A stretch of DNA of 43,323 nt, taken from the NCBI GenBank assembly GCA_020072765.1, contig JAIQGD010000050.1:1-43323 (forward strand). The letters are read 5' to 3'. This document shows, in pieces, positions 1 to 43,323 of the stretch. The notes beneath the pieces were generated by a model that saw only the letters and a list, made by a program, of their open reading frames with translations, had not been told where the DNA came from and did no database searches. Source of the stretch: Terriglobia bacterium (GTDB taxonomy: Bacteria > Acidobacteriota > Terriglobia > Acidiferrales > UBA7541). The first letter of the stretch is position 1. Each line of letters begins with the position of its first letter. The position numbers and the translations under genes were made by a program.

Positions 1-411
1 CGTGGTTGACCCTTTCCAAAACCTCCAGGACCAATTTGCCGGTACTGAAGTCGAGTGCGCCCGTGGGATCAGATTGTAGAACTGGAAAACGAAGCCGACA
101 TGCTCGCGGCGGAAACGCGTCAACTCCGCGTCATTGGCCTTCGTCAGGATGTGGTCTCGGTAGTACACCTCGCCACTGGTGGGAAGATCCAGAGCCCCCA
201 GAATGTTCAGCAGGGTCGACTTCCCACTTCCGGAAGGCCCGAGAAGAACTACAAATTCTCCCTCGTACAAGTCGAGAGTGACCGCCCGAAGCGCGTGTAC
301 CTCCACTTCTCCCATGTTGTATATTTTGCTGCCGGAGTGCGCATGAAAGACGGCTGCGGCCCCGTCTGCACTGATCGTCTCCTGAGGGCCGGGCGGACGT
401 AGAGCTGGCAT
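1..411 (-). pseudogene. ABC transporter ATP-binding protein (MacB/LolD type), internal deletion, runs off window
   Basis: Reading leftward from an ATG at 411, the protein has the start of a MacB/LolD-type ATPase: aromatic A-loop region ([17 protein letters not shown]), Walker [10 protein letters not shown], and Q-loop [10 protein letters not shown]. Directly after the Q-loop the frame changes to nonsense. The sequence that follows encodes, in another frame, the stretch just after Walker B ([20 protein letters not shown]). About 80 residues are missing, including the LSGGQ signature and Walker B, and the join (about 61-68) is out of frame. Such ATPases normally drive lipoprotein or efflux permeases of the FtsX/MacB type; no permease is visible. 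I infer a non-functional remnant or a sequence/assembly deletion. The window edge cuts the 3' end. Confidence 0.75.
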
Positions 412-609
412 AGGCCTAATACTCCATTATTAAAAGTGCCCTGTAAGGCAGATGTCGGGCTGTGCACCGAATCACTATGCAGCGTGACGCCACGCAAAAT
501 AGTGATGCTCCGTGCGTTCGGAAATCGCGGTTTCAGAGCTCAGCGCGCTGCCTCAATGACAAACATGCGCGGTTGCGGTAAAAAGGCCTTAGCGGTGAGG
601 TGTGCGAAG

Positions 610-993
610 GTGGAACGGGACCGGTTCGTTAGGCTTGTCGCCGAGGTACTCGACGCACTTCCGGCAGAGTTTCGCAAACGAATGCACAACCTTGCGATTT
701 TAGTTGAGGACGAGCCTCCTCGGCGGCTTCGGAGAATGCATCGTGGGACCACCGGAAACCCCGGGTCCGGCAAGACTCGACGTTTGGTTCTGGGAGTATT
801 TCAAGGCGTGCCGGCTACCAGGAGAAGTGTTTTCGACCTGTCTATCGGTCCGGACCATATCGTCCTGTACCAGAAAAACATCGAGGCGGTCTGCTCCAAT
901 GAAACCGAGATCCGTCACGAAGTCAGACAGACTGTGCTCCACGAACTGGGGCACTACTTCGGAATGAATGAAGCTCAACTGAAAGATGTCTGA
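610..993 (+). CDS. Metallopeptidase family protein (zincin-like, minimal gluzincin)
   Basis: A protein of 127 residues from a GTG at 610; in-frame ATGs at 556 and 565 are possible longer starts. The product begins ERDRFVRLVAEVLDALP and ends with HELGHYFGMNE, giving the HExxH zinc motif at about residues 111-115 with a Glu shortly after. This is the layout of the small Zincin_1 (PF06262) family of about 120-130 residues, whose substrates are unknown. The middle (about residues 35-55) matches the family less well than both ends. The gene is isolated: a broken ABC ATPase lies upstream on the other strand and a broken transglycosylase downstream. The family call is fairly firm; function is not known. 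Confidence 0.7.
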   Translation: MERDRFVRLVAEVLDALPAEFRKRMHNLAILVEDEPPRRLRRMHRGTTGNPGSGKTRRLVLGVFQGVPATRRSVFDLSIGPDHIVLYQKNIEAVCSNETEIRHEVRQTVLHELGHYFGMNEAQLKDV

Positions 994-1068
994 TCTGTTA
1001 CTGCCGATTCCGGATCTAACCCTAGTGGGTGAGCGGCACTGGAAACCAGCGTAGGCCCGTCAATTTCG

Positions 1069-1464
1069 TCACTGCGCACTCGTCTCTAATTCGCGCTCGA
1101 GGGTATCTTCCGCAGTTCGTTCATTCACCGCTGTCACGCGTTCCAGGACGTTTCTGGCGTATTCCGCCACAGCCTGGACCCCGGCTGCATAGCGAAGATT
1201 TGGATTACGAGGGCCGCCATTATAAGCCCCGACCGCCTTTTCAATGTCCCCGTTGAAACTGTCCAGCAGGTCGCGCAGCAGCAGTCCGGCGTACGTTGTC
1301 AGCACATGGGAATCCGTCAAATCCAGTTCCAACGTCGTCGGGGGACTCAACCTCTCCGGCAATTGAGAATAGTCCCGCTTGTCCTTCAGGAATAAAGCAT
1401 GAGCGTACCGCAAGGTCTCCCGCGTGATCTGCCATACCCCAATTGAATAGTCGCTTACCAACAC
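1069..1464 (-). pseudogene. Lytic transglycosylase-like C-terminal fragment, 5' truncated
   Basis: The frame from about 1464 leftward begins abruptly inside a lysozyme-like fold: SDYSIGVWQIT at the start, then AVGAYNGGPRNPNLRYAAGV and VAEYARNVLERV, which resemble the end of an SLT/transglycosylase domain. The N-terminal part, where a signal peptide and the catalytic Glu helix would be, is absent; upstream of 1465 the frame is open but unrelated. The break lies at the same place where an ETF-QO fragment begins on the other strand. The GTG at 1464 is only the formal start of the open frame. An intact protein would cleave peptidoglycan in the periplasm; this fragment should not be active. Confidence 0.6.
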
Positions 1465-1499
1465 TCTGTGCCGGCGACGCTTCGGCGGCCACGCTCCGC

Positions 1500-2051
1500 A
1501 ATCACCGCGAGCGAATCGACCAAAGCTGGCTCAAGAAGGAATTGTGGCCCGTCCGGAATTTTCACCAGGCGTTTCACGGCGGCCTGTGGACGGGGCTGAT
1601 TCACGCGGGCTTGCAATTCATTTCCGGCGGGCGCGGCCTCATCGACCCCATGCGCGCGGAGCCCGGCTACCGCGCCTACACGAACCTGCACCGCGACCGC
1701 ACGCTGGTCGACCAATCGGCGCGCTTCAAGGGCGATGGCAAGCTCACTTTCGACCGCCTCACCGACGTCTACCACTCCGGCACGCGCCACGACGAAGACC
1801 AGCCCTGCCACCTTGTCGTGCTCGAACCCGATATCTGCAGTGATCGCTGCGTCCGCGAATTCGGGAATCCGTGCCAGTATTTCTGTCCCGCGGCCGTGTA
1901 CGAAATGGGGATGGAGAAGGGCGTGCCGAAACTCAAAATCAATGCCGCCAACTGCGTCCACTGCAAGACCTGCGACATCGCCGATCCCTACCAGATCATC
2001 AATTGGGTGCCCCCCGAAGGCGGCGGCGGCCCCAACTACGATGGCATGTGA
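1500..2051 (+). pseudogene. Electron transfer flavoprotein-ubiquinone oxidoreductase, C-terminal fragment
   Basis: From about residue RERIDQSWLKKELW (near 1503) to the stop at 2051 the frame matches the C-terminal third of ETF-QO: the membrane-associated segment, then VYHSGTRHDEDQPCHL, FCPAAVYEMG and the [4Fe-4S] ligands in NCVHCKTCDI with the closing INWVPPEGGGGPNY. Intact ETF-QO is about 550 residues and carries FAD and ubiquinone sites upstream; all of that is missing because the sequence before about 1500 belongs to other genes. No convincing start codon or ribosome site lies before the homology. It is a remnant or one side of an artificial join. Confidence 0.85.
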
Positions 2052-2453
2052 CGATCCGACCAGCATCGTCATTCTGAGGCGGGCGCCTCCGGTTTTCGCC
2101 CGCCGAACGATCTCTCTGATGACGATGCGATGCGCATCATCATCTCCGATTTCTGGAGTCCGGTGGACTCCATCGGAGTCCCGACACCGGACCTGAACCC
2201 GGCGAAGTCGGCCGGGTGAAGGATCTCTCCGCTGCTTCGACCGCCGTTGCGAACTCGGGGTTCATGCCGAAGGGCCGCACGTTCGCATTTGCGCTGTCAT
2301 CCCGAACCCAGCCGCGTTTTTTGCGGATGGGGGTGAGGGATCTGCTTCTTCTTCGGCTTGGCAGAAGAAGTGAATTCTTGATCTGCTGCGGTCGGCGGGG
2401 GGCACTTACCGAATCGTTCCGAACCTTCGGGGTGAGTGTAAAATCAGTGAGGC
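2052..2453. other. Non-coding interval with dispersed-repeat sequence
   Basis: No credible gene. The interval is built from repeat-like pieces of the type GTCATCCCGA...GGATCTGC. It includes a 41-bp stretch at 2295-2335 that recurs perfectly, inverted, at 28557-28597, and a hairpin (CTTCTTC...GAAGAAG, about 2345-2373). Confidence 0.6.
2295..2335 (+). repeat. 41-bp dispersed repeat, copy 1
   Basis: Identical over 41 bases to the reverse complement of 28557-28597. It contains a small stem CCGC...GCGG with a T-rich loop. The second copy sits inside a MITE-like element; this copy has no recognisable terminal repeats. Confidence 0.9.
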
Positions 2454-3638
2454 TCAGTTCTCGGCGCTGCTTCCCGAAAAAACTCTCTTCAGGGCCGCCC
2501 AGAAACCGCCCTTCTTCTTCCCGGCGCGCGCCGAATCGTGTCCTTGCTTGGCCGCCGCCGGGGGAGCTTCTCCCAGCGCGCGCTGCACGGCCCGCGCGAG
2601 TTCCGGCGCCTCCACGCGCCCGGAAAACTCCCACTCCGGCATCACCCGCGCCTCGCGGATCAGCAGCACCATATCCGGGGTCGGATCGTCGGGCGGCACC
2701 GGCGCCGAGGCCGAAAAGACCAGCGGCATAACCATCGTATAGACCGGCGCCTCCGAGGGCGGAACCGCCGGGATCGCGGCCCGCGCGGGCCGTTCCACCG
2801 GATGCGCTTCGTTGGCGGGCGCCAGCACGCTGAATTCGACGCTTCGCTCGGTGCCGGGCGGCTCCGCCGGTGTCTCCACGGCGGCCGCCGGTGCGGGCGG
2901 AGGCAACACTTGCGGCAGGCCTTGCAGGACGGGCGTCGTGGCGAATTCGGGCGGCGCACTCGCGCTGGGCGGCGCCTGCTGCGGTTGCCGGATGTCGCAT
3001 TGGCAGCTTCCCGACGCGCCGGTCACGGGAAGGAGCTTCCCCGCGCCCAGGAAAAATTCTCCCGCCTGCGGAACAATCAACTTCTCGCCGCTGAACTGAT
3101 GCTCGATCTGGATGGCCCCGCTGGTGGCCAGCACGCACAGCGAATCGTCCAGGCTCAGGCCCACCGAGATGTCCCGCGCCCCGCCGCTGATCTCCAGCGG
3201 CGTAGCCACCATGCTCGGCGTGAACACCCGCAGGGAAACGTTGGGCGGCAGCTGCACGCGCACGCGCCCGAAGTTGAGCGCCAGGGTGATCGCGCCGCTC
3301 GATTGCAGCACCGTCAATTTCGCCGGGCCGCAGATGTCCACCTCGCCCCCGGCAAACAGCGTCATCCGCGCCGGCCCCGAATGAACCGTCACCACGCCGC
3401 CATTGGCGACGTAGATGCTTGGCGCCGCCGTCGCCGTGCCGTTCGCCGCCGCCGTCCCGCTTTCGATGGAAATGTCGCTGCCTTCCACGCGCGCCACCGC
3501 GCTGGGTGGCGGCACTTGTTGCGCCTGCGCCACGCCGGGGCCTAGCAGTAGGCCTCCCAGCAGCAGACCGGTAAGCAAGCCGAGCGCACCCGGCCCGACG
3601 GCCCAGGCACAGCGAACGTTTTGGAGCCGAGGGTGCAT
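2454..3638 (-). CDS. Secreted FecR-like protein, Pro/Ala-rich
   Basis: A protein of 394 residues from the ATG at 3638, preceded by AGAAGG; a longer frame to 3677 would run into the divergent gene. It has an N-terminal hydrophobic export signal (LLTGLLLGGLLLGPGVAQA), then a region of about 190 residues with FecR-like beta repeats (VTVHSGPARMTLFAGGEVDI, LEISGGARDISVGLSLDDS) ending with CQCDI, then a long Pro/Ala-rich linker and a basic C-terminal tail (AGKKKGGFWAALKRVFSG). The protein is predicted to be exported; FecR-type domains often sense envelope signals, but no sigma factor is adjacent, so a regulatory role is unproven. It diverges from the acyltransferase with only 23 bp between starts. 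Confidence 0.65.
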   Translation of the reverse strand: MHPRLQNVRCAWAVGPGALGLLTGLLLGGLLLGPGVAQAQQVPPPSAVARVEGSDISIESGTAAANGTATAAPSIYVANGGVVTVHSGPARMTLFAGGEVDICGPAKLTVLQSSGAITLALNFGRVRVQLPPNVSLRVFTPSMVATPLEISGGARDISVGLSLDDSLCVLATSGAIQIEHQFSGEKLIVPQAGEFFLGAGKLLPVTGASGSCQCDIRQPQQAPPSASAPPEFATTPVLQGLPQVLPPPAPAAAVETPAEPPGTERSVEFSVLAPANEAHPVERPARAAIPAVPPSEAPVYTMVMPLVFSASAPVPPDDPTPDMVLLIREARVMPEWEFSGRVEAPELARAVQRALGEAPPAAAKQGHDSARAGKKKGGFWAALKRVFSGSSAEN

Positions 3639-3644
3639 TGAACC

Positions 3645-3657
3645 TTCTATACTATAC
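3645..3657. promoter_or_regulatory. Overlapping divergent -10 elements
   Basis: TATACT at 3648-3653 faces the plus-strand acyltransferase and the overlapping TATAGT (complement of 3651-3656) faces the minus-strand FecR-like gene. No good -35 is visible for either. With these elements both transcripts would have leaders of only a few bases. Inference from sequence only. Confidence 0.35.
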
Positions 3658-3661
3658 AGCG

Positions 3662-4492
3662 GTGCAAAACGGCTCAAAATTCGAACCGCCGCCCGCCAGC
3701 CGGGCTCCGGCGGCGCCGTCCGGCATCCCGCTGCCGCACCTTTCGCGCTGGCGCCGGATGCAGATTCCCGTGATCGCCTGGGCGGCTTACTGGCTGATCC
3801 GCCTGATTGGCCCCACGCTGCGCGTGGAAGTGATCGGCGTGCACAACGTCGTGCAGATCCGCGACAACGGCGAGCCGTGCATCGGCGCGTTCTGGCACCG
3901 CTGCATTTTCCCGGCGGTGTGGATCTGGCGGAATCGCGGCATCGTCGTGCTCAACACCGTCAACTTCGACGGCCAATGGACGCGCCGGGCCATCGAGCGG
4001 CTGGGTTTCGGCACCGCGCAGGGAAGCTCGACGCGCGGAGCCATCGAGGGTTTGACGGCCATGGCGCGGCATCTGGAAGCGGGCCGCCCCGTCGCCTTCA
4101 CCATCGACGGCCCGCGCGGCCCGCGCTATGTCGCCAAGCCCGGCCCCATCATTCTGGCGCGCCGCACCGGAAGACCCATCTCCGTATTCCACATCGGGCT
4201 CCAGCGCGGCTACACCTTCCACAAGGCCTGGGACCTGTTTCAGCTGCCCTATCCGTTTTCGCGCGCCGTGATGTTCGTCGCCCCGCCGATCCGCGTCTCC
4301 ACGCATGCGGATAGCGAAACCATCCAGCAAAAACAGGCGGAAATGCAGGCCGCCCTCGAGCGCGTGCGCGACCTGGCCGAATCCTGGTTTCACTTGTCGG
4401 AAATTGAACGCGACCACCTGCGCGACCAGTGGAGCGCGCCAGGCTCCCGCAGGCCCGCGCCTGTGCCCCTGTCAAACTCAGCCGAGGGTTAA
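3662..4492 (+). CDS. Lysophospholipid acyltransferase family protein (DUF374)
   Basis: About 276 residues from the GTG at 3662; a TTG at 3638 with an upstream GAGG and an ATG at 3758 are alternatives. The sequence has a hydrophobic N-terminal helix (IAWAAYWLIRLIGPTLRVEV), the acceptor-type motif IGAFWHRCIFP and the family hallmark FTIDGPRGPRYVAKPG, which is typical of DUF374 (PF04028), a branch of the PlsC-like acyltransferases thought to act on lipid A or phospholipid precursors at the inner membrane. The substrate cannot be told from sequence. Its stop codon overlaps the stop of the convergent htrA gene by four bases, so no terminator lies between them. Confidence 0.8.
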   Translation: MQNGSKFEPPPASRAPAAPSGIPLPHLSRWRRMQIPVIAWAAYWLIRLIGPTLRVEVIGVHNVVQIRDNGEPCIGAFWHRCIFPAVWIWRNRGIVVLNTVNFDGQWTRRAIERLGFGTAQGSSTRGAIEGLTAMARHLEAGRPVAFTIDGPRGPRYVAKPGPIILARRTGRPISVFHIGLQRGYTFHKAWDLFQLPYPFSRAVMFVAPPIRVSTHADSETIQQKQAEMQAALERVRDLAESWFHLSEIERDHLRDQWSAPGSRRPAPVPLSNSAEG

Positions 4493-5631
4493 GATTCGCC
4501 CAGCTTCACCGGCACATTCATCTTCTTGCCGCCGCGCACAATGGTCACCGTGATGGTGTCTCCCGGCCGCGCGCGATTCAGCAGGAGGTTCAGATCCATC
4601 GGGTTCTTGACCTCTTTCCCATCCACGGCGGTCACCACGTCGCCTCCGACGTGCAATTCCTGCAGCCCCGCCAGCACCGACCGCGTGCCCCCGCGAATAC
4701 CAGCCTGCGCCGCCGGGCCTCCCGAAACGACGCGCTCGACCAGCACGCCCTGATCCACGCCCAGATCCAGCGCCTCGGCCAGCCCCGGCCAGATTGCGCG
4801 CCCTTCGATGCCCAGCGTCGCGCGCCGCACCCGGCCCTGCGTGATCAGATCTTCGGCCACCCGCCGCGCCGTGTTGATGGGAATGGCGAAGCCGATTCCC
4901 GCCGTCGTTCCCGTCGGCGCAAAGATGGCGCTGTTGATTCCGATCACCTCGCCGTGCGAATTCAGCAGCGGCCCGCCGGAATTCCCCCGATTGATGGCCG
5001 CGTCGGTCTGGATGGCCTCATCAATGAACGTGTTTTCGCTGGTCTGCACCGTGCGCCCCAGCGAGCTTACGATCCCCGTCGTCAGCGTGCTCTGAAATCC
5101 GAAGGGATTTCCAATCGCCAGCACGCGCTGGCCCACCAACAGATTCCGCGAATCCCCCAGCGTCAGCGTCGCCAGCTTGCGCCCGCGCGCATCGATTTGC
5201 AGCAGCGCGATGTCGTTGCGCGTGTCCGCCCCGATGTATTTCGCCTTGTACCGCGACTGGTCGCCCAGCGTCACCTCGATGGTTTGCGCCCCCGCGACCA
5301 CGTGGTAATTCGTCAGGATGTGCCCGTCGGTGTCGATCACGAACCCCGACCCCGCGCCTTCCACCGGCACGGGATTGAAAAAGAAATCGTACTGCACCGT
5401 CCGCGTCACGATATTGGCCACCGCCGGCGCTGCCTGCTTGTAGATGCGCACGTTTTCCGCTTCCGTCGGATCGAGGCTCGTATCGCCTTGCGGAGCCGGC
5501 AGCGGCACCGCGTTCACCGAGACGGGCGTGTGCTGCCCGTACCGCGACCCCAGCCAGTACGCCCCGAGCCCCGCGATCAATCCCAGGACCAGCAGGCGGA
5601 TCGCCCGCCGTGTGTTTGCCGATGGTGACAT
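4489..5631 (-). CDS. HtrA/DegS-like trypsin-type serine protease with one PDZ domain
   Basis: Envelope quality-control protease of 380 residues. There is one N-terminal membrane anchor (residues 11-29), a linker, then a trypsin fold with the full triad: His110 (NYHVVAG), Asp140 (NDIALLQ), Ser218 (RGNSGGPL). A single PDZ domain follows (about 265-375), with the core GVLVERVVSGGPAAQAGI and GDVVTAVDGKEV. One anchor plus one PDZ resembles DegS/HtrA of the membrane-tethered kind rather than two-PDZ DegP. The start has a strong ribosome site (AAGGAGCC, five bases upstream). It is the last gene of folD-coaE-htrA, 26 bp after coaE. Function is firm; the exact paralogue is not. Confidence 0.9.
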   Translation of the reverse strand: MSPSANTRRAIRLLVLGLIAGLGAYWLGSRYGQHTPVSVNAVPLPAPQGDTSLDPTEAENVRIYKQAAPAVANIVTRTVQYDFFFNPVPVEGAGSGFVIDTDGHILTNYHVVAGAQTIEVTLGDQSRYKAKYIGADTRNDIALLQIDARGRKLATLTLGDSRNLLVGQRVLAIGNPFGFQSTLTTGIVSSLGRTVQTSENTFIDEAIQTDAAINRGNSGGPLLNSHGEVIGINSAIFAPTGTTAGIGFAIPINTARRVAEDLITQGRVRRATLGIEGRAIWPGLAEALDLGVDQGVLVERVVSGGPAAQAGIRGGTRSVLAGLQELHVGGDVVTAVDGKEVKNPMDLNLLLNRARPGDTITVTIVRGGKKMNVPVKLGES

Positions 5632-5657
5632 GGAAGGCTCCTTTCCGGATGCTCCCG

Positions 5658-6275
5658 TCAGGAAGCGGTCTTGCGCGAGGCGGCCGCCTGCTTCAATCTC
5701 GTGAGGAGATCGTCCACTTGCCGCGCGGTTTCCTCAATCGTGCGCGAGCAATCAATGACGTCATCGGCCAGCCGCCGCTTTTCGTCCAGCGGCATCTGCG
5801 CCGCCAGGCGCCGCTCGGCGTCCTCGGACGACATCCCGCGCTGCCGCAGCCGCTCGACCTGCTGCTCGCGGCGGCACCAGCACACCACCACCCGGTCGAA
5901 ATTCGGCTTGTAACCCGCTTCGTAGATTAACGTCGCTTCGAGAAACGCGAAGGCCCGTCCGCCGGAGCCGGTGTCCGCGAACCATTTCGCCGCGGCCTCC
6001 AGAATGCGCGGGTGCAGGATCTGCTCCAGCCGCGCGCGCCCCTCGCGATCCGCGAAGACAATCGCGCCCAGCTTCCCCCGGTCCACCGAGCCGTCCGCAG
6101 CGACGATCTCGCGGCCGAACGCGCGCACCACTTCCTCGTACGCGGCCTGGCAGGGCCCGAGCAGATCGTGGCCGAGGATGTCGGCATCGAGCACCGCGCA
6201 GCCGCGCTCGCGCAGCATGGCCGCCACCGTGGACTTGCCCGAGGCGATCCCGCCGGTGAGCGCGACGCGCAGCAT
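5658..6275 (-). CDS. coaE: Dephospho-CoA kinase
   Basis: Catalyses the last step of coenzyme A synthesis, ATP-dependent phosphorylation of dephospho-CoA, in the cytoplasm. The 205 residues match the family length. The P-loop is LTGGIASGKST (residues 7-17), followed by the conserved DADILGHDLL and, later, HPRILEAAAKWF and YEAGYKPNFDRVVVCWC. The ATG overlaps the folD stop (TGATG at 6273-6277), suggesting translational coupling. It is an ordinary family member with no oddities apart from an Arg/Ala-rich tail. Confidence 0.93.
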   Translation of the reverse strand: MLRVALTGGIASGKSTVAAMLRERGCAVLDADILGHDLLGPCQAAYEEVVRAFGREIVAADGSVDRGKLGAIVFADREGRARLEQILHPRILEAAAKWFADTGSGGRAFAFLEATLIYEAGYKPNFDRVVVCWCRREQQVERLRQRGMSSEDAERRLAAQMPLDEKRRLADDVIDCSRTIEETARQVDDLLTRLKQAAASRKTAS

Positions 6276-7219
6276 CAGGGGCGGGCGGATCCGCCGGCCG
6301 CGCGTGATCCGCGCCGCAGCCGTGCGGCCTTCACCGTGTTGCTCATCAGCATGGCGATGGTCAGCGGCCCGACGCCTCCCGGCACCGGCGTCAGCGCGCC
6401 GGCCACGCTGGCCACATCCGGATGCACGTCGCCGACCAGCGCGTGTCCCTTGGCCCGGAATTCCGCCAGCCGCTCGGGGAAGTGCGCGAAGAAACCTTCC
6501 GCCTGCGCCGCGTCGGTCACGCGGTTGATGCCCACGTCAATCACCGTCGCGCCCGGACGGACGTACTCCGGCGTGACCATGCACGCGCGGCCCAGCGCCG
6601 CCACCACGATGTCGGCGCGCCGCACCACTTCGGGCAGGTTGCGCGTCTTCGAGTGGCAGACCGTCACCGTGGCGTTGGCGTGGATCAGCAGCAGCGCCAT
6701 CGGCTTGCCCACGATGTCGCTCCGGCCCAGCACCACCGCGTTCGCGCCTTCCAGCGCGATGCCGCTGCGCTTGAAAATCTCCATCACCCCCGCCGGCGTG
6801 CACGCCACCAGCGCAGGCCTTCCCGCCACCAGGTGCCCGACGCTCACCGGGTGGAATCCGTCCACGTCCTTGGCCGGATCGATGGCCTCGAGAATTCTCT
6901 TCGAGTCGATCTGCGGCGGCAGCGGCAGCTGCACCAGGATGCCGTCCACTTCATCGCGATGGTTCAGCTCGCGGATCAGGGCCAGCAGTTCCTCGGTCGT
7001 CATCGAAGCGGGCGGCGTGATGTGGAAGCTCGCCAGCCCCAGCTTTTCGCACGCCGCGATCTTGCTCTTCACGTACACCTTCGACGCCGGGTTCTCGCCC
7101 ACCAGCACGGCCGCCAGGCCCGGGCGGATGCCCGCCGACGTCAGCTTCACAATGTCGCCCGCCAGGTCGGCGTAGATTTGATCGCGGATGGTGATGCCAC
7201 TCAGTATTTGCGCTGCCAA
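6275..7219 (-). CDS. folD: Bifunctional methylenetetrahydrofolate dehydrogenase / methenyl-THF cyclohydrolase
   Basis: One-carbon metabolism enzyme interconverting 5,10-methylene-, methenyl- and 10-formyl-THF. It has 314 residues. The catalytic YVKSK motif is at 49-53 (Lys53), the folate-site signature DGILVQLPLP near 95-104, the Rossmann motif VVLGRSDIVGKPMALLL, and the C-terminal PVPGGVGPLTIAML. The only start that fits the family N-terminus (AAQILSG) is a TTG at 7219, and no clear ribosome site precedes it, so expression may be low or the start slightly different. First gene of the folD-coaE-htrA operon; upstream lies a repeat-rich interval. Confidence 0.93.
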   Translation of the reverse strand: MAAQILSGITIRDQIYADLAGDIVKLTSAGIRPGLAAVLVGENPASKVYVKSKIAACEKLGLASFHITPPASMTTEELLALIRELNHRDEVDGILVQLPLPPQIDSKRILEAIDPAKDVDGFHPVSVGHLVAGRPALVACTPAGVMEIFKRSGIALEGANAVVLGRSDIVGKPMALLLIHANATVTVCHSKTRNLPEVVRRADIVVAALGRACMVTPEYVRPGATVIDVGINRVTDAAQAEGFFAHFPERLAEFRAKGHALVGDVHPDVASVAGALTPVPGGVGPLTIAMLMSNTVKAARLRRGSRAAGGSARP

Positions 7220-7231
7220 GAGACCGTGCTT

Positions 7232-7267
7232 TTGTAGCGGCCGCCCTGTTTTTGGGCGGGCGTCTTG
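7232..7267 (+). repeat. TTGTAGCGG hairpin repeat, copy 1
   Basis: Pattern TTGTAGCGGCCGCCC, a short loop, then GGGCGGGC and (A/G)TCTTG. The two arms pair into a GC-rich stem. Confidence 0.8.
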
Positions 7268-7288
7268 TCTGTTGCCGTTGCCTAGCCG

Positions 7289-7324
7289 TTGTACCGGCCG
7301 CCCGCCGTATGGGCGGGCATCTTG
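7289..7324 (+). repeat. TTGTAGCGG hairpin repeat, copy 2
   Basis: Starts TTGTACCGGCCGCCCG and ends GGGCGGGCATCTTG; same stem and loop size as copies 1, 3 and 4. Confidence 0.8.
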
Positions 7325-7433
7325 CCTTGTTCTTGCACCAACCGCCCGATTCGAGACCGGGCATCTTATCAGGATATTTTACGCGCCTGAACCTGCCATG
7401 ATAACAAAAACCCGAGCCCCGCGGTCGGTGTTC

Positions 7434-7458
7434 GTGGCACAGCCACTCTTGGCTGTGC
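7434..7458 (+). repeat. GTGGCACAG hairpin repeat, copy 1
   Basis: GTGGCACAGCCACTCTTGG followed by CTGTGC; arms GCACAGCC and GGCTGTGC pair around ACTCTT. Confidence 0.75.
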
Positions 7459-7474
7459 AGGCCTGAGCACGCAG

Positions 7475-7499
7475 GTGGCGCAGGCACTCCTGCCTGCGC
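7475..7499 (+). repeat. GTGGCACAG hairpin repeat, copy 2
   Basis: GTGGCGCAGGCACTCCTGC followed by CTGCGC. Both arms differ from copy 1 by paired changes that keep the stem (GCGCAGGC with GCCTGCGC), as expected if the hairpin matters. Confidence 0.75.
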
Positions 7500-7655
7500 G
7501 CCGCCGCTGTCTGGCCTTTGTAGCGGCCGCCCGGTGTGTGGGCGGGCATCTTGCTCTCGCCGTTTTCCCGTAGGGGCACGGCACCGCCGTGCCCGGTTTC
7601 TCCACCCGATGTCAGGTTGGCTCACGCTTGCCGTGCGAGAAGATTTTCAGGGTGC
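7498..7655 (+). repeat. 158-bp direct repeat flanking the hydrolase gene, copy A
   Basis: Matches 8730-8887 along its length with scattered differences. Shared landmarks in order: GCGCCGCCG, the TTGTAGCGG hairpin, TTTTCCCGTAGG, CCGTGCCCGGTTTCT, CAGGTTGGCTC and GAGAAGATTTTCAGGGTGC. Contains hairpin copy 3 at 7518-7553. Confidence 0.85.
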
Positions 7656-7760
7656 CCCATCCTTCGCGCCGTCCGCGAAGGGTGGGGCTTTTGTCCGAAT
7701 CCGTTGATGAACAACGCCGTAGGGCGCCAGCGCGCCGCTCCACCCGTCTTCCGGCCTCGC

Positions 7761-8621
7761 TCAGCACCCCAGCCGAATCAGAATTTCCGCCAATTCCTCT
7801 GGCGCGGAGAGAAACGGCGAATGGCTGCGGTCCATCGTCGCCACCTCGGTCTTGTTCCCGGACACAAACGCGTCGGCCAAATCGATGAAATGCTGCTGCA
7901 GCCGGGGACGCAGCGCCATGTCGCCCAGGCACTTGATGTACGCGCGCGGAACGCTTCCCCAGCGCGCGGCCGTCGTGGCGATGGGCGTGCCCAGCGGCGC
8001 GCTGGGATAATCGGGAGTCAGCAGATGGCAGGTGGATTCGAACTCCGCGTCGCTCACGTCGCCGTAGAGCGCCGCTTTGAATTGCGTCCGGTAGCGCGCA
8101 TCGCTGGAGCGCGGGTCGATGCGCGCCGCGCCAATCTTCGCGCCATCGCCCACAAACAGCTGCGAGAGCCGGTCGCCTTCGTTTTCCGGCAAATGCGTGT
8201 AGCGCCCCGCCGGCACCCCGGAAGCTGGCATGAACGCCGCCAAATAAACGAGCTTCTTGATCTTCTCCGGCGCCGCTTCGCCCAACGCCGTAATGGGAAC
8301 TCCTCCCGCGCTGTGCCCCACCAGCACCACCGGCCCGCTGCCTCCCTGCAGCAACTGGTCAATCGCCTTCATCGCGTGCCCGGCGAAATCCGCCAGCGTG
8401 AGATGCGCCAGCGGAGAAACCTCCGCGGCGAAATCATTCATGTTGGCGGGCCGCGCCAGAAACGACCGCGGAACCCGCGCGTTCAATCCGTGTCCCGGCA
8501 TGTCGATGGCCACGGCCGCATGCCCCGCCCGCGCCAGCAGCGGAATCACCCGCTCCCAGCACCACATGCCATGCCACGCCCCGTGGATCAGCAGAAACGT
8601 GCTTTTCTTTTCAGCGCCCAT
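7761..8621 (-). CDS. Alpha/beta-fold hydrolase (esterase-like)
   Basis: Hydrolase of 286 residues from the ATG at 8621 (MGAEKKSTFLLIHGAWHG); the frame is open further upstream but without family match. It has the oxyanion HGAWHG near residue 13, the nucleophile elbow GHSAGG with Ser104, and the catalytic His267 in RSHSPFLSAPEEL, an arrangement like plant methylesterase/hydroxynitrile lyase-type hydrolases. No signal peptide is seen, so it is cytoplasmic. The substrate is unknown. It is not part of an operon and sits exactly between two 158-bp direct repeats, which suggests it arrived or was duplicated as a discrete unit. Confidence 0.85.
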   Translation of the reverse strand: MGAEKKSTFLLIHGAWHGMWCWERVIPLLARAGHAAVAIDMPGHGLNARVPRSFLARPANMNDFAAEVSPLAHLTLADFAGHAMKAIDQLLQGGSGPVVLVGHSAGGVPITALGEAAPEKIKKLVYLAAFMPASGVPAGRYTHLPENEGDRLSQLFVGDGAKIGAARIDPRSSDARYRTQFKAALYGDVSDAEFESTCHLLTPDYPSAPLGTPIATTAARWGSVPRAYIKCLGDMALRPRLQQHFIDLADAFVSGNKTEVATMDRSHSPFLSAPEELAEILIRLGC

Positions 8622-8729
8622 CGTGATTCTCCGAATGCGCCCCGCAGTATATGTCATTCCCGGGATTTTCATGTAGCGCCGCGGCCTTCAGTGCGCTTTT
8701 TGCATCCCGGACAGCAGTCGGGACGCGGC

Positions 8730-8887
8730 GCGCCGCCGTCTCGCCTTTGTAGCGGCCGCCCGGTTTGTGGGCGGGCATCTTGGTTTTCCCGTAGGAGCAT
8801 GCCGCGGATCGCGCGAGACCGTGCCCGGTTTCTTCACCCCATGCCAGGTTGGCTCCCGCTCGCCGCGCGAGAAGATTTTCAGGGTGC
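8730..8887 (+). repeat. 158-bp direct repeat flanking the hydrolase gene, copy B
   Basis: Same length and orientation as copy A (7498-7655). It contains hairpin copy 4 at 8747-8782. The stretch between the hairpin and CCGTGCCCGG differs most between the copies. The rest of 8622-8934 shows no gene. Confidence 0.85.
8747..8782 (+). repeat. TTGTAGCGG hairpin repeat, copy 4
   Basis: TTGTAGCGGCCGCCCGG, loop TTTGT, GGGCGGGCATCTTG. Copy 3, nearly identical, is at 7518-7553 inside direct repeat A. Confidence 0.8.
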
Positions 8888-8934
8888 GGTATACAAGCGC
8901 GGGCGTTTTTTGTCGGGGCCTCCACTCTTGACGG

Positions 8935-9426
8935 TCAACTTTCCTCTTCCTCGTCGGCGAGTGTCATCTCCTTCACGAATTTCAACGCGTCGCCCTCCGT
9001 CAGCTTCTGGCACATTCGATCCAGGTTTTCCTGCTCTCGCTTCCCGAGGACGCACATCTTCGCCCGCAGCACCTTCCCGCGCTTCGGCAGAATCTTCTCC
9101 ACTAACTCCCGCCCCGCGGGCGTCAGATGAACGATCGCCTTGCGTCCGTCGCTTGCATCCGCGCGACGCCTCAACAATCCTGCCCTCTCTAGATTCCGGC
9201 TTACCACACTGATCGTGCTGTCGCCGAACATCACTCTTCCCGCCAGCTCGCCGGTCGCCATCGGGCCGTGCAGTTGCAGATGTTCCAGCACGCGGAATTG
9301 GCTCGGACTCAGTCCGAACACTTCGCATTGGCCGTCCAGCAGCCGGTCGAGCGAGTGAACCGCCCGCGCCAGGCTCGTATACGTCGCCAGGGCCCGTGCT
9401 TTCTTGTCCCGCTGCGATTCCGCCAT
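8935..9426 (-). CDS. MarR family transcriptional regulator
   Basis: Winged-helix repressor of 163 residues. The ATG at 9426 (MAESQRDKK) has a strong ribosome site (GGGGAGGGGA) just upstream; the longer frame to 9495 lacks this. Recognisable MarR parts: dimer helix LARAVHSLDRLLDGQ, the HTH LSPSQFRVLEHLQLHGPMATGELAGRV read in two halves, recognition helix DSTISVVSRNLERAGLL, and the wing DGRKAIVHLTPAGREL. The tail is acidic. Ligand and target genes are unknown. It lies alone after the rng terminator and reads toward the hydrolase, but 300 bp of repeat separates them. Confidence 0.88.
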   Translation of the reverse strand: MAESQRDKKARALATYTSLARAVHSLDRLLDGQCEVFGLSPSQFRVLEHLQLHGPMATGELAGRVMFGDSTISVVSRNLERAGLLRRRADASDGRKAIVHLTPAGRELVEKILPKRGKVLRAKMCVLGKREQENLDRMCQKLTEGDALKFVKEMTLADEEEES

Positions 9427-9546
9427 TGTCCCCTCCCCATCGCGCCCCAAAGCTCCCAACTCCGTGCGAAATGTGTCCGAAATTGCCATTACCATAAAAG
9501 CATAAATTGGTGCGTAGTGGTGGGACTTTTGTCTGTGGACTGGCGC

Positions 9547-9577
9547 AAAAAAAACGCCCCGACAAGTCGGGGCGTTT
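9547..9577 (-). terminator. Intrinsic terminator of the rne/rng transcript
   Basis: Perfect 12-bp stem AAACGCCCCGAC / GTCGGGGCGTTT with a two-base loop. On the minus strand it is followed by eight T residues. It lies 30 bp after the rne/rng stop codon and before marR. Confidence 0.93.
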
Positions 9578-9606
9578 CCTGCATGTATGCTTCTGTTTTT
9601 CAGCCT

Positions 9607-12297
9607 TTAGTAAATGTCGTACTGCTCCCAGTGCAGCGCCGCGTCGGTCTGGATGATGACGCTCTTCTTCACCCAGCGTTCCAGTTCCTCGACCAGCGAC
9701 GATTCGCGCGTCTTGAGCGCCTTGCCGATTTCCGGGTGGACGCGCAGCGTGATGCTGCCGGAATCCATCTCCGGCGCCATCTTGCGCGCTTCGGTTTGAA
9801 TTTCGTAGCACAGCGTGGGAATCGACTTCACCATGCCCGAGCCTGTGCAGTACGGGCAGGGCTGGCACAGCGTGCGTTCCAGGGCCTGCTTGGTGCGCTT
9901 GCGCGTGATGGCCACCAGGCCGAATTCGTTGAAGCGGAGCACCTTCGACGGCGCGCGGTCGGCCCGCAGAGCGTCTTCCAGCGAGGCCATCACCTTGTCG
10001 CGATTCCGCCGCTCCTCCATGTCGATGAAGTCGATCACGATGATGCCGCCCAAATCCCGCAGGCGCATCTGGCGGACGATCTCCTTCACCGCTTCGAGGT
10101 TGGTGCGGACAATCGTGTCTTCCAGGCGCGTCGAGCCCTTGCCCACGAATTTGCCGGTGTTCACGTCGATCGCCACCAGCGCCTCGGTGTGGTTGATGAC
10201 GATGTAGCCGCCCGACTTCAGCCATACCTTCGGCCGCAGCCCCTTGTCGATTTCCTGCTGGATGCCGAATTCCTCGAAGACCGGAGTTTCCTTCGTGTAC
10301 AGCTTCACCCGGTTCACCAGCGCCGGCTGGAAGCGGCTCATGAAGTCCACCACCTTGGTGTACTCCTCCTCGGTGTCCACCCAGATGGCGGTGTAGTCGG
10401 AGTTCAGGTAGTCGCGCAGGATGCGCTCGACCAGGTTGAGGTCGCGGTGCAGCAGCGACGGCGCCTTGCGCTGCTCGGAGCGCTCGCGGATTTCTGTCCA
10501 CGTCCGCGTCAGGAATTCCACGTCGGCGCGCACTTCCTCGGGCGCGGCGCTGCCCGCCGCCGTGCGCACGATGAAGCCGCCGCTCGCCGTGCCCTTGGCT
10601 TCGTTCACCAGGTGGCGCAGCCGCGCGCGATCTTCCGCCGAGGCGATCTTGCGCGATACGCCGGTGTGATTCAGCGTGGGCATGTACACCAGGAAACGGC
10701 CCGGCAGGGCGATGTGGCTGGTGATGCGCGCGCCCTTCTTGCCCAGCGGTTCCTTGGCGATCTGGACGATGATCTCCTGGCCCTGCTTGAGCAGTTCGGA
10801 GATCAGCTGCGGACGCCGGGGCTGCGGGCGATGCCCGCCGCGACCACCCGGACGCCGGCCGCGATCCTCGCGCCGGCCGCGTCCTCCGCGGCGCGCCGGA
10901 TGCTGCATGCGCGCCCGAAAATCGTGGCGCACGCGCGCCTCGGACGGCTGGCGCTCCTGCGGCGCCAGATTCTCGCCCCCCAGGGATTCGGCTTGCTCGC
11001 CTAGTGCGGACTCCGCCTCAGCCGCTTCGCCGTGGCCGGCTTCCTCAAACGCCTGCAGAGCGCCTTCCTCGGCGTGCTCTTCTTCATGCTCGTCTTCGTG
11101 GTGGGTCTCTTCTTCGCCGGCCATGGGTTCCTCGAGGCCTTCGCCTTCTTCCTCGGGGGCTTCGCCGGAGGCGGCCAGGGCTTCGGCTTCCGCCTCGAGC
11201 GCCTCCTGCTCCTTCTGGATTTCGGCGACGCGCTCGGCCAGGGCGGCGGCTTCGTCTTCGGTCAGCTCTTCGACGCCATGATCCTCGTGCGCGCTTTCGG
11301 CGTGCATCGCTTCGTGCACCGGTTCGGCTTCGTGTTCTTCCTGCTCGTGCTCTCCAGGAATCACCGCGGGCGCCGCCGATTCGACGACAGGCTGAGCGGG
11401 AGGTTCGTGGCGCCACTTGGCCAGCGACTCGCCGGGCAAGGGCTCGAGACCCGCTGCGGCCTGCGGACGGAACTCGGGCACCGCCGCGGGAGCCGCCGGA
11501 GCAACAGTTTCCCGCACGGGCTCGGGAACGGGGCTCGGCGCCGGTGCGTGCATCGTTTCTTCCACCAATCCGGCGGGAGGCGCGGCGGACGCCGGTTTTT
11601 CCCTGTACTTCGCCAAGGATTCTCCCGGCAGAATAATCGGAGTGAAGTCTCCGGACGGAGCCGGTTCGGCCGCGCTTTCTTCGTACGGGCGGGGCGAAGC
11701 GTATTTCGACGGCGGGAGTTCGCGCGGGGCATGACGGTCGCGTCCGCCGCGCCGGCCGAAGCGTCCGCCTCCGCCTCCGCGTCCGCCGCGGCGTCCAAAG
11801 TCGCGCCGCCCTTCGCGCCCACGATTTTCAAAGCGGTCGCGACCCGGTGCCGGAGCAGGACGGGCGGGCGCCGGCGCGGGGCTGACCGCAGGAGCCACGT
11901 AGGATGGGGCTTCGCCTTCGCCGCCTGGCGGGGCGGCCATCGCCTCGACGTCGGTGGGTTCCAGCGCCGGCGTCACCGCGCCACTGGCGGGGAACACCTC
12001 GCCGCCCTGCGCTTCCATCTTCTCGACTTTTTCCTCGACCGTGTGGACGACGGCATCAAACTCCTCGATGCCTTCCAGAAAGTCGCTGACGTAGAGAAAC
12101 GCGTCGCTGTCGAGGCCGATTTGCACAAAGGCCGACTGCATGCCGGGCAGCACGCGCGTCACGCGGCCTTTGTAGATGCTTCCGACTAACGCAAACTCTT
12201 TCTCCCGCTCGACGTAATACTCACACAGCTGTCCTTCTTCGATGATGGCGACCCGCGTCTCGTGCGGATTCGCCGATATGACCATTTCCTTCGGCAT
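9607..12297 (-). CDS. Ribonuclease E/G with a large disordered insert in the S1 domain
   Basis: Endoribonuclease for mRNA decay and rRNA/tRNA processing. Of 896 residues, 1-81 carry the first half of the S1 domain (SIYKGRVTRVLPGMQSAFVQ). Residues about 82-497 are a low-complexity insert, rich in Ala, Glu, Pro and His, with two Arg/Gly-rich blocks (near 165-195 and 470-490). The S1 domain then resumes at KQGQEIIVQIAKEPLGKKGA. The catalytic DNase I-like part has the two metal-binding acidic sites, Asp711 (ALVAIDVNTGKF) and Asp756 (IIVIDFIDM), and the Zn-link CPYC at 814-817. The start has a GAGGAG ribosome site. Last gene of the cell-shape cluster. It could be named rne or rng; the short C-terminus favours RNase G-like architecture. 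Confidence 0.93.
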   Translation of the reverse strand: MPKEMVISANPHETRVAIIEEGQLCEYYVEREKEFALVGSIYKGRVTRVLPGMQSAFVQIGLDSDAFLYVSDFLEGIEEFDAVVHTVEEKVEKMEAQGGEVFPASGAVTPALEPTDVEAMAAPPGGEGEAPSYVAPAVSPAPAPARPAPAPGRDRFENRGREGRRDFGRRGGRGGGGGRFGRRGGRDRHAPRELPPSKYASPRPYEESAAEPAPSGDFTPIILPGESLAKYREKPASAAPPAGLVEETMHAPAPSPVPEPVRETVAPAAPAAVPEFRPQAAAGLEPLPGESLAKWRHEPPAQPVVESAAPAVIPGEHEQEEHEAEPVHEAMHAESAHEDHGVEELTEDEAAALAERVAEIQKEQEALEAEAEALAASGEAPEEEGEGLEEPMAGEEETHHEDEHEEEHAEEGALQAFEEAGHGEAAEAESALGEQAESLGGENLAPQERQPSEARVRHDFRARMQHPARRGGRGRREDRGRRPGGRGGHRPQPRRPQLISELLKQGQEIIVQIAKEPLGKKGARITSHIALPGRFLVYMPTLNHTGVSRKIASAEDRARLRHLVNEAKGTASGGFIVRTAAGSAAPEEVRADVEFLTRTWTEIRERSEQRKAPSLLHRDLNLVERILRDYLNSDYTAIWVDTEEEYTKVVDFMSRFQPALVNRVKLYTKETPVFEEFGIQQEIDKGLRPKVWLKSGGYIVINHTEALVAIDVNTGKFVGKGSTRLEDTIVRTNLEAVKEIVRQMRLRDLGGIIVIDFIDMEERRNRDKVMASLEDALRADRAPSKVLRFNEFGLVAITRKRTKQALERTLCQPCPYCTGSGMVKSIPTLCYEIQTEARKMAPEMDSGSITLRVHPEIGKALKTRESSLVEELERWVKKSVIIQTDAALHWEQYDIY

Positions 12298-12527
12298 TGA
12301 GACTCCTCATCATGGAGCACCGGGTAGCGGCGGGATACGCGGCGGCGCACAGTTGTGCGCGCACCTGGCCCACGTGGGGGAAGGCAAAGCCGTCTGGCTT
12401 GCTCCGCGGGCCGCTCAGGAAAGTCCTTCGATCGTGCGGGGCTTCTTTCCTCACCCGATGCGTTCCTCAGTCAAAGACTGGATTTCCGGTCCCGATCAGG
12501 CGGGACTCGGTGCTGGCTCCGCGGATC

Positions 12528-13625
12528 TCAGTTGACGAAACGCCGCATGCGGACGTTCATCACCAGGCCCAGAGCCAAAAACACAAAAGCAGTTGCCGAT
12601 CCTCCATAGCTCATCAGCGGCAAGGGAATGCCGGTGACGGGCATGTACCCAATCACCATGGAAGCATTGACCAGAACATGGAAGCCGAGGATCGCGGTGA
12701 CTCCCATCACAATGAACATTCCGGCCTTGTCTTTCGCCTTCTGCGCGTTATCCACCAGCCGCAGAATCAAGCCCAAATATAAAAGTAAAACGAAACAGAC
12801 TCCGATGAAGCCTTGCTCTTCCGCCAGGGCCGCGAGAATGAAATCGGAATACCGCACGGGCACGAAGCCCAACTGGTTTTGGCTGCCCTTGCCAAATCCC
12901 TTTCCCCAGAAGCCCCCGGAGCCGACCGCGATTTCCGATTGCAGGATCTGGTAGCCGGCGCCGCGCTGATCTTCCTCGGGGTGCAGGAACGTCTGGATGC
13001 GCTGCTGCTGGTACGGCTTCAGATGATGCCGCATATGCCAGCCAAAGGGAAGCAGTAACGCCATCAGGACCACGCCGACCGCCAAATGCTTCCATTCGAC
13101 GCCGGCAAGAAGCGCTCCGATCACGGCGACGGGGACCAAAACCATCGCCGTCCCCAAATCGGGCTGCTTCAATATCAAGCCTACAGGAACCAGGGTCAAA
13201 ATGCCAACCTTGACCATGTCCGCCAGCGTGAGCCGCTCGGTGTGCACTTCGGTGAAGTAGCGAGCCAGCGCGAGAATGATAATCAGCTTCATGAGCTCCG
13301 AGACTTGTAGGTTGGCGCCTCCGAGCGAAATCCAGCGCCGGGCCCCCAGGCGGGAGTAGCCCATCACCAGCACGATCACCAGGCAGGCGATTCCGAAGAC
13401 GTAGAGCGCCGGGGCCTGGTCGAGCAGCGTGTGGTAGTCGATGCGCGAGATCAGGAACATGCCCGCGAGTCCAATGCCGATCCACGTCAACTGTTTCCAG
13501 TGCATGCCGGCCATGGGGCTGGCGTGAGTGGCCGAGTAGATTTCGAGCAGTCCCATGCCGCTGATGAGGGCGACAATGCCGAGCAGGACCCAGTCGAAAT
13601 CCTGCGTTTGCGGGCGCTCTCTCAT
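12528..13625 (-). CDS. rodA: Peptidoglycan glycosyltransferase RodA (SEDS family)
   Basis: SEDS membrane glycosyltransferase that polymerises lipid II during elongation, working with PBP2. It has 365 residues, about ten hydrophobic segments and the family motifs: GARRWISLG after the early helices, KQPDLGTAMVL, the loop ending FWGKGFGKGSQNQLGFVPVRYSDFI read in parts, and the C-terminal GIPLPLMSYGGSA. Its ATG overlaps the mrdA stop by four bases (13622-13625), the usual coupling of these partners. A 230-bp gap without a gene separates it from rne/rng, which may therefore have its own promoter. Confidence 0.95.
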   Translation of the reverse strand: MRERPQTQDFDWVLLGIVALISGMGLLEIYSATHASPMAGMHWKQLTWIGIGLAGMFLISRIDYHTLLDQAPALYVFGIACLVIVLVMGYSRLGARRWISLGGANLQVSELMKLIIILALARYFTEVHTERLTLADMVKVGILTLVPVGLILKQPDLGTAMVLVPVAVIGALLAGVEWKHLAVGVVLMALLLPFGWHMRHHLKPYQQQRIQTFLHPEEDQRGAGYQILQSEIAVGSGGFWGKGFGKGSQNQLGFVPVRYSDFILAALAEEQGFIGVCFVLLLYLGLILRLVDNAQKAKDKAGMFIVMGVTAILGFHVLVNASMVIGYMPVTGIPLPLMSYGGSATAFVFLALGLVMNVRMRRFVN

Positions 13626-15481
13626 GGACGTTGCACTCCAGCGGCGGGCGCGAGCGGACGCGCCGGGCCCGGCAGCGCGACATTCTGCGCGGTGGACGGG
13701 GGCGGCAGGAAATGGCCGGCCTTCTTGTCATAGTACGCTTTGACGACGTCGCGGACGATGGGAGCGGCCGACGTGCTCCCCCAGCCTCCGGCCTGCACCA
13801 GCGCGGCCACCACGATCTCCGGATTGCGCCGCGGCGCGTAGCCGACGAACCATCCGTTTTCCTTCAACTTCTTACCCAGCTTATTCTGGAGCTCGAAACC
13901 TTCGACCTGAGCGGTGCCCGTCTTGCCGGAGAAGTCAACGTTCTGCAGTTTCACGAGGCCCGAAGTGGTGCCATCAGGCTCGTTGACGACTCCCCACATG
14001 CCGTCGGTGACTTGTTGGACGGTGTCGTCGGAAATCGGGAACGAGCCGGATTTCAATTCGGGGGCGTTTTTCAAAAGATGGGGTGGGATCAGCGTGCCGC
14101 CGCTGGCCACCGCCACGATCATGCGGGCGAGTTGCACGGGCGTGGTCATCACGGCGCCTTGCCCAATGGCCACCGAGATCGTTGATCCGGGATACCACTT
14201 GTGATGGTTGACGCGCTCCGACCATTCTTCGGAGGGGACCAATCCCGCCTGTTCGCTGGGCAAGTCGATCCCAGTGCGCTGGCCGAGTCCCAGGCCGCGG
14301 GCGTAGTAGGAAATGCGGTCGATGCCGAGGAGCTTGCCGACGTTGTAGAAGAAGACGTCGCAGGAGGCCACAATGCCTTTGTGGAGATTGACCACGCCGT
14401 GCGCGTGATCGCAGTGGAAGACGCGCCCGTAGAACACCGCCGAGCCCGGGCAATAGGCCGTGTAGTTGGGCGAGATGGCCTTCGATTCGAGCATGGCGGT
14501 GCTCATCACGACCTTGAAGACCGAACCCGGCGCCAACTGCGCCTGGATGGCGCGATTCAGCAGCGGGGTTTGCGGGTCGGTGTTCAGCGTTGTCCACTCG
14601 GGCTGCGGAATGCGAATCGCGAAATCGTTGGGGTCGAACGTCGGCCGGCTGACCATGGCCAGCACTTCGCCGGTGCGCGCATCCATGGCGACCAGCGCGC
14701 CTTCCTTGTTCGCGAAGTCCGCTTCCGCAATTTGTTGCAGATCCTCGTCGATGGTGAGCTGGATGGGCTTGCCGGGAATGGCCTCGACGTTGTCGAGCGT
14801 GCGGATGACCTTGCCCACGCTATTGACGACCACGCGGCGCATGCCGTCGGTGCCCACGATCTGGTCGTTATATTGCCGCTCCAGGCCCGCTTTGCCCACG
14901 ATGTCGCCGGGGCGGTAGCGGTCGGGATTCTTTTCCATTTCCTGCGGCGACACTTCGCCGACGTAGCCGATGGTATTGGCGAGCATCTGGCCGTGCGGGT
15001 AGCGCCGGCGCTGGACCATCATGAGTTCAAGCAGGGGAAGATCGGCGCGGTGCGATTCGACAAACGCGATGTCCGCTTCGGTAGCCGCCGGCTTGATCAC
15101 AATGGGCTGGAATTTCGGCTCGTTGCGCGCGGCTTCCAGTTGCTGGTGCAGATCTTCCTTGGAGATGGCGAGGCCCTCTTCAATTTGCGGAAGGCTTTTC
15201 TGCAGCGCCTTGGGATCGTCGCGCAGCAGGAGAATGCTGAAGGAAGGATAGCTATCCACCAGCACGCGGCCCTCGCGGTCGAGCATGGTGCCGCGCGGGG
15301 CGATGATGGGAATGTAGCGGATGCGGTTGCGTTCGGCGAGGTCGGCGTAATGCCCGGACTGCACGACTTGCAGCTTCCAGAAGCCGACGAGCAAAGACAC
15401 CACCACGACCACCGACACGTAGGAGAAGAGTGCCAATCGGCCCTGCGGAATTTTCTGGTCGCTAATGCCCCACGCTGCCAA
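13622..15481 (-). CDS. mrdA: Penicillin-binding protein 2, peptidoglycan D,D-transpeptidase
   Basis: Elongasome class B PBP of 619 residues. A single N-terminal membrane anchor (about 18-37) precedes the pedestal region with APRGTMLDREGRVL. The transpeptidase domain has the nucleophile in PGSVFK (Ser320, Lys323), the second motif SCD (373-375) and the third motif KTGTAQ (Lys520). The SxD form of the second motif is usual for PBP2. A Pro/Ala-rich tail of about 30 residues follows. It cross-links glycan strands made by RodA, with which it overlaps by four bases. Unlike the rest of the cluster it is separated from mreD by 445 bp. Confidence 0.95.
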   Translation of the reverse strand: MAAWGISDQKIPQGRLALFSYVSVVVVVSLLVGFWKLQVVQSGHYADLAERNRIRYIPIIAPRGTMLDREGRVLVDSYPSFSILLLRDDPKALQKSLPQIEEGLAISKEDLHQQLEAARNEPKFQPIVIKPAATEADIAFVESHRADLPLLELMMVQRRRYPHGQMLANTIGYVGEVSPQEMEKNPDRYRPGDIVGKAGLERQYNDQIVGTDGMRRVVVNSVGKVIRTLDNVEAIPGKPIQLTIDEDLQQIAEADFANKEGALVAMDARTGEVLAMVSRPTFDPNDFAIRIPQPEWTTLNTDPQTPLLNRAIQAQLAPGSVFKVVMSTAMLESKAISPNYTAYCPGSAVFYGRVFHCDHAHGVVNLHKGIVASCDVFFYNVGKLLGIDRISYYARGLGLGQRTGIDLPSEQAGLVPSEEWSERVNHHKWYPGSTISVAIGQGAVMTTPVQLARMIVAVASGGTLIPPHLLKNAPELKSGSFPISDDTVQQVTDGMWGVVNEPDGTTSGLVKLQNVDFSGKTGTAQVEGFELQNKLGKKLKENGWFVGYAPRRNPEIVVAALVQAGGWGSTSAAPIVRDVVKAYYDKKAGHFLPPPSTAQNVALPGPARPLAPAAGVQRP

Positions 15482-15926
15482 CGGAACTCCCGTGCTACCG
15501 GACCTGCTCGATCCGGTTGAGCCATGCCCCCCGAACCCGGCTTGGACTCGAAGTCTCCTTCAACGTATCACTTGCAGCGCGCGCACCGCAACCCGTGCAT
15601 GCCCATTTGGTCAACGCGGGTGCCGCAGTACTAGATCCTGCCTGGCGCGTGCTCAGCAGTGGCGTTAGGTTGTTCTTGGGAAGCGCGGGGCAAACTGCGG
15701 CGCAGGTCTCCGACAGCTTCGAGAGGGAATCCGTATTCGGCACGCGGCCGAAGGCGTCGGCATCGCACCCTTGCAAACACCGCAAGGATGCGCCACCCGA
15801 AAACTCAAAATCGTCCAAAGGCTGGGCCGCCCGCCAACATCGTTCCGCGCAGCGGGATGTCAACAGAGCCAGCGGGGTTGCAGACGGAAGGGGTGTGGAG
15901 GCGGCGGGATGGGGCGCGAGACCGGG
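15482..15926. other. 445-bp non-coding gap between mreD and mrdA
   Basis: Open frames here (for example 15495-15863 minus) have no recognisable family and biased, shadow-like composition. The only structure seen is GGATGTCAACAGAGCCAG at 15855-15872, which recurs at 25101-25118; its reverse complement contains TTGACA. No good -10 follows at the right distance, so I do not call a promoter. Confidence 0.5.
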
Positions 15927-16451
15927 TCAGGAGGGTTTGCGGAGGCGGTCGAGGAGGGCGAAGAGGACGACGGCGAAGGCGGCGGTGACCAGGGAACCGA
16001 GCAGGAGGTGCAGGGAGAAATAAGGCGCGGCGCGGTTGAGCAGGAGGCGCTCGGTGGTGGCCAGCACAGCCTGATGAAAATGAAAGCAGAGGAAGACCAG
16101 GACGAAGCGGCTGACGGGATGCTCGGTGTCAATGCGCCCGCCGATGGACGAGCCGACGTAGCCGACCAGCGTCTTGGCGATGCCGTAGAGGCCGATGGGG
16201 CTGCCGTGGCTCAGGGCGTCCTGCACGATGCCGATGGCCGCCCCGAGGAACAATCCGCTGACGGGTTTGCGGCGGCTCATGCCGAAATAGAAAGTAACGA
16301 GCAGGGGCAGATCGAGGAGTTCGGCGAAGTGTCCGTACTTGTGCAGGAAGGCCTGCAGCAGGAGCGCGAGAAACGAGACGACGATCACCGCGCCGCCGTA
16401 ATACTTGTGGACCTCCACTTTGGAATCGGATTGTGCTCCGGTGTTCAGCAT
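15927..16451 (-). CDS. mreD: Rod shape-determining protein MreD
   Basis: Small integral membrane protein of 174 residues with about five hydrophobic helices and the weakly conserved MreD features GLFLGAAIGIVQDALSHGSP and LVGYVGSSIG. It is part of the inner-membrane MreBCD complex that organises lateral wall synthesis. The call rests mainly on topology and position, 15 bp after mreC. Its length is typical. Confidence 0.88.
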   Translation of the reverse strand: MLNTGAQSDSKVEVHKYYGGAVIVVSFLALLLQAFLHKYGHFAELLDLPLLVTFYFGMSRRKPVSGLFLGAAIGIVQDALSHGSPIGLYGIAKTLVGYVGSSIGGRIDTEHPVSRFVLVFLCFHFHQAVLATTERLLLNRAAPYFSLHLLLGSLVTAAFAVVLFALLDRLRKPS

Positions 16452-16466
16452 GAGAGTCGGCTCATT

Positions 16467-17591
16467 TCATGGCTGGGGAGCGGGCTGAGCGGCCGGCGCC
16501 GGAGTGGGAGCGGGAGTCACGGTCTCACGCTTGGGGCCAGGGGTGGATGGTGCGGGCGCGGTGGTTGGCGCCTTGGGCGTGCTCGCGGCTGGCCCCGTTG
16601 CGCTGGAAGTTTGGCCGGCGGGCCGGGCCGGCGGCTTGGGGCCCACGAAGGTCGTGCCCGTAGAAGCGGCCGGCGCGGTCTTCGGCGGGGCAGGAAGCGG
16701 CGGCACGATCCCCGGTGCCACGGGATTGGCTTCGGCGGTATCGGTGGATTCCTCGGCCTGCTGGGGGATGAGTTCGTGCTGCGAAAGCAGGATGAGGACA
16801 TCCTCGAGGCGGTCCAGGCGCGCGGCGGGGCGCACGTGAATCACCTGAAAAGGATTTCCGGGAGCGGCATCGGTGACCGTGCCGATGACCAAACCCTTGG
16901 GAAAGATGCGGTCGTCGCCGGAAGTCAGAAGCACTTCGCCGGGGTGAACGGGTTCGTCGTTGACGACGTACTCCAGGCGCGGCTCGGGATCGCCGGTTCC
17001 CTTTAGCACGCCGTGGGTGCGGGTGTCGGCAAACAGGGCGCCCACGCCGCTATCCTTGTCGCTGAGCAGCAGGACCTGGGAGGTGTTGTTGGCGAGCACC
17101 TCGACGATTTTTCCGACGATGCCGTCGGGCGTGATGACGGCCATGTTGCGGCGGATGTGATCGCGTTCGCCGCGGTTGATGAACAGGGTGTGCGAGGAGG
17201 CATCGGCGCTGGCGCCAATCACCTGAGCGGCGAGCATGGGCGCTTCGGCGTGAGCGTCATGGAGGCCGAGCAGCGCGCGCAGGCGCTGCGCTTCGCCGGC
17301 CTGGGTTTCGAGTTCGCGGTTGTGGATGCGCAAGCGATCGAGTTCGGCGCGCAGGCGCTCGTTTTCCACGCGCGCGCGATGCAGGGCGATGTAGCCGTTC
17401 CAGACGCTGCCGCTTTTGGAGAGCGACCAGGTGGCGGCGCGTTCGCCTGGGGTGACGAGTTCGGCGGCCCAATAGCGGATCAGGCGCACGTCGTGTTCGC
17501 GCTTGATCTGGAAGGCGAGGAGCAGGATCTGGGCGAGCACGACCACGGCCAGCAGGCTCAGGGTGCGATGGCGAGAGAAGATATCAAGCAT
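16467..17591 (-). CDS. mreC: Cell shape-determining protein MreC
   Basis: Bitopic periplasmic scaffold, 374 residues from the ATG at 17591 (MLDIFSRHR); the frame is open to 17666 but that extension lacks homology. One N-terminal membrane helix (about 11-27), a coiled coil (ENERLRAELDRLRIHNREL, about 75-110), and the beta-domain with NRGERDHIRRNMAVITPDGIVG and LLLSDKDSGVGAL. The last 90 residues are Pro/Ala/Thr-rich and would extend into the periplasm, longer than in well-studied MreC proteins. It links MreB to PBP2 and RodA encoded downstream. Confidence 0.93.
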   Translation of the reverse strand: MLDIFSRHRTLSLLAVVVLAQILLLAFQIKREHDVRLIRYWAAELVTPGERAATWSLSKSGSVWNGYIALHRARVENERLRAELDRLRIHNRELETQAGEAQRLRALLGLHDAHAEAPMLAAQVIGASADASSHTLFINRGERDHIRRNMAVITPDGIVGKIVEVLANNTSQVLLLSDKDSGVGALFADTRTHGVLKGTGDPEPRLEYVVNDEPVHPGEVLLTSGDDRIFPKGLVIGTVTDAAPGNPFQVIHVRPAARLDRLEDVLILLSQHELIPQQAEESTDTAEANPVAPGIVPPLPAPPKTAPAASTGTTFVGPKPPARPAGQTSSATGPAASTPKAPTTAPAPSTPGPKRETVTPAPTPAPAAQPAPQP

Positions 17592-17715
17592 GATCGAGAC
17601 TCGATGGCCGGGACAGGGAGCCGGGAAACGCGAAGCCGCGGAGTCCCGGGCGACAGCTCCGGCCAACTTCCGCAGTTCGCGCGTGCGACTTGGAACGAGC
17701 GGCCATCAGCATGGT

Positions 17716-18756
17716 TCAATCGATCGAGACCATGCGCAGGAGCCGGAAATCGCTGAGCATTTTTCCGGTGCCGAGCACCACCGAAGCCAGCGGATCATCG
17801 GCGATGGAAACGGGCAAGCCGGTTTCCTCGCGGATGCGCTTGTCGAGGTTCTTGATCAGCGCGCCGCCGCCGGTGAGCACGATGCCGCGGTCGCTGATGT
17901 CAGCGGAGAGTTCGGGCGGGGTGCGCTCGAGCGCCACGCGGATGGCATTGACGATGGTGGAGATATTTTCGGAGAGGGCTTCGCGGATTTCGCTGTCGTC
18001 GATGGTGACCGTGCGCGGAACGCCCTCGATCAAATTGCGGCCCTTGACTTCCAGGGTGAGCGGTTTTTCCAGCGGATAGGCGGAGCCGATTTCGATCTTG
18101 ATCTGTTCGGCGGTGCGCTCTCCGACCAGGAGGTTGTACTTGCGCTTGAGGTAGTGCATCACCGACTCGTCCATTTCGTTTCCGGCGACGCGGACCGAGC
18201 GCGAGTAGACGATGCCGCTCATGGAGATGACAGCGATATCGGTGGTGCCGCCGCCGATATCCACGACCATATTCCCCGAGGGTTCCTCGATGGGCAGGCC
18301 CGCGCCGATGGCAGCGGCCATGGCCTGTTCGACCAGATAGACTTCGCTGGCGCGGGCGCGATAGGCGGAGTCCTGCACGGCGCGTTTTTCCACGGGCGTG
18401 ATTTCGCTGGGCACGCCGATGACAATGCGTGGATGGACGAGCACGCGGCGGTTGTGGGCCTTCTGGATGAAGTAGGTGAGCATTTTTTCGGTCACCTTGA
18501 AGTCGGCGATGACGCCGTCCTTCATCGGCTTGATGGCCACCACATTTCCCGGTGTCCGGCCGAGCATCTCCTTGGCCTCGCGGCCCACGGCCACGACCTC
18601 GGCGGTATTTTTGTTGATGGCCACGATGGAGGGTTCGTTGACGACGATCCCCTTGTTGCGGGCAAAAACCAGCGTGTTGGCGGTTCCCAGATCGATGGCG
18701 AGGTCGGAAGAAAACAGACTGAACACCGACCGCAAATTAAAGCCGTTCTTGGTCAC
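17716..18756 (-). CDS. mreB: Actin-like rod shape-determining protein MreB
   Basis: Cytoskeletal ATPase that guides cell-wall elongation. It has 346 residues, the normal length. Actin-fold nucleotide motifs: phosphate 1 DLAIDLGTANTLVF (18-31), phosphate 2 VVDIGGGTTDIAV (about 164-176), adenosine motif GIVLTGGGALI (about 293-303). The N-terminal SVFSLFSSD fits a membrane-binding segment. It is followed at 125 bp by mreC. A GC-rich hairpin lies between it and the upstream FecR-type gene. Confidence 0.97.
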   Translation of the reverse strand: MTKNGFNLRSVFSLFSSDLAIDLGTANTLVFARNKGIVVNEPSIVAINKNTAEVVAVGREAKEMLGRTPGNVVAIKPMKDGVIADFKVTEKMLTYFIQKAHNRRVLVHPRIVIGVPSEITPVEKRAVQDSAYRARASEVYLVEQAMAAAIGAGLPIEEPSGNMVVDIGGGTTDIAVISMSGIVYSRSVRVAGNEMDESVMHYLKRKYNLLVGERTAEQIKIEIGSAYPLEKPLTLEVKGRNLIEGVPRTVTIDDSEIREALSENISTIVNAIRVALERTPPELSADISDRGIVLTGGGALIKNLDKRIREETGLPVSIADDPLASVVLGTGKMLSDFRLLRMVSID

Positions 18757-18784
18757 GAAGTGCTTCCCCCTAAGGTCCCAATTG

Positions 18785-18809
18785 GGCGCCCCGAGGATTT
18801 CGGGGCGCC
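18785..18809 (-). terminator. GC-rich hairpin between the FecR/Ig-like gene and mreB
   Basis: Ten-base arms GGCGCCCCGA and TCGGGGCGCC with a five-base loop. No T run follows on the minus strand (CAATTGGG), so it could be a weak or factor-dependent terminator, or an mRNA structure at the mreB 5' end. Confidence 0.45.
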
Positions 18810-18835
18810 TGCTACTGGCGGACGAATCGGCCGCG

Positions 18836-20113
18836 CTACGGAATCATGACATCGACGCGCTTGATGGCCATTCCGCCCCGGCGGTTCTGCCCAGTGATGA
18901 CGATGGTGTGGCTCCCCCGAGCCATCGGCTGGGAAAAATACCGGAAATGTCCGTCGCCCTTGATGTCGGCGACTTGCTCCCCGTTAATAATCAAGGCCGC
19001 GCCGGGCTCGGTGCGGCCGATGACCTCGACGACGCTGCCCTGCAACTGCGTGGCGTCCACTTCCAGGAGCATCTCCTGGGCCTTGCCCTGCGAGGCGAGG
19101 GTGAACTTGTACGGCTCGCTGGCGTCGCTGACGCTGTTTTTGTCGTCAATGGCATGGACGCGCCAGAAATAGTCGCCGGGATCGAGTCCGGAAATGTCCA
19201 GGGCCGTCGCGACGGTTTTCCGTTCCACGACGATGCGGTTGAACATCGCGGTGGTGCTGACCTGAAAATCGTAGAGCTTGGCGGTGTTCGAGGATTTCCA
19301 GGAGAAGTGAATTGTATCGTGCCTGGGGTCGGCGGCGATAATGGGCTGGAGGTTCAGCGGCTCAACCAATTCGGGCGGAGCCAGCACTTGCGTTTTGGTG
19401 ATGCCCGTGCCGCCGGCGGTAAAGGTGGCGCGCTCATACTGTCCGATATCGACGTGTTCGTTGCCGCGGTTGAGTTGGGCGCTTCCGGCGTCGACGGTGA
19501 TTTCCTGTTCCTTGGTGGTCGGATCGGTGCGCACGGCCGCGCGGCTGTTGGAGCGCAGCGAGGCCACGGCATTCTCGAAGGAAACCTCGGCCTTCGAGCC
19601 CGGGACGGACCAGGAGCCGGTGGTCAGGTCAACCTGGCCGGCGGTAATGTGCACGCCGACTTGGGAAGCGCGGTCCTGCTCGACGATGTTTTCCTCGACG
19701 GTGACCAGGGTGTCGCCCTTCACGGTGTAGGTGGTTCCGTCGGCGAAGGCGATGCGCGCCACGCCTTCCGAGCTGGTCTGGATCAAGTCGCCTTTATCCA
19801 GCGTGACCTGGTAGTCGGCCGTCACCCATTGCACCGAATTGACCTTTTTCACCTGGACCTTGCCGTCGAGATTGACGAAACGCGCCTGCCGGTCGGTGAT
19901 TACGGCCACGCCGGTGTCGTGCGGGCTCACGGTGTCGGAGAGTTTGCGCAACAGGCTGCCGGCCGTTTCCGGAAACACCAAATAAAACGAGGCGAGGATG
20001 ATGGCGAGGATGACGGCGGCGAACAGCAAGACGGTGCGATACTGCACCGTGTGCCAATACACCTCCACACGCCCGACTTTTGCCTTGGCCGCAGCCGAGT
20101 TCTTATCGTCCAT
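18836..20113 (-). CDS. FecR domain-containing membrane protein with Fn3/Ig-like C-terminus
   Basis: A protein of 425 residues from the ATG at 20113; a GTG at 20122 gives three extra residues. One transmembrane helix near residues 25-47 anchors an extracytoplasmic part. This starts with a FecR-type domain (KGDLIQTSSEGVARIAFADG, ENAVASLRSNSRAAVRTD), then an Fn3-like stretch (YDFQVSTTAMFNRIVV, GDYFWRVHAIDDKNSV) and a terminal Ig-like repeat (GAALIINGEQVADIKGDGHF). There is no partner ECF sigma factor. It reads into mreB, and an envelope or wall-related role is plausible but only inferred from position. Confidence 0.75.
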   Translation of the reverse strand: MDDKNSAAAKAKVGRVEVYWHTVQYRTVLLFAAVILAIILASFYLVFPETAGSLLRKLSDTVSPHDTGVAVITDRQARFVNLDGKVQVKKVNSVQWVTADYQVTLDKGDLIQTSSEGVARIAFADGTTYTVKGDTLVTVEENIVEQDRASQVGVHITAGQVDLTTGSWSVPGSKAEVSFENAVASLRSNSRAAVRTDPTTKEQEITVDAGSAQLNRGNEHVDIGQYERATFTAGGTGITKTQVLAPPELVEPLNLQPIIAADPRHDTIHFSWKSSNTAKLYDFQVSTTAMFNRIVVERKTVATALDISGLDPGDYFWRVHAIDDKNSVSDASEPYKFTLASQGKAQEMLLEVDATQLQGSVVEVIGRTEPGAALIINGEQVADIKGDGHFRYFSQPMARGSHTIVITGQNRRGGMAIKRVDVMIP

Positions 20114-20132
20114 GATCGTCACCGAGGGTCAA

Positions 20133-20142
20133 TTTGCAAATC
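20133..20142. promoter_or_regulatory. ATTTGCAAAT palindrome upstream of the FecR/Ig-like gene
   Basis: Perfect 10-bp palindrome 20 bp before the start of the minus-strand gene. A related TTTGCAAA lies at 20396-20403 on the other side of the divergent interval. The interval 20114-20468 holds no gene; it also has GGGGCGGCCATTTTG twice (about 20231 and 20280). Confidence 0.35.
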
Positions 20143-20468
20143 TAGCACACGGGTATAGGCCTTTCAACACGACGTGAGCGCAGTTGCGAAACCGCTACCC
20201 CCTCCCGCCCGGGGGTGTCGGGAAGCCGGGGCGGCCATTTTGCGCCGGAATTTCGGACGGGCGGAGGCCGTAGGGGCGAAGGGGCGGCCATTTTGGAGGT
20301 TGACCGCGGTGGTTCCATTAGGGAAACTAGAAGCGGAATTGTAAGCCGGCTCGCAGCACCGCAAATCTGTTTGCGCAACCAAGCGTGTTTGGCATTTTGC
20401 AAATGTCCGGCGGGATGCGGGAAGACAGCGCCGGGGCGCGAGGCCGGGAAAAATCATAAAGGGCGAGG

Positions 20469-21692
20469 ATGAACAATATGAATGACGTGATTGGCGAGCT
20501 GACGCCGCCGCAGCGATTGATGCTGACGCCGGGCCCCTCCTGCATGGACCCGCGCGTGTATCGCGCGTTGGCCGCGCCGCTGGTGGGGCACGTGGACCCG
20601 TGGTTCACGGAAATGATGAGCGATGTGCAGATCCTGCTGCGGCGCGTGTTTCAGACGAAGAACCGCATCACGTTTCCCATTTCCGCGTCGGGCTCGGGGG
20701 GCATCGAGGCGGCGGTGATGAACCCGCTGGAGGCGGGCGAGGAATGCATCGTGTGCGTCAACGGCGCGTTTTCCGAGCGCATGGCCATTATCGCCGAGCG
20801 CATTCCGGCGAAGGTGACGCGCGTGGAAGCGCCGCTGGGCCGCACGGTGGATCCGCAAGACGTGCTGCGCGCGGGCAAGGGCCGGAAGATCAAGTTCGTG
20901 GGGCTGGCACACGGCGAGACGTCGACCGGCGTGGTGCAGCGGATTGACGACTACCGGAAAGTGGCCGACGAACTCGGCGCGCTGCTGGTGGTGGACACGG
21001 TGGCGACCCTGGCGGGGATTCCGCTGGATGTCGACGGGCAGCGCATCGATATTTGTTTCAGCGGCACGCAGAAGGCCATCAGCGCGCCGCCGGGCATGGC
21101 GCCGATCACGGTGAACGCTCGCGTGGAAGAGTTGATGCGCGCGCGCAAGGAACCGGTGCGCAGCTGGTATTTCGATTTGACGCCCACGATGAGCTATTGG
21201 GGCCAGGAGCGGACGTATCACCACACGCCGCCGATTTCCCTCATCTATGCGCTGCGCGAAGCGCTGCGCCTGGTGCTGGAAGAAGGGCTCGATGCGCGCT
21301 GTGAGCGGCACGCGCGCAATCAGCAGGCGATGATCGCCGGGCTCGAGGCCATGGGCGTGATGCCGCTGGTTTCGAATCCGGCCGACCGCCTGGTGACCGT
21401 CACCGCGGTGAAGATTCCCGAGGGAATCGACGACGGCAAGGTTCGCCAGCAACTGCTGAACGAATTCAACATCGAGATTTCGGGCGGCTTCGGGGCTCTG
21501 AAGGGAAAGATCTGGCGCGTGGGGCTGATGGGCTATTCCAGCCAGAAGGGCAACGTGCTGCTGTTCCTGGCGGCGCTGGAAAAGACGCTTCTCGACCAGG
21601 GCCTGCGGGTTTCCGCCGGAGCGGGCGTGGCCGCGGCCATTCACAGCTACCAGCAAGCGACCCAGCCCGCGGTTGCGGGCGCGAAGAAGTAG
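20469..21692 (+). CDS. Class V aminotransferase (alanine-glyoxylate / serine-pyruvate type)
   Basis: PLP-dependent enzyme of 407 residues. It opens with MLTPGPSCMDPRVYRALAAP, the glycine-rich cofactor region SGSGGIEAAV, the PLP-ring Asp176 (LLVVDTVATLAG) and the Schiff-base Lys202 in SGTQKAISAPPGM. These are the marks of the AGXT/SPT branch, which moves the amino group of alanine or serine to glyoxylate or pyruvate. The start has GGGCGAGG ahead of it. The last 25 residues are Ala-rich and not part of the fold. It is followed after only 10 bp by an unknown gene, implying a joint function. The exact substrate pair is not decidable. Confidence 0.9.
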   Translation: MNNMNDVIGELTPPQRLMLTPGPSCMDPRVYRALAAPLVGHVDPWFTEMMSDVQILLRRVFQTKNRITFPISASGSGGIEAAVMNPLEAGEECIVCVNGAFSERMAIIAERIPAKVTRVEAPLGRTVDPQDVLRAGKGRKIKFVGLAHGETSTGVVQRIDDYRKVADELGALLVVDTVATLAGIPLDVDGQRIDICFSGTQKAISAPPGMAPITVNARVEELMRARKEPVRSWYFDLTPTMSYWGQERTYHHTPPISLIYALREALRLVLEEGLDARCERHARNQQAMIAGLEAMGVMPLVSNPADRLVTVTAVKIPEGIDDGKVRQQLLNEFNIEISGGFGALKGKIWRVGLMGYSSQKGNVLLFLAALEKTLLDQGLRVSAGAGVAAAIHSYQQATQPAVAGAKK

Positions 21693-21702
21693 GGAGTCAC
21701 CC

Positions 21703-22086
21703 ATGGCAAAAGCGGCTGTGTATCCCACGATCCCCAATGCCGGCGCGATGAGCGAATTCATCAGCGCCTTCGACGTGCCGTCGAAGGTGACCGATTTCAT
21801 ATACCGGTGCCGGTTCTCGCACTGCTGGAACGGCATCGCCACGCGGCACAGCGACACGATGGATTGCAAGTTCTTCGTGGACGGCAAGGGCGTGGTGCTG
21901 GGGCTGGCGCATCCGGGGTTTGTGGCGTTCCGCGAGAAGGCGGGGCGGAACCTGTCGGACCGCGAGGCCAGCTACATCGCCGCCGAATATCTGCGCGAGC
22001 GGCTCGAGCAGGAAGACGAGCACGCGCTGTACGATGTGGCCGCCGACGATGTCCTCCGCATCATCGGGAAACTGGGCATTCGCTGA
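21703..22086 (+). CDS. Conserved-looking small protein of unknown function
   Basis: A protein of 127 residues starting at an ATG seven bases after GGGAG. I do not recognise a family. Visible features: no signal peptide or membrane helix; a Cys/His cluster YRCRFSHCWNGIATRHS (about 37-53) and a later Cys (MDCKFF); a beta-like stretch FFVDGKGVVLGLAHPGFVAF; and an acidic helical C-terminus (YIAAEYLRERLEQEDEHAL). Codon use resembles the neighbouring aminotransferase, whose stop is 10 bp upstream, so the two are almost certainly co-transcribed. A metal- or cofactor-related accessory to the aminotransferase is one possibility, purely inferred. Confidence 0.75.
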   Translation: MAKAAVYPTIPNAGAMSEFISAFDVPSKVTDFIYRCRFSHCWNGIATRHSDTMDCKFFVDGKGVVLGLAHPGFVAFREKAGRNLSDREASYIAAEYLRERLEQEDEHALYDVAADDVLRIIGKLGIR

Positions 22087-22218
22087 ATCTTTCTAGTTCC
22101 CGAACCCTTCCCGTCAAGCAAGGGCGCGTATTACTTTTCGTCTGAGTCGGAATGCGCGCGGCCCTTGCCTCCGGCCCTGTTGACTCTCCGGACAGCAGGC
22201 GCCAGATTGCCTTCCACC

Positions 22219-22392
22219 GAGCTTTACACGCCCGCGCGACGCCCGTATTCTAGCGGTAAATTCTGCCGGGATCGGACCCGGCCGAGACTGGTTGTGGAGG
22301 CGCTGGAGCTTTACACGCCCGCGCGACGCCCGTATTCTAGCGGTAAATTCTGCCGGGATCGGACCCGGCCGAGACTGGTTGTGGAGGCGCTG
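22219..22392 (+). repeat. Exact 87-bp tandem duplication in the lemA leader
   Basis: 22219-22305 and 22306-22392 are identical by reading. Each unit starts GAGCTTTACACG, contains CGTATTCTAGCGGTAAATTC and ends GTTGTGGAGGCGCTG, so each carries a TATTCT -10-like element and the lemA ribosome site. The period is a multiple of three, so an open frame passes through both copies into lemA. The start of the interval (22087-22218) shows nothing else. Confidence 0.95.
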
Positions 22393-22393
22393 G

Positions 22394-22951
22394 ATGCTGA
22401 TACTCGCGATCGTCGCGGTGGTGCTGATCGTTCTGGTAATCGGGATGTACAACGGGCTGGTGGGTCTGCGGGTGCAGTGCGACAACGCCTGGTCCGACAT
22501 CGACGTGCAGCTGAAGCGGCGCTACGACCTGATTCCCAACATCGTGGAAACGGTGAAGGGGTATGCCGCGCATGAAAAAGACACGCTGGAAGGCGTGGTG
22601 GCGGCGCGGAATCGCGCCATGAGCGCGCAGGGCCCGGCGGACAAGGCCGGGGCGGAAACGGCCCTGACGGCCGCGCTGCGCCAGGTGTTTGCGCTGGCCG
22701 AAGCCTATCCGCAGCTGCGCGCGGTGGAGAGCTTCACGCAGCTGCAGCAGACCCTGAACCAGATCGAGGACACCGTGCAGAACGCGCGGCGCTACTACAA
22801 CGCCGTGGTGCGCGACTTCAACACCAAGATCGCGCAGTTTCCCTCGAACCTCATCGCCGGGATGTTCAACTTCAAGGCGCGCGAATTTTTCGAGATCGGC
22901 GCGCCGGCCGAGCGCGAAGCTCCCAAGGTTAGCTTCGGCGGGGCTTCCTAG
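22394..22951 (+). CDS. LemA family protein
   Basis: Membrane-anchored protein of 185 residues. The N-terminal helix MLILAIVAVVLIVLVIGMYN is followed by the cytoplasmic or periplasmic helical bundle typical of LemA: DIDVQLKRRYDLIPNIVETV, HEKDTLEGVVAARN, LNQIEDTVQNARRYYNAVVR and the closing NTKIAQFPSNLIAGMF. Start chosen at the ATG with GGAGG six bases upstream; an open frame extends to 22292 through the duplicated leader but would destroy the N-terminal anchor. It is paired with a DUF2207 gene 12 bp downstream, a common combination. The role is poorly defined (envelope-related). Confidence 0.93.
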   Translation: MLILAIVAVVLIVLVIGMYNGLVGLRVQCDNAWSDIDVQLKRRYDLIPNIVETVKGYAAHEKDTLEGVVAARNRAMSAQGPADKAGAETALTAALRQVFALAEAYPQLRAVESFTQLQQTLNQIEDTVQNARRYYNAVVRDFNTKIAQFPSNLIAGMFNFKAREFFEIGAPAEREAPKVSFGGAS

Positions 22952-22963
22952 GCGGACTCGGAC

Positions 22964-24685
22964 ATGGCCGCCCTGCGCCGCGCTCTTGCTGTTGGCCTGC
23001 TCGCGCTGGTCGCAGCGATGCCCGCGGCGGCGCGCGAGCTGGTCATCCGGCATTTCAACGAGCAGGTGACCGTCAACCCCGACGGAACGATCGAAGTCAT
23101 CGAATTCATCGAAGCGCAATTCACCGGGAAATGGAACGGCCTGTACCGGACCATCCCGGTGGAATACACCACGCCGCAGGGCCTGAACTTCACGCTGTTT
23201 CTGGAACCGCTGTCGGTCACTGACGATGACGCCCGCCCGCTCAAGTACGAGCAGAGCCGCCAGGGACGCTACGTCAAATTCAAAGTGTACGTGCCCGGCG
23301 CGGAAGATGCGACGCGCACCATCATGCTGCACTATCGCGTGCGCAACGCGCTGCGCTTCCTGGAGGACCACGACGAGCTGTACTGGAACGTGACCGGAAA
23401 CGAATGGGACGTGGCCATCGAATCCGCGAGCGCCAAGATCGAGCTTCCCCCCGGCGTCACGGGCCTGCACGCCATCGCGTATACGGGGGCGTTTGGCTCG
23501 CGCGCCGCCGACGCGCAGGTGGAGACGAAAGACAACACGGTCGAACTCCAGACCGCGCGCCAGCTGGAATTCCATGAAGGGCTGACGGCCGTCGCGGGAT
23601 GGGACAAGGGAAGCGTTCACCCGCCCAGCGAGCTGGACAACGCATGGTTCCTGCTGCGGAGCAACTGGCCGTTCTTTTTTCCGATCGGCATCTTTTTCGC
23701 GATGTTCTGGCTGTGGTGGACGCGCGGGCGCGATCCCGAGCGGGATGCGGTGACGGTGCAGTACGAGCCGCCCGATAAGCTGACGCCCGCCGAGTGCGGC
23801 GCGCTGGTGGACAACGAAGGCGCGATGCGCGACATCACCGCGACCCTGGTGGACCTGGCGGTGAAGGGCTATCTGACGATCGAGCAGAAGGAGGATAGCG
23901 GGCTGCTGGCCCTGCTGCACCACAAGGAGTACGTCTTTCACCTGAAGAAACCCGTGGCCGAATGGGTGGGCGCGCGGGCGCACGAGCAGCAGATGCTCGC
24001 GGCGCTGTTCGATAACGGCATGACGACGGACGTCAAGCTTTCGGACCTGCAAAATCATTTTTATACGCACCTTCCCGCCATTCGCAGCGCCATCTTCGAC
24101 GCGCTGGTGGGCGACGGCTACTATCTGCACCGGCCCGACACGGTGCGCAACGCGTATGTCGGGGCGGGATTTCTCATCGGATTTTTCCTGGCGGCGGGTT
24201 CCGGGGCGTTGGCGCGATCCACGGGGATGGTGCAGCTGGCCTGGGTGCTGGCGGGTATTGCGACCGGTGCGGTGATTTGCGGATTCGGGTGGTTCATGCC
24301 GGCGCGCACGCGGGCGGGCGCGGAGACGATGGGGCGGGTGCTGGGGTTTGAGGATTTTCTGGGCCGCGTGGAAAGCGATCACATCGCGCGGATGGAAAAT
24401 AAACCCGAGCTTTTCGAGAAGTATCTGCCCTACGCCATGGCGCTGCACGTGGAGAAGAAATGGGTGCAGGCGTTTGCCGGCATCGCCATGCAGCCGCCGC
24501 AGTGGTATCAGGGCAGCTACGGCGCGGGTTTTCAGCCGTATCTGCTGGTGAATGACCTCAACGTGATGTCGGCGCAGGCGGGCAACATCATGACGTCGTC
24601 GCCGCGGAGCGCGGGCGGATCGGGATTTGGAGGCGGCGGCGGGTCGGGCGGCGGATTCGGCGGCGGCGGTGGCGGCGGGTTCTAA
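22964..24685 (+). CDS. DUF2207 domain-containing membrane protein
   Basis: A protein of 573 residues. A cleavable signal (LRRALAVGLLALVAAMPAAARE) precedes the DUF2207 beta domain with FNEQVTVNPDGTIEVIEFI and GKWNGLYRTIPVEY. Transmembrane segments follow at about 227-247 and 400-445, with DUF-typical cytoplasmic parts TPAECGALVDNEGAMRDITATLVDLAVKG (read in parts) and GFEDFLGRVESDHIARME. It ends in a Gly-rich tail with FGGGGGSGGGF-type repeats, as in YciQ-like proteins. LemA and DUF2207 are regularly adjacent and may form one membrane complex. No catalytic motif is seen. Confidence 0.9.
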   Translation: MAALRRALAVGLLALVAAMPAAARELVIRHFNEQVTVNPDGTIEVIEFIEAQFTGKWNGLYRTIPVEYTTPQGLNFTLFLEPLSVTDDDARPLKYEQSRQGRYVKFKVYVPGAEDATRTIMLHYRVRNALRFLEDHDELYWNVTGNEWDVAIESASAKIELPPGVTGLHAIAYTGAFGSRAADAQVETKDNTVELQTARQLEFHEGLTAVAGWDKGSVHPPSELDNAWFLLRSNWPFFFPIGIFFAMFWLWWTRGRDPERDAVTVQYEPPDKLTPAECGALVDNEGAMRDITATLVDLAVKGYLTIEQKEDSGLLALLHHKEYVFHLKKPVAEWVGARAHEQQMLAALFDNGMTTDVKLSDLQNHFYTHLPAIRSAIFDALVGDGYYLHRPDTVRNAYVGAGFLIGFFLAAGSGALARSTGMVQLAWVLAGIATGAVICGFGWFMPARTRAGAETMGRVLGFEDFLGRVESDHIARMENKPELFEKYLPYAMALHVEKKWVQAFAGIAMQPPQWYQGSYGAGFQPYLLVNDLNVMSAQAGNIMTSSPRSAGGSGFGGGGGSGGGFGGGGGGGF

Positions 24686-25144
24686 CAGGGCGCGGAAAAA
24701 TTCGAAACCGCGCCTCAGGGGTTTCCCGACACAAGACATCGGGACGCAAAAACCGCGAAAACCGCTGATGATAAGGCGTGGTTTATGTCGGAGCTGAAGC
24801 TCCGAGCCCCTAAAAAGCGCCTTTTTTCCGCAAGTTGTGAAGCCGCGATCCACAAAGCTCCCGGAATTTGTCGGCATGCTGCGAAAGCTCCGGCCCCCTC
24901 AGAACGATCTATGCGACAGGCCGGCCCTGTTGACTTCCTTCCATCTTGCGCAGCGCAAGAGGGATTCTTCGACTGCGCGTCCCGGGCGGAAATCGCTGAG
25001 ACCGCGATTTCCGGAAGAAAAAAGCCTCCGGGACGATTCGCTCGAATGACGAATCTGCGGGCGCGTCGCAAAGCAATTGAGGTGACGCCCTTGCAACAGA
25101 GGATGTCAACAGAGCCAGACAGACCGTGGTCTGGCCGGCCGAGG
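24686..25144. other. Non-coding interval with short hairpins
   Basis: No credible gene. It holds small hairpins such as CGGAGCTgaAGCTCCG (about 24789-24804) followed by AGCCCCTAAAAAGCGCC, and CCGACACAAGACATCGGG (about 24726-24743). The 18-mer GGATGTCAACAGAGCCAG at 25101-25118 is shared with 15855-15872. Confidence 0.5.
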
Positions 25145-25642
25145 CTATTGCTTGTCCCACACCTCGATCGCCTGAGATGCGTGGCCCTGGGCATCGATAC
25201 GATGGAGATTCACGCGCATGGTTTTGCCGTCTTTGCTGACCACGATGTGCTCGACCTGGACTTGCTTGCCATCTTGCAGTTGCGTGACGTAGAACTCGCC
25301 CGGGCCGATCACCGTGGCGACTTCGGAAAGTCCTTCGGGAAGACCACCCTGCACAAACTTGATGACGCCACCTTGCTGGGGTTGCGTGATCTTGGCCGCC
25401 ATGGGCGAGCCGTCGGCTGCAATGCCCGTGATGGTGACCTCGAAGTTGTCGCCTACGGCTCGTTTCACCACGGTTTCTTGCTTGGGGGCAGCCAGGCCCG
25501 GCTGGTTGGGCGGAAATTTCGACTGCGCGAGGTTGAGTTTCCAGGTGCCGAGACTGGGTTCGGTGGCCCTGGCGGCCACCGCCGTGGTCAGTAGGAAAGC
25601 AAGAATCATCGCGCTGGAAACTAGCAGGGAGTGTTTCCGCAT
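25145..25642 (-). CDS. Small secreted protein of unknown function
   Basis: A protein of 165 residues from the ATG at 25642, preceded by AAGGAGA eight bases away; the open frame continues to 25819 without sense. The N-terminus is a clear signal peptide (MRKHSLLVSSAMILAFLLTT then AVAARA). The mature part begins EPSLGTWKLNLAQSKFPP, a motif I have seen in exported proteins of acidobacteria-like genomes, and is otherwise a beta-rich domain (VTITGIAADGSPMAAKI, GGVIKFVQGGLPEGL, EHIVVSKDGKTMRVNLH). It looks like a lipocalin-type or other small beta fold, but this is only an impression. It is monocistronic. Confidence 0.8.
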   Translation of the reverse strand: MRKHSLLVSSAMILAFLLTTAVAARATEPSLGTWKLNLAQSKFPPNQPGLAAPKQETVVKRAVGDNFEVTITGIAADGSPMAAKITQPQQGGVIKFVQGGLPEGLSEVATVIGPGEFYVTQLQDGKQVQVEHIVVSKDGKTMRVNLHRIDAQGHASQAIEVWDKQ

Positions 25643-25827
25643 AGCGGTCTCCTTCAAGGGCAGGGTTTGCTCCGGAAGTCCGGATGGGGACTTCGGACTT
25701 GCGCATCGTACCTTTCTCCTGGCCTGGGCACAACGAATTTGCCGCCAGAGCGGGCGGGCCCCAGCGAGATCCGCAGGGTTTTGACGGCTCGTTTTTGCCG
25801 AATCCGGGTGGTGACTCAATTTGCGGT

Positions 25828-25854
25828 GCGCCCGCCTAAAGGCGGGCGCTACAA
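25828..25854 (-). repeat. TTGTAGCG hairpin repeat, inverted copy
   Basis: On the minus strand it reads GTTGTAGCGCCCGCC, TTTA, GGCGGGCGC. It has the same TTGTAGCG head as the 7.2-8.8 kb copies but a shorter stem. Confidence 0.7.
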
Positions 25855-25876
25855 CGGCTTCGAGTTCAATGCAAGA

Positions 25877-25901
25877 GCACAGGCAAGAGTGCCTGTGCCA
25901 C
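25877..25901 (-). repeat. GTGGCACAG hairpin repeat, inverted copy
   Basis: On the minus strand GTGGCACAGGCACTCTTGC then CTGTGC, one stem change away from the copy at 7434-7458. Confidence 0.8.
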
Positions 25902-26055
25902 GAAAAGCGACCTGCGCAAGCAAACTGAGTGACTATCCGAAGCTGGGTTGAATTGCCGGGCGGGGTGTTTCATACTCGGGTGGCAGCCAGGGACGGGCCT
26001 TGCCCGAAGGTTGGCGCAGCGGCCGTCTCGCCACAGGCTGCATCGGGGGGCACCG

Positions 26056-26496
26056 ATGGTCCGGCAAGCATCCTACGCCCGGCGGTTGGGGATCAACCTC
26101 GCCTCAAAGAAAGAGGAGGAGCTGTTCCGGTGGTTTCTGGCGTGTCTGTTGTTTGGCAAGCCGATCCAGACGGAGATCGCCGAGCAGGCGTACCGGCAGC
26201 TTGTGGCGGCGCGATTGACCACCCCGGAGGCCATTCTGCATGCCGGCTGGGACAGGCTGGTGTTCCTTTTGGACAAGGCGCACTACGTCCGGTACGATTT
26301 TTCGACGGCCACGAAGCTGCTGGAGGTTTGCGGGGACTTGAAGCACCGCTACGGGACACTGACCAACCTGCTGGCGCAGGCCGCGACCGCCTCCGCGCTT
26401 TCCCGGAAATTGCAGGAGTTCAAGCATATTGGACCCGTGACCGCGCGGATATTTTTGCGGGAAGTACGTCCGCTCTGGTATCGGAGGGCGCAATAA
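26056..26496 (+). CDS. Helix-hairpin-helix (endonuclease III-like) protein, possibly C-terminally truncated
   Basis: A protein of 146 residues from the ATG at 26056. Mostly alpha-helical, with LFRWFLACLLFGKPIQTEIA near the start (like the substrate-scanning helices of endonuclease III-type proteins) and an HhH motif LQEFKHIGPVTARIFLREVR near the end. HhH-GPD glycosylases continue after this motif with the catalytic Asp and often an Fe-S cluster; here a stop follows 8 residues later. Either this is a shorter non-catalytic family or the gene has lost its 3' part. Sequence downstream in another frame to 26591 shows nothing I can assign. The gene stands alone before the sigma factor. Confidence 0.55.
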   Translation: MVRQASYARRLGINLASKKEEELFRWFLACLLFGKPIQTEIAEQAYRQLVAARLTTPEAILHAGWDRLVFLLDKAHYVRYDFSTATKLLEVCGDLKHRYGTLTNLLAQAATASALSRKLQEFKHIGPVTARIFLREVRPLWYRRAQ

Positions 26497-26703
26497 GGTA
26501 CTATGTGGCCGGCAACTTTTTAGGCTGGCGGGCATCTAAGTTTAAGGAGCTTCTTTTAGGCACTCCGAAGACCCCGGCACCGGATAGCTAAGTCATTCTT
26601 CTGCAGCAAGATAGGCCGTCCATCGCAACTGTCCCTGACAGGCGTGAAACGAAGGAACCACCCGGCCCCAGGTGGGTCAGGTGCGCTCCGAATGAGGAAA
26701 TTT

Positions 26704-28281
26704 ATGTCGTCCATGATGAACAACGAACTTCATAACCGCGCCGGAGAATTTGAGCCTGGCGACGGAGCGCAGTTTCCGGTGATGGCCGGGGATGTGGATA
26801 GCGAGACGCTCGGGCACGCGCACGACGAGCACTCCGAAGAGCATGCGGGCGAGCATGCCGGTGAGCACGCGGAGGAGCATGCCGAGGAACTCGACCTGAC
26901 GCCGGGAGAGCCCACGCAGGCGAACCTGATGAGCACGTACCTGCGGGAAATGGGGGGCACGCGGCTGTTGACCCGGGAGGGCGAAGTGCGCCTGGCCCAG
27001 GGCATTGAGCGCGGGCAGGCGCGCGCGTTGAAGGCGCTTTCGCGTTCCCCGATCGTGTGGCAGGAACTCGCGGCCGCCGCCCAACAGTTGCGCCGTGGGG
27101 AACGCTCCATCGAGCAGATTGTGGATTGCGGCGAGGAGCCGCTCGCGCCCAAGCAGATCGAGGGCAAGACCGGCAAGCTTTTGAAGACGATTGCGGAGAT
27201 CGTGGCGCTGCACAAGCAGGTGGTGCGCGAGGCGCGGCTGGTTTCGCGTCTGGCGGAGTCGAATCAGGCGGCCGTGGTGCGCGCGCGCTACCGCGTGGCA
27301 CGCGCCGCGATCGGGATTTCGCGACTGGTTCGCTCCATCGAGTTTCATCCGGCGGAAAAAGCGCGCCTGACCTCGAAAGTCGGGGAAGCGCTGGCGAACG
27401 CCGTGGCGCTGGGAAAAGCAAAAGCAGCGGCCAAGCGCTCTGCGCGGAAGAGCCGTGGCGCGCGGAAACCGCTGGCGGCAACCGCCGGCGTGAGCGTCAA
27501 GGAGCTGCAGCGCACGCTGGAGATGATCCGCCGGGGCGAAGCGGAAACCGCGCATGCCAAGAAAGAGCTGACCGAGGCCAATCTGCGGCTGGTCGTGTCG
27601 ATTGCCAAGAAGTATCAGAACCGGGGACTGGACATTCTGGACCTCATTCAGGAGGGGAATCTCGGCCTGATGAAGGCCGTGGATCGGTTCGAATGGCGGC
27701 GGGGCTATAAGTTTTCGACCTACGCGACCTGGTGGATCTGGCAATCGGTGACGCGGGCGATTGCCGGACAGGCGCGCACCGTGCGGCTGCCCGTGCACAT
27801 GATCGAGACGGTTAACCGGCTGGCGCGCGCCAACCGCGAGCTGACCAAGGAATTGGGGCACCAGCCTTCGCCGGAAGAAGTGGCGAAGAAGCTGGGCGTG
27901 TCAGTGGACAAGGTGCGTTCGCTGATGGTGATCATGCAGGAACCGATGTCGCTGGACGCGCCGATTGGCGAGGACGAGGGCTCGCAACTGGGCGACCTGA
28001 TCGCCAACCCGAGTTCGCTTTCCCCGTCGGAAGCGCTGCTGCAATCCGATCTGCAGGAGCGAACGCGCGCAGCGTTGAAGATGCTGACGCCCCGCGAGGA
28101 ACGAGTGATCCGCATGCGCTTTGGCATGGAGGATGGCGTGGAGCACACGCTGTCGGAAGTGGGCGAGGCCTTTGGCCTGACGCGCGAGCGCATCCGGCAG
28201 ATCGAGGCGAAGACCATGCGCATCCTGCGGGAGTTGCCGCGCATGCGGGACCTGCACGACTATCTGCGCCGCGCGTCCTAA
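26704..28281 (+). CDS. RNA polymerase sigma-70 family factor, RpoD-like
   Basis: A protein of 525 residues from the ATG at 26704 (GAGGAAA upstream); ATG 26692 and GTG 26644 are alternatives. Order: a His/Glu-rich N-terminus (residues 38-62, repeated [11 protein letters not shown]) in place of region 1.1, region 1.2 ([20 protein letters not shown], about 76), a basic non-conserved linker, region 2 ([39 protein letters not shown]), region 3, and region 4.2 with [11 protein letters not shown]. Region 2.4 reads [13 protein letters not shown], with Trp346 where RpoD usually has Arg; the -10-reading Gln and Thr are kept. dnaG is not adjacent. It could be the primary sigma or a group 2 paralogue. 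Confidence 0.88.
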
Positions 28282-28665
28282 GCCGCGAAGCGTTATCGAA
28301 TCAATCCCGCCGAGCATACCGAGCTTCAGGGGCTAAAGCCCCGCGAAGATACATGCCTTAACGCCGGGGCTGAAGCCCCGGCCTCCTAAAAACCATGCAA
28401 TGAGCTTAGGACTCAGGACACTGGCAGCTTGTTGAAAAAGGCGTCTTAGGCATTGCTCCCAATCCAGCGCTGGACAGCCACGAATCCGCGTTTGGTAAGA
28501 ACCCAAGCAAACAGCAGATCCCTTCCCGCAGTACCACGCGGGACGCAAACGGCGCGCACCCCCATCCGCAAAAAACGCGGCTGGGTTCGGGATGACAGCT
28601 CGCGCTTCTTCAACAGGCCGCTAGAGGGACCACGATCGTTCTCGGTGTACTCTGGGCCAGCTCTG
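28282..28665. other. Non-coding interval: two hairpins and a MITE-like element
   Basis: Between the sigma factor and the convergent capA-like gene. It has GGGGCTaaAGCCCC (28329-28342) and CCGGGGCTgaAGCCCCGG (about 28363-28380), a common intergenic hairpin pattern that may end transcription from both sides though no T run follows, then the 198-bp inverted-repeat element. Confidence 0.65.
28424..28621. mobile_element. MITE-like element, 198 bp, no coding capacity
   Basis: Ends in imperfect terminal inverted repeats: GCAGCTTGTTGAAAAAG at 28424-28440 and, at 28605-28621, the complement of GCGGCCTGTTGAAGAAG (14 of 17 positions agree). The interior carries the 41-bp repeat (28557-28597) found inverted at 2295-2335. 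I see no clear target-site duplication. Mobility is inferred from structure only. Confidence 0.5.
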
Positions 28666-29712
28666 TTAAGCGGTGGCCTGTGATGGGCGCGTTTCTTGCT
28701 GGGCCGAGCATCCCACCTCCAGATACCGCTCGGCCCGGTGCCAGCGCGCCGGCGTATGGAACGCCGCGCAGAGATCCTTCATTTTCTCAACGATGCCGCG
28801 CTCCTGGAGTCCCTCGGCGCGGCACACCCGGCACGCGCGAATCAGCGTGGGATACAACCGCAAACCGCGGGGGATTCCTCCCGGCGTCTCCACGAGATAG
28901 ATAAACCCCTGGTCGTTCCGCTCGATGGGATCCACCGCATAGTCATCAACAAAGTCGCCTGCGCCATAAATGATCGGGCGGCCCTTGTAAAACTCGATTC
29001 CGCGAAAGACATGGCTGGAGTGGCCGAAGACGAGGCCGGCCCCCGCTTCGATCAGCGCGTGAGCGAATTCCACGTGCCCTGATTCCGGGAGATATCCCCA
29101 GTTCGATCCCCAATGAGCGGACACGATGAGTAGATCGCAGAGCTTCGTTTGCGCGCGCACGATGTCGAGCACGTTCTGCGCGCGCCGGTCGCCGAGGTCC
29201 GGCGGCGCGTAGAAAACGCCCGGCCGGCTGGCCGTGGCTTCCCAGGCAGGCTCGTTGTCGGTGAACGCCAGGAGACCCACCTTCTGGCCGCACACGTCCG
29301 CGGTGGCCAGCCGGGAAGCCTGCGCGAGATCCGCTCCCGCTCCGCTGTGTGCGATCCCCGCCCGGTCCAAAAGTTGCAGCATCTGCAGCAAAGCGTCCTC
29401 GCCATAGTCCAAGACGTGATTATTCGCCAGCGAGACGGCGTTGATGCGCGCCGCCTGGAGGACGGCGATGTTTTTCGCGGAGGAGCGGAACTGAAACACT
29501 TTGCCGGCGGCGGGCTTCCCGCGATCCGCGATGACGCACTCGAGATTGCACATGCGCCAGGATGCGCCGTGCAGAAGCGGCAAGGTGTCTCCCCACGGGT
29601 AATCGGGCGACGCGCTTTGCAGCACGTCGTCAACCAATCGTCCGAGCATGCAATCGCCCAGAAGCGCCAGCGTAGGGAATTCGCCGCGGGTTCCCGCTGA
29701 AGCGGCAGGCAC
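28666..29712 (-). CDS. CapA family metallophosphatase-like protein
   Basis: About 348 residues from a GTG at 29712. The fold is that of PF09587 (CapA, calcineurin-like): LLGDCMLGRLVDD near the start, NLECVIADRG, SLANNHVLDYGEDAL, LIVSAHWGSNWGYLPE, and FGHSSHVFRGIEFYKGRPI with GAGDFVDDY, which supply the usual Asp/His/Asn metal ligands. CapA is tied to poly-gamma-glutamate export, but most homologues have unknown roles and no capB/capC is nearby. No ribosome site precedes the GTG; an ideal AAGGAGT with correct spacing precedes an ATC at 29754 instead, directly on the rtcA stop. It is the last gene of the prs-rtcA-capA run. Confidence 0.85.
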   Translation of the reverse strand: MPAASAGTRGEFPTLALLGDCMLGRLVDDVLQSASPDYPWGDTLPLLHGASWRMCNLECVIADRGKPAAGKVFQFRSSAKNIAVLQAARINAVSLANNHVLDYGEDALLQMLQLLDRAGIAHSGAGADLAQASRLATADVCGQKVGLLAFTDNEPAWEATASRPGVFYAPPDLGDRRAQNVLDIVRAQTKLCDLLIVSAHWGSNWGYLPESGHVEFAHALIEAGAGLVFGHSSHVFRGIEFYKGRPIIYGAGDFVDDYAVDPIERNDQGFIYLVETPGGIPRGLRLYPTLIRACRVCRAEGLQERGIVEKMKDLCAAFHTPARWHRAERYLEVGCSAQQETRPSQATA

Positions 29713-29765
29713 CCGTTGCGGGCCTGCTGGTTGGTTTTCGGCGCCGTGCTCGATGGCTGTACTCC

Positions 29766-30839
29766 TTATCCGGGAGTTCCAATGCGGACGAAGCCGGGCT
29801 GGCCGATTTGTCCCTCGATCTGGATCGCGACGGGAAGAAACATTTGGACGATGGCGGCATTGGTGACCAAGTGCTGCGTCACGCGGGAGGTGCGCAACTC
29901 GGAGGCCCCCGAGGCCAGGGCCAAGGGCAGGATCAGCTGATCGGCGAGATGGGGATCGACCGCTCCGGCGGTACCCACAAAATCGAGGAGCGCGTCCGCG
30001 GCTTCGTCGGCGACGCGCTCGGCGGGTTTGCCGCGCGCTCCGAGGCCGCAAAAACATCCCTGCGAGCTCTCGAATTCCGCCAGAAGCAGGACAAAAGTTC
30101 CCCGCGACGGGGAGGGCAACTGCACCATTTCGATTTCGACCGGTTTCGACAACGTTTCCAGTCTGCGGAGCGCTTGGCGTTTTTGGCGCTGGGCCACTTC
30201 GATATCCAGCCCGGCGACGCCCGAGATGCCGCGGATTCTTTTCAGCGCCCCCCGATGGGTCAGGAGCAACGGAGCGAGCTTGCCAGCGGGCTCGACGACC
30301 GCGCGCACGCATCCGCCACCGCGGGGATAAAACCCTGCCGCATCCAACTCCAGGCGAATCTGGAAACCAATCCTGCGCATGTGGGGAAGCCAATGCCACT
30401 CGAGAAAATGAAAGCAGGGGCTCCAGGGAACGTGGGTTCCGCCGGTCACGCTCACGCGGGAGGATGCGCGGGCGAAGCTCAGGGGAGGCAGAAGCGTCTG
30501 GAGGACGAGCGAAGTGGAGCCGGCCGTGCCGATGTCGAAGTGGAATTCGCCGGGCCGGATGCCCGTGGGCTCAAAAACCAGATCTTGCGAGCCGAGCATC
30601 GCGCCCTGGACCCGCGCCATGCCGACCGCGCCGGCCGCTTCGACGGCTTTCAGGTGCTGGGGCATGAGGCCTGGCTTCGCGCGGTGGCGGCGGATGTTCT
30701 TCATCGTGAAGGAGCGGCGGGTCATCAGGGCCAGGGAAAGAGAAGTTCTCAGTACCTGCCCGCCCCCTTCGCCGAGCGAGCCGTCAATCGCGAGCATGGG
30801 CTCCGGTGGGTGAGAGATCATCGGTGATGAGGCGTCCAT
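29766..30839 (-). CDS. rtcA: RNA 3'-terminal phosphate cyclase
   Basis: Converts an RNA 3'-phosphate to a 2',3'-cyclic phosphate with ATP through an enzyme-AMP intermediate. It has 357 residues from 30839; an ATG at 30797 (MLAIDGSLGEGGGQ) starts right at the conserved N-terminus. Family marks: DGSLGEGGGQVLRTSLSLA, HRAKPGLMPQHLKAVEAA, RGGGCVRAVVEP-like strand (PRGGG), and the nucleophile His323 in SRVTQHLVTNAAIV. No rtcB ligase or rtcR activator is in the window, unlike the E. coli rtc operon. It lies 12 bp after the PRPP synthetase-like gene and its stop codon overlaps the ribosome site of the CapA-like gene. Confidence 0.93.
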   Translation of the reverse strand: MDASSPMISHPPEPMLAIDGSLGEGGGQVLRTSLSLALMTRRSFTMKNIRRHRAKPGLMPQHLKAVEAAGAVGMARVQGAMLGSQDLVFEPTGIRPGEFHFDIGTAGSTSLVLQTLLPPLSFARASSRVSVTGGTHVPWSPCFHFLEWHWLPHMRRIGFQIRLELDAAGFYPRGGGCVRAVVEPAGKLAPLLLTHRGALKRIRGISGVAGLDIEVAQRQKRQALRRLETLSKPVEIEMVQLPSPSRGTFVLLLAEFESSQGCFCGLGARGKPAERVADEAADALLDFVGTAGAVDPHLADQLILPLALASGASELRTSRVTQHLVTNAAIVQMFLPVAIQIEGQIGQPGFVRIGTPG

Positions 30840-30851
30840 TGTTCCGTGCCT

Positions 30852-31748
30852 CTAGCTTGTCATGGATGCGAGCCCTTCTTGCAATAGCGGGGCCACGGGG
30901 AGGATGGTGGTCTTGGCTGCGTCCACGCCGGCGGGCAGGGGCAGCGTGTCGGTGCAAAAGATGCGGCGCACGCCGAGCGACCATAATCTTTTCCACGAGG
31001 TCCCGGTAAACAGTCCGTGTGTAACCAGAATGTAGATTTCTTCCACGCGGGCGGCGAGCAGTTTTTCGCAAGCCGAGAGGAGCGTCTCGCCGGTATCGAG
31101 AATGTCGTCGAGGAGCACCACGCGAGGGCCTACTTTTCCCAGGGGTCCGTGGTGCGTGATTCCCGCCGGCGTGCGGCGCTTCTCGAAATAAGGGGTTTCC
31201 GCCACGGGCATCGCCGCCGCTTTCTTCACGGCTTGGCACCGGGGGATGGCTCCGTTGTCCGGAGCTACGAGCGTGGCGTCGGTGAGCCGCCATTCGCGGA
31301 TGGCGGCGGCGAAAAGTTCGGCGGTGGAAAGCGAGACGAGTGGGATCGGGAACAGTTCCTGGCCGCGTTCGCTGTGCGCGTCGACGGTGAGCACGTCGTC
31401 GAAGCCGGAAGCTTTCAGCAGCGATCCCAGCCAGGCGGTGGCCAGGCTTTCTCCCGGTTTGTTCTTGTCCTGCCGGCTGTAGGCCAGATAGGGCAGGAGG
31501 CCGGTCACTCGGCGGGCCCCGTCTTTTTTCAGCGTGTGGGCCAGCAACAGCAGGGAGAGCATCTGTGCGTCCGGCGGGGCCACCGAGCCCAGAATGCAGC
31601 AGGCTTCGCCGGATACAGGCGTTTGCACTCTGGCGCAGAGCTCCTGATTGGCAAAGCGCGTGAGGGTAAATTCCCCCGAGCGGATGCGCGGAAGCGCCGC
31701 GAGCGGCCCAGCCAGGTGATCGTAGTTGGGAAAGCTGAAGAGAATCAT
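30852..31748 (-). CDS. Ribose-phosphate pyrophosphokinase-like protein
   Basis: PRPP synthetase family, 298 residues, a little shorter than the usual bacterial 310-320. The C-terminal phosphoribosyl-binding loop RVVLLDDILDTGETLLSA is clear, and the N-terminal half has the family's FANQELCARV, LLPYLAYSRQDK and TVDAHSER (the ATP/Mg site). The catalytic flexible loop is EKRRTPAGITHHGPLG. These features place it nearer the divergent and archaeal-type enzymes than to housekeeping Prs, so it may be a second copy with a special role. It would make PRPP from ribose 5-phosphate and ATP. First gene of the prs-rtcA-capA run. Confidence 0.87.
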   Translation of the reverse strand: MILFSFPNYDHLAGPLAALPRIRSGEFTLTRFANQELCARVQTPVSGEACCILGSVAPPDAQMLSLLLLAHTLKKDGARRVTGLLPYLAYSRQDKNKPGESLATAWLGSLLKASGFDDVLTVDAHSERGQELFPIPLVSLSTAELFAAAIREWRLTDATLVAPDNGAIPRCQAVKKAAAMPVAETPYFEKRRTPAGITHHGPLGKVGPRVVLLDDILDTGETLLSACEKLLAARVEEIYILVTHGLFTGTSWKRLWSLGVRRIFCTDTLPLPAGVDAAKTTILPVAPLLQEGLASMTS

Positions 31749-32135
31749 GGTCGTTTGAGTACCGATCGAGCGCGATTAGGCGAGCCTGGGCGGCGAGGCC
31801 CCATTGGCCCGGCAGACGCCCCGAGCCGCCTTTGCAGGCTGCCATACGGCAGGGCCGGCGACCGTGATGTAGATCACCGAGAAGGATGGGGCCTGGCTGC
31901 CGCCTTTGGCCGGCGAAGTAAGCTTCGCCGTGGAACGCACCGCCAGGACGCTACGGCGCAGCAAAGCGGCGGCAAGCCGCCGCACTCCAAAGGGTGGGCG
32001 CTCGCGGTGGGATTTGCTCGTGTGGTGTCGTGGAAACAGCGCACAAATTTTACCGCCGCGCAGGGCGCAGCAAGCAGCGCCCCTACAGGAAGTTACGAGC
32101 CGGGCACTCCTAGCAGTTCTTTGCGGCACGCAAGA
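31749..32135. other. Non-coding interval with four hairpins
   Basis: Between the narK-type stop and the PRPP synthetase-like start. Hairpins: GGCGAAgtaagcTTCGCC (31912-31929), GCGGCGGCaaGCCGCCGC (31966-31983), GGGCGC...GCGCCC (32063-32082), and a weaker one at about 31835-31862. Frames here have no family match. One of the hairpins may end the nar transcript. Confidence 0.5.
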
Positions 32136-33428
32136 CTAAGCGGGGCCGCCTTCGTCGCGGGTGTACTTGAGCACCCAGGCCATGGACAGGGAGAACAGGG
32201 TCAGGAATACGAAGGTGACGAAACCGATGGCGTAGCCGGAGGTTCCCAGGTTGCGCACGGCCATGGCCATGATCGGCGGAATCACGAACCCGCCGAAGGC
32301 GCCCAGGCCCCCGACCCATCCGGCCGCGCCGCCGACGGCGTGCGGGACTGCTTTGGGCACGATCTTGAAGACGGCGGCGTTGCAAATGCCCATGCCGATG
32401 GCCATCAGGATTTCGCCCGGCACGGAAAGCTCAAACTGGTGCGAGCTGGTCATCACCAGCGCTCCGACCATGGCGATCAGCAGCGCCAGGATGGCCGTAT
32501 TTTCTCCGCCTTCCTGCAAGTGATCGGCGAGGATGCCGCCGCCCACGCGGACCAGCGAGGCGAGAATGGAGAAGGCCGCGGTGAGGAGTCCGGCCTTGAT
32601 GACACTCACGCCGAAGAAAGAGGTCCAGTAAATGGGCAGCCAGGCGGTCAAAGCCATGAAGCCGCCGAAGGTTGTGAAGTAGATCCACACCAGGGCCCAG
32701 GTTCTCCACACGCGCGCGGAGGCTCGCAGGCTCTCCTTGATCGTGCCGGCGGGCATGAGTTCTTGGCCTAGTTCACGGGCGCGCACGCGCGCGTCGGCCG
32801 GCGACATTCCCTGCTTTACGAGCTGGAAATAGGCGCTATTCCTGCCATAAATGGCGTAAAAAACCGCTCCGACGACCAGGATAGCGAGCCAGACAATATA
32901 GGAATTGGCCAGACCCAGCCGGACCAGCGCCAATGGCAGGAGCATGGAAAAAAGGCCGGGCGCGAGGTTGCCGAAGCCGGCGAAATACGCAAGCGCCTTC
33001 CCCTGTTGCCGCTGCGGGAACCAGTAGGAGACCTGGCTGATGCCGACCGAGAAAGTCGCGATGCCGCACCCGCACAGCATGCCCAGGAACATCAGCAAAG
33101 GATAGCTGGAGGCCGTGAGATGAGCGGGATACAAAAAGCGGGCCACGAGCGCCAGCCCCGTCATGCCCGCGACGGAGAGACTCAGGAGGGTGAGAAAGGG
33201 CTTGCGGCCGCCGGTGGTGTCCACCCAGGCGGAAAAGGGAATGCGCAGCAGCGAGCCCGAGAGGGATGGCACGGCTACCAGGAAACCCACGGCCATCGGG
33301 CCCAGTTCCATGACCTTTTGAAATCGCTGCGCGGACGGCCCGAACAGGGCGACGGCGGCAAATCCCACGAAGAACCCGAGCGTCGCGCTCCACAAGGCCT
33401 GTTTGGGTGAACCTTCAATCTGGCTCAT
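32136..33428 (-). CDS. narK: NarK-type nitrate/nitrite transporter (MFS)
   Basis: Major facilitator of 430 residues with about 12 hydrophobic helices. The nitrate/nitrite porter features are present: Arg in LLRIPFSAWVDTTGGRK, the nitrate signature-like GNLAPGLFSMLLPLAL and the second GGAAGWVGGLGAFGGFVIPP. The start has the strongest ribosome site in the cluster (AAGGAGG). It is the last gene of the nar unit, 116 bp after narI. It imports nitrate or exchanges nitrite; the direction cannot be read from sequence. Confidence 0.92.
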   Translation of the reverse strand: MSQIEGSPKQALWSATLGFFVGFAAVALFGPSAQRFQKVMELGPMAVGFLVAVPSLSGSLLRIPFSAWVDTTGGRKPFLTLLSLSVAGMTGLALVARFLYPAHLTASSYPLLMFLGMLCGCGIATFSVGISQVSYWFPQRQQGKALAYFAGFGNLAPGLFSMLLPLALVRLGLANSYIVWLAILVVGAVFYAIYGRNSAYFQLVKQGMSPADARVRARELGQELMPAGTIKESLRASARVWRTWALVWIYFTTFGGFMALTAWLPIYWTSFFGVSVIKAGLLTAAFSILASLVRVGGGILADHLQEGGENTAILALLIAMVGALVMTSSHQFELSVPGEILMAIGMGICNAAVFKIVPKAVPHAVGGAAGWVGGLGAFGGFVIPPIMAMAVRNLGTSGYAIGFVTFVFLTLFSLSMAWVLKYTRDEGGPA

Positions 33429-33544
33429 GAGCTTCCTCCTTAGCCATCCACACGCGCGGCAACCACCATTTCAAATGCGACGAATCGTATTGAGAAACGC
33501 CAACGGGCTGTGCGAGCCCCGTGGCGGAGAATAAGCAAACGGCC

Positions 33545-34237
33545 TCACGCGATCTCCCTGGGAGAGCGATACCAGCGCACCACCTGCGGACGTCTCCACA
33601 GATACGGGTTGGGGGTGACCAGGATGTGCACCAGGCGCGTGAAGGGAGTCACGCCGATCAGGACGTAAGCCATCACGATGTGCAGCTTTACCAGGACGGG
33701 CGCGGCGGCGACAAAGGCCAGCTCGGGATTGAAGCGCACCAGAGACCAGAGATAGGGCGTGAGGCCCGCGGCAAACCATGCCGAACCCCACGGATGAAAG
33801 ATCGCCACGCACAGCCCGGTGGTCACCTGCACCAGCAGCAGCAGCAGGACCATCCAATCCAGCGTGGTCGTTACTTCGCGGACCTTGGAATTGGTCAGGC
33901 GGCGCAGCATCGCGCCCAGCAAGCCAACCAGGGCCAGCAACGCAAAGGCCAAACCCGTGACCTCGAGAGCATGCAGCCGGAAGGGCTGGCTATCCCATCG
34001 CAGAATCTGCCGCGGCAGGAGAAACGCAACGATGTGCGCGGTCAGGACGGTCAGGATGCCGTAGTGAAACGGCACGAGCCCCCAGAAATGCCGCTTGTTC
34101 TCCAGAAACTGGGACGACAGGCTGGAGTAGGTGAACGGCGACTGGCGATATCTCCAGATCGTGCCCAGGAAAAAGATGAACATGGCCAGGTAAGGAAAAA
34201 CGATGAACAAGAGGGAATTGGTGAACGGCGTCGTCAT
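33545..34237 (-). CDS. narI: Respiratory nitrate reductase gamma subunit (cytochrome b)
   Basis: Membrane subunit of 230 residues with five hydrophobic helices, which takes electrons from quinol to NarH. It carries the His residues expected to bind two b hemes, in VPFHYGILTVLTAHIVAF and in KLHIVMAYVLIGVTPFTRLVHI. The length matches E. coli NarI (225). GAGGAAAC precedes the start and narJ ends 12 bp upstream. Confidence 0.93.
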   Translation of the reverse strand: MTTPFTNSLLFIVFPYLAMFIFFLGTIWRYRQSPFTYSSLSSQFLENKRHFWGLVPFHYGILTVLTAHIVAFLLPRQILRWDSQPFRLHALEVTGLAFALLALVGLLGAMLRRLTNSKVREVTTTLDWMVLLLLLVQVTTGLCVAIFHPWGSAWFAAGLTPYLWSLVRFNPELAFVAAAPVLVKLHIVMAYVLIGVTPFTRLVHILVTPNPYLWRRPQVVRWYRSPREIA

Positions 34238-34249
34238 AGGAGTTTCCTC

Positions 34250-34813
34250 TTATTGAAGCACGGGCAATTCCGGCCGCCGGACCGGCGCGTCCGCGGGCCG
34301 GTAGGGATAGCGACTCTTCAAAAGCACAAAGGTGGATTCGAGCAGTGCCGCATAAGCGTTGCGATTTTCCCGCCAGCCGGCCCGCATCTTGTCGAGGGCA
34401 TGCAGCACAAACCCTCCGGCAAACGCGGCGGCTTCGTCAGGCTCCAGCCTGGCCAGCAGCGCCAGGGCGTGGGTCAAATGGTCGGGCAACTCGCCTGATT
34501 CGGCCAGATCGTAACCGCGGAGCTGGTCGCGCATTTTCACGAGAAATTCGCCGCGCCCGTAGTCTTCTCCCCAGAGCTGCCAGCCGATTTCCAGGGTGCA
34601 CAGCGGGTTGAGGTCGAAGGTGCGGGTGAAGAGTTCCTGGAGTTCGTCGGTGGTCATGGGGCCGATGGCGGCGCAGAATTCCTCAAGCGCCGGGACGGCT
34701 TCAGGCTGTTCGCCGCGCATGGCGGCCAGACATTCGGCGGCGTCGGCGGCATAGGTGTCGCCGGGATAGGCGAACAACGGGGCCAGGCGTTCGTAAATGT
34801 GCGGAGTTTCCAT
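34250..34813 (-). CDS. narJ: Nitrate reductase molybdenum cofactor assembly chaperone
   Basis: Cytoplasmic chaperone of 187 residues that holds NarG until cofactor and Fe-S insertion are complete. TorD/NarJ features: ERLAPLFAYPGDTY at the N-terminus and ELQELFTRTFDLNPLCTLEIG, the conserved YTxTFD-like core. Start chosen at the ATG at 34813 which shares a base with the narH stop (TGATG); a longer frame upstream is the shadow of narH. Confidence 0.92.
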   Translation of the reverse strand: METPHIYERLAPLFAYPGDTYAADAAECLAAMRGEQPEAVPALEEFCAAIGPMTTDELQELFTRTFDLNPLCTLEIGWQLWGEDYGRGEFLVKMRDQLRGYDLAESGELPDHLTHALALLARLEPDEAAAFAGGFVLHALDKMRAGWRENRNAYAALLESTFVLLKSRYPYRPADAPVRRPELPVLQ

Positions 34814-36303
34814 CACAACCCCCGGCGCGGCCCGGAGACGAACCCGAAGCCGGCGGCCTGCTTGCGTTCGAGTGGATCTTCCAACATCTGAATGGCCTCT
34901 TCGCGGTGCATGGGCGGGATCACGAAGCGGTCGTCGAACGTGCACAGGGAAGTCAGGCGGTAGATGGCCTCGGCTTCCTCGGGCGAGCATTGCGCCGCCT
35001 GGAGCATGCGGTCGGCGGTGGCTTTGTCGACGTCGCCCACGGTCAAGGCGCGGCGGTGCCAGCGCACGGCCTTCTGCTTGCGCAGGGCGTAGCGCACGAA
35101 GGCGTCGTTCCCAGCGCCGAAGATGTTAGCCAGGAACTGCAGCGGGACGCGAGAGGCCTCGATATCGTGGAACAGCTCGTCGGAGGCGTTGTGGATGGTG
35201 CCGTTGGCCTGGTGGGACATCACCGGCGACATCGGCGGCACGTAGAAGAGCATGGGCATGGTGCGGTACTCGATGTGCGGCGGCAGGGCGATCTTCCAGA
35301 CCTTGACGAACTGGTAGACCGGCGAACGCTGGGCCGAGGCGATCACGGAATCGTGGATGCCGTTCTGGCGCGCGGCCGCGATCACCTCGGGGTCGTGCGG
35401 GTCCAGAATGAGCGAGCGCTGGGCCTCGATGAGTTCCGCCGCGGGACGCGAGGCGAGTTCCTCGATGCGCGAGGCGTCGTAGAGAAGCACGCCGAGGTAG
35501 CGGATGCGTCCCACGCAGGAATGGAAGCAGGCCGGGGCCTGTCCGGTCTCCACGCGCGGGAAGCACAGAATGCACTTCTCGGATTTTCCGGTGTTCCAGT
35601 TATAAAACATCTTCTTGTAGGGACACGCGGCCACGCACATGCGCCATCCGCGGCAGCGCTCCTGGTCCACCAGGACGATGCCGTCCTCGCCGCGCTTGTA
35701 GAGCGCGCCGGAAGGGCAGGAGGCCACGCAAGCCGGATTCAGGCAGTGGTTGCAGATGCGCGGGAAGTAGAACATCACCAGGCGCTCGACGGCGAACAAT
35801 TGGGCGCGCTGATCGGGAGTCAGTCCCTTCAGGTTGGGATCGCTTTCGGCGTAGACGGGTGATCCGCCGAGATCGTCGTCCCAGTTCGGCCCGGCTTCGA
35901 TCTGGATCAGCTCGCCGGTGACCATGGAGATAGGCCGGGCGGTGGGCTGGTCTTTTCCTTCGGGCGCGTTGAACAGGTGCTGGTAATCGTAGGTCCAGGG
36001 CTCGTAGTAATCGTCCATGGTGGGCATGCTGGGGTTGTGGTAGATGTTGAAAATCGTCTGCGCCTTGCCCGTGGAGCGCAGGCCGAGCTTGCCGTTCTTT
36101 ACTTCCCAGCCGCCGTGATACTTCTCCTGGTCCTCCCAATCGGTGGGGAAGCCGGTGCCGGGCTTGGTTTCGACGTTGTTCCACCACATGTATTCGGTGC
36201 CGCGGCGGTCGGTCCAGATGTTTTTGCAGGCGATGCTGCAGGTGTGGCAGCCGATGCACTTGTCCAGATGAAAGACCATCGAAACCTGTGAGCGAACGTC
36301 CAT
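34813..36303 (-). CDS. narH: Respiratory nitrate reductase beta subunit (Fe-S)
   Basis: Electron-transfer subunit of 496 residues. The four cluster motifs are present: CIGCHTCSIACKN (16-28), CNHCLNPACVASCP, CRGWRMCVAACPY with the Trp that makes this a [3Fe-4S] site, and KCILC plus CFHSC. A long C-terminal domain follows. The start has AAGGAGC. It is 16 bp after narG and coupled to narJ. Confidence 0.96.
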   Translation of the reverse strand: MDVRSQVSMVFHLDKCIGCHTCSIACKNIWTDRRGTEYMWWNNVETKPGTGFPTDWEDQEKYHGGWEVKNGKLGLRSTGKAQTIFNIYHNPSMPTMDDYYEPWTYDYQHLFNAPEGKDQPTARPISMVTGELIQIEAGPNWDDDLGGSPVYAESDPNLKGLTPDQRAQLFAVERLVMFYFPRICNHCLNPACVASCPSGALYKRGEDGIVLVDQERCRGWRMCVAACPYKKMFYNWNTGKSEKCILCFPRVETGQAPACFHSCVGRIRYLGVLLYDASRIEELASRPAAELIEAQRSLILDPHDPEVIAAARQNGIHDSVIASAQRSPVYQFVKVWKIALPPHIEYRTMPMLFYVPPMSPVMSHQANGTIHNASDELFHDIEASRVPLQFLANIFGAGNDAFVRYALRKQKAVRWHRRALTVGDVDKATADRMLQAAQCSPEEAEAIYRLTSLCTFDDRFVIPPMHREEAIQMLEDPLERKQAAGFGFVSGPRRGL

Positions 36304-36319
36304 GATCGCGCTCCTTATC

Positions 36320-39300
36320 TCACCACTTGAGTTCGGGCAGTTTGCGCACGAAGACGTGCGTGTCGCGGTTGCAGCCCGTCGGGCCCCAGTAGTTGAAGTG
36401 GTAGGTAAACTGGCCGTAGCCGCCGATCATCAGGTTGGGCTTCAGCCGCGTGCGGGTGAGCGAATTGTGGCCTCCGGCGCGGCGGTCCTTGCGCAGCGGC
36501 GAAGTGGGAACGGAAAGGGTGCGCTCCGGCGAGTGGTACTGGAAACAGATGCCGCGGGGGATGCGGGCGCTCACCGCGGCGCGCGTCACCACCACGCCGT
36601 TGTCGTTGTGCACCTCGACCCAGTCGTTGTCGGCGATGGCGATGTCGGCGGCGTCCTTGTCGTTCATCCACAGCGGCTCGACGCCGCGCGACAGCGTGGA
36701 CATGCGGTGGTTGTCGCCGTAGGTCGAGTGGATGTGCCACTTCCCGTGCGGCGTCAGGTAGTTGAGCATCATCGACGGGCCGGGATTTTCGCTCATGCGC
36801 AAGTCGGCAAACTCGGCCGGCTGCGGCTTGGGTTTGTAGGTCGGCAGGTGCTCGCCAAACTGGATGTAGGCGGGATGATCGAGATAGAAATGCTGGCGGC
36901 CGGTCAAGGTGCGCCAGGGCACCAGGGTTTCGACGTTGTAGGTGAACGGGGCGTAGGCGCGGCCGTTCTCGGTGAGGCCCGACCACATGGGGCTGTTGAT
37001 CAGGCGGTTGGGCCGCGCTTGCAGGTCTTTGTAGCTGATGAGCACGCCGCGATTGCGCTCGGCCAGTTGCACCAGCGGCAATCCGACCTTCGCCTCCATG
37101 TTGCGATAGGAGCGATAGGCCAGCTCGCCGTTGGTCACCGTGGCGAAGCGCAGGACGATGTTGCAGGCGTCCTCGTCGGCCTCCAGCGACGGGTAACGCT
37201 GCCCATTCCACGCCGCGGTGGGCAGGGTTTTCAGAGCTTCGTCGTAGACGTCGTCGCAGGCGTACTGCGTGCCGTGCGCGCCTAAGCCTTGGGAGCGGAC
37301 TTGCGGCCCGAAGGAGATGAACTGGTTGTAGAGATTGGCGTAGTCGCGGGCGACCATGCGCAGGCCCGGCATGGTTTTGCCCGGGATGGCTTCCACTTCG
37401 CCTTTCTTCCAGTCGCGCAGGTCGGGCTGGGCAATTTCGGCCGGTGTATCGTGCGCGAGCGGCGAAGCCACCAGATCCCAGACCGGGGCGGGGAAGTGCG
37501 GCGCCGCGAGTTCGGAAAACTTCTTGGCCAGCTCGCGGAAGACCTGCCAGTCGCTCTTGGATTCCCAGCACGGCGGCACCGCCGCGGCCAGAGGATGGAT
37601 GAACGAGTGCATGTCGGTGGAGTTGAGGTCCGCTTTTTCGTACCAGGTGGCCGCGGGCAGGACGATATCGGAATAGAGCGCCGAGGTGTCCATGCGGAAG
37701 TTGACGTCGACGACCAGGTCCATTTTTCCCTGCGGCGCGGGTTCCCGCCAGACCGCTTCCTTCACGGAACCGCTGCCCATGTCGGTGGCGATGGCGTTGT
37801 GGTGCGTGCCCAGGTAGTGCTTGAGGAAGTATTCGTGGCCCTTGGCGCTGGACAGGATGGCGTTTCCCCGCCAGATGAACCAGACGCGCGGCCAGCTTTC
37901 CGGGGCATCGGGGTCTTCCACGGCGAATTTGAGTTCGCCGTTCTTCAGTTTTTGCGTGGCGTAATCGGCCACCTGCTCCGACGTTTTCGCGCCGGACTCC
38001 TGGGCTTCGCGCGCCACGTCGAGCGGATTGCGGTTGAATTGCGGATAGAACGGCAGCCAGCCGCTGCGCACGGCGCGCACCTGCGTGTCCATGGTGTGGC
38101 CCGAAGCCAGGGAGCCCGGGCCCTGGCCGGCCGGAACGGTGTGGTAGTCGGTGAACTGCTTTTCGTAGCGCCACTGGTCGGAATGGACGTAATGCCAGCT
38201 GGGCGCATTTTGCAGGCGCACGGCGGGATTCCAGTCGCGCGCAAAGGCGATGGCCGACCACGACTCCATGGGCGCGAGTTTTTCCTGGCCCACGTAGTGC
38301 GCCAGCCCGCCGCCGTTGACGCCGACGCAGCCGCAGAACATCAGGGCGTGGATGGCGGCGCGGTACATCAGGTTGGCGTGGTACCAATGGTTGATGCCCG
38401 CGCCGATGATCACCGTGCATTTGCCGTGGGTATGTTCGGCCGTGGTTCCCCATTCGCGCGCGAAACGAATCACCATCTCGCGGCCCATGCCGGTGAATTT
38501 CTCCGACCAGGCGGGCGTATAAGGCGCGTCGGGATCGTCGTAATCCTTGGGATAGGCTCCCGGGAGGCCGCGGCGCACGCCGTACTGCGCCATCAGCAGG
38601 TCGTAGGCGGTGGCGACGACGGCCGTGCCGCCGTCGGCCGTTTGGATTTTTCGGATGGGGACGCCGCGGCACAGTGTTTTTCCCTCGGCGAAATCGTCGC
38701 ACTGGACCTGCACGACGCCGTCGTTGGCGGAAAGAAACGTCAGCGTGGGATCAATGGCCGAACCGTCGCTGCCGTCCTTCAGCACCAGATTCCATTTGCC
38801 CTTCTCGGCGCCCCAGCGGTGTCCGACGCTGCCCATGGGCATCTTGGGCCGCGCGTCGGCGGCATCCCACATCAGGAATTTCCAATCGCCGTTTTCGGTT
38901 CCCTGATAGGTGGCCAGGCGGTTGGCGCGCAGGAGCTGGCCGGGGCGGTAGGCATCGCCCTCCGGCTTCAATTCGACCAGGAAGGGCGCATCGGTGTATT
39001 TCTTGGTGTAGTCGAGGAAATAAGGAGTCTGCTTTTCGTGATGGAACTCCTGCAGCAGAACGTGATTGGTGGCCATCCACCAGGCGCCGTCCTGCCCGGC
39101 GTTGATCTGCACCCAGTCGTCCGCGTATTTGGAGACCTGGCTGAAGTCCGGGGAGAAGACCCACATCTTGCTGCCGTTGTGGCGGGCTTCGGCGGCGAAG
39201 TGGCAGTCGGGCGTGCGGGTCATGCTGATGTTGGAGCCCATGACGGCGAGGAGCTTCGCGTTGAACCAGTCGGCCGATTCGTTGACGTCGGTCTGCTCGC

Positions 39301-39964
39301 CCCAGGTTTCGGGAGAGGCGGAGGGCAGGTCGCAATACCAGTCGTAAAACGACAGCGAGACGCCGCCCATCAACTGGAGGAAGCGCGCGCCGGCGGCATA
39401 GCTGATCATGGACATCGCGGGGATGGGAGAAAATCCGGCCACGCGGTCCGGGCCATGCTTGCGCACCGTGTAGACGCAACTGGCGGCGATCAATTCGAGC
39501 ACCGTATCCCAGTCCGCGCGGCGGAATCCGCCCTTGCCCCGCGCCGTCTGCCAGCGCCGGCGGGCCTCGGGATTTTCAACCAGCGATTGCCAGGCGTCCA
39601 CCGGATCGCTGAAACCGGCGCGCGCCTTCTTCCACAAGTCCAGCAAGGCCCCGCGCATGTAGGGATACTTCACGCGGAGCGGGCTGTAGAGGTACCAGGA
39701 AAAGGAAATTCCCCGCTGGCAACCGCGGGGCTCGTAGGGCGGCAAGCCCGCCTCGAGCGAGGGGTAATCCAGGCCCTGCATTTCCCAGGTGACGATTCCG
39801 TCCTTGACGTAAATCTGCCAAGTGCAGCCGCCCGTGCAATTGACGCCGTGGGTGCTGCGAACCACTTTGTCGTGCTGCCAGCGGTTCCGGTAAAACTCCT
39901 CCCAGCTGCGCAACCGCGGATCGTGTTCGTCCTTGATCCAGCTGACGCCATTCTTGGGTTTCAT
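36320..39964 (-). CDS. narG: Respiratory nitrate reductase alpha subunit (molybdopterin)
   Basis: Catalytic subunit of 1214 residues, reducing nitrate to nitrite at Mo-bisMGD on the cytoplasmic side. The FS0 cluster ligands are His39, Cys43, Cys47 and Cys82 ([18 protein letters not shown]), the His form typical of Nar enzymes. The Mo-ligand Asp212 lies in [20 protein letters not shown]. There is no Tat signal, in line with a cytoplasm-facing enzyme. Sequence alone does not fully exclude nitrite oxidation, but the presence of narI and narJ and the lack of a signal favour nitrate respiration. Its ATG overlaps the cytochrome stop by four bases. Confidence 0.97.
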
Positions 39965-40806
39965 GCCGCACCTCGTTGCGCTGCTTTGAGAACCGTTCGC
40001 CGAACCGAGCCGATCCGGCTGCGCCAGATCCAGCCCATCAGAACCAGCCCCAAAGCCGCGCCCAGCACACCGCCGCTCAGGAAAATTGGTATTTCGGCGG
40101 TGGCCGCGGCGGGGTGCGATCGCTGGGAGGCATCTTCAAACAGGGAGAGAAGGGAAAGGATTTCGTCCGGCTGCAGCGTGTGCTGGTGAAATACGGACTG
40201 CATGACGGGCGTGGGCGGAGCGGTCAGCCAGGCCCCGGCGCCCTGGCGTCCGCCGAGGCGTTGGTAGACCAGGGTGAGATCCGGACCCAAACGTCCGCCG
40301 GCCAGGCCGGTCATCGTGCCGAGCGTATGGCAGGAAATGCAGGCCGGTCCTCCCTGGCTCAATGGACGAGTGCCCTGGAAAAGTTCCGTGCCGGCGGCGA
40401 GATCTTCGGAGGTGAAGAGGCGCTCGGCCACGCTCGGAGCTGCGGCTGGAGGTGGCGCCGCGCCGCCCTGGGCATCAATGTAATTGAGCAGCGCCTCGGC
40501 CAGGGCCGGTGTGAGGCCGGGAACCGCGGGCATGGCGATGCCGTTGGCCTCCCGTTGCAGTTGCAAGGCGTAGGGATCGCGCTTGTGCAGGACCGCCGGC
40601 GGGTCTTCCATGAATTCTTCCAGCCAGGCGCGATCTTTTCGCTTGGTGACATCTTTGAGGTCGGGCCCGACGCGGCGGCCGCCGCCAATGGTGTGGCACG
40701 CCGAGCAGTTTTGCTGGAAAAAGTTGCCAGGCTGCTGCGCGGTGGTGCAGAATGGAGCCGCGCACACGAGGAAGAAGGCCATCGGGAAGAATCGGGATTT
40801 CATCAC
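39961..40806 (-). CDS. Diheme c-type cytochrome of the nar unit
   Basis: Exported protein of 281 residues. A signal peptide ([20 protein letters not shown]) is followed by two c-type heme domains: Cys34-Cys37-His38 (CSACH) and Cys156-Cys159-His160 (CISCH), with Met92 (IAMPAVPG) and Met202 (PVMQSV) as candidate sixth ligands. A single C-terminal helix (about 242-261) with a basic end anchors it to the membrane. It sits between the regulator and narG, overlapping both by four bases, a place comparable to narC in Thermus. It could pass electrons to NarI or drain them to other periplasmic carriers. Confidence 0.9.
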
Positions 40807-41297
40807 AGGCGCCTCCCACGTGGCGTAATTTCCCGCTTGGAGGAAGACCGGCTTTTCTTGTGCGCCGCTCTTCCGGGTTTGCCTGAGCCGACCGGGGCGA
40901 CGGCAATCAGATCGGCAAGCGTGGTGTTTTCCATCAGCTCACGAATGGACGCCTGAAGCGGCGCCCAGTCTCGATGCAGGGGGCAGGGAGTGTCGATGGG
41001 ACAACTGGCGAGACCAAAAACGCACCCCTCGGAAATCGCCGGCCCTTCCGCGGCGCGCACCAGTGCCGCCAGTGTGATCGCGCGTGGCGCGTGCCCCAGC
41101 TCCACTCCTTTGCCCGGACCGCGGAACGACCGCACCAATCCGGCGCGGCTGAGCCGCTGGAAAATCTTCGCCAGATACGCCTCGGGCACGCCCGCGCGGG
41201 CGGCCACTTCGCGGACGGGAGACAGTTTTCCGGGGGATTGCTGGGCGAGGAAGATGGTGGCGCGGATGGCGATCTCGGAAGCGTGCTGGAACAGCAT
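40803..41297 (-). CDS. Rrf2 family regulator leading the nar unit (NsrR-like)
   Basis: Fe-S type winged-helix regulator of 164 residues. HTH: LSPVREVAARAGVPEAYLAK with recognition helix IFQRLSRAGLV, wing RSFRGPGKGVELG. Three Cys at 92, 99 and 105 in GCVFGLASC and TPCPLHRDW are probable cluster ligands, as in NsrR and IscR, though the first gap (six residues) is one longer than in IscR. The tail is Lys/Arg/Ser-rich. It is the first gene, has GGGAG before the start, and overlaps the cytochrome gene by four bases. NO- or redox-responsive autorepression of the whole operon is inferred. Confidence 0.88.
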   Translation of the reverse strand: MLFQHASEIAIRATIFLAQQSPGKLSPVREVAARAGVPEAYLAKIFQRLSRAGLVRSFRGPGKGVELGHAPRAITLAALVRAAEGPAISEGCVFGLASCPIDTPCPLHRDWAPLQASIRELMENTTLADLIAVAPVGSGKPGRAAHKKSRSSSKREITPRGRRL

Positions 41298-41313
41298 TAC
41301 ATCTCCCTTCCGG

Positions 41314-41352
41314 AATATAAGACTGTTTAATCCTGTATTAGGAATTTGTCAA
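41314..41352 (-). promoter_or_regulatory. nar promoter with overlapping imperfect palindrome
   Basis: On the minus strand a consensus -35 TTGACA (complement of 41347-41352) is followed 17 bp later by TAAACA (41324-41329). The stretch 41314-41339 is a 26-bp imperfect palindrome beginning AATATAAGA and ending TCCTGTATT, with 8 of 13 arm positions symmetric. It covers the -10, where an Rrf2 repressor would act. Confidence 0.55.
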
Positions 41353-41432
41353 GCAGATTTTTGGGCGGGCCGGCGCCGAGTAGGGAGATTCGGTCCGTAT
41401 TTACAGGCACATTCGCAGGTTGCGGGGGGCGG

Positions 41433-41462
41433 TTGACAATAGAGGAATAAGGGAGCTACATT
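41433..41462 (+). promoter_or_regulatory. Promoter of the second rrf2 gene
   Basis: TTGACA at 41433-41438, 18-bp spacer, TACATT at 41457-41462. The ATG at 41469 is only six bases past the -10, so the transcript may begin at the start codon. Confidence 0.5.
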
Positions 41463-41468
41463 TCACCT

Positions 41469-41924
41469 ATGATCTTCTCACGGCCGTGTGAGTACGCCAT
41501 CCGCGCCATGACCCATCTGGCCGACTCCCCGGAAGGAGTTGCCCGCGCGCAAGAGATTGCCGAGGCGGAAGATATCCCCCTGCCCATTCTGAGCAAGGTC
41601 TTGCAGGACCTGGCGCGCGACGGCCTTCTGAAATCCCGGCGCGGACCCGGCGGCGGGTTTCGCCTAGCCCGCGGGCCGGAGCACATCAGCCTGCGCGACG
41701 TGGTCGCGGCCATCGATGGGACCGAGGATTTCTACCGCTGCGTCGCGGGGCTGGCCGGATGCTCGGAGGAAGCGCCGTGTCCGCTGCACGATATGTGGAA
41801 GCACTTCCGGGAAAACCTCATGGTGTCGCTGGAAACCTCCACGCTGGATAGCATGGCCAAGGTGGTCAAGAAGAAGAAGCAGGTGGCGGCGAAGAAAGGG
41901 CCGCGCCTTTCCGGCGTCGTTTAG
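41469..41924 (+). CDS. Second Rrf2 family regulator
   Basis: A protein of 151 residues, divergent from the nar unit. Winged helix with EIAEAEDIPLPILSKVLQDL and wing SRRGPGGGFRLAR. Cys91, Cys98 and Cys104 (RCVAGLAGC, APCPLHDMW) have the same spacing as in its neighbour, so the two regulators probably bind the same kind of cluster. It ends in a Lys-rich tail. No ribosome site lies at the normal distance (GGGAG is 13 bp away). Its stop overlaps the stop of the convergent CMD gene by four bases. Confidence 0.9.
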   Translation: MIFSRPCEYAIRAMTHLADSPEGVARAQEIAEAEDIPLPILSKVLQDLARDGLLKSRRGPGGGFRLARGPEHISLRDVVAAIDGTEDFYRCVAGLAGCSEEAPCPLHDMWKHFRENLMVSLETSTLDSMAKVVKKKKQVAAKKGPRLSGVV

Positions 41925-42250
41925 CGCCCGCGTTTTCCGAGCAAATCCTCGGCCCAGCTCAGCGCCGCCATGGTGCGCGGGAACCCGATGGTGGTCAGGC
42001 TCAAGAGAATGGCGTGCCGGATCTCCTCCGGCGACACTCCTGCCGCGCGCGCGTTGCGAACCGCCGAATGGACCGCGCCTTCCGATTGCGCCGCCGTGGC
42101 AATGGCCACCTTCACGATGCGGCGAACGCGTTCATCGAGAGGTCCGGCCTTGTGGCACTGCTCCCCCAGCTTCTGAAAGCTTTTCCACAGGTCCGGATGG
42201 GATGTTTGCAGGGAGCGCGCGGGTGCGGGAAGTTTCATCTTGATCTTCAT
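41921..42250 (-). CDS. Carboxymuconolactone decarboxylase family protein
   Basis: Small all-helical protein of 109 residues. CMD fold: LDERVRRIVKVAIATAAQSE, then GAVHSAVRNARAAGVSPEEIRHAILLS. The CxxC of AhpD-type members is absent, so peroxidase or disulfide activity is unlikely; His in GAVHSAV is kept. The start has AAGGAGA. Members without CxxC have unclear function. It converges on and overlaps the second rrf2 gene. Confidence 0.85.
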   Translation of the reverse strand: MKIKMKLPAPARSLQTSHPDLWKSFQKLGEQCHKAGPLDERVRRIVKVAIATAAQSEGAVHSAVRNARAAGVSPEEIRHAILLSLTTIGFPRTMAALSWAEDLLGKRGR

Positions 42251-42331
42251 CGAAGCGTGTCTCCTTTCCGAATGGTGGATGAGAACTGTTGAACCTGTCG
42301 GGCCGCCGGGCCTGCCGTGGGGGCGCGGTTG

Positions 42332-42664
42332 CTAGGAAACGCGCCAATCGGGAGGGGGCGAACTGATCTCCCAGAAGTCGGGGGAGGGATCAGTAAACTC
42401 GACCGCCACCTGGGCCAGTCCGGCATGGGCCAGGCCCGTAAAGGCCACGCGGCCTTCGCGTTGGTCGGAGTTTTTGGGATTGAGGACTACGAGCCGCTGT
42501 CCCAGGTCCACCTTGGCGGCCAGCAACACGAGCGCGCCGTGCGCGCTGACGGTGACGGTGAAGGTTTCCTCCTCAAAGCCGACGCGGTTGGCCGATTCCC
42601 CGCGAATGACGACCTGCGTGTCGAAGAGCACGCGCGCGCTGCGCCTTTGTCCGGTTGGATGCAT
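42332..42664 (-). CDS. PilZ domain-containing protein
   Basis: A protein of 110 residues from the ATG at 42664; the open frame reaches 42805. It has the PilZ c-di-GMP-binding layout: RRSARVLFD near residue 8 (the RxxxR arm) and VSAHGALVLL for the (D/N)xSxxG motif, here with Val-Ser-Ala-His-Gly, so the first Asp is missing. Beta strands GQRLVVLNPKN and LAQVAVEFTDPSPDFWEI follow. The degenerate motif makes nucleotide binding uncertain. Confidence 0.7.
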   Translation of the reverse strand: MHPTGQRRSARVLFDTQVVIRGESANRVGFEEETFTVTVSAHGALVLLAAKVDLGQRLVVLNPKNSDQREGRVAFTGLAHAGLAQVAVEFTDPSPDFWEISSPPPDWRVS

Positions 42665-42811
42665 GGCCCCGCCTTTCCCCCGCCGGTTTCCACGATCCAC
42701 TATGGCCGATTCCGTCCTTGCCTTCCGCAAAAGTTCGCTCCAATCCGCGTGAAAGTACACAGGACTGGCCCTTCGAACGGGGTCCCGGCGGCGCCGCGTT
42801 TCCACATGACA

Positions 42812-42845
42812 TCAGACTAGATATCTGACAAGACAGCGGTATAAT
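42812..42845 (+). promoter_or_regulatory. niaR-type promoter with palindromic operator candidate
   Basis: TCAGACTAGATATCTGA at 42812-42828 has five-base arms TCAGA/TCTGA around seven bases and occupies the -35 position. A perfect TATAAT follows at 42840-42845, seven bases before the ATG at 42853. Confidence 0.5.
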
Positions 42846-42852
42846 AACGAGC

Positions 42853-43323
42853 ATGATACGGAAGGAAGCGTCCAAGACGAAGCCGCCCCTGAAAACTCCG
42901 CCGGACTCCGCCGAGCGGCGGCGGCGGCGGATTGTCGAGCGGATCGAGGCCCATCGCGGCCCGATTCACGGCGGGGATCTGGCCCGGCAGTTTCACGTGA
43001 GCCGTCAATGCCTGGTGCAGGATGTGGCCATCCTGCGCGCCCGCGGCGTGGACATTCTGGCGACACCGAGAGGCTACCGCCTGCCCCAGGGGCCGGGCCA
43101 CGCGCACCGCGCGATCCTGGCCTGCCGGCATGCGCCGGAGCGGACCGAAGAGGAGCTGCAGATTCTGGTGGATCACGGCGTCAAGGTGCTGGACGTGGTC
43201 GTGGAACACCCGCTGTACGGCGAGCTGCGCGGAGCGCTGATGATCGAGTCGCGCGCGGACGTCCAGGACTTTCTCGAGCGCATGCGCACGTCGCACGCCA
43301 TGCTGCTTTCCGCGTTGACCGAC
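42853..43323 (+). CDS. niaR: NiaR-type transcription repressor (HTH_11 plus 3H domain), runs off window
   Basis: The first 157 residues are visible from the ATG at 42853 with no stop. A basic N-terminus (KEASKTKPPLKTP) leads to an HTH: RIVERIEAHRGPIHGGDLAR, then FHVSRQCLVQDVAILRARGV. The linker ATPRGYRLP follows. The 3H domain shows HAHRAILACRHAPERTEEEL, VVVEHPLYGELRGAL and SHAMLLSALTD, with the His residues that bind metal in this family. NiaR represses NAD salvage or niacin uptake genes in response to nicotinic acid. Its targets are not in the window. Confidence 0.85.
   Translation, partial: MIRKEASKTKPPLKTPPDSAERRRRRIVERIEAHRGPIHGGDLARQFHVSRQCLVQDVAILRARGVDILATPRGYRLPQGPGHAHRAILACRHAPERTEEELQILVDHGVKVLDVVVEHPLYGELRGALMIESRADVQDFLERMRTSHAMLLSALTD

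Follow-up and report, generated by a model that had tools for sequence, protein, structure and literature searches.

What could bring an RNA 3'-phosphate cyclase (RtcA), a PRPP synthetase-like protein and a CapA-like protein together in one compact run of genes? The question is raised by a locus within the window (the whole 43,323-nt stretch of DNA analysed here, contig C91 of a 3.78-Mb assembly of a Terriglobia bacterium). The original prediction was that these genes represent an unrecognised RNA-end or nucleotide pathway, and the proteins, their arrangement, their relatives in other genomes and their upstream sequences are considered here in that light.

Organization of the locus

All three genes are encoded in tandem by the minus strand (nt 31748–28666), in the order prs-like, rtcA, capA-like (Table 1). 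The first two are separated by 12 bp (nt 30840–30851), and the TAA stop codon of rtcA runs directly into GGAG (TAAGGAGTACAGCC; TAAGGAG), so that the ribosome site of the third gene overlaps the rtcA stop. The spacing and the position of the ribosome site were the grounds on which a single unit had been proposed, and both are confirmed by the coordinates; from this layout the genes are predicted to be one operon. In the related genome G001, capA begins with an ATG that overlaps the stop codon of rtcA, in support of translational coupling. No ATG follows the rtcA stop in the window. An ATC at nt 29757 has good Shine-Dalgarno spacing (TAAGGAG-8 nt-ATC) and is the apparent start of the capA-like gene, either as a rare start codon or as a sequence error for ATG; the alternative is a GTG at nt 29712. 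A 577-aa capA reading frame reaching nt 30399 was rejected as an artefact of the open frame.

Table 1. Features of the window
Feature	Position (nt)	Strand	Description
prs-like	30852–31748	-	298 aa; divergent paralogue of PRPP synthetase (ribose-phosphate pyrophosphokinase)
rtcA	29766–30839	-	357 aa; TIGR03399 and full-length alignment to solved RtcA
capA-like	28666–29757 (or start 29712)	-	putatively cytosolic PGA_cap protein, metallophosphoesterase fold
orf26	26056–26493	+	conserved, 146 aa, family not recognised; convergent with capA
narK-family nitrate/nitrite transporter	32136–33428	-	upstream neighbour, separate unit, 388-bp gap
narG-narH-narJ-narI	33545–39964	-	respiratory nitrate reductase operon, by family models
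CRP/FNR-type palindrome GGTGATCTACATCACG	31861–31880		narK–prs intergenic gap, ~129 bp upstream of prs start

Upstream of the trio are the narK-family gene, a c-type cytochrome gene and narGHJI. The narK-family product scored above the cut-off of PF07690 and, at 165.7 bits, under that of TIGR00886 (311.7); NarJ was above the Pfam cut-off and below the NCBIfam cut-off. Two divergent Rrf2-family regulator genes (nt 40806–41921) lie beside the cytochrome c and narGHJI genes. On the other side, a gene for a 545-aa RpoD-like sigma factor (nt 26644–28281) separates capA from orf26, the product of which gave no Pfam match. Relatives of orf26 directly adjoin capA in genomes G001, G022 and G044 (75%, 82% and 73% identity, respectively).

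The encoded proteins

The prs-like product scored 195 bits against TIGR01251 (cut-off 113). It contains the ATP, ribose 5-phosphate and flexible-loop residues of PRPP synthetases, with H125, K190, R192, D214, D215 and T222 among the residues invariant in 15 PRS sequences (canonical and PRK07199-like), and on these features it is assigned as a predicted PRPP synthetase. Against the PRK07199 subfamily it reached 158 bits, below the NCBIfam threshold of 322. The enzyme had been described as divergent, and it is only 29% identical to the second, ordinary PRS of the same genome (contig C125). Clusters of beta-CASP, thymidine phosphorylase and PRK07199 PRS genes on alphaproteobacterial plasmids are comparable in that a divergent PRS adjoins genes for nucleotide salvage and for a beta-CASP protein, but their PRS are 31–34% identical to that of the window and neither rtcA nor capA is found there.

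The rtcA product scored 370 bits against TIGR03399 (cut-off 250) and aligns over its full length with the solved RtcA of Escherichia coli, including the nucleophile histidine (QHLVTN versus CHLLTN). The locus shares with the E. coli-type rtcR-rtcBA operon a cyclase with an intact catalytic histidine and the presence of RtcB in the genome, but differs in that rtcB and rtcR are not adjacent, the RtcA is of another group, and no convincing sigma-54 site lies upstream. As had been noted originally, neither partner was recognised beside the trio: RtcB had no match within the window, and no RtcR was evident among the neighbouring genes, where no RtcR profile was used. The weight previously placed on the absence of RtcB is not supported, however, as the sole RtcB of the genome is encoded on another contig (G000:C132:6754-8124), which rules out loss of the RNA ligase, and in G022 the rtcB gene is found ~4–6 kb from capA-rtcA. 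RtcA is uncommon among the relatives (7/101). The window RtcA is 61–70% identical to the copies of G001, G022, G030 and G056, and 43% identical to those of rtcRBA loci. Two members of the window's own family, G058 and G048, carry canonical rtcR-rtcB-rtcA loci with a more distant RtcA (assigned by eye from the protein sequences, with RtcB confirmed by search).

The capA-like product belongs to the PGA_cap/CapA family (PF09587, 252.8 bits, 4.6e-75, cut-off 27) and has the metallophosphoesterase fold. Its best match in both fold and sequence was the lasso-peptide epimerase MslH, itself a PGA_cap protein, which was the top structural match to a model of moderate quality (pLDDT 64). The two positions that carry mutations in the MslH structures, D11 and H295, have conserved counterparts in the window protein. 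MslH differs in its low identity (~21%), its greater length (440 aa, with extra segments) and its lack of the GDFxDDY motif, which is common to the window protein and its subfamily; no lasso-peptide genes were recognised at the window locus. After MslH, the fold matches included 5'-nucleotidases and phosphodiesterases. A role in capsule (poly-gamma-glutamate) synthesis was rejected for want of capsule partner genes: no capB/capC-type genes were recognised near the capA-like gene. No N-terminal hydrophobic stretch is visible ahead of the PGA_cap domain. Catalytic residues are retained in all three proteins of the trio, all of which are argued to be active.

Recurrence in other genomes

The named relatives matched via the window prs were mostly metagenome-assembled genomes of Bryobacterales/Acidobacteria. 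The original prediction had proposed a survey of co-occurrence, with confinement to a single contig counting against it. The linkage does recur in other genomes, while the exact trio was found in the window's genome only, pairs or looser forms being seen elsewhere. Members of the window's CapA subfamily are encoded by 11/399 genomes of the class, 4/396 of the phylum and 2/380 of the phylum of the Saccharibacterium. Eight of the 399 class genomes carry the prs and 11 the capA, with four sharing both against 0.22 expected (Fisher P=2e-5); rtcA and capA occur together in 4/61 genomes of the family (P=0.002); and in 5 of 14 genomes capA has RtcB no more than 10 kb away, despite there being only 1–2 RtcB copies per genome (binomial ~4e-8), all three values being based on few genomes and ignoring shared ancestry.

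A window-type rtcA directly adjoins capA in G001 and G022, an arrangement common to three genomes of two genera when the window is included. In G022, a prs remnant lies beside rtcA, and genes for a hibernation-factor fusion, a class II ribonucleotide reductase (RNR; NrdJ), archease and RtcB come next, the whole taking up no more than 9 kb. The remnant spans 57 codons of the C-terminal part of prs (L011, nt 2526–2693), and the full-length prs of this genome is on another contig, adjoining a second hibernation-factor fusion, a situation that points to gene relocation or replacement. Fusions of an S30AE hibernation-factor (HPF) domain to a cold-shock domain (CSD) are widespread in these Acidobacteria (e.g. 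L052, nt 7625–8386; L011, nt 2716–3378).

Other relatives present variations on the same theme. G765 has prs-capA convergent with archease-RtcB, with NrdJ divergent; G656 has prs-capA-HPF/CSD followed by a phosphoribosyltransferase (PRT) gene; and in G604, RtcB and, further along, archease precede a convergent PRT-capA, with Hsp20 and HPF/CSD present. G133, a member of the Saccharibacteria (CPR), carries PRT-prs-hydrolase-capA convergent with rtcB, and G328 has hydrolase-capA. The G044 locus comprises capA, PRT, hydrolase, BON and USP genes with RtcB 16 kb away, and in G030 a CBS protein and RtcB are encoded ~8 kb off. The capA loci of G052 and G1003 have no core partners, although a nitroreductase and a USP are nearby in the former. 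A second CapA type (37% identical) occurs near prs in several Acidobacteria, and in G932 (L086) the order CBS-rtcA-prs-NrdJ, with an RtcA of 36% identity and this second capA further along, brings the same three functions together independently. A beta-CASP ribonuclease-like gene adjoins capA in G023 and G122. The best model for one beta-CASP protein beside capA (L070, nt 6998–8392) was the type VII CRISPR Cas14, at 373 of the 800 bits needed, and it is more likely to be a general beta-CASP RNase.

Matches on haloarchaeal, Streptomyces and Tsukamurella plasmids were mostly lone family members without the gene set. The exception is a Haloarcula pelagica plasmid, where the best CapA match has Hsp20, the same type of hydrolase and RtcB within 6 kb. 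This RtcB is in two overlapping pieces (L046, nt 12415–13843), is absent from the gene table, and is likely a pseudogene.

Across these genomes, the recurring neighbours of the trio genes are RtcB/archease, the hibernation-factor/cold-shock fusion, PRT, a dienelactone-type hydrolase, class II RNR, Hsp20, CBS and USP proteins, and on this recurrence a lone chance cluster was rejected. In the window's own genome the set is scattered: contig C62 carries consecutive genes for the hibernation-factor/cold-shock fusion, PRT and the dienelactone-type hydrolase, with USPs after them, and neither this group nor RtcB is on the contig of the trio.

A putative CRP/FNR-type operator

Five motif types were tried, of which the CRP-type palindrome alone was conspicuous, and exact matches to GTGA-N6-TCAC within 300 bp upstream were counted for 30 units. 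Eight units had one, compared with a mean of 0.08 and a maximum of 1 in dinucleotide shuffles, and random 300-bp stretches from the same loci reached eight in 0/5000 draws; the motif class was picked after looking at the data, and the excess is nonetheless large. The eight are the window prs, the RNR and archease-rtcB units of both G022 and G765, the prs and HPF-PRT units of G656, and the PRT unit of G001. The palindrome is missing upstream of the other 22, those of G932 and G1017 among them. In the window's genome it was found neither upstream of RtcB on C132 nor in the 297 bp of sequence present upstream of HPF on C62. DosR boxes, sigma-54 sites and NarL boxes showed no convincing enrichment, the DosR box in comparison with shuffles. 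A share of the units, including that of the window, thus carries a putative CRP/FNR-type operator.

Relation to the DosR regulon and alternative readings

The DosR regulon of Mycobacterium tuberculosis includes RtcB (Rv2631), a putative phosphoribosyltransferase (Rv0571c), a class II B12-dependent RNR (Rv0570, nrdZ) and Rv0574c, together with the hibernation factor RafH (Rv0079), HspX, the CBS protein Hrp1, USPs, nitroreductases and narK2/narX (PMC3095998, PMC4090907, PMC5309233). In these reports Rv0574c figures as a synthase-like protein with an effect on poly-alpha-L-glutamine content, and environmental bacteria are stated to share conserved DosR genes, possibly by horizontal transfer (PMC5309233). 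RtcA and a second PRPP synthetase, present here, are absent from the published lists (PMC3095998, PMC4090907, PMC5309233). The trio and the loci of its relatives share with the regulon RtcB, PRT, class II RNR, a hibernation factor, Hsp20, CBS, USP, nitroreductase and narK, so that as a set across loci the DosR-type repertoire is present; the window's own genome contributes RtcB, HPF, PRT, hydrolase, USP and narK. Rv0574c is probably a CapA/PGA_cap relative, a view backed by its description as synthase-like, and would then be the counterpart of the window CapA. The two sets also differ in their operators, the trio-type units having the CRP/FNR-type in place of the DosR box.

Because the gene repertoire matches the published DosR regulon, we read the window locus as an acidobacterial low-oxygen/dormancy operon, and give a probability of roughly 60% to the trio being one operon of such a gene set, here extended by RtcA and a second PRPP synthetase. 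Counting against this reading are the restriction of the exact trio to one genome, the scatter of the units in the window's genome, the 22 units that lack the palindrome and the two capA loci devoid of core partners. The proposal of an unrecognised pathway gives way, on this evidence, to a dormancy/hypoxia set of a published kind, while the link between RNA-end chemistry and nucleotide metabolism is supported.

A dedicated RNA-end pathway along the lines first proposed, in which RtcA, the PRS-like protein and CapA act in sequence on RNA ends or a nucleotide derived from them and CapA serves as the phosphoesterase for 2',3'-cyclic or phosphoribosyl products, would fit the operon structure, the independent rtcA-prs adjacency of G932 and a CapA fold shared with 5'-nucleotidases and phosphodiesterases (after MslH). 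We regard it as unlikely, since the partners are interchangeable, which a pathway of three obligatory steps would not allow: prs-capA occurs without rtcA in G765, G656 and G133, capA-rtcA occurs without prs in G001, and G133 and G134 encode the prs and have no detectable RtcA. Still less probable is that a canonical rtc RNA-repair locus was stripped of rtcB and rtcR and gained two unrelated genes by chance. Canonical loci do exist in the same family and the exact trio is rare, but the window RtcA is of a different group, capA-rtcA is conserved between genera (with the prs remnant in G022), and the partners recur independently. That the trio consists of nitrate-respiration auxiliaries, co-regulated with narK-narGHJI merely through position, is just as improbable, for although these genes are directly upstream and narK2 and narX belong to the DosR regulon, no nar genes were recognised beside the relatives' capA, prs or rtcA loci examined.

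For the low-oxygen/dormancy operon, the linkage and the CRP/FNR-type sites are observed, while the physiology that follows is inferred. When oxygen runs out or growth stops, the gene set and the nar genes would be turned on by a regulator of the CRP/FNR family. RtcA would convert RNA 3'-phosphates to 2',3'-cyclic ends, allowing RtcB/archease to reseal broken tRNA or other RNA, while the hibernation factor would protect ribosomes. PRPP from the second PRPP synthetase would enable PRT to recapture the bases of degraded RNA. The CapA-like protein may be a cytosolic metal-dependent hydrolase acting on a small metabolite of the pathway; its substrate, at this stage a guess, is probably phosphorylated. 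More tentatively, and with the odds against it, the cytosolic GDFxDDY branch of CapA might be a dedicated enzyme of a dormancy RNA-repair/nucleotide-salvage module common to Acidobacteria, candidate-phyla bacteria and haloarchaea, hydrolysing a phosphoribosyl or RNA-end product of the RtcA/RtcB and PRPP synthetase steps, which would also make sense of the otherwise puzzling gene labelled 'capsule-like' in the dormancy regulon of mycobacteria.

Searches of the literature on RtcA with CapA and PRS, or on archease/RtcB with phosphoribosyltransferase, found no description of such a cluster. The dormancy gene set is of a known kind; the combination of RtcA, PRPP synthetase and CapA, its spread in Acidobacteria and CPR, and the partly shared CRP/FNR-type operator had no counterpart in the papers searched. 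RtcB and the putatively CapA-like protein of the mycobacterial dormancy regulon had no settled role. In distant bacteria, cognate genes are now seen tied to RtcA, PRPP synthetase, a hibernation factor and class II RNR, in part with an operator in common, and this suggests that a programme of RNA repair and nucleotide recycling is conserved for non-growing cells. The Acidobacteria are harmless, potentially culturable hosts in which such a programme could be tested. They also offer a first testable setting, and a few candidate substrates, for a family of hydrolases mostly annotated as 'capsule-like' proteins of capsule synthesis.
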